The position numbers and the translations under genes are program-made. DNA of 28,842 nt from a virus: positions 1 through 28,842 of the IMG/VR virus record IMGVR_UViG_3300018056_000005; one strand, written 5' to 3'. This document shows positions 1 to 28,842 of the stretch, one piece after another (positions within the stretch are counted from its first letter, which is position 1; every line of letters starts with the position of its first letter). A model generated the notes under the pieces. The model was not told the DNA's origin. It did no database searches and saw only the letters and a list, made by a program, of their open reading frames with translations.

Positions 1-1
1 G

Positions 2-187
2 CTGCGCGAGATGGGGCATCGTATCTTCACCTGGCAGGAGGCGACCGCCGGCCCGAACCAGATGAATGGAACACGGCCCGATCTTATTCTCATGGAGACG
101 GGACACCAGTGGAACGAGGTGGACTGGGACTATCTCCCGGCTGCGCTCGTGACTGCGCGTGCGCGACGAAAGAAGCGCGCGAAGTAA
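2..187 (+). CDS. Hypothetical protein, 5' end outside the window
   Basis: An open frame runs from the window edge to a TAA at 185-187 and gives about 61 visible residues. Its composition looks natural (a HRIFTWQEATAGPNQ segment, then NGTRPDLILM) and it ends in a very basic tail (ARARRKKRAK). It could start at the ATG at 11, but the frame is open to the edge, so a partial gene is more likely. I recognise no family. It is the first visible gene of the rightward operon and overlaps the weaker candidate at 109-303, so probably only one of the two frames is coding in the overlap. Confidence 0.5.
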   Translation: MREMGHRIFTWQEATAGPNQMNGTRPDLILMETGHQWNEVDWDYLPAALVTARARRKKRAK

Positions 188-303
188 GACTCCTCGCCGC
201 GGTCGAGGCGCTCGTCGACGGGTTCTACACCGTCATGACCGACACGTTCGCAGCGCGCGCGCGGAGCGGGATCGGCCGCGTACGCTGGGGAGGGCAGCGA
301 TGA
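109..303 (+). CDS. Possible small protein coupled to the DUF4406 gene
   Basis: A 64-residue frame that opens with GTG at 109. Only the second half (from about 188, LLAAVEALVDGFYTVM onwards) lies outside the preceding gene and looks protein-like. Its TGA at 301-303 overlaps the next ATG as ATGA, the same coupling used elsewhere in this operon, which is the main reason to keep it. The start is doubtful: GTG 109 lies deep inside the upstream gene without a good ribosome site, and the next in-frame ATG (235) leaves only 22 residues. Function unknown. Confidence 0.3.
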   Translation: MERGGLGLSPGCARDCACATKEAREVRLLAAVEALVDGFYTVMTDTFAARARSGIGRVRWGGQR

Positions 304-647
304 ATATCTATCTCTCAGGCCCGATGCGTGGGTACCCGCAGTTCAACTTCCCGGCGTTCTTCGAGGCCGCCGCGAAGCTACGGCTCACGGGCCACTACGT
401 CTTCAGCCCAGCCGAGCGCGACCACCAGCAGCACGGCGAGGAGGTCTGGAAGTACAACGCCACCGGCGACCTGGGGCCGGCCGTGCAGAAGGGCTTCTCG
501 CTCCGTGAGGCGCTCGCGGCCGATATGAAGTTCATCTGTCTCGACGCGGACGCGATCGCAATGCTGCCGGGCTGGGAGAAGAGCAAGGGAGCGAACGCCG
601 AGAAGGCCTGCGCGGAGGCGCTGGGCCTGGAGGTTATGTACCTGTGA
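300..647 (+). CDS. DUF4406 protein, nucleoside 2-deoxyribosyltransferase-like
   Basis: A 115-residue protein beginning at ATG 300, preceded by a GGGGAGGG ribosome site about 6 bases upstream. The N-terminus MNIYLSGPMRGYPQFNFPAF, followed by LRLTGHYVFSPAERD, is typical of DUF4406, a family with the fold of nucleoside 2-deoxyribosyltransferases. The later block (LAADMKFICLDADAIAMLPG, then WEKSKGANAE) matches the conserved acidic and Glu-bearing second half. Members probably act on nucleosides or nucleotides, but the reaction is not established. The stop overlaps the next start as GTGA, and the next gene also looks like a nucleotide enzyme, suggesting a dNTP-pool module. Family call firm, activity inferred. 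Confidence 0.85.
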   Translation: MNIYLSGPMRGYPQFNFPAFFEAAAKLRLTGHYVFSPAERDHQQHGEEVWKYNATGDLGPAVQKGFSLREALAADMKFICLDADAIAMLPGWEKSKGANAEKACAEALGLEVMYL

Positions 648-1258
648 GCACCATGAGCAACGAGGAGGCTTACGACAATCTACGACGACAGTACGAGAGC
701 GCCCGCAAGCTCGTGGCGGCCGAGTGCCGGCGTGTGATCGGCGCGTCGGACTCGAAGGCCACGAACCCGAAGGACGACGCCGCGACAAATCGTCTGGACT
801 TGTCGCTGTTCCCAGACAGCGCGGTCGCGTACGGCGCGCTCGCGTTCGTCGAGGGCGACCAGAAGTACGGCGGCTTCAACTGGCGTGTAGCCGGCGTGAT
901 GACGAGCGTCTACATCGCTGCCGCGCGCCGCCACCTCGCGAAGTACTTCAACGGCGAGTGGGCGGACCCGAAGACACGTGTTCCGCACCTGGCGAACGCG
1001 CTCGCGTGCATCGCGATCCTGATCGACGCGCACGAGCAGGGGAACCTGAACGACGACCGGCCGCCGCCACAGAACGCGGGGCTGTACGACGGGTTCGCGC
1101 GCGTCGTGGAGCACCTTCGTGCGATCTTCCCGCGCCGGACGGCGCGCTACCGCGCGCAGAGCAGCGCGGAGGGCATTGTGACGAAGGTCCTGGGCCTTAA
1201 CGTCGCGATTTCCGAGGGCGGCCCGGTGTCCGTCCCGAAGGAAGGCTTTCGGCATTAA
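644..1258 (+). CDS. dATP/dGTP diphosphohydrolase-like protein (former DUF5664 family)
   Basis: A 204-residue protein from GTG 644, which overlaps the preceding stop as GTGA; ATG 653 is an alternative start three codons in. The core DLSLFPDSAVAYGALAF, then KYGGFNWR, RRHLAKYFNGEW, VPHLANALACIAILIDA and NLNDDRP, follows the pattern of the phage family described as the dATP/dGTP diphosphohydrolase N-terminal domain. That family includes MazZ of 2-aminoadenine phages, which converts dGTP to dGMP. Family membership rests on remembered motifs; substrate is unknown. The C-terminal 50 residues are not recognised. With the DUF4406 neighbour it suggests phage control of purine deoxynucleotides. No PurZ or DatZ is visible here, so a modified-base genome cannot be claimed. 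Confidence 0.75.
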   Translation: MSTMSNEEAYDNLRRQYESARKLVAAECRRVIGASDSKATNPKDDAATNRLDLSLFPDSAVAYGALAFVEGDQKYGGFNWRVAGVMTSVYIAAARRHLAKYFNGEWADPKTRVPHLANALACIAILIDAHEQGNLNDDRPPPQNAGLYDGFARVVEHLRAIFPRRTARYRAQSSAEGIVTKVLGLNVAISEGGPVSVPKEGFRH

Positions 1259-1259
1259 A

Positions 1260-1520
1260 ATGGACGCGCCATGCCCCTCCCCGACGCCCTCAACTTCCGA
1301 TCCCCTGACGGGTGCTTCGGTAACGACGCCGACGAGTCGTCCGACTCCACCGACGCCACCGTCGCCGACGCCCACCTTCTGCGGGAAGCACTGCTTCCCG
1401 TTGCCGTGCCCGGTCTGCGCTGATCGTTACGCAATCCGGTGGCTGCTCGGCCTGGAGGAGCGCATAACGGCCTCGGTCATCGCCGCCTGCGAGCGCGCAC
1501 GGAAAGAAAAATGGATCTAG
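1260..1520 (+). CDS. Small Cys-rich, Pro/Thr-rich protein
   Basis: An 86-residue protein starting at ATG 1260, one base after the preceding TAA. The first 40 residues are low-complexity Pro/Ser/Thr. Then comes a Cys/His cluster, C-G-K-H-C followed by C-P-V-C, that could bind one zinc ion as a small knuckle. A predicted amphipathic helix (WLLGLEERITASVIAACERA) closes the protein. It overlaps the next start by 10 bases. No family recognised. The shape (flexible leader, zinc knuckle, helix) would suit a small nucleic-acid or protein-binding factor, but that is only inference. Confidence 0.6.
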   Translation: MDAPCPSPTPSTSDPLTGASVTTPTSRPTPPTPPSPTPTFCGKHCFPLPCPVCADRYAIRWLLGLEERITASVIAACERARKEKWI

Positions 1521-1678
1521 CAGAGAAGCGCGCGGCGCGAAGCGCCACGTCCGACCGGCTGCGTGCGGCGATTAAGCGCCTAATCTCCGCGCTGCGCGAC
1601 CCGACGCTGGACCTGGAGCTTCGTACCGCGATCGAGCTCCTCCTGGCCGCATTCAACAGCAAGCAGGAGGAGAAGTGA
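1511..1678 (+). CDS. Small helical hypothetical protein
   Basis: 55 residues from ATG 1511, with a GGAAAG-type ribosome site just upstream inside the previous gene. The frame is open further upstream, but earlier starts would lie deep inside the preceding gene. The protein is Arg/Leu/Ala-rich and almost certainly all helical (DRLRAAIKRLISALRDP, then LRTAIELLLAAF). It resembles many small unassigned early proteins of phages. The stop TGA forms a TGATG junction with the next gene. No function can be assigned. Confidence 0.6.
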   Translation: MDLAEKRAARSATSDRLRAAIKRLISALRDPTLDLELRTAIELLLAAFNSKQEEK

Positions 1679-1893
1679 TGACGACCGTCTACATCGTCGC
1701 GGTCCACGACTACGATGGCAGCGCGATCCTCGGCGTTTTCGATTGCCAGAAGTCCGCCCAGGCGAAGAAGGACGAGATGCAGAAATACCTCGGGAGCCGG
1801 CGATCCGATAACCCAGAGATCTTCGGGCCGCTGCACTACGCGGCCTGTAACTGGGCGGACGCGGACATCGAGCCGTGGGAGGTTCAGGAGTGA
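1678..1893 (+). CDS. Small hypothetical protein
   Basis: 71 residues from ATG 1678, which overlaps the previous TGA (TGATG); a GTG one codon earlier is possible. An AGGAGGAG ribosome site lies 6-13 bases upstream. The start MTTVYIVAVHDYDGSAILGV, followed by QKSAQAKKDEMQKYL, reads as a beta-strand and helix pair. This resembles short phage and bacterial proteins in which a V-x-H-D-Y-x-G segment precedes a strand ending in GVF, but I cannot name the family with confidence. Function unknown. Confidence 0.6.
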   Translation: MTTVYIVAVHDYDGSAILGVFDCQKSAQAKKDEMQKYLGSRRSDNPEIFGPLHYAACNWADADIEPWEVQE

Positions 1894-2195
1894 TGCCACT
1901 CAGCGAGGACGATATTCGCGCGCTGGAGGAAGAGAAGGCGGTCCTGTTAGCGAGCGCCCGAGCGAAGATCCCGGAGCGTCCGACGCCGGCCGCAGCCGCC
2001 GAGGCGCAACTGACCTGGTGGTCGCTCAAGGCGCAGCTGGAGTTGGCGGGGCTCACGGACGACACCCCGATCGAGTTCGCGGACGTGCGTTGGAGAGCGC
2101 GACCGCGCGCGCTGAAGTACGAGGGCGGCTCCTTGACGGTCGTGACGCCTGAAGAGGCCGAGCCGTATCTCGACGCGGGCGGCCGCGCGTGGTGA
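1893..2195 (+). CDS. Hypothetical protein, last gene of the rightward operon
   Basis: 100 residues from ATG 1893, overlapping the previous TGA by one base, with CAGGAG directly upstream. The N-terminal third is a charged helix (SEDDIRALEEEKAVLLASAR). The middle has a WWSLKAQLELAGL segment and the end a short beta region (ALKYEGGSLTVVTPEEAE). No family recognised. It ends one base before the stop codon of the convergent leftward gene, and I see no terminator hairpin between them. Confidence 0.65.
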   Translation: MPLSEDDIRALEEEKAVLLASARAKIPERPTPAAAAEAQLTWWSLKAQLELAGLTDDTPIEFADVRWRARPRALKYEGGSLTVVTPEEAEPYLDAGGRAW

Positions 2196-2196
2196 G

Positions 2197-2325
2197 CTAC
2201 GCCTTGAGCTTCGAGAGATACTCCTGGGCCTTTGCCTCGGCCTTGCGCCCGTACTTGTAGCCCAGGTAGCCGCCGCCCCCGAGGGACAACAGCGCGGACA
2301 CTGCGGCAACGATCAGGTACTCCAT
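2197..2325 (-). CDS. Tiny single-span membrane protein in the lysis cassette
   Basis: A 42-residue frame with a strong AGGAGGGT ribosome site 5 bases before ATG 2325. It starts one base after the holin stop. Residues 2-24 form one glycine-rich membrane segment (LIVAAVSALLSLGGGGYLGY), followed by a Lys/Glu-rich helical tail that is probably cytoplasmic. Size, topology and position fit a lysis accessory protein such as an antiholin or a spanin-like partner, but no lipoprotein signal or other diagnostic motif is present. It is the last gene of the leftward module. Confidence 0.65.
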   Translation of the reverse strand: MEYLIVAAVSALLSLGGGGYLGYKYGRKAEAKAQEYLSKLKA

Positions 2326-2326
2326 G

Positions 2327-2797
2327 TTACCCTCCTGAGTTTTTGTTGGGCTCGTGTCCCTTCCAGATCGCGAGGCCCTTCTCGACGACCCGGCCGCCGA
2401 AGAAAAAGTAGATCACCGACAGCATGATCTCCTTCTGGATCGACGAGATTTCGATCGTGGTCTGGCCGCCAGGGATCAGCGCCGGGAGCCACGACGCGAG
2501 AAACATCAGCATGACGGCGTAGCCGAAGAACGGTCGCACGGTCGCGGCCAGGACGTTCGTAAACCAGTTGCCCTTCTCGACGTCCTTCGCCGCGAGCGCG
2601 CGCGCCGACGCGCGGTCCTCGTACTCCTTCATCGCCTCCTGCCCCTGCTGCGTCAACAGGAACAGCGCGACCTCCTGCTTGAGCTTCGCCGCGTCCAGCT
2701 CGCCCATCTTCTCTGGCCAGATGCGCTTCATGGCGCCCGAGACCAGGTCCGAGAGCGACGATATGGCTTGCCCGTACGGTGCGATGTCGAAGCCCAT
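2327..2797 (-). CDS. Holin, GTA_holin_3TM-like
   Basis: A 156-residue protein from ATG 2797, with AGGTGA upstream; the frame is open further upstream, but that part is an artefact reading through the previous gene. The first 85 residues are soluble and helical (LFLLTQQGQEAMKEYEDRAS). Then come the family hallmarks: VRPFFGYAVMLMF within the first membrane segment, a second hydrophobic segment, and YFFFGGRVVEKG at the end. This is the pattern of the 3TM holins of gene transfer agents and many alphaproteobacterial phages, which permeabilise the inner membrane to time lysis. Only two long hydrophobic stretches are obvious. It sits between a DUF5675 protein and a tiny membrane protein. Confidence 0.8.
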   Translation of the reverse strand: MGFDIAPYGQAISSLSDLVSGAMKRIWPEKMGELDAAKLKQEVALFLLTQQGQEAMKEYEDRASARALAAKDVEKGNWFTNVLAATVRPFFGYAVMLMFLASWLPALIPGGQTTIEISSIQKEIMLSVIYFFFGGRVVEKGLAIWKGHEPNKNSGG

Positions 2798-2799
2798 GA

Positions 2800-3165
2800 T
2801 CACTTCACCTCGATCCAGTGTGGGAATAGGACGTTGTCCTTGTAGAGCTCTACCGCAGCCCGCGAATGCAGGAGCTTGCCGTCCACGCGGTCGATCCCGA
2901 GCGCGATGCAGCCCACTACCTGGTGCTCTTCGTTGGCCGCGTGGATGCGGATCGCCGTACGGCCAGGCACCGCGAGGAGCTCGGGCAGGAGGAAGCCCTC
3001 CCACGGCGTCCAGAGCGTGCCTCTCTTGGCACGGCCCGACTTTGTCAGGACGACCTTGAAGGTGCCGGCCGGGATCAGGAGCTTCTGGTTCTCCAGGGCC
3101 TCACAGAGGTAGTCGTCGTTCAGGTAGACGCGGTAGGTCGCGCGATCGAGCGTGAGCGTTTGCAT
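2800..3165 (-). CDS. DUF5675 family protein, lysis-associated
   Basis: 121 residues from ATG 3165, which overlaps the preceding TGA as ATGA. The sequence shows an N-terminal beta-pair (LTLDRATYRVYLNDDYLCEALE), then LIPAGTFKVVLT, TPWEGFLLPELL and TAIRIHAANEEHQVVGCIAL. The I-H-x-A-N ... G-C-I-A pattern with conserved His and Cys is the signature I associate with DUF5675. Such proteins often lie beside phage holins. Their activity is not established, but the His/Cys pair and the absence of any other endolysin here make it a candidate wall-acting enzyme. Confidence 0.7.
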   Translation of the reverse strand: MQTLTLDRATYRVYLNDDYLCEALENQKLLIPAGTFKVVLTKSGRAKRGTLWTPWEGFLLPELLAVPGRTAIRIHAANEEHQVVGCIALGIDRVDGKLLHSRAAVELYKDNVLFPHWIEVK

Positions 3166-3389
3166 CAGTGTCGTCGCTTTCCTCGAAGTCGCTTGCGGGC
3201 TGACAAGATCGACTCCTTCAAGGTCAAAATTTCCCCCTCCAACGCCGTCACCTTCGCGATCATGATGTCTCGCTGAGAGTTGACGATTTTGTGGACCTTG
3301 TCTGACGACCGCCACGCCCCGAGCGCGACAAGAGACGGAGCGATAGCGGCAGCGACGGCAACGAGTACTAGACTCCAGTTTGCGTCCAT
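3165..3389 (-). CDS. Membrane-anchored coiled-coil protein, possible inner-membrane spanin
   Basis: 74 residues from ATG 3389, one base after the stop of the giant ejection protein. Residues 5-25 form one membrane segment (WSLVLVAVAAAIAPSLVAL). Residues 33-65 form a heptad-like coiled coil (IMIAKVTALEGEILTLKESI), and the tail is very basic (ARKRLRGKRRH). This layout is that of small inner-membrane spanin subunits or lysis accessory proteins, but no outer-membrane lipoprotein partner is seen nested or adjacent. The function is inferred from topology and its place at the head of the lysis cassette. Confidence 0.6.
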   Translation of the reverse strand: MDANWSLVLVAVAAAIAPSLVALGAWRSSDKVHKIVNSQRDIMIAKVTALEGEILTLKESILSARKRLRGKRRH

Positions 3390-3390
3390 T

Positions 3391-6300
3391 TTATTTGGCC
3401 CTCTGGTCCTCTTCGAGCATTTGTCGCATCGGGTCCTTCATGTCTTCCATAGACGACGGCAGGCGACCCAGGTCGCGCTCCAGCTGCCGGCGCTCGATGA
3501 CGTTCGCCACCTCGGGGTGGCCCTCCTTGAACTTCTCCTCGGCCGTGATGTAGAACTCCCGGAAGATCTGCTTGATGATCTGGGCCCGACCGCCGTCGCG
3601 GCCCTTGCTCGCGTCCTTGTAGTCCTCGTTGTCCTCGAACATCTGGTGGTTCAGCTCCTGGTGCAGCGTACGTCCCTCGTCGTTCTTCGCGTGCGTGAGC
3701 AGGCGCGTGAACTCCGTCCGCTCGTCGTCGGTGAGCAGGACGCCCTCCTTGATGTCGGACTCCTTCACGATGATGTTGTCCCGCGGCATGTTCCCGCCGA
3801 GGACGCGCGGCACCTCCTTCGGGAGGCCGGCCCCGCCGAGTGCCACGAGCTCGTTCAGGACCTTGTCGTTCGCGTTGGACGAGATCTGGTACGGGAGCGC
3901 GAACCCGAGCCAGCCCGACTCGGCCGGGACGGGCTCGCCGGTGATCATGTTCATCTTCGCGGGCCGAGTGTCGGACCAGCCAGGCACCGTCTGGCGGAAC
4001 TGGTTGATGACGGTGTCCATCTCGCGAAGCTCCGGCGGCGCGTCGTCCACCGTCCGGGTCTCGCGCTCGACGTCGGAGGCCGAGCGGGCGAGATTGCGCC
4101 CGAGCGCGCCGAACGGGACCAGCGAGGCCGCGCGCTTCCCGACCCACTCCAGCATCTTCCCGACGTTGTCCTCACGGTTCATCGACTCGATCACGTCCGA
4201 GATGTCCGAGGCCCCCTGGAGGAACGGGTTGTTGAAGATCCCGTCCTTGTACGAGAGCGCCATCGCCTGCACGACCGTGTTGAACTGGTGGTCCTCCAGG
4301 TGCGGCGCGTACTGTGCGAGGTTGGCCGCGCCCGCGAGCATCGTCGAGATGGGCTCGATCCCGGCGTACGACCAGTACTTGCCGGTCCACGGGTTGTACA
4401 GACTGTACGGCCGCCAGCCGGTGCCCTTGTACCGCTCCTTGAGCGCCAGGTCCTTCGGCCAGGCGCCCGTGATGTACCCGTGCGTCGCCGCGTAGAACGT
4501 GAGGCCCGCGACCCCGAGGCCTGTCACGAGCTTTCCGACCGCCAGGTCGGCCTTCGCGCCGCCGGCCGCGATGTCGGACATCGTCTGGACCGCAATCAGG
4601 TTCAGGCCCGGCGTGTGCGTCAGCGAGAACTCCGCGAGCCGGGTCGGCGTACGGAAGAACGGCGTGGCCGCGAACCGCACGAGCGGCGTCTGTGAGATCG
4701 CCTGCGCGGTCGCGCCCGCCCCCCAGAGGTGCTGCCAGCCGCCGGCCTCGGGGTCGAACGCCTTTGTGAAGGTGTTCTCGTGCGCGTAGTAGTGCGCGTT
4801 CTCCAGCATCTCGGTCGTCGGCTTGTCGATATAGTGCTGGAGCCGCTCTGCGAAGTCCTTGCCGGTCCAGCCCTCGGCCGCCGCGGCCCGGCGCGCCTGC
4901 GCGCGAATCTCGCCGTTGAACGTCAGGACCTTGAAGAACTCGTCGGTGCCGTCCATGAACTTCAGGTTCTTCTGAGCCAGGGTGGACATCAGGTCCACGA
5001 CCTTCGCGAGCGCGCGCGGGCCCCCAAGCTCGGCGTCGTTCACCTTCGCGCCCAGCATGCGGAGGCGCTCGCCGGCCTTGGTGACGTCACCGAAGGCGGA
5101 CTCGCCCGAGCGGAAGGTGTCGCGGCCGTACCCGAAGGCGCCCTTGGGCTTGGCCGCACGGAAGGAGTCGGCCACCATCTCCCAGGCGCCGCGCACCAGC
5201 TCGTAGGTCTCGCCGAAGCGGACGTGCCCCTGGCCCTTGCCCACGACGTGGAACGGGATCGCGACGAGCTCGCCCATCGCGCGGTCGGCGATTGCGAGCC
5301 CGAGGCCGGCCATGTCGCCGATGACGTTCTTCGCGTGCGTGAGGGGCGAGGACAGCAGGTTCAGGCCGTAGTAGATATTCCAGAGCGCCTGCGGGTACCG
5401 AGATCCCGTCTCGGCGAGCTTCGCCGCCGCAGCGCGGTCGGCCTGGCGCGTGACCATCTCCACCAGCTGGCTGTCCTTCATCGTGCCCTCGATCGCGGCC
5501 TCAATCCCTTGCAGGTCCTTCGAGAACCGCTCCATGTCGACCGCGCCCACCGGCGAGCCGCCACGAGCAACGCCCTTGCTGAGGGCGCTCTCAGCGTCGG
5601 TCACGTGCTGACTCACACGCCCAGCGAACGCGTACTTCGCGCGAGCTTCGCGCGCGAGCGCAGGGTCACCAGACAGCTTCGCGCGAGCGAAGGTCTCCAG
5701 GAGATCCTCCATCACGAAGTCGCGAACCCCGACCAGGTCCTTCATCGTGCCCTCGACCTCGGCGGGCTTCACGACCTTGGCGTCCACCTTCAGGACGTCC
5801 TCGATCGTGCTGAACCGGTTCGAGCGGAGGGACTCCGCGATCTGGTCGTCGTACGTGCGGGAGAACTTCTTCGCGAACTGGAGCTTCGTGTTGATGTCGT
5901 TCGCCAGCTTCTTCCCCGGGTCCAGCTGGCGCACGGTCGGCGCGGGCGGCTCCGGCTTCTTGGCGAAGTCAGCGAACGGGCGCTTGAACTCCGCGCCAGG
6001 CACCATCGCGCCGCTCTCGCTCTTGAGGACGGCGGCCAGGTCGTCGAGTGCGCCGTGGAGCTTCGTGCCGGCGAACGCCTGCCCGATCGCGCGGGCGGTC
6101 TTGCCGGACGCGATCGAGCCGACACCGAACCCGATCAACGCGTTCCGAGCCATCGACTCTGGGTCGTCGCCCGTCATGCCGCCGAGGGTGGCGCCAATCG
6201 AGGCCCGCGCGAGCATCATCGTGGTCGCGAGGTTGATACGGCCCTCCTCGTTCATCGTCTTGCCGACGTTCTCAAAGAAGTCGAACGCGTCCTGTTCGAG

Positions 6301-9300
6301 CTTGCCGGACTTCATCGCCTCCGCGATGTAGTCACGGAGGGGCTTGATCCCGCCAAGATCGCCCGCGTCGATCTTCGCACCGACCCAGATCGCGGCCTGG
6401 AGGTCCGCCGGCTGCATCCCCATCTTCGCGGCCTGTGTCCGCATCCAGTCCGCGACGAGCGCGTACCGCGCGGGCGTGCCAGAGTAGGTGCCGGCCTCGG
6501 TGGTGGCCTTGGTCTTGGCGGCCTCCTCCGGGTAGAAGATCCCCCACATCCATCGGTCGATCACGACCGCGTTCCGGTCGCCCTTGAGCGCCTGGGCGAA
6601 GTTGTAGACCTTGAGCTGGCTCTTGAGAACGCCCTCCAGGGGCTGGCCTTCGAGCAGGCCCTGGACCGCGCGCTTCGTGAACGCGGACGCGGTCGGGACG
6701 TCGGCGCCGATCTGGGCCGGGTCGAGCCCCTTCTTCCATTTCGCGTACGCGTCGATCGCGTACTCGACGTTCTTCTCGACGCGCATGTTCGGCGACGTGA
6801 CCGCGATCAGGTTCGACATCAATTCCCAGTCGCTGCCAAAGTGCTTCTGTAGTTCCTCGGGAACGCCCACGTACCAGTTGGCGCCGCCCTCGCCCTTCGC
6901 GGCGAGCTTCAGGGCGCGCTTCGTCTCGGGCATCTTCGCGCCGATCGCGCCGGTCTCGTCCTTCATGATCTGGCGTAGAGTCTCCAGGAACGTGGGCGTC
7001 TCGTCGCCCTTGAGGGACTCGACCATCGCCTGGAACTGCGTACGAATGTCCGACAGGCCCTTGAGCGCCGTCTCGTTCTTCGCGAGCTGCTCGTAGGCTG
7101 CGCGGGCCTGTGCCTGTGTCTCGGCGACTCCAGGCATCGCGGCCTTGGCCGACTCGGTCTCCGTGCGAGGCGCGAGCGCGTTCGTGATCCCGGGCTCGCC
7201 CTCCAGGCCGGCGAGCCGCTGCTCGACCGGCGGGAGATTCAGGTTCTCCGACGACAGGAACGCCTTCTGCTCGCCGAACGCCTGGTTCTTGTAGTACGAC
7301 GCCGCCTGGCCGTACACCTCGGTCTGGAGCGCGCGCTTCGCCTCCGGCGACAGGACGTGCTCGGCCTGCGCCAGGAACGCCTGGTATTCGCCGTGAAGTG
7401 AGAAGTCGTTACCGTTCAGGTGCCCGAGGTAGTCGTGGACCGCACGGAACTTAAGGTTCTGCTCCGGCGTCCAGAACGGGTGCTCGATTCCGACATCCGA
7501 CACCTTGAGGTTGCCGGCCTTCATGTCGGCCGCCAGCTCGTCGATCGAGCCGTAGGGCTGCGCGCCATGGACCGTCTCGATGTTGATCTTCTTCGAGATG
7601 TCGTCGTAGAGCTTCTCAGTCTCCGTCATCAGCGCGTCCCACGCCGGCTTCGCGGCCGGGTCGTGCAGCGCCGCGTCGTACTCGCTCGCGATCTTCATTT
7701 CCTCGGGCGTAAGCGGCGCCGCAGGCGCGCCCATCGGGTGCATGCCCTGCGTCGCGTCCTGAATCGGGATGTCGGTCTTGTTCGCGAAGTCGTAGATCGC
7801 CTTCTGTTTGTACTGGCGGCCGAGCGCGATGGCCTCGGCCTGGTCTGGAACGATCACCGAGATGTCAACGTGCGTCGTGCCGGCGTTGTCCTTCCAGGTG
7901 CCTAGGTGCGCGCGCGGGTCCGACAGGACTTCGGCGTTCTTACGCGCGAACGTCCCGAGGTCCTCGGCCGTCAGCGGGCCACGGACCATCATCCCGCGCT
8001 CGGGCGCGATGGAGACCGCAAAGCCCTTGTCGGCCGGCGCGAAGTCGTGGGTCGTGGCGCTGTAGCTGACGCCGCCCTCCGCGTTCGTGCGGTCGATAAT
8101 CTCCTGGGCCTTGAACTGGACGCGGCTCTCGACCGTGTGCGCCTTGATCGCCTCGGGCGTGACTGGCTTACCAGCTTCGACCAGCAGCGTCGAGCCCGTC
8201 TTCGGGTCGTTGAACCAGGTGCCGGAGGCGTCTTCGGCCAGGAACTGGCCCCCGGCCTTCTTGACGGCCGCCTCGCCCCCGCCGGCGGCGCCAGGGACCG
8301 GCATACCGACCGCCCCGCGCTCGCCCCGGACCTCGTCCCAGATCTTGGCGGCCCATTCCTGGACCTCGGGCGTCTGGAGGGCCCGCTTGCCACGCTCCAG
8401 GATCGTCTCCGCGCCGGGGGCAGCAATTTGCTCGACGAACTGCTCGGGGGTCATCTTCGCGGACGCCCCCACGACCGGAGCGGCCTCTGCGGCGGCTCCA
8501 GCCGGCCCCACCGGCGCCTCTCCCGGGGCCTCAGCGAGGCCAGGGACACGCTTTGGCGTCACCTGGCGGGCGGTACCCTCCGCGGTGGCTCCTACCGCCT
8601 CCTTGGCGGCCACACGGCCCGCTGCCGTAGCCTCCTTGGCGACCGCGCCACCGGACTTGACGATCTTCGCCAGCGCGCTCAGGCCGGAGGTGTAGACGGA
8701 GGCCATCCCGGTCCCTACCTCGCCGATCATACGGGCGGCCTCTTTTTTCTCGTTCGCCCGCTGTTCGGGCGTGAGGACCAGCATCCGCTCCCAGTACGGG
8801 ACGGCCTCCGGGAAGTGGAGCTTCGCGTCCGCCAGGTGGGCCTTGATGACCTCGTCCGTGAAGTAGCCCCGGTTGTGGTACTCGACAACCTCGGCGAGCA
8901 TGTGGCCACCGGCGGCGCTGTACGGCGTCGCGGCACTGAACGACCCGAAGAACAGATCACGGACCGTGCCGAGGACGTTGCCGATGCGGTTCGTGTCCTC
9001 GGCCTCGACCCGCAGATCGACGGCGGGCGTGGACTTGCCACTGAGGGCAGTACCGAGCTGGGCTACGCCCTCCTTGGATTGCTTACCGACCGCGCCCACG
9101 GTCTGGACCGCGACATCGCCGACAGTCTCCAGAGGCGACGGGATCGTGCCTTCGGGCCGGCCCGTGACGTCCGGCAGGCCCTCGATCGCGGCACCAAGGC
9201 GACTACCCAGGCCTGGGCCCTCTGGCTTCTTCGTCGCAGGCTTCGGGGCAGGCTTCTGGCCCTCGGGCTGCGCCGCGGCGGCCTTCTCGGCGATCCAGGC

Positions 9301-9357
9301 ATCGAGCTCATCGCGCTCGCGCCGGTAGTACGAGTCGTTGATCTTGCTGTCGCTCAT
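3391..9357 (-). CDS. Giant internal virion / ejection protein with polyvalent-protein domains
   Basis: A 1988-residue protein from ATG 9357, with a GGGAG ribosome site. It occupies the position of T7 gp16, last of the three internal proteins. Visible blocks: a low-complexity Pro/Lys leader; a beta-rich block around 375-535 (GGVSYSATTHDF at 428); a conserved histidine block around 600-700 (HDYLGHL at 641, then GEYQAF and TEVYGQ); a helical block around 780-985 (TSPN near 854, VVIDRWMW near 934); a region at 1332 (LNLLSSPLTHAKNVIGD); GWRPYSLYNP around 1648 after a membrane-like segment; and a C-terminal region around 1775-1800 (INQFRQTVPGWSD) resembling LPD38. I infer a virion protein injected with DNA that may also carry enzymes into the cell. 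No lytic transglycosylase motif was found. Confidence 0.8.
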   Translation of the reverse strand: MSDSKINDSYYRRERDELDAWIAEKAAAAQPEGQKPAPKPATKKPEGPGLGSRLGAAIEGLPDVTGRPEGTIPSPLETVGDVAVQTVGAVGKQSKEGVAQLGTALSGKSTPAVDLRVEAEDTNRIGNVLGTVRDLFFGSFSAATPYSAAGGHMLAEVVEYHNRGYFTDEVIKAHLADAKLHFPEAVPYWERMLVLTPEQRANEKKEAARMIGEVGTGMASVYTSGLSALAKIVKSGGAVAKEATAAGRVAAKEAVGATAEGTARQVTPKRVPGLAEAPGEAPVGPAGAAAEAAPVVGASAKMTPEQFVEQIAAPGAETILERGKRALQTPEVQEWAAKIWDEVRGERGAVGMPVPGAAGGGEAAVKKAGGQFLAEDASGTWFNDPKTGSTLLVEAGKPVTPEAIKAHTVESRVQFKAQEIIDRTNAEGGVSYSATTHDFAPADKGFAVSIAPERGMMVRGPLTAEDLGTFARKNAEVLSDPRAHLGTWKDNAGTTHVDISVIVPDQAEAIALGRQYKQKAIYDFANKTDIPIQDATQGMHPMGAPAAPLTPEEMKIASEYDAALHDPAAKPAWDALMTETEKLYDDISKKINIETVHGAQPYGSIDELAADMKAGNLKVSDVGIEHPFWTPEQNLKFRAVHDYLGHLNGNDFSLHGEYQAFLAQAEHVLSPEAKRALQTEVYGQAASYYKNQAFGEQKAFLSSENLNLPPVEQRLAGLEGEPGITNALAPRTETESAKAAMPGVAETQAQARAAYEQLAKNETALKGLSDIRTQFQAMVESLKGDETPTFLETLRQIMKDETGAIGAKMPETKRALKLAAKGEGGANWYVGVPEELQKHFGSDWELMSNLIAVTSPNMRVEKNVEYAIDAYAKWKKGLDPAQIGADVPTASAFTKRAVQGLLEGQPLEGVLKSQLKVYNFAQALKGDRNAVVIDRWMWGIFYPEEAAKTKATTEAGTYSGTPARYALVADWMRTQAAKMGMQPADLQAAIWVGAKIDAGDLGGIKPLRDYIAEAMKSGKLEQDAFDFFENVGKTMNEEGRINLATTMMLARASIGATLGGMTGDDPESMARNALIGFGVGSIASGKTARAIGQAFAGTKLHGALDDLAAVLKSESGAMVPGAEFKRPFADFAKKPEPPAPTVRQLDPGKKLANDINTKLQFAKKFSRTYDDQIAESLRSNRFSTIEDVLKVDAKVVKPAEVEGTMKDLVGVRDFVMEDLLETFARAKLSGDPALAREARAKYAFAGRVSQHVTDAESALSKGVARGGSPVGAVDMERFSKDLQGIEAAIEGTMKDSQLVEMVTRQADRAAAAKLAETGSRYPQALWNIYYGLNLLSSPLTHAKNVIGDMAGLGLAIADRAMGELVAIPFHVVGKGQGHVRFGETYELVRGAWEMVADSFRAAKPKGAFGYGRDTFRSGESAFGDVTKAGERLRMLGAKVNDAELGGPRALAKVVDLMSTLAQKNLKFMDGTDEFFKVLTFNGEIRAQARRAAAAEGWTGKDFAERLQHYIDKPTTEMLENAHYYAHENTFTKAFDPEAGGWQHLWGAGATAQAISQTPLVRFAATPFFRTPTRLAEFSLTHTPGLNLIAVQTMSDIAAGGAKADLAVGKLVTGLGVAGLTFYAATHGYITGAWPKDLALKERYKGTGWRPYSLYNPWTGKYWSYAGIEPISTMLAGAANLAQYAPHLEDHQFNTVVQAMALSYKDGIFNNPFLQGASDISDVIESMNREDNVGKMLEWVGKRAASLVPFGALGRNLARSASDVERETRTVDDAPPELREMDTVINQFRQTVPGWSDTRPAKMNMITGEPVPAESGWLGFALPYQISSNANDKVLNELVALGGAGLPKEVPRVLGGNMPRDNIIVKESDIKEGVLLTDDERTEFTRLLTHAKNDEGRTLHQELNHQMFEDNEDYKDASKGRDGGRAQIIKQIFREFYITAEEKFKEGHPEVANVIERRQLERDLGRLPSSMEDMKDPMRQMLEEDQRAK

Positions 9358-9360
9358 TCG

Positions 9361-11076
9361 TTACTCCCGTGTGGGGTTGGTGACGGGGGCCGTGTAGCCG
9401 CCGCCCGACTTCGGTGCGACTGTCTCCGCGCCCGACTTCGGCGGGAACCGGGACGCGTTCTCCTGCTGGAGCTTCTCGATCAGGCGCAGCCGCCGGAGCT
9501 TCTCGGCCAGCGCGTCCTTCGCAGGGCCCGGCGGCATCTGCTGGTACTGCGTCCCGAGCGCGCGGGCCTTCGTGTCGAGCAGGGTATCGGGCGCGCCGTC
9601 CTTCGGCGAGGGACCGAGCCCCTCGGCGCGGCGCGCCTCGTTGACCGTCCGGCGGCCAGGGACGCCCACGCGCGACTGCCACTCGGCCCGGTGGCGCTCG
9701 ATCAGCTCCAGCGGAGGCTCTGGGTTCGGGCTGTACTGGTTGCGAACGACCAGCGTCAGGGCCTCGCCCAGGACGGCCTTCTCAAGTTCCTTCGGCGCCT
9801 GCATCGGGCCTGTCGTCGTCAGCCACTGCTTGACGAGCGCCTTCGCGTCGTTCGACTGGCGATTGAGGGGGCTCGACTCGGACTTCTCTTTCTCGTCGAG
9901 CGCACGGAGCCAGGTGGTGCCGGTCTTGAAGGTGAGCTTCTTGTCCGTCACGGCCTTCATGACCTCGGCCTTCAGCGATCGAACCTCCTGGACGTTCGAC
10001 GCGGAGTCGTTCACCCCGTCCACGCGCAGACCGAGATCGCGCGCGAGCGTGGGCTCGTCGTAGTATGTGCCCTGGATCAGGTTGTTCGTCATCGCGTCCC
10101 GGTAGAACCGGTACTTCTCGCCGGAGAGTAGACGCAGGCCGGTCGAGCCACCGAGCATATCCAGCTCCTGGATCGTCATCGGCTGCGTGTCCTTGTCGCC
10201 GCGGAGGCGCTTCTCGACGTCGATCTCGGCGGCCTCCCGGAGCTCCTTCTCTTTGCGCTCGCGGAGCGTGTTTGCGCGCTCCAGGATCGACCACTCCTCG
10301 TTCCGCTTCGAGCGGATGCGCTCCTCGGCCTGGCCCTTGAGCTGGGCGCGCTCCTTGTCCGGGATGTTCTTCAGGAAGGTCCCGCCCTTCTCTTTCTTGT
10401 CCTGGTCGTCGAGCTTGATGTACTCCTCGGGCGCGTCGATCATCAGGCGGTACGCGGCGTCGTACGAGCCGTTCTGGAGAACGCGGAACTTCTGCTTTGC
10501 GCCCTCCTCCTTGTTGATGAGCCCGAGCGAGACGCCGTTGTCGATCTGCTGCGCGAAGGTCTTGTACTCGTCGCTCTGCTCGGGGTCGCCGAGGACGCGA
10601 CCGCGGTTGATACCCTGGACCAGCTGCTTCTCGCCCTGGATCAGCGTCGCGGAGAAGCGATCGACCTTGTACCGGTTCTCGATCTTCGCGGCGCCCGACT
10701 GGTACTCCATCGTCTTTGGAAACAGCTTCGTCTCCAGGGCGAACGAGCCCTCCTTGTCGAGCCCCTTGTACCAGTCGGCCTGCCGGCTCTGTTGGAACGC
10801 GCTGAACTTCTTGCGCGCGTCCTCGGCGTTGTCGCCGCGTAGCGTCTCCTCGAACGCCTCCATCTCCGAGACGGCGCCCATGTAACGCTCGATCGCGAGC
10901 GTATCGCGCTCTAGCTTCTTGACTTTCTGCGCCACAGTCATCCCGGCAAGGCCGGCGCCCTCGACCGCATGCCCCAACTGACCGAGCTGCTTCGAGCGGA
11001 TGTCCTCAGTCGGATTGAGGGGCGTGTCGGGCGACGCGACGTTCGACGAGCCCTCGTAGCGCGGGTAGATTGGCAT
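9361..11076 (-). CDS. Internal virion protein, T7 gp15-like by position
   Basis: A 571-residue protein from ATG 11076, whose codon begins one base before the preceding stop. It is almost entirely helical and highly charged, with long coiled-coil candidates (ERANTLRERKEKELREAAEI and VKKLERDTLAIERYM) and a Pro/Gly-rich tail. T7-type phages place a long helical ejection protein (gp15) between gp14 and gp16, which form the periplasmic DNA channel; this gene has the same neighbours. Direct sequence similarity to gp15 is not visible. A stretch near residues 475-485 (TVNEARRAEGLGP) resembles a motif seen near the C-terminus of some portal proteins, possibly by chance. Confidence 0.7.
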   Translation of the reverse strand: MPIYPRYEGSSNVASPDTPLNPTEDIRSKQLGQLGHAVEGAGLAGMTVAQKVKKLERDTLAIERYMGAVSEMEAFEETLRGDNAEDARKKFSAFQQSRQADWYKGLDKEGSFALETKLFPKTMEYQSGAAKIENRYKVDRFSATLIQGEKQLVQGINRGRVLGDPEQSDEYKTFAQQIDNGVSLGLINKEEGAKQKFRVLQNGSYDAAYRLMIDAPEEYIKLDDQDKKEKGGTFLKNIPDKERAQLKGQAEERIRSKRNEEWSILERANTLRERKEKELREAAEIDVEKRLRGDKDTQPMTIQELDMLGGSTGLRLLSGEKYRFYRDAMTNNLIQGTYYDEPTLARDLGLRVDGVNDSASNVQEVRSLKAEVMKAVTDKKLTFKTGTTWLRALDEKEKSESSPLNRQSNDAKALVKQWLTTTGPMQAPKELEKAVLGEALTLVVRNQYSPNPEPPLELIERHRAEWQSRVGVPGRRTVNEARRAEGLGPSPKDGAPDTLLDTKARALGTQYQQMPPGPAKDALAEKLRRLRLIEKLQQENASRFPPKSGAETVAPKSGGGYTAPVTNPTRE

Positions 11077-11077
11077 C

Positions 11078-11599
11078 TTAATCGTCCGCCGTTCCCGCCG
11101 ACTTCAGGCCGCCGCCGGTCTGTTTGCCGGTGCCGCCAGCGCCACCACCGCCGTAGTAGGAGGTCGCGATCGAGCCCGAGCTGGACAGCAGCGAGATCCC
11201 GGCCGCCATCTCGGGGTCGATCTGGCCGGCCTGCTGCTTCAGGAAGTTCGCCTGAATGTCCTTCCCGCGCGCACTGAGAGTGTAGCCGTACCGGAGGTGC
11301 TGCGCCTCGACCTCCGCGTCGGCAGCGAAGTCCATCTCGGCGAGCAGCGAGGAGCCCTCGCCCACGACCACGCCCGCGGCGCCCGCGCGCGAGTGGAAGC
11401 TGTCGAGCCGCTTCTTGTCCTTCGCGCGCTGTCGCGCGGCCGCGGCCTCGCCCGCCAGGCGCGTCATTGCGGCGTCGTCCTCGCGGATCTTCGCCTGGGT
11501 CTTCAGGTTCTCCTTCTGCTTCTGGGCCGCGTCGTAGGCGGCGTACGCCGAGACCGCCGCACCGATGATCGCGACCGCAAGAAGGGCAATCGTCGCCAT
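11078..11599 (-). CDS. Internal virion protein, T7 gp14-like
   Basis: A 173-residue protein from ATG 11599, with GGAGAG upstream. Residues 3-22 form a membrane segment (TIALLAVAIIGAAVSAYAAY), then a long Ala/Lys/Arg-rich helix, a segment RLDSFHSRAGAAGVVVGEGS, another helix and a Gly-rich tail. The hydrophobic start followed by an amphipathic helix and an R-A-G-A-x-G-V-x-x-x-x-G-S segment is the usual appearance of gp14-type core proteins. In T7, gp14 inserts in the outer membrane during DNA ejection. The place next to the gp15- and gp16-like genes supports the call. Confidence 0.75.
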   Translation of the reverse strand: MATIALLAVAIIGAAVSAYAAYDAAQKQKENLKTQAKIREDDAAMTRLAGEAAAARQRAKDKKRLDSFHSRAGAAGVVVGEGSSLLAEMDFAADAEVEAQHLRYGYTLSARGKDIQANFLKQQAGQIDPEMAAGISLLSSSGSIATSYYGGGGAGGTGKQTGGGLKSAGTADD

Positions 11600-11600
11600 C

Positions 11601-12062
11601 TTAGCTCTCCGGGTAGAAGTACATGAACATGATCCCGTCCTGCGGCGGCTGGGCCATCTTGTAGTGGCGCGGCAGCTTCGTGATCTCCTGGAAGTTCATC
11701 GACCGCAGCAGCCCCAGCATCGCGACGTTGCCCGGCTGCGTGACGCCGATCGCGTACTTCGCGCCGAGCGATCGCCCGATGTCGAGCCGGGACTGCATCA
11801 GCATCCGTGAGTACCCGCGCCCGCGCGCGTGGAACGCGACACAGGTGTCCTGGAGGATGATCGCGATGTCGCCGTTGTCGGCGACGTTCATCGCGAAGGA
11901 CGTGTACGCCACGACGTGCTCAGGATACGGCTCGATCACGATCAGCGTAGGGTTCGCGACATACCAGTCGGTCGGGAGCTGCGCCCACCCCGGGTGGCCG
12001 GCCTCGTACAGGTCGCGGACGTCCTGCTCCAGGTGCTCGGGCATTCGGATGATTTGCATCAT
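11601..12062 (-). CDS. GNAT-family acetyltransferase-like protein
   Basis: 153 residues from ATG 12062 (ATGA overlap with the upstream gene); a second ATG follows at once. The central AFHARGRGYSRMLMQSRLDI carries the acetyl-CoA loop pattern R-x-x-G-x-G/A. It is followed by YAIGVTQPGNVAMLGLLRSM and NFQEITKLPRHYKMAQ, the beta5/alpha4 and late-strand layout of GNAT domains. Proteins of this fold are frequent among podovirus virion genes between the nozzle and gp14 genes. There they may assist assembly or modify virion or host proteins; the substrate is unknown. It pairs with a second GNAT-like gene directly upstream. Confidence 0.75.
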   Translation of the reverse strand: MMQIIRMPEHLEQDVRDLYEAGHPGWAQLPTDWYVANPTLIVIEPYPEHVVAYTSFAMNVADNGDIAIILQDTCVAFHARGRGYSRMLMQSRLDIGRSLGAKYAIGVTQPGNVAMLGLLRSMNFQEITKLPRHYKMAQPPQDGIMFMYFYPES

Positions 12063-12385
12063 GCCTCCAGGTGCAGCACGTAGTGCCGCATGGTGTCGTC
12101 CTCATAGTAGAGCGTGAACCCGAACCAACGTGCCGCGACTGTGAGCTTTCGTTCGGTCGGGTATCCCTTCGCGATGCGAAACGCGACGAACGCGTACTTA
12201 CGCTCGCGCGCCACCTGGAAACCGTGTGAGAGCATCCCCACCAGATCGCCTGCGTTCGCGCCCGGGAACGTGATGACGTGCTCTAGAAAAAATCCGTTCG
12301 CGCCCTCGTGGCCCGTCAGCACGCCCACCGGCCACTGACCCGGCGTGTATGTGACGACAACTTGGCCGTCTTTCACCTCGATCAA
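12059..12385 (-). CDS. Second, compact GNAT-like protein
   Basis: 108 residues. The start is TTG 12385, supported by a GGAG site 7 bases upstream and by a TTGA overlap with the preceding stop. The fold pattern is a short GNAT domain: strand (FFLEHVITFPGANAGDLVGM), helix (LSHGFQVARERKYAFVAFRI), then KLTVAARWFGFTLYYEDDTM and RHYVLHLEA. It lacks the clear acetyl-CoA loop of its neighbour. It resembles the short acetyltransferase-like proteins of podoviruses (the DUF2824 type, P22 gp14-like), some of which act as head or tail assembly factors. Catalysis is doubtful. Confidence 0.55.
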   Translation of the reverse strand: MIEVKDGQVVVTYTPGQWPVGVLTGHEGANGFFLEHVITFPGANAGDLVGMLSHGFQVARERKYAFVAFRIAKGYPTERKLTVAARWFGFTLYYEDDTMRHYVLHLEA

Positions 12386-15060
12386 GGAATATCTCCGTCG
12401 CTCGCCTGCCAGCTGTACGCCACGCCGAGGACGGTCATAGCGAACGGCTGCGTCTGTCGGATCGTCACCTGGCCGTCACGGTCCCAGCCAAGGTTCGCCT
12501 GCCGCATGTAATCGAACACCTCCTGGGACTCGATGGACGTCTGCTTCACCAGCTCGCCATTCACCTTGATGCCGGCGCCGCCCGAGCACAGGAACCGGAT
12601 GTAGACCGTGGCTGACCGCTTCTTTTGAAACATTGCAGTACCGCCCTGGCCCGATGGATCTGGCCGCAGCGTCTTGATCTCGTTCTCGTAGTGGAGGCCC
12701 GCCTCGACCCGTACTGCGCCAGGGTCGGGGATCGTGAGCTCGCCAGAGCCGTCGATCACCGTCGTCTGGTAGGTCGTGCGTCGCTTCTGGAAGGCGTTGC
12801 CCTGGAAGGCGCCCTTCTGGAAGAAGCTCTGGCCCGACGTGAGGACGTCCACGCTCTCGCCCGCCAGGTGGCCGAACCCAGTCACGGACGTCATGAGCGT
12901 CTCGTCTCCGTCATCGGAGACGAGCGAGCAGTCCGTGTTCAGCTGCCCGTCGAAGACCTCGATGTAGTTGTCGACCCGTCCGTTGATGTTGCGTTCGACC
13001 GCGGCCCAGATCTCGTCGCCCGTGCCGCACTTCGCTGGAATGACGCACGCCGAGAGGTACGCGCCCTCACCCATCGCGGTCGTACCGGGACGGAGTCGCG
13101 TCCACGCAACCACGTCCTCCTTGCGCTCGTAGGTCGCGCAGTTCATGGAGCCGTCCTCCATGACCGCCAGGACGAACGAGTCCGGTGAGGCGCAGCGCGC
13201 GAGCTGGATGATGCCCGAGCCGAACAGGTGGTCCGCCAGGATGCACAGGTCCGGCGACGTGAAGCCGTCCGACGCGTAGTCGAACGCCATCTCGCGGACG
13301 TTCTGCCGCCCCCGCTGAACGAACAGCGTCGAGACCCCCGCTGGGATCGCGTCCGGCTCCGGGTCCGAGCCCCAGTCGCTCTGTGGCGCCGCGTGGACGT
13401 TCGTCGGCGTGATGGCCGTCGAGTCGCCGCCATCGACCTTGTACTCGGACCCGATCGCGCCGATGACGAAGTTCTTCATGGCCTTCGCCCACCGAATGAC
13501 GTCGACACGACCAGCGATCGGAAACCGGACGGCGTCGTCGTCGTCGGACCCGCCCGCGAAGTTCTCGAAGTCGCCCGAGACCGAGCCGTGAACGTCCTGG
13601 CCCTTGAATAGCCAGAACCGCTGCTCGAAGAAGCACGGGACGTCAGGGAAGCCCAGGTCTGTCGAGAAGCTCTCACGCTCCAGGGTCCAGGCGCCAGACA
13701 CCAGGGACGTACCGGTGAAGGGCTTCAGGATGCGGACGGTCGCGACCGTGTCGGACCCGATGGCGGTGATCTCCGCGATACCCTCCAGCCCGAGGATGAA
13801 GGCGCCGACGTCGATCGAACGGAAGCCCGCGATCGTGAGCGTGGCGGACGTGACGGTGTTGACCGGGCCCGCCGCCCCGAGCGTCAACGTCGAGGACGGG
13901 GAGCCGTCCAACGACCAGAGGCCGGCGCCGATCGGGTTCGTCGAGATAAACGGCTGAATGATGTCGGCCGTCACGTCGTCCGAATCGACCACGGCCGTGA
14001 TGACCGCGAGCCCGCCCTGCGCGTGAATCTGTCGATTGATGTCCGCCGCGAAGAACGTACCGACCGCGCCCGCGTGGAAGTTGACGCCCTGGCCGATGGT
14101 CGCGCCCGGCGTCAGCGTGGTCGCCGGCTCCAGATCCACCTCCTCGCTCGGGGGCGGTGACAGGACCACGTCCTGGAGCGTCCAGAGGATGTCCGACAGC
14201 CGTGTGAGCTTCCGCACAGGCTGCTCGGGGTGACAGATGTACAGCACGTCCGCCGACTGCGCGAACCGCAGTGAGCGCAGCTGTGCGGCCGTGTAGGTCG
14301 TGGCGAGCTCCAGAGGGAGCGCCGACAGCGCGCTGACGTTGTCGAGCGTGTTCGCCGAGAAGGGCTCGGTCGAGCGCCAGTAGATCACGATCGTGCCCGA
14401 CGACGGCGCCACGAACGTGGCCCGGAAGTCGCCCGACGTGATTGCCGTATCCTGGATCACGTCGCCCGCGCCGAGGGCGGTCCCGATCTGGAAGGTCTGG
14501 ACACCGCCCGCGGTGAAGTTCACCACGTAGGTCGTGCCGGGGTCGAGCCCAGCGATCGTCTGCGAGATCCCGGCCGTACCGGCCGCGCCCGGCGTCAGCA
14601 CCGCGTGGCCCGTGTCCCACGTCACGGTCGCGCCGTTGTCCTGCTGGAGCGTCCAGGACGTCAGGTCCGTGTCGAAGTTCCCGTTCAGTACGAGCTCGGA
14701 GCCGCCGCCGGTCCCGAGAAGCTGCTTTCGGTTGCGGAAGAAACGGATGTAGCCCGCACCGAACTCCAGGACGTACGCCTCCTGCGTGTTGAAGATGAAT
14801 GGCACCAGGAGGATCTTCGCGCCGGTAGGGTCCATCTGGAAGGCGTTGTTCTGGAATGCGCTCTTCTGGAACGCGGAGCGGCTCTTCGCCTTCGCGACGA
14901 ACTGCGTGCCCGCGCGCCGGACGGCGCCGCCAGATACCTTCACGACGGTGTTGAACAGGTCCTCCGCGCCGTTCGGGTACTTCTTGAAGTCCGAGCGGAG
15001 GAACAGGTAGGGCGATAGAATCCCGCCGGTGAAGTTGGACTGAAGCTGGTGGAAGCCCAC
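12382..15060 (-). CDS. Tail nozzle (tail tubular protein B, T7 gp12-like)
   Basis: An 892-residue protein from GTG 15060. The N-terminus (QSNFTGGILSPYLFLRSDF, then KKYPNGAEDLFNTVV and GGAVRRAGTQFVA) is the standard nozzle signature. The nozzle attaches to the adaptor and ends the tail tube. It is longer than T7 gp12 (794 aa) because of insertions: AFQ five-residue repeats at 61-75 and again near 745-760; a carbohydrate-binding-like beta domain at 121-246; and two copies of a beta-module of about 70 residues at 315-384 and 391-461. That module also occurs in the adaptor. The inserted domains probably decorate the tail surface and may contact host glycans (inference). Confidence 0.93.
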   Translation of the reverse strand: MGFHQLQSNFTGGILSPYLFLRSDFKKYPNGAEDLFNTVVKVSGGAVRRAGTQFVAKAKSRSAFQKSAFQNNAFQMDPTGAKILLVPFIFNTQEAYVLEFGAGYIRFFRNRKQLLGTGGGSELVLNGNFDTDLTSWTLQQDNGATVTWDTGHAVLTPGAAGTAGISQTIAGLDPGTTYVVNFTAGGVQTFQIGTALGAGDVIQDTAITSGDFRATFVAPSSGTIVIYWRSTEPFSANTLDNVSALSALPLELATTYTAAQLRSLRFAQSADVLYICHPEQPVRKLTRLSDILWTLQDVVLSPPPSEEVDLEPATTLTPGATIGQGVNFHAGAVGTFFAADINRQIHAQGGLAVITAVVDSDDVTADIIQPFISTNPIGAGLWSLDGSPSSTLTLGAAGPVNTVTSATLTIAGFRSIDVGAFILGLEGIAEITAIGSDTVATVRILKPFTGTSLVSGAWTLERESFSTDLGFPDVPCFFEQRFWLFKGQDVHGSVSGDFENFAGGSDDDDAVRFPIAGRVDVIRWAKAMKNFVIGAIGSEYKVDGGDSTAITPTNVHAAPQSDWGSDPEPDAIPAGVSTLFVQRGRQNVREMAFDYASDGFTSPDLCILADHLFGSGIIQLARCASPDSFVLAVMEDGSMNCATYERKEDVVAWTRLRPGTTAMGEGAYLSACVIPAKCGTGDEIWAAVERNINGRVDNYIEVFDGQLNTDCSLVSDDGDETLMTSVTGFGHLAGESVDVLTSGQSFFQKGAFQGNAFQKRRTTYQTTVIDGSGELTIPDPGAVRVEAGLHYENEIKTLRPDPSGQGGTAMFQKKRSATVYIRFLCSGGAGIKVNGELVKQTSIESQEVFDYMRQANLGWDRDGQVTIRQTQPFAMTVLGVAYSWQASDGDIP
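12787..12831 (-). repeat. AFQ five-residue repeats, second array in the nozzle gene
   Basis: Three in-frame 15-base units encode FFQKG, AFQGN and AFQKR near nozzle residues 744-758. The period and wording match the first array about 2 kb away in the same gene. A lone F-Q-K-K-R follows near 12624. Confidence 0.75.
14836..14880 (-). repeat. AFQ five-residue repeats, first array in the nozzle gene
   Basis: Three in-frame 15-base units encode x-A-F-Q-x repeats at nozzle residues 61-75 (SAFQK, SAFQN, NAFQM region). The DNA period is exact (CTGGAA followed by N-GCG on the plus strand). Confidence 0.8.
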
Positions 15061-15072
15061 GAGGCTACGCCC

Positions 15073-15921
15073 TTACATCCGCACGGCAATCAGCATGTCG
15101 GAGCCAGAGTCGTCGGCCGTTCCCTCTTGACCGTCCGCGGCGCGTGCCTCGCGCAGCCCCTGCTGGTACGCGTCGAAGTGCGTCTTCGCCGCCTGGAGCG
15201 AGCCCGTCATGCCGTAGCTGATGCGGAACGCGAGCAGGGCCTCGATCGTGTTGGCGAGGTTCGGGTCCCATAGCGCCGGGTTCTCGACGTCCTCGATGTA
15301 CTGGACGTTCATCTTCGCGCCGACGTCCGTCACGAGCCAGATGCCCTCGGCCTTCACTGGCTCCGGCGAGTTGTCGCGGTGCTGCCACCAGGACCAGAAG
15401 AAGCTGCCGGGCGTCGTGAGGCCCGAGAGGCCCTCGACCTCGATCACGCGCAGGTACCCCGCCGGCTTCGGGAACCGGAAGTCGAACCGCCAGGCCGGCG
15501 CGATCCGCCAGGACTCGATCGCGATCGGGTTGACGTCCGCCAGGTTGGTCTCGATGTCGGCCCGGACGTTCTGCGTATCGACGAACGTACGGACGCGGGC
15601 GATGCCGCCGGTGGCGGTGCCGACGACCAGGCGGGAGCGTACGTCGGTCTCCAGGAAGACCGGCGCGGACGCGGTGAACAGGACGTTGGTCCCGGAGATC
15701 GCGCCCGGCGTGAGGGTCGCCTGCGGAAAGCTGTTCAACTGGTCGCGCACGAGCGCGACGTTCCACGGGTGCGCGCGCAGGGCCTCACGTCGCGTCTTGT
15801 CGACCCACTGGCGCCCGAGCGTACCGCGGTCGGAGACCTCCTCGAAGGTCGCCAGGGGCTCGCCGCCCATACGCAGCAGCGCGCCGTTGATCACGTCGAG
15901 CTTCGCGGTCTCGAAGGCCAT
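15073..15921 (-). CDS. Tail adaptor (tail tubular protein A, T7 gp11-like)
   Basis: A 282-residue protein from ATG 15921, with GAGGAG 8 bases upstream. The N-terminus (AKLDVINGALLRMGGEPL, then WVDKTRREALRAHPWNVALV) is the classic gp11 pattern, and the C-terminal helices (ALLAFRISYGMTGSLQAAKT) match as well. It joins the portal to the nozzle. T7 gp11 has 196 residues; the extra length is explained by a beta-module of about 72 residues at 69-140 (TLTPGAISG...). This is related to two modules in the neighbouring nozzle. Removing it leaves about 210 residues, the normal family size. Confidence 0.93.
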   Translation of the reverse strand: MAFETAKLDVINGALLRMGGEPLATFEEVSDRGTLGRQWVDKTRREALRAHPWNVALVRDQLNSFPQATLTPGAISGTNVLFTASAPVFLETDVRSRLVVGTATGGIARVRTFVDTQNVRADIETNLADVNPIAIESWRIAPAWRFDFRFPKPAGYLRVIEVEGLSGLTTPGSFFWSWWQHRDNSPEPVKAEGIWLVTDVGAKMNVQYIEDVENPALWDPNLANTIEALLAFRISYGMTGSLQAAKTHFDAYQQGLREARAADGQEGTADDSGSDMLIAVRM

Positions 15922-15931
15922 TCCATACTCC

Positions 15932-17191
15932 TCAGAAGCAGGGGTTCTGTAGCATCGGGTGTCCGCACAGGTTCGGCGACCCCGCCTTCTTCAGTCCGAC
16001 GTTCGCGAGCGGACAGATCGACCGCTGATTGAAGTTCCCAGTGGGCCGGTCCTCGCTCACCAGCACGACGCGGTTGAAGCCGATCACGAAGGGCATTCCG
16101 TCCGGGAAGAGCCCGGCCACCGTCACCGACGCCTGAAGGCCCGGAATGCGTGTGTCGATCCCCTCGCTGATCCAGGTCTCGCCGCCGTCGAGGCTGTAGA
16201 AGATCTGGACGCCGGTCGGGAGCGTATCGGAGTCGCGCTCGAAGCACAGGACCTCCGATGGGCCTAGACGAATCAGCACCGGGTTGGCGTTCTGGGCGGC
16301 GCCGGCAGTGCCGCCGGCTGACCAGGTCTGGCCGTCGTCGCACGAGATCCCGGACTGCACCTGCGACCCAAGGCCCGCCGACATAATAAGGCACCACGTA
16401 CGCCCGACCTGCGGCACCGCCTGGACCTTGTTGTTCGCAGGAAGAAACCCGCCCGCGCCCGTCCACGTCACGCCGTTGTTCGACGAGAAGAACAAGCTCG
16501 CGCCGGTCGAGGCAATCAGACGTCCGCCGCCGTTCGGCGACTTCTCCATGTACTGGAGTGTCGTGCCCACCATCGGCCCGGCCTCCGCGCGGTCGAGCAC
16601 CCAGGTTTCGCCGAAGTCATCCGAGCGCCACCAGTCGGTGACGTCGACCGGCGTGCCGGAGTCCGACGTTACGTTCAGCCGGATACGCAGCCAGTCCGCG
16701 TCCGCGCCGCCGGGGCCGGAGGCTGGCAGACGCAGGTAGTTCATTCCGTACGTGTTCGAGGCGCGGCCGGCGCCGACGCTCGCGAGGTGCGGCCACGAGT
16801 AGAACGTCTGTACTGGCGACCAGTCGAGCCCGTTGTCGCTTCGATCGAGCGTCAGGTAGCCTGCGAACATCTCTGAGTTCGCGATGAAGAACGAGCGTCC
16901 GAACTTCTTTCGGAGACGGAAATACCGCACCCCGATCGGCGTCTCGACCGAGAAGTAGGACGCGAACATCTCAAGGTCGCCCTCCAGGAGCGTCCACGTG
17001 AGCGCCCGGTCCTTCGAGACGGCCCCGACGTTGATCTCGTAGCTGTCGTTGACGCCTGGGCCATCGACGAACTGTGCGGCGCTCGCGACCAGGAGCACGC
17101 CATCGTCCGCCATGTGACCGATCGTGAGGCTCGTACCGCCCAGGACCGGCACGGTCGTACGGGGCGACCAGGACGACGGCTTGAAGGGCAC
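15932..17191 (-). CDS. Six-Asp-box beta-propeller (sialidase-like) virion protein
   Basis: 419 residues from GTG 17191. This start is chosen because AAGGAG lies 6 bases before it; a longer frame to 17221 would place that site inside the gene. Five clear Asp boxes (S-x-D-x-G-x-T-W type) are at about 117-124, 189-197, 235-243, 283-290 and 332-340, with a degenerate sixth near 59-66 (SKDRALTW). That predicts a six-bladed propeller of the sialidase/BNR class. The Arg triad of true sialidases is not evident, so it may bind rather than cut glycans. The C-terminal 30 residues hold three Cys. Its position between head and adaptor genes suggests a virion decoration or receptor-binding role. Confidence 0.75.
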   Translation of the reverse strand: MPFKPSSWSPRTTVPVLGGTSLTIGHMADDGVLLVASAAQFVDGPGVNDSYEINVGAVSKDRALTWTLLEGDLEMFASYFSVETPIGVRYFRLRKKFGRSFFIANSEMFAGYLTLDRSDNGLDWSPVQTFYSWPHLASVGAGRASNTYGMNYLRLPASGPGGADADWLRIRLNVTSDSGTPVDVTDWWRSDDFGETWVLDRAEAGPMVGTTLQYMEKSPNGGGRLIASTGASLFFSSNNGVTWTGAGGFLPANNKVQAVPQVGRTWCLIMSAGLGSQVQSGISCDDGQTWSAGGTAGAAQNANPVLIRLGPSEVLCFERDSDTLPTGVQIFYSLDGGETWISEGIDTRIPGLQASVTVAGLFPDGMPFVIGFNRVVLVSEDRPTGNFNQRSICPLANVGLKKAGSPNLCGHPMLQNPCF

Positions 17192-17197
17192 GCGATT

Positions 17198-17203
17198 CTC
17201 CTT
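17198..17203 (-). promoter_or_regulatory. Ribosome binding site that decides the propeller start
   Basis: On the minus strand this reads AAGGAG, 6 bases before GTG 17191. It favours that codon over the upstream in-frame GTG at 17221, which would add ten residues including two adjacent Cys and has no comparable site. Confidence 0.7.
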
Positions 17204-17269
17204 ACAACAGGCGAGGGCCACGGTCTCCCGCAGCCCCCGCCGAGATTTTACTGCGAGGACGCGCCGTCG

Positions 17270-17776
17270 TTAGTCGACGACGTAGACGATCTCGCCCGCG
17301 ATCGTGGCGCCAGCCGGAATGGTGGCGACCCGATTCATGGCGAACACGTCCACGTCACCGAGGACGGTGTCCTGGTCTCCGACCATCACGCCAGCGCCGA
17401 CCACGCTGTTGTGCGTGCTGGACGCGAACGTGGTGCGGCCCGCTGCCGTAGCCACCAGGTCCTTGACGAACCGGTCACCGTCCTCGACGATGGCGACACC
17501 GGTCTGCGCGTTTTTGTGTGCGCGCGTTCCGATGTCGATCGTCGCGGTCGCGGTGAAGGCCGAGTACTTGAGCCACGAAAGGTTGCCGAGGATACGTGCC
17601 CCGGCCGGGAGCCGGCAGAGCTCCTGCGTGGAGAGGACGTCGCCCGCTGCGGCGCCCTGAGTGAAGTCGAACCGCGCGGTGCGGAGCCGCGCGCCAAGCT
17701 CCTTGACGGACAGCTCCTGCTTCAGAGCGGCCGTGAGCTTGGTCATTTGTGTGGACTTCTCGACTGTGACTGCCAT
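17270..17776 (-). CDS. Beta-rich virion protein, possible head decoration
   Basis: A 168-residue protein from ATG 17776, with a strong AAGGAGG ribosome site. After a short helical start, the rest is alternating strands and turns (GDVLSTQELCRLPAGARIL, LSWLKYSAFTATATIDIGT, AIVEDGDRFVKDLVATAA, IPAGATIAGEIVYVV), suggesting a beta-sandwich or jelly-roll. Small beta proteins of this kind are commonly encoded directly after the coat gene in podoviruses and detected in virions. The place, separated from the coat gene only by a hairpin, suggests a separately tuned abundant structural protein. Decoration protein is the best guess, not demonstrated. Confidence 0.65.
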   Translation of the reverse strand: MAVTVEKSTQMTKLTAALKQELSVKELGARLRTARFDFTQGAAAGDVLSTQELCRLPAGARILGNLSWLKYSAFTATATIDIGTRAHKNAQTGVAIVEDGDRFVKDLVATAAGRTTFASSTHNSVVGAGVMVGDQDTVLGDVDVFAMNRVATIPAGATIAGEIVYVVD

Positions 17777-17801
17777 GTTCCCCTCCTTGGGGTAGAAGAC
17801 T

Positions 17802-17825
17802 GGCGGCGCCCCGAAGGACGCCGCC
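17802..17825 (-). terminator. Strong hairpin with UUCG loop after the coat gene
   Basis: In the leftward transcript this is a 10-base-pair GC stem (GGCGGCGUCC paired with GGGCGCCGCC, one U-G pair) closed by a C(UUCG)G tetraloop, an exceptionally stable loop. It starts 20 bases past the coat stop and ends 25 bases before the next start codon. The following bases are pyrimidine-rich but not a clean U-run, so it could be a partial terminator or an mRNA-stabilising hairpin. In T7 a terminator lies directly after the capsid gene, which makes this position meaningful. Confidence 0.7.
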
Positions 17826-17845
17826 GTATCTGTCGCTGCCTACGC

Positions 17846-18721
17846 TTACGCGTCGAGGCAGTCGATCTCGATGATCTTGGGCTCCTGCATCCGCACTGCG
17901 CCACCGCCCATCATGGCGTAGACGTACCACGAACCGCGCTTGTCCCATCGACGAACCACTTCCGTGGTGATGTCGGGGTTCTGCGCGAAGAGCAGACCGC
18001 TCTTGCAGTACAGCGGCACCTTCCGGGTGGTGGACACGAGCGTCACCAGCTCCGTGTGCTCGAAGGTGGTGCCCAGGAAGGTGTCGACGTCGCCGCGAAC
18101 CAGCGCCTTCACGCTGTTGTAGTCCACGGACGTCACCTCCGTGGTGTTCAGAAGGTCGGCCTCCTGCGTCGCCGAGACCGCGATGTGGAGCTCCTCCATC
18201 CGCAGATCGACGTTGCCGCGGCGCATGAGACGCCGAGCCTCGACGAGCTTCGCGACGGTGAGCCCGACGTTGGTGCCCCCGAAGTTCAGGGCGACGATGT
18301 TGCCCGCCGGGAAGGTGACGGACGTCGAGCCGTCCTTGCCGGTGAACGCGGTACCGAACATCGCGGCGAGGATGATCTCGTCGCAGCGCCGTCCGAGCGC
18401 GTACGCGGCGTTCTTCGTGTACGGGCCGGTCGGGTCGATCATGATGCGGACCTTGTCGATCTTGTCCACGAAGTCGCCCCAGTCGAAGAACTCCTGCGTC
18501 ACGCGACGCCGGTCGTGTGGGGTGTCGACCTGCGGCGAGTCACCGTGACGGTTGTTGATCGTCAGGGCCGCCGTGGGACCGATCTGCTCCCAGAACTGTT
18601 CCTCGGAGTTCTGGGTCTCTTGCCGTACGGTGCTGCGGAGGCGCGAGCCCTCCTGCTGGACAAGCATCTCCACGCTGTCGTGGTACTGCTTGACCATCGC
18701 TGTCGGGATCTGCTGAGACAT
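17846..18721 (-). CDS. Major capsid protein (Phage_capsid_2-like)
   Basis: A 291-residue protein from ATG 18721, with GGAGGGT 7 bases upstream. The start (AMVKQYHDSVEMLVQQEGSR), the DTPHDRRRVTQEFFDWGDFV segment, the helix with MFGTAFTGKDG and the later ALVRGDVDTFLGTTF block match the Phage_capsid_2 family of HK97-fold coat proteins as I know it. No N-terminal delta domain is seen; a separate scaffold gene lies upstream. A long leader and a downstream hairpin frame the gene, as expected for the most abundant virion protein. Confidence 0.88.
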   Translation of the reverse strand: MSQQIPTAMVKQYHDSVEMLVQQEGSRLRSTVRQETQNSEEQFWEQIGPTAALTINNRHGDSPQVDTPHDRRRVTQEFFDWGDFVDKIDKVRIMIDPTGPYTKNAAYALGRRCDEIILAAMFGTAFTGKDGSTSVTFPAGNIVALNFGGTNVGLTVAKLVEARRLMRRGNVDLRMEELHIAVSATQEADLLNTTEVTSVDYNSVKALVRGDVDTFLGTTFEHTELVTLVSTTRKVPLYCKSGLLFAQNPDITTEVVRRWDKRGSWYVYAMMGGGAVRMQEPKIIEIDCLDA

Positions 18722-18895
18722 GGTCTACCCTCCAGGGTATGGTTGTAGTTCACAACATCGAACAGCCACTTCCACTCGGAGGGTTGTCGGTTAGAGCTTC
18801 GCAGCTCACGCCGGCCCGCCTGTGCAGTGACGCCGCACTCGGCGGGGCGCTCGGTTATCCCTTTCGGGGCCAGCGCCCTTGTACTACGCGAACAG
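18722..18895 (-). promoter_or_regulatory. 174-base non-coding leader between scaffold and coat genes
   Basis: This is the longest gap in the structural module. Reading leftward it contains three small hairpins: CGCCG/CGGCG around 18831-18844, GAGCT(GCGA)AGCTC at 18794-18807 with a GNRA-type loop, and GTTGT/ACAAC at 18742-18756. The coat ribosome site itself lies in a four-pair ACCC/GGGT hairpin at 18727-18738. I see no convincing bacterial -35/-10 pair. It may hold a phage promoter, an RNA processing site or a translation control element for the coat gene; the choice is open. Confidence 0.45.
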
Positions 18896-19768
18896 TTACA
18901 CGGTCACGTCGAACGCAACATCGGGGTACGCGATCTCGTAGAGCGCGCGCACGCGCTCGACCTCGGCTTTGTGGCCGGGGTGGTTCTCGTTCCGGTACGG
19001 GTGCTTCTTGTCGGTCGCGCTCGCGACCTTGACCTTCTCGATCTCGGCCTTCGCCTCGTCCGTGCTCGTCCCGACCATCTTCGGGTCGATCAGGTCGGCC
19101 TCGACGAAGCTACGCGAGAGCTTCGCCAGCCACTTCAGGACGGCGGGGTCGTTGCCGGCGCCAGTACGTTCGAGCGCCTCCTTCAGGTCCTCGTCGCCGG
19201 TCTCGGCGATCAGCCGCTGCACGAGCCCGATGTTCTCGCCAGTGGCGGCGCCCCAGGACGCACGGAGCTTGGCCGTGCCCTCGTTCTTTGCGCGCTCGAC
19301 CAGCGCGACGTTCTCGGTGTTGCGGGCGTGCTCCAGGCCGATCCACCAGTTCATCAGGAACTTGGCCTGTGCGGGACCGAGGCCGGCACTGTGGGCCGCC
19401 TGCTTGAAGTTCCCGACGAGCTTCTCGTCCAGGTCAGGCATCCCTTCGATCTTGTCCGGGTCGGGATAGGCCTCGGCCTTGTCGGGCACGCCCAGCTTCG
19501 TGCGGAAGGCGGACTTCTCTTCGGCCGTCGCGTTCTCGCCGGGGATCGCGATCCGGTTGCCGAGCATCCCCTCCAGGTTGACGTACGCCTTCGCGACGTC
19601 GCCCGGTGTCTTGAACTTCGTGAGCGATTTGTGGGACCGGAGATCTTCCGGCACCCAGGACTCGCCGACCTGCTTCGTGCCTGGCTGCGGCGTTACGACG
19701 GGTTCGTTGCCTTCGACTACCGCGGGCTCGTTGCCGCTGGTCCCTGTTGCGGGATTCTCGTTGACCAC
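18896..19768 (-). CDS. Capsid scaffolding protein
   Basis: 290 residues from GTG 19768, with GAGGAG 7 bases upstream; longer in-frame extensions run antiparallel through unlikely Arg-rich sequence. The Pro/Gly/Asn-rich start is followed by SWVPEDLRSHKSLTKFKTP, DVAKAYVNLEGMLGNRI, LGVPDKAEAYPDPDK and a charged, helical remainder. The patterns L-x-K-F-K-x-x-x-x-x-A-x-x-Y and G-x-P-x-K-x-x-x-Y are the usual marks of T7-like scaffold proteins. These guide coat assembly and then leave the procapsid. The position between portal and coat genes agrees. Confidence 0.88.
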   Translation of the reverse strand: MVNENPATGTSGNEPAVVEGNEPVVTPQPGTKQVGESWVPEDLRSHKSLTKFKTPGDVAKAYVNLEGMLGNRIAIPGENATAEEKSAFRTKLGVPDKAEAYPDPDKIEGMPDLDEKLVGNFKQAAHSAGLGPAQAKFLMNWWIGLEHARNTENVALVERAKNEGTAKLRASWGAATGENIGLVQRLIAETGDEDLKEALERTGAGNDPAVLKWLAKLSRSFVEADLIDPKMVGTSTDEAKAEIEKVKVASATDKKHPYRNENHPGHKAEVERVRALYEIAYPDVAFDVTV

Positions 19769-19769
19769 G

Positions 19770-20084
19770 TTAGAGCTCCTCGATCGTGGCGGGAAGCTCG
19801 GCCTTCGCCTGATGGACGCGCTTCGGTTCGGGCGCCTCCATGACTGCGATGCCTTGCCCGACCGCCTGCAAGATGTTGAGGTACACCGAACGCCGGCCGG
19901 CCGCGTACGCAGATTCATACGGGTCGGATCGGTACGTGCTGCCGTCGAGCGACTCGCGGAGGTACTCCATGATCAGTCGCCCGTTGACGCTGTTGAAGAA
20001 GTTGGCGAACACCGTGAGGCGAAACAGCGCCTCGGTCTGTTCCTTCGGGTCCTGGTCGTTCGTGGGCGCCTGCGCGTTCTCCAC
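19770..20084 (-). CDS. Bbp19-like phage protein
   Basis: 104 residues from GTG 20084, with GGGAG 6 bases upstream. The middle (LTVFANFFNSVNGRLIMEYL, then YESAYAAGRRSVYLNILQAV) follows the short phage family I know as Bbp19-like: an aromatic helix with N-G-R, then Y-x-x-x-x-G-R-R-S. It is found between portal and scaffold genes in many podoviruses. The role is unknown; a virion or head-assembly function is likely from the constant gene order. Confidence 0.65.
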   Translation of the reverse strand: MENAQAPTNDQDPKEQTEALFRLTVFANFFNSVNGRLIMEYLRESLDGSTYRSDPYESAYAAGRRSVYLNILQAVGQGIAVMEAPEPKRVHQAKAELPATIEEL

Positions 20085-20085
20085 A

Positions 20086-21867
20086 CTATCTCCCTACGCC
20101 GCCGGTGGGAACACCGCGGCCTGTCATCCCGCCCTGCGGCAGGATGCCGCTGATCTGCGCCTCGGACAGCGCCTTGAGCATCGGGGCGGCCGCGCCGCCG
20201 GCCTTCATGGTCTCGTTGGCCTGCGCCTGCTGCTGCGCCTGCTGCTGCTGCTGGCGCCGCTCCTGGCGCCGCTTGTCGCGCTCCTCGATCGAGCGGATGA
20301 TCGCCGGTGGCGCACCGGTCTGCTTCGCCAGGATGCGGAACACTGCGTCCGTGTCGAGGTTGTCGAGCGCCTCCGGGTCCACCTCGACGATCGGCAGCGC
20401 CACCTGGAAGAACCGCTGCACGGTCACGACGTCGCCCAGCCGCTGCGCGCGCTGGAGCGGGCCCTCGTACTCGATGTCGAACTTCTTGCCCTTCTTGTCG
20501 AGCGCCTTCGCCATCGTCGGCGGGATCTTCTCCAGGCGCTTCGCACGCTCCAGCGTGTGGTACACGAACTCGATCACGGGCCCGAGGTACTCGACCTCCA
20601 GTCGACCGAGCGTCGGACCAAGCACACGCTGCATCAGCTCGTACCGGACCTGGACCTCGTAGGCCGTCATCTGCGGCCCCTCTTGAAGCTGCAACTGGTC
20701 CGCGAAGAACATCCGCCGGATAGCCTGCTGGAGCTTCTCCTCGTTCAGGACGGCGGTGTTGATGTCGCCCTTGATCATGATGGCCTCGACGGCCTCCATG
20801 TCCCGGACGTGCGTGAGCCCGCCCGGCGAGAGCCGCACGACCCCGAGGACGCCGTCGTCGCGCACCTTCAACGGCGGGTACACCATGTTCGCGAGCGCGC
20901 GGAGCTTCAGCTCCACGAGCTTGTTCAGGGTCTTGATGTCCGCGAGCGCGGTGAAGCCCGGCGAACGACCGTACTTCTCGCCCGAGGTCTTCGTCCAGCG
21001 CGCGACCGCAAACGGGAACTCGAAGTACCCGCTCTCTTCCAGGATGCGCGGGCCCTCCAGCGAGAGCCACACGGACGCGAACGGCCGGTCAGGTCCGAGC
21101 AGCCGGTCCTTGTCCTTCCCGTACGCGCGCGAGTACGAGTCCTTGCGCGGGAACACGCAGTGCAGGAACTCGAAGGGCTTGTCCTTGTCGACCTCCTTCG
21201 CGTACGCGGCCTGGATCTGCTCTGGCAGCGCGCGCACGCCCCACTTCTGGACGGCCTGGCGCGCGGTCAGCGAGAACTTGTAGTACAGCGTGTCGACGAT
21301 CCCCTCGTCGTTCTCGTCGATACAGTACGAGCCAGGCTGGAGCGTCTTGAAGCGCATGCCCGTCCAGGGCTGGCCCGGCTTCGCGTTCCGGCGCGCCATG
21401 AACATCGCGGCGGTCCCGATGCAGCCCAGGTCGGCGTAGAACTCGTGCGACTCGGCCGAGAAGTTCGACTGCTTCAGCTCGTCGTAGCTCGCGTCGCCCG
21501 ACTGATCGAGCCACTTGTCGGTCTCGGTGTCCTTGCCATACTCCAGGCCGCGCAGGCGGTAGTAGAACCACTTCACCGAGCCGGACGTGAGTGAGCCCTG
21601 CATCGAGGCCGAGAGGAGCTCGTTCGCATGGACCGCGGTCGCGTCGAGCAGGCGCTCGGTCTGCGTCTGGCCCGGCGTGCGATTGAGGTTCACGTTCGCC
21701 TTGCGCGGCATGATGAACTCGGTCAGCTCCTGCCACGTACGGAGCCACGTGGACAGATCCGAGTACATCGACGCCCAGCGTTTCGTGTGCAGCTGCGCCT
21801 CTTCGCGCATCGCAAGGTCGTCGAGCACGACCGCCTTGCGGTTGATCGCCCCCGCCTGGATCGCCAC
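20086..21867 (-). CDS. Portal protein (T7 gp8-type head-tail connector)
   Basis: A 593-residue protein from GTG 21867. The start region (WASMYSDLSTWLRTWQELTE and FIMPRK), then TERLLDATAVHANELLSASM, GSVKWFYYRL, SAESHEFYADLGCIGTAAMF and LYYKFSLTARQAVQKWG are typical of the Head-tail_con portal family of podoviruses. It forms the dodecameric ring through which DNA enters and leaves the capsid. The C-terminal part has a Gln/Arg coiled coil (RDKRRQERRQQQQQAQQQAQ), as expected for the barrel, then a Gly-rich end. Length is normal to slightly long for the family (T7 gp8 is 536). Confidence 0.93.
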   Translation of the reverse strand: MAIQAGAINRKAVVLDDLAMREEAQLHTKRWASMYSDLSTWLRTWQELTEFIMPRKANVNLNRTPGQTQTERLLDATAVHANELLSASMQGSLTSGSVKWFYYRLRGLEYGKDTETDKWLDQSGDASYDELKQSNFSAESHEFYADLGCIGTAAMFMARRNAKPGQPWTGMRFKTLQPGSYCIDENDEGIVDTLYYKFSLTARQAVQKWGVRALPEQIQAAYAKEVDKDKPFEFLHCVFPRKDSYSRAYGKDKDRLLGPDRPFASVWLSLEGPRILEESGYFEFPFAVARWTKTSGEKYGRSPGFTALADIKTLNKLVELKLRALANMVYPPLKVRDDGVLGVVRLSPGGLTHVRDMEAVEAIMIKGDINTAVLNEEKLQQAIRRMFFADQLQLQEGPQMTAYEVQVRYELMQRVLGPTLGRLEVEYLGPVIEFVYHTLERAKRLEKIPPTMAKALDKKGKKFDIEYEGPLQRAQRLGDVVTVQRFFQVALPIVEVDPEALDNLDTDAVFRILAKQTGAPPAIIRSIEERDKRRQERRQQQQQAQQQAQANETMKAGGAAAPMLKALSEAQISGILPQGGMTGRGVPTGGVGR

Positions 21868-21873
21868 GATGCT

Positions 21874-22128
21874 TTAGCCGAGCTTCTCGACCGAGCCAGT
21901 CGGCGACGGCGTCGAGGTGCCACCCAGGGCGCTACGATCGGTCGCGATCGTGGACGCGAAGCCCTGCGCGTACCGCTGTTGGCTCAGTCGCGCGGCCTTG
22001 CGCTTCTGCACGGCCGGGTCTTCCTCGGTCGGGGGCGGGGGCGCAGGAGCCGGTGCTTTGTATCCGCCGCCACCACCAAACCCGCGCTGGTCGCGCAGGA
22101 TGAATACGATCTTCTGCCAGAGCGTCAT
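21874..22128 (-). CDS. Short proline-rich phage protein beside the portal gene
   Basis: 84 residues from ATG 22128, with GAGAGGGA upstream. It begins with a short hydrophobic helix (LWQKIVFILRD), then a Gly run and a Pro run (APAPAPPPPTEEDPAVQK), a helix and a conserved-looking tail (YAQGFASTIATDRSALGG). Small proteins with a poly-Pro stretch, D-P-x-V-Q and a tail of G-x-x-S-T-I-x-T type are common directly upstream of portal genes in podoviruses and siphoviruses. Their role is not established. The stop lies 6 bases before the portal start, suggesting coupled translation. Confidence 0.6.
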   Translation of the reverse strand: MTLWQKIVFILRDQRGFGGGGGYKAPAPAPPPPTEEDPAVQKRKAARLSQQRYAQGFASTIATDRSALGGTSTPSPTGSVEKLG

Positions 22129-22141
22129 GTGCGTCCCTCTC

Positions 22142-22426
22142 CTAGTTGGTGAGCCAGCTACCGCACTTCGTGAAGAGCGGGTGGCCGCACTCGTCGAGTC
22201 GCTTCGCCTTGTTCGCGGTCTTCAGGTCCTCCGGCACGATCGACACGTCGATACCGATCTCCCCCTGCATCTGGATCGCGGTCGTCAGCGCACCAGCCCG
22301 AGACAGTGCGATCGTGATCACGCCCGCGAGCTGGATGTCGGTCGTCAGGGCGCCCGCGAGCGTCACCGTGACGGGAACCTCAGCCGAGAAAATGTCGCTA
22401 CTGAACAGCAGCGTCTTCGGAATCAT
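22142..22426 (-). CDS. Small protein with two 20-residue GxLTTxIQL repeats
   Basis: 94 residues from ATG 22426. Residues 25-44 and 45-64 are two tandem copies of a 20-residue repeat (GALTTDIQLAGVITIALSRA and GALTTAIQMQGEIGIDVSIV), preceded by a half copy (VPVTVTLA). The alternating hydrophobic pattern predicts a short beta-solenoid or beta-hairpin stack. The remainder is charged, with a Cys pair (DECGHPLFTKCGSWLTN). The same repeat fills a second gene at 24043-24504, so the two are related by duplication or exchange. A virion surface role is inferred from the surrounding tail-type genes. Confidence 0.6.
   Translation of the reverse strand: MIPKTLLFSSDIFSAEVPVTVTLAGALTTDIQLAGVITIALSRAGALTTAIQMQGEIGIDVSIVPEDLKTANKAKRLDECGHPLFTKCGSWLTN
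22235..22354 (-). repeat. Two tandem 60-base coding repeats
   Basis: Two in-frame 60-base units encoding G-A-L-T-T-x-I-Q-x repeats. They are related to the five units at 24121-24420. Confidence 0.8.
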
Positions 22427-23143
22427 CTATGATCTCGGCGCAACCCAACAGAAGGGGTGCATAGTGATACGCGCGATCTCCGGGATCTGGAGCTGCCGGT
22501 GGTAGATCCAGAAGAACTTCCACTTCGCCAGGTCGGACGCCTGCGAGTTGTTCTTCCCGAGCTGAAACTGGGTCCCGCCCTGGACGCGTGTATTCACGCC
22601 AGCGTTGCTGGCTCGAAGAATTCCGTTCTGCCAGATCTCGGCGCCTCGGGCGCCCTGCGTGAATGCCCAGATGTCGTCACCGAACGTCAGGCCGCCGACC
22701 GTGAGGCGGTTGGTGCCGGCCGTACCGCCGTAGTCCCAGTACGTGATGCCGTCGCTGAACGGGATGTAGCCGTCGCACACGGACGTGGTACCTGTCGCTG
22801 TCCCGAACGCGACCGAGCCGCGTGCGGTCGCGTCGGTCTTCTGGTACCCAAGCACGATCGAGATATCGGCCAGCGGCAGGACCAGACTATCGAGCCCCAG
22901 CGTATCGAAGTCCGTGGTCGCACTGTGCTCCCGCGCCTGGCCCGCGAACCCTCGGGCCGACGTCGGCGAGTACAGGGTCGAGCCCTGCGTGCCGGCGAGC
23001 AATGCCTCGATGTTGGTCACGATGTCGATCGTGCGCCCACCCAGCAGGAAGCCGTACTTCGGGCAGAGCGAGTGACCACGTACCGGGCGCGCGTCGACGG
23101 GCGGGATGAAGCTCCAGCCCTTCGTGAGGATGTCGATCCCCAC
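22427..23143 (-). CDS. LamG / concanavalin-like lectin domain protein
   Basis: 238 residues from GTG 23143. The second half has the typical LamG order: GDDIWAFTQGARGAEIWQNG (W-x-N-G strand), GTQFQLGKNNSQASDLAKWK and FFWIYHRQLQIPEIARI, the last matching the usual closing helix after the jelly-roll. The first 60 residues (SFIPPVDARPVRGHSLCPKY) may anchor it. Such domains bind sugars on phage appendages. No catalytic motif is visible. Its stop directly abuts the start of the repeat protein. Probable role: a virion receptor or glycan-binding protein (inference). Confidence 0.7.
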   Translation of the reverse strand: MGIDILTKGWSFIPPVDARPVRGHSLCPKYGFLLGGRTIDIVTNIEALLAGTQGSTLYSPTSARGFAGQAREHSATTDFDTLGLDSLVLPLADISIVLGYQKTDATARGSVAFGTATGTTSVCDGYIPFSDGITYWDYGGTAGTNRLTVGGLTFGDDIWAFTQGARGAEIWQNGILRASNAGVNTRVQGGTQFQLGKNNSQASDLAKWKFFWIYHRQLQIPEIARITMHPFCWVAPRS

Positions 23144-23147
23144 GGCG

Positions 23148-23642
23148 TTACGGGCTCGACGCTAGAAGGCCGATGTACTCCACGAAGTGATCGCTCTCGG
23201 TAGTCGAGAGGGCCGCCCCGCTGCTGTTCAGGAGAACGATGCTCCAGGACGGCGGCAGGAGCCCGCCGAACGCCTGCGCGACCGACAGGGGCTCGCTGAT
23301 GCGCGTGAGGTTCTGTGCGGCCTCGATCGCGCCGATCAGCTTCAACTGCGTCGGACTGTTCAGCGTGATTGCGGCGTCCGCGCCCGTGACCGCGTCCGGC
23401 CACACGAGGGACGACGTCCGCCAGACGCCGGCCGCGTAGATGTACAGGCGCTTGTCGCCGGCTGGGGCGGTGTTCGCGAACTTCACCTTCACCCCGACGA
23501 GCGCGTCCAGGAACAGGTTCGTGGTGTTGTCCACGAGCAGGGACTCGCGCGCTGATCCGCTCGCCAGCCCCACCCCGCCAGGGGCGAGCGTGATCGTGAT
23601 GACCTGGCCGCCGGTCCCGTACTTCGTCTTGATGTCGGGCAT
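23148..23642 (-). CDS. Phage structural-type hypothetical protein
   Basis: 164 residues from ATG 23642, overlapping the preceding TGA (TGATG); the longer frame upstream is a shadow of the next gene. The sequence starts MPDIKTKYGTGGQVITITLA and continues with SARESLLVDNTTNLFLDALV, KRLYIYAAGVWRTSSLVWPD and FGGLLPPSWSIVLLNSSGAA. This Thr/Asn/Leu-rich beta pattern with a jelly-roll look is common in small phage proteins encoded next to tail-fibre genes. Likely a virion component; no named family. Confidence 0.6.
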   Translation of the reverse strand: MPDIKTKYGTGGQVITITLAPGGVGLASGSARESLLVDNTTNLFLDALVGVKVKFANTAPAGDKRLYIYAAGVWRTSSLVWPDAVTGADAAITLNSPTQLKLIGAIEAAQNLTRISEPLSVAQAFGGLLPPSWSIVLLNSSGAALSTTESDHFVEYIGLLASSP

Positions 23643-24046
23643 CAGGACACGATGACGTCGAGCGCGCCGATCGCGAAGCTCGGTGCGGCGTCGCCGCCGT
23701 TGACGTTCTTGGGTACCGCCAGGGCGCCGCCACCGAGGAAGTTCCCTACGGTTGCCGCGTCCCACAGTCCGACGTGCGTGATCAGGCCCCAGTTGGCCGT
23801 GGGTGAAGGGAACGTGATGGTCGCGACGTTGTCCGTGAGGCCATCGGTCGGAGTGCCCGCCGACCAGTTGGCGTCGGCCGCATCGCGCTGGACGCGCGCG
23901 TAGGAGCCGCCCGAGACCTCGCTCGCGCCCGTGTCGGCGGGGTCGGCCGTGTGGAGCGAGATGTAGCGCGTGGTGTCTTTCGCCCACGTGCCGGTCCGCA
24001 TCAGGTGTGTGCGGATCTTGTCTTCGATGTAGTCGGAAGCGCTCAC
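23642..24046 (-). CDS. Phage tail fibre-type protein
   Basis: 134 residues from GTG 24046 (GTGA overlap with the preceding stop). Conserved elements: SDYIEDKIRTHLMR, then RYISLHTADPADTGASEVSG, SYARVQRDA, THVGLWDAATVGNFLGGGAL and a final beta strand. The S-L-H-T-A-D-P-x-D-T-G and E-V-S-G-G-S-Y-A-R motifs are typical of a widespread small phage protein usually annotated as a tail fibre protein. Its exact place in the virion is unknown, but it supports reading this gene cluster as tail appendages. Confidence 0.7.
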   Translation of the reverse strand: MSASDYIEDKIRTHLMRTGTWAKDTTRYISLHTADPADTGASEVSGGSYARVQRDAADANWSAGTPTDGLTDNVATITFPSPTANWGLITHVGLWDAATVGNFLGGGALAVPKNVNGGDAAPSFAIGALDVIVS

Positions 24047-24504
24047 CGTCGTCTCCTATAGTTCACGATGTATCGAGTCACGTCGCCGCCGCCAGGTGGA
24101 CCCGGTGCGGTCAGGTCTCCAGTCACCATGAGCCCGATCGGGATCAGGCCCTGCATCTGAATCTGTGTCGTCAGCGCGCCTGCGATCGCGAGCGCGATAT
24201 TCACCGAGCCCGCCATCTGGATCGCGGTCGTCAGGTCGCCGGCCTTCGCGAGCGCGATCTGGACGGCGGCAACGAGCTGAATGGCCGTCGTCATGCTGCC
24301 GGTCGCGTTCAGTGCGATCTCGATCGCGGCCTGGAGCTGAATGGCCGTCGTCAGTGAGCCGGCCGGCGCGAGCGTGATACCGACCGCGCCCACCAGTTGG
24401 ATCTGCGTCGTCAGCGCGCCTGCGAACGAGAGCGAGAGCGGGATCGTTCCCGCGAGCTCAATCGGCGGTGGTCCGCCCCCTAGAAGCGCGAGAAGGAGCG
24501 ACAC
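24043..24504 (-). CDS. Tandem-repeat protein of 20-residue GxLTTxIQL units
   Basis: 153 residues from GTG 24504, with GTGA-type coupling to the next gene. Residues 29-128 are five exact-length 20-residue repeats (for example GALTTQIQLVGAVGITLAPA and GSMTTAIQLVAAVQIALAKA), flanked by partial copies on both sides. Consensus: G-x-[LM]-T-T-x-I-Q-[LM]-x-x-x-[IV]-x-I-x-L-x-x-[AT]. Every second residue is hydrophobic, as in a beta-solenoid with one rung per unit. The start is hydrophobic and Gly/Pro-rich, the end Arg-rich (RYIVNYRRRR). A related two-unit protein lies at 22142-22426. Family not recognised; fold and surface role are inferred. Confidence 0.65.
   Translation of the reverse strand: MSLLLALLGGGPPPIELAGTIPLSLSFAGALTTQIQLVGAVGITLAPAGSLTTAIQLQAAIEIALNATGSMTTAIQLVAAVQIALAKAGDLTTAIQMAGSVNIALAIAGALTTQIQMQGLIPIGLMVTGDLTAPGPPGGGDVTRYIVNYRRRR
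24121..24420 (-). repeat. Five tandem 60-base coding repeats
   Basis: Five in-frame units of exactly 60 bases encode the 20-residue repeats. Partial units continue on both sides, to about 24462 and 24103. DNA similarity is strongest in the segment coding T-T-x-I-Q. Codons differ between units, so the array is not a very recent expansion. Confidence 0.85.
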
Positions 24505-24507
24505 ACT

Positions 24508-25227
24508 TTACGCCCACCCGTCCGCTTCGGTCGGATCAAGCTCGTTCCACTCGACGCCGAGCGTGTAGCCCCACGTGCCGGTCGCTGGGACCGTCACGCG
24601 AATCACCAGGCCCTCGTTTTGTTCGTACAGGACCGGGTACTCGTCGTGCGTGTTCCGCTGCCACAGGTACGTCCCTGGCGCGATGATCGAGGGCGCGACC
24701 TCGACGGTGGCCGCAGGAGCTACTGCGCCCGTATATCCACCAATCTGCGCGAACTCGTTGGTATCGAGCACCTTGGTCCCGGCGGTCAACGCCGCCGTGT
24801 CCGAGCGACGAATGCCCGTATCGGAGAACTTCGAGAGATTGAAGTCCGTCCGCTTCTTGTTCGTGTTGTTGGTGCTCATGACGACAGCGACGCCTGCGCC
24901 GCCATCGGCCGACCAGGCACGCGCGTGGGTCGCTGTCACGTTGAAAGTTCCAGACGCGAAGGCCGTCGCTGAGGCCCGATAGATATTCACGACGATAGAC
25001 CGCAGGAGCATCTTGAAACCGGCGCCGTTCGTCCAGCGCATCTGGAAGATCTCGGCGTTGGCTCCGATGCCGGCGGCCATGATGCCGCTCTTGACCGCGA
25101 GCGCGTACGCGGCGCCGTTGACCCCGAGGTGCATGGGGCGTCCCGACATCCGAGCAGCGAAGTGGGTAGGATCGACCCCAAGCTGGGTCGTGCCGTCTTT
25201 ACCGAGAACTCGATGCAACCAGCTCAT
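24508..25227 (-). CDS. Phage virion-type hypothetical protein
   Basis: 239 residues from ATG 25227, which overlaps the preceding TGA as ATGA; a GTG four codons earlier is less likely. After an N-terminal stretch (MSWLHRVLGKDGTTQLGVDP), the protein is beta-rich: MRWTNGAGFKMLLRSIVVNI, THARAWSADGG, NLSKFSDTGIRRSDTAAL, YPVLYEQNEGLVIRVTVPAT and TWGYTLGVEWNE. The closing pattern (L-x-x-N-E-G-L-V-I-R then a V-x-W strand) is one I know from unnamed phage structural proteins near tail genes. Probably a jelly-roll appendage or capsid-surface protein; function unproven. Confidence 0.6.
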   Translation of the reverse strand: MSWLHRVLGKDGTTQLGVDPTHFAARMSGRPMHLGVNGAAYALAVKSGIMAAGIGANAEIFQMRWTNGAGFKMLLRSIVVNIYRASATAFASGTFNVTATHARAWSADGGAGVAVVMSTNNTNKKRTDFNLSKFSDTGIRRSDTAALTAGTKVLDTNEFAQIGGYTGAVAPAATVEVAPSIIAPGTYLWQRNTHDEYPVLYEQNEGLVIRVTVPATGTWGYTLGVEWNELDPTEADGWA

Positions 25228-25544
25228 GCCCAGACCCACCGTACGTTGAACTGGCCGATGCCGAGCATCGCCAAGGTGTGTGCGAAGATCGTGAAGCCCG
25301 TGCCGGCGACGATCGCGCCGCAGACGAGCCCACAGAGTGCGGCGGCCTCCTCGTGCTCTTCGAGACTGTTGTCGGCCGACGTCTCTCGCATGAAGAACGC
25401 TTCGACGTGCGAGCCCGCCGCGATCCCGGCCTGGCCCGTCACAACGATCGAGGCCTCGTCGACCGGCGTCGCGCCGAAGTTCAGAACTGCCGTCCCGCTC
25501 GCGCCCATCAGTTTCTTCTTGGGCTTCTTGGGCTTCTTTGGCAC
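25224..25544 (-). CDS. Small Lys-rich-start hypothetical protein
   Basis: 106 residues from GTG 25544, with GGGAGA about 10 bases upstream. The longer upstream frame is Arg-rich shadow sequence and was discarded. It starts with a lysine-proline run (MPKKPKKPKKKLMGASG), then a beta domain (TAVLNFGATPVDEASIVVTG, AAGSHVEAFFMRETSADNSL) and a hydrophobic end (GFTIFAHTLAMLGIGQFNVR). The pattern D-E-A-S-I-V-V-T-G...E-A-F-F-M is seen in small unnamed phage proteins beside fibre genes. Function unknown. Confidence 0.6.
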   Translation of the reverse strand: MPKKPKKPKKKLMGASGTAVLNFGATPVDEASIVVTGQAGIAAGSHVEAFFMRETSADNSLEEHEEAAALCGLVCGAIVAGTGFTIFAHTLAMLGIGQFNVRWVWA

Positions 25545-25548
25545 TGCA

Positions 25549-25923
25549 CTACAGATCTCCCTTCGCGCAGAGCCAGGCGGCCCAGTTGGTCGTGCCGTCG
25601 CCGCCAACGACGCGCGGCCGCAGGCTCGTCGGGACATCGCCGATCTGCGCCATCCCGGGCGAGGCCGCGAAGCTGATCGCGAGGGCCGTGAAGCCGTCGC
25701 GGATCTGTACACGCGTCGTCACGACCGGGTACTCGCACGAGCCCTCGAAGAGGATCGTCGAGCCTCCTGGTACGCCCAGGACCTGGACCGTGATGTCGGC
25801 GAGGGGAAGCACCACCAGCGACTCGCCGACATCGCCCGCCAGTAGGCCCGACCACTCAACGACGCAGACCGCGATGTTCGACTTCCCTTCGACGACGTGC
25901 CGGACGTGGCTCCGTGTCGCCAC
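25549..25923 (-). CDS. Small beta-rich hypothetical protein
   Basis: 124 residues from GTG 25923, 6 bases after the previous stop codon. The sequence is mostly strands (IAVCVVEWSGLLAGDVGESL, LVVLPLADITVQVLG, STILFEGSCEYPVVTTRVQI, FTALAISFAASPGM) with a C-terminal TNWAAWLCAKGDL. It resembles small beta-sandwich proteins of phage virions, but no family is recognised. Gene spacing and orientation place it in the same leftward transcription unit as the fibre-type genes. Confidence 0.6.
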   Translation of the reverse strand: MATRSHVRHVVEGKSNIAVCVVEWSGLLAGDVGESLVVLPLADITVQVLGVPGGSTILFEGSCEYPVVTTRVQIRDGFTALAISFAASPGMAQIGDVPTSLRPRVVGGDGTTNWAAWLCAKGDL

Positions 25924-25929
25924 GAGAAA

Positions 25930-26184
25930 CTATCCGAGCCAGATCGTGAGGGTACCTACGATGCCGGCGTTGATGATCAGGCCGCTGATGACGATCGGCT
26001 TCTCGCCGCACCATAGTGCGCCGCTTGCTGACATACGCAGCACCGGCGCCGCCGCGCCGTTCTGTAGCTCCAGGACTGTGCCGGTGAACACGAACCCACG
26101 GATCTTCACCTTGACGCCGGTCGCGTAGATCGTGGCGGCCGTATCGAGGATCAGTGTCCCGGGGGTCGTCAGTACGTTCGCCAT
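25930..26184 (-). CDS. Small beta-rich hypothetical protein
   Basis: 84 residues from ATG 26184. It consists of alternating beta strands: LILDTAATIYATGVKVKIRG, FVFTGTVLELQNGAAAPVLR, GALWCGEKPIVISGLIINAG and a final TLTIWL. It is probably a small all-beta domain that oligomerises in the virion. No family recognised. It lies between two other unassigned small genes of the appendage cluster. Confidence 0.55.
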   Translation of the reverse strand: MANVLTTPGTLILDTAATIYATGVKVKIRGFVFTGTVLELQNGAAAPVLRMSASGALWCGEKPIVISGLIINAGIVGTLTIWLG

Positions 26185-26197
26185 GGTCGTTTCCTTT

Positions 26198-26395
26198 TTA
26201 GGGCGGTCCCGGCTGCTCTTCGAGCTTCACCGCGATCCGTTCCACAATGTTCTTGATTTCGATCCAGATCAGAAGGATCGCGCTGTTCGCGGCGAGGAGC
26301 GCCGCCGCCTCTGCCTGCTGCGCGACGAGCGTCGCATTGCGCTCGCTGGCTTCCGTATTGCGCTGCTCCAAGGAGCGCGCGTTCTTTGGAAGCAT
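26198..26395 (-). CDS. Small amphipathic-helix hypothetical protein
   Basis: 65 residues from ATG 26395, 2 bases after the preceding stop. The long open frame upstream is a shadow of the next gene. The first 30 residues form a charged coiled coil (ARSLEQRNTEASERNATLVA). Then follows a hydrophobic helix (LLAANSAILLIWIEIKNIVE) that could span or lie on a membrane, and a short charged tail. A membrane-associated accessory role is possible; nothing more can be said. Confidence 0.5.
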   Translation of the reverse strand: MLPKNARSLEQRNTEASERNATLVAQQAEAAALLAANSAILLIWIEIKNIVERIAVKLEEQPGPP

Positions 26396-26397
26396 CT

Positions 26398-27015
26398 CTA
26401 CCCGAGGTACTCGACCATCGAGCCGTTGATCGTCATGTCGCTGCCGGCGGTCCCGGACTGGCCGGTGACTTTCAGGACGAGTGCGCCCGAGTCGGTCTCG
26501 GTCTGGAGCTGGCGCCCGTTCGTCTCGTGCAGGAGTGCGACCTTCGACTCGAACAGAAGCTCCTGGTCGTTGCTCGCGCGACGGACGATCACGACCGCCA
26601 ACGACCAGCGGGAGCCGTTCGGCGCGGCCGTCACCGGATTGATCACGATCGCGGTCCCGCCACCGAACCGAACGCGGATGGTCTTCGTGTTCGCGTTCGC
26701 AGTGAAGGCGCCCCAGGCGGACAGGCGGATCGCGCGGTTGTTGACGTTGAAGTGCGCGGCCGGGATCGTGTACGAGTGAAGGTCGGTCTCGCTCGTGCCG
26801 GAGTTGCCGACGTCGTTCGACTTTACCCAGAGCGGGCTCGCGCCGAGCTTGATCAGCTCCCAGCCGTCCGCGAGGGCCGTCCGCCGAACTGGAATGTCGC
26901 CATCGGTGCCCTCGGACATCGCGAGCGAGTCGTTCCACTCGTTCGGGCCAACCTCGGTCGCGATGCCCTCGTCGGCGACGGGCGACGGGAATTTATGCTT
27001 GATCTTGCCGGCCAT
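26398..27015 (-). CDS. Virion appendage protein with conserved N-terminal module
   Basis: 205 residues from ATG 27015, with AGGA upstream. The N-terminal 55 residues (MAGKIKHKFPSPVADEGIAT, then VGPNEWNDSLAMSEGTDGDI and a W-E-L strand) match the attachment-type start found on many phage fibre and decoration proteins. The rest is a jelly-roll-like beta domain: DLHSYTIPAAHFNVNNRAIR, TKTIRVRFGGGTAIVINPV, RRASNDQELLFESKVALLHE and SGALVLKVTGQSGT. This resembles small phage proteins annotated as structural. Likely a virion surface protein, either tail or head fibre. Confidence 0.65.
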   Translation of the reverse strand: MAGKIKHKFPSPVADEGIATEVGPNEWNDSLAMSEGTDGDIPVRRTALADGWELIKLGASPLWVKSNDVGNSGTSETDLHSYTIPAAHFNVNNRAIRLSAWGAFTANANTKTIRVRFGGGTAIVINPVTAAPNGSRWSLAVVIVRRASNDQELLFESKVALLHETNGRQLQTETDSGALVLKVTGQSGTAGSDMTINGSMVEYLG

Positions 27016-27021
27016 CGCGTC

Positions 27022-27222
27022 CTACTTCTTCTCGAAGTCGATGTTGAACACGCGGTTCACGATATCGAAGTACTTCGAGTCGCGCGCGGTGAACGTCACC
27101 ACGATCTGGGTGATGTTGTCCGCCAGGTCGGGCACGGTCTTGTCGCCGGCCACCGGCAGCAACGTCACCGTGGTCGCGTCCTGTGCGCTCACTCGGAAGA
27201 GACCCTTCACCTTCGCAGCCAT
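27022..27222 (-). CDS. Small hypothetical protein
   Basis: 66 residues from ATG 27222, 3 bases after the previous stop codon. It begins MAAKVKGLFRVSAQDATTVT and continues ITQIVVTFTARDSKYFDIVN with a charged end (RVFNIDFEKK). The predicted structure is a small beta-sheet domain. No family recognised. It is kept because it fills the gap between two good genes with proper spacing and natural composition. Confidence 0.5.
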   Translation of the reverse strand: MAAKVKGLFRVSAQDATTVTLLPVAGDKTVPDLADNITQIVVTFTARDSKYFDIVNRVFNIDFEKK

Positions 27223-27225
27223 GTC

Positions 27226-27411
27226 CTACTCCTTCCACCGAAGCTCGGTGCCGAACTTGTTGTGAGACCACTCTCTACGGTCGGCGCGCTCCAGCGCGCC
27301 CTCGCGTGTCTTGCGGATATCGAGCTTACGGAACTCGGCGACTCCGAGCCGATTCATTTCGATCTCAACGACGCGATCGAGTTCCTGGTTGTAGACGTAT
27401 CTTCGGATCAT
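27226..27411 (-). CDS. Small basic hypothetical protein
   Basis: 61 residues from ATG 27411, overlapping the preceding TGA as ATGA. The sequence (MIRRYVYNQELDRVVEIEMN, then REWSHNKFGTELRWKE) begins with a strand pair like short phage proteins that read R-R-Y-V-Y...V-E-I, and ends with a charged helix and W-S-H-N. No function assigned. It is coupled to the small KKGKKVFYATANK protein upstream. Confidence 0.55.
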   Translation of the reverse strand: MIRRYVYNQELDRVVEIEMNRLGVAEFRKLDIRKTREGALERADRREWSHNKFGTELRWKE

Positions 27412-27554
27412 TTCCCGCTCGTCGCGATCGTCTTGCCCTTGCGCTTGTTGGCGGTCGCGTAGAAGACCTTCTTGCCCTTCTTCGCGCCGTACTCCTTCGT
27501 CATGCTCTTCATCACCTTCGAGCCGTGACCGCCGTAGTACTTGCTGAGAGGCAT
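27408..27554 (-). CDS. Tiny basic phage protein, KKGKxVFYATANK type
   Basis: 48 residues from ATG 27554, four bases after the terminase stop. The longer open frame upstream is a shadow of the terminase gene. The sequence (MPLSKYYGGHGSKVMKSMTK, then EYGAKKGKKVFYATANKRKG) carries the motif Y-G-x-K-K-G-x-x-V-F-Y-A-x-x-N-K. This occurs in small phage proteins and in the tails of larger ones. It is strongly basic and could bind nucleic acid, but the role is not known. Confidence 0.65.
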   Translation of the reverse strand: MPLSKYYGGHGSKVMKSMTKEYGAKKGKKVFYATANKRKGKTIATSGK

Positions 27555-27558
27555 CGGT

Positions 27559-28842
27559 CTATCTCCACCAGTCGTCGCCGCGCTCGACCTCGGTCTGCGC
27601 CGCGACCTGCTCGCGCGTGTTCGCGCCGAGCCGCCGCGATGGCGGCGTGAATGTCTCTGCCTGCTCCTGTTCGAGCGGACCGTGCATGTTGTGGAGCGTG
27701 CGGGCCCAGTCCTGGACGGTCCCGCCGAGATTGACCTGCCACGCGACCGCGCGCGTTCGCCAGGCGTCCGCACCGTGGGAGGCCCAGTCGTGCTTCGGGA
27801 CGTTGCGCCAGGTCGCGTTCTTCTCGTCGAACTCGCGGCAGTAGGACGCGAGCGCGGCCAGACCGCGGGAGCAGCCCTCGTACAGGACCGACTTCCCCTG
27901 GTGCTCCTCGACCACGAGCGAGTCGTTCTCGGTGTCGTCGAACGTCGAGAGCGGCAGCAGCATCCGGCCGGCGTTGATCCCGTCCTCGATCGGGAGCTTC
28001 GGGACGGCTTCGAGCGTCACGCCCATCGACTGCGCGAACTGCACGCGGGTCTTCCCGGTCGAGTACTCACGGACCTTCGCGTCGTGCGGCACGTAGTGTC
28101 GTCCGTACGCGTAGGGCTTCAGGCGCATCCGTTCGATGTACCACCCGAGGCCGTGCGACGAGGACTCCAGGTAGTCTACGACGCGGCACTTGCCGGCGAT
28201 CGTCTGCGTAAACCAGATCGCGGTCGCGTCGTCGATCCCGAAGTCCCAGGCGGTGTCGACCTGGTACTTGGGGTCGTACTCCTGCCGGCAGACGCGGCCC
28301 TCGTTGTAGGCGGCCTTCAGCTGGTCCGAGTAGTACGCCCCGAGGAGGGCGCCCTCGAACGAGCAGTAGAACTCCTGCTGCACCAGCTCCTCGGCCATCC
28401 CGGAGGCGCGCTCGTCCTGGATCGCCTTCGGCGAGATGACGACCGTGTCGTTCTCGTCCTGGGCGTCGCGTCGTGTGTCGTCGCACGTCTTCAGGGACGC
28501 GAACCAGTCGGTCGACTTCAGCGCGTGCTTCCAGAGCGTCCAGCCGTGGTTCTTCCCGCGGGGCGTGTAGACGAAGACGGCCCAGCCGCCGTTCTCCGCG
28601 AGGATCGGGCGCGTCAAGTTCCACGCCTTCGGGTCCATCAGCGAGTACTCGGAGAAGACGCACCCGATCGGGTTCGTCCCGACGCTCGTGCTGTCCGCCT
28701 CGTCGGCCCCCAGGATCTTGAAGATCGAGTGCCGGCCAGGACACAGGATCTGGTCGGGGCAGTCGGCGTTGTGGCCGTCGCCGATCGAGAGCGTGATCTT
28801 CATCTCGGTCTCGTTCTTCCCGACCAGAAGGTGCTGCGGGAA
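27559..28842 (-). CDS. terL: Terminase large subunit, N-terminal part outside the window
   Basis: The frame is open to the window edge, giving 427 residues of the C-terminal part; ATG 28803 is internal, since FPQHLLVGKNETE precedes it in frame. The end of the ATPase domain shows GCVFSEYSLMDPKAW (Walker B region with its Glu) and FVYTPRGKNHGW (coupling motif). The nuclease domain follows, with DTAWDFGIDDATAIWF, the first acidic residues, and SHGADAWRTRA near the end. The protein pumps DNA into the procapsid through the portal and cuts the concatemer. It heads the leftward structural module. The small subunit is not in the window. Confidence 0.93.
   Translation of the reverse strand, partial: FPQHLLVGKNETEMKITLSIGDGHNADCPDQILCPGRHSIFKILGADEADSTSVGTNPIGCVFSEYSLMDPKAWNLTRPILAENGGWAVFVYTPRGKNHGWTLWKHALKSTDWFASLKTCDDTRRDAQDENDTVVISPKAIQDERASGMAEELVQQEFYCSFEGALLGAYYSDQLKAAYNEGRVCRQEYDPKYQVDTAWDFGIDDATAIWFTQTIAGKCRVVDYLESSSHGLGWYIERMRLKPYAYGRHYVPHDAKVREYSTGKTRVQFAQSMGVTLEAVPKLPIEDGINAGRMLLPLSTFDDTENDSLVVEEHQGKSVLYEGCSRGLAALASYCREFDEKNATWRNVPKHDWASHGADAWRTRAVAWQVNLGGTVQDWARTLHNMHGPLEQEQAETFTPPSRRLGANTREQVAAQTEVERGDDWWR

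Follow-up and report, generated by a model that had tools for sequence, protein, structure and literature searches.

A small repeat protein of a T7-like podovirus is read here, with moderate confidence, as the rope in a neck fibre of two components, a bead chain resembling Fiber I of phage GP4, in which the number of repeat units would set the fibre length. Its gene adjoins that of a homologue of gp80, the bead protein of GP4 Fiber I. Fiber I is reported to be a chain of five gp80 dimers held together by an elongated rope protein, and the ten gp80 chains of structure entry 8jou agree with this arrangement. To our knowledge, no other phage fibre of the bead-and-rope type has a solved structure, and we know of no Pfam family for the rope. 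The window, that is the whole stretch of DNA that was analysed, is a record of 28,842 bases; its structural genes listed in Table 1 all lie on the minus strand.

Table 1. Features of the window, with the translated repeat units.
Feature	Coordinates	Strand	Remarks
414-aa gene, terminase-like by position	27559-28803	minus	
Repeat protein 1 (proposed rope)	24043-24504	minus	153 aa, GTG start; E 7e-21 against the family profile
Degenerate N-terminal partial (half) unit, IELAGTIPLSLSFA / PIELAGTIPLSLSFA	24421-24465	minus	family profile still aligns
Unit 1, GALTTQIQLVGAVGITLAPA	24361-24420	minus	
Unit 2, GSLTTAIQLQAAIEIALNAT	24301-24360	minus	
Unit 3, GSMTTAIQLVAAVQIALAKA	24241-24300	minus	
Unit 4, GDLTTAIQMAGSVNIALAIA	24181-24240	minus	
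Unit 5, GALTTQIQMQGLIPIGLMVT	24121-24180	minus	
Truncated C-terminal unit start, GDLTA	24106-24120	minus	
gp80 / PF23140 bead protein, GP4 Fiber I homologue	23642-24046	minus	GTG start; PF23140 E 1e-37
163-aa gene between gp80 and the 238-aa gene	23163-23651	minus	E 1e-13 to 8e-12 to relatives
238-aa gene directly upstream of repeat protein 2	22427-23143	minus	no significant Pfam/PHROG match
Repeat protein 2, two units and C-terminal CGHP tail	22142-22426	minus	94 aa; E 6e-11 to repeat protein 1
Repeat protein 2, unit 1, GALTTDIQLAGVITIALSRA	22295-22354	minus	
Repeat protein 2, unit 2, GALTTAIQMQGEIGIDVSIV	22235-22294	minus	
Portal	20086-21867	minus	PF12236, E 3e-121
Major head protein	17846-18721	minus	
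Tail protein	15073-15921	minus	
Tail protein	12382-15060	minus	
Internal virion protein	11078-11599	minus	
Internal virion protein	3391-9357	minus	

Residues 29-128 of repeat protein 1 form five consecutive 20-residue units with the pattern G-x-L-T-T-x-I-Q-L-x(11). The first-pass annotation had described an exact 20-residue array; the five units are indeed there, but they are exact in length only, sharing 7-13 of 20 residues and 34-43 of 60 bases with one another. As so few bases are shared, the array is considered old rather than the product of a recent duplication. The partial units described on both sides were also found, a degenerate half unit before the array and GDLTA after it. At a lag of 20 residues the protein is identical to itself at 58 of 133 positions, a value reached at any lag by none of 20,000 shuffled sequences. 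The GC content is 0.80 at the third codon position, against 0.53 at position 2, and this together with the conservation of the unit in 141 distinct ORFs (see below) indicates that the gene is truly coding. Searches of Pfam and NCBIfam (at the curated cut-off), PHROG and PDB sequences returned no family that matches the repeat or covers the protein, in line with the earlier remark that it belongs to no recognised named family, and a literature search by motif letters found no relevant paper. The N-terminal leader MS(I/L)LLxLLGG is common to repeat protein 1 and a protein encoded at 6363-6989 of contig L089, which is filed as Candidatus Gottesmanbacteria.

Relatives were sought in viral contigs and in contigs of bacterial genomes with a degenerate DNA pattern describing two units 60 nucleotides apart. 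At least 120 viral contigs and 24 bacterial contigs, many of them from Betaproteobacteria, were matched, giving 141 distinct ORFs among the matches listed. An open reading frame bearing arrays at 20-residue spacing was present in all of the first 104 loci examined. Of the 788 distances measured between recognised units in the 141 ORFs, 602 are whole multiples of 20 residues and another 115 exceed such a multiple by one, meaning that some units have 21 residues. In these longer units LTTxIxL is often replaced by a variant, for example LTTAPQGL or LTGGSIGL, possibly a bulge or an interruption. The consensus of 614 units is [GA]-x-L-[TS]-T-x-I-x-L-x-[GA]-x-A-x-A-x-A-x-A-x. Odd positions are small or hydrophobic (Thr at position 5) and almost free of charge, even positions are variable, and the strict in/out alternation runs unbroken through the unit. 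A simpler pattern, strict LTTxIxL twice at 60 nucleotides without the G/A anchors, gave nine matches in viral contigs, all of them due to chance and in wrong or short frames. No match was returned when members were compared by tblastn with a phage collection; low-complexity filtering probably masks the repeats, so this result is not evidence of absence.

The number of units was compared between phages, as the first-pass annotation had anticipated that it would vary, and it does. The 67 complete distinct members among the matches listed have 2-23 units (median 10); they exhibit no preference for even numbers, which strict dimers would suggest. Contig L092 contains at 1278-1517 a perfect 120-bp tandem duplication, two units within a single open reading frame, which represents a recent gain, and a single gap of 20 residues separates the proteins of L130 and L141, which are 64% identical. 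Gain and loss of units are therefore real in this family. Longer or shorter versions of the repeat protein appear to be carried by more than 100 other, mostly uncultured, phages. One 72-kb uncultured phage (L001) has at least two separate large repeat proteins (15-1565 and 3981-5993; 516 and 670 aa).

The commonest neighbour of the repeat genes encodes a protein of about 150 residues, upstream and of the same family as gp80 of the window. With a gp80-family profile, this neighbour was found in 37 of 39 repeat loci among the matches listed, against 2 of 44 control loci (Fisher p 1e-18), a contrast that may partly reflect phage type, the controls being other podoviruses. The repeat loci counted had at least 2.5 kb upstream and at least 1.5 kb downstream, and the controls were podovirus loci, 6 kb or longer, retrieved via the portal. 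An earlier count had given 45/48. The two genes lie on the same strand in 85 of 85 cases, and the link holds for members with and without a lectin-like N-terminal domain. Four apparent natural gp80-rope fusions were rejected, being overlapping stop-to-stop ORFs with the gp80 domain in a different ORF. The placing of the array beside fibre-type genes is thus borne out by gene context; the surface spike that had been proposed from it is not established. The gp80 of GP4 Fiber I in 37/39 loci points instead to a bead-and-rope fibre, a possibility that the first-pass annotation had left out of account.

The gp80 of the window matches chain a of 8jou in sequence (E 8e-12), and the same chain is the top Foldseek match (TM 0.69, E 9e-6) of its AlphaFold2 model, which has a pLDDT of 90. 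PF23140 is named "Podophage GP4 fiber I protein gp80" and 8jou is entitled "Fiber I and fiber-tail-adaptor of phage GP4". The second structural match is 9mt4_K, a connector protein of phage Bas63 (TM 0.61), so that the bead family may reach beyond podoviruses. In the window, the GTG start of gp80 overlaps the TGA of repeat gene 1 by 4 nucleotides (GTGA), and its Shine-Dalgarno sequence AGGAG sits in the last Arg codons of the repeat gene (24043-24060). This arrangement suggests that translation of the two proteins is coupled.

A comparable gene order occurs in cultured phages. Burkholderia phage BcepIL02 has gp55, a gp80 homologue, followed by gp56 and gp57, the last being homologous to 8jou_D (E 3e-20). 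Besides the ten gp80 chains, 8jou comprises three chains of D type; a fifteen-fold adaptor would result from three copies in each fivefold unit, and D is accordingly the probable fiber-tail adaptor. When a profile was built solely from the genes of about 100 residues downstream of metagenomic repeat genes, it matched BcepIL02 gp57 (6.5e-14) and also its homologues in CSP3, BcepMigl, Itty13, POI1126, Atu_ph08, PBC5, DSL-LC06 and Aegeus. Since gp57 is in turn homologous to 8jou_D, the metagenomic and the cultured phages share the succession gp80, repeat protein, 8jou_D homologue. Among the matches listed, 111 relatives have 0.6 kb or more of downstream sequence, and in 48 of them an 8jou_D homologue adjoins the putative rope gene. 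No 8jou_D/gp57 homologue was recognised by profile search within the window, a record that may be a fragment. BcepIL02 gp57 matches only the C-terminal end of phrog_4137 (349 positions); in other phages, a domain of 8jou_D type may consequently be joined to a second one.

The gene next to gp80 was compared with shuffled sequences for a 20-residue period, which was reached by 0/2000 shuffles in BcepIL02, CSP3 and POI1126, 12/2000 in BcepMigl, 19/2000 in OspP_OH, 33/2000 in PBC5, 0/300 in ct2t2046 and 2/300 in C72C1. In DSL-LC06 (0/300) the best lag is 40, then 20, and in Itty13 the period is not significant by the shuffle test. The periodicity test detected no clearly periodic gp80 neighbour in PVJ1, Lietuvens, Venkman, Mvi-JY20 and ACP17; gp80 may therefore also function where such a rope is absent. 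The family pattern was matched in register by OspP_OH p46 (z 6.9), ct2t2046 (5.7), PBC5 (4.7) and Atu_ph08 (4.5); the Bcep phages and POI1126 fail this register test. The family profile reaches none of these cultured-phage genes, BcepIL02 gp56 included. A C-terminal R-x-hydrophobic-x-V tail is present in 29 of 88 relatives of the repeat protein, against about 9 expected from shuffles, and also in the genes next to gp80 of BcepIL02, PBC5 and DSL-LC06; it was rejected as a family-wide mark, being found in a subset only. As the sequence score is not significant, the link between the repeat family and the Bcep22/GP4 branch rests on gene order, period and this shared tail.

BcepIL02 gp56, which belongs to phrog_19041 (virion structural protein), sits between the gp80 and gp57 homologues and resembles the repeat proteins in its repeats of about 20 residues, its alternation of small and hydrophobic residues and its tail. 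It differs in that its units vary from 20 to 22 residues. The phrog_19041 profile found no match among the window proteins, and PDB sequence searches matched no chain for the GP4 rope sequence. Mass spectrometry of JC1 virions detected the gp80 and gp57 homologues, and not the rope homologue gp54 (PMC9144972), which could have been missed for its low copy number; these data are not support for the rope reading.

The window contains a second repeat gene, absent from the first-pass annotation. Its product, repeat protein 2, matches the family profile (E 3e-10) and is 41% identical over 90 residues to the proteins of L106 and L118; a search of viral contigs with it gave no match. Both window proteins fall within the family as defined, the marks of which are 20-residue units in tandem (G-x-L-[ST]-T-x-[IV]-x-L) and the nearness of gp80. 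The C-terminal tail of repeat protein 2, A-x-R-L-D-x-C-G-H-P, is common to L106 and L118, and a similar CGHP tail ends the protein of L175. In three relatives (L132, L101 and L147), a long N-terminal domain and the array are joined in one protein, and a relative of the 163-aa gene lies directly upstream of this fused gene; the window has two genes in its place. By position, the 238-aa gene is proposed to be the counterpart of the long N-terminal domain. Repeat protein 2 would then occupy, as a second rope, the place of the fused domain-plus-rope protein.

It is presumed that each 20-residue unit lies in a strand-turn-strand conformation against one gp80 subunit, and that the row of units strings the gp80 beads into a flexible fibre. 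The number of units would fix the number of beads and thereby the fibre length. One unit per subunit is the simplest reading, and would fit the approximately 10-11 units of BcepIL02 gp56, read by eye, and the ten gp80 chains of 8jou; the GP4 rope would then be of the same type. With five units and two partial ones, rope 1 of the window would hold five or six gp80 subunits, and rope 2 would hold two. The C-terminal tail may anchor the rope to the adaptor in the relatives that have it, as the next gene often encodes the 8jou_D homologue. The N-terminal domain of many relatives, which is sometimes lectin-like, could form the outer tip.

The conformation of the array bears on a different reading, in which the repeat protein is a self-standing β-solenoid spike or spacer, with one rung per unit, that determines how long a surface fibre becomes and needs no gp80 partner. 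AlphaFold2, run with 50 aligned sequences, built two strands per unit in a solenoid-like arrangement (E31-37, E41-45, E51-57 and so on) with a pLDDT of about 80 in the array, and solenoid-type chains were the closest folds found with VIA-align (1k4z, Z 11.0, rmsd 3.3 over 123; 2b0r, Z 10.5, rmsd 2.6 over 113). The unbroken in/out alternation also fits a solenoid, and the solenoid proteins compared (cyclase-associated protein C-terminus, bactofilin and CsgA) have a similarly short period and two strands per repeat as in the model. However, they have no sequence similarity to the repeat, and the structural match is obtained only through a model of low robustness, the mean pLDDT falling from 73 to 42 over the five models. 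Foldseek found nothing at E<0.001 in PDB or BFVD. Moreover, in a published test AlphaFold2 folded 36 of 50 random repeats of 20 residues as solenoids (PMC11795689). The rung per unit that had been suggested from the sequence is thus not established: strand-turn-strand in each unit is credible, and a self-standing solenoid, which would leave the near-constant gp80 neighbour unexplained, is rather unlikely. A weak BFVD match (rank 5, E 0.02) was Q6V7N2, a 246-residue virion-associated protein of Bcep22; it has the same length as the BcepMigl gene product next to gp80.

The N-terminal regions of the relatives could also be taken to mean that the array serves as a stalk, flexible or trimeric, for receptor-binding domains, gp80 being a mere neighbour in the adsorption module. 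A lectin-like Laminin_G_3 domain was found in 10 of 42 long N-terminal regions, and in L077 the array is C-terminal to such a domain. Many members, both window proteins included, are however devoid of it, 33 of 77 having fewer than 100 residues before the array, and the presence of gp80 beside both kinds of member makes a stalk quite improbable. It is very improbable that gp80 and its repeat-protein neighbour decorate the vertex of the head close to the portal and form no fibre: PHROG 240 labels gp80 relatives "head protein", phrog_19041 places BcepIL02 gp56 in "head and packaging" and the Bas63 connector is the second structural match of gp80, but the PHROG category labels are annotation transfers, and gp80 is found in a GP4 entry that bears Fiber I in its title.

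The bead-and-rope fibre proposed here resembles GP4 Fiber I in the homologous bead protein that adjoins the repeat gene in the window, in the gene order, with the 8jou_D homologue, of many repeat relatives, and in the period of about 20 residues of the comparable gene of Bcep22-like phages. It differs in that the G-x-L-T-T-x-I-x-L signature is not detectable in the Bcep22-like genes, that many family members add an N-terminal domain, and that the window has two repeat genes and no recognised 8jou_D homologue. Another bead-chain neck fibre, gp82-gp81-gp80 of the Anabaena myophage A-1(L), is likewise attached via a pentadecameric ring, but its beads are trimers, about 14 of gp81 to one of gp82 and one of gp80, and the available part of its description names no rope protein (PMC10966104). 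The gp80 of A-1(L) and that of GP4 may have only their number in common.

A sequence signature present in at least 120 virus contigs is now tied to a bead protein of known fold, with the prediction that the number of repeats equals the number of beads. It is possible, and put forward tentatively, that the repeats constitute a widespread, unnamed rope family in which every unit captures a single gp80 subunit and the 60-bp unit acts as a genetic counter, its gain or loss directly resetting neck-fibre length in podoviruses and perhaps other tailed phages. If this is true, many unannotated phage genes would become readable as fibre parts, and fibre length would be predictable from sequence.
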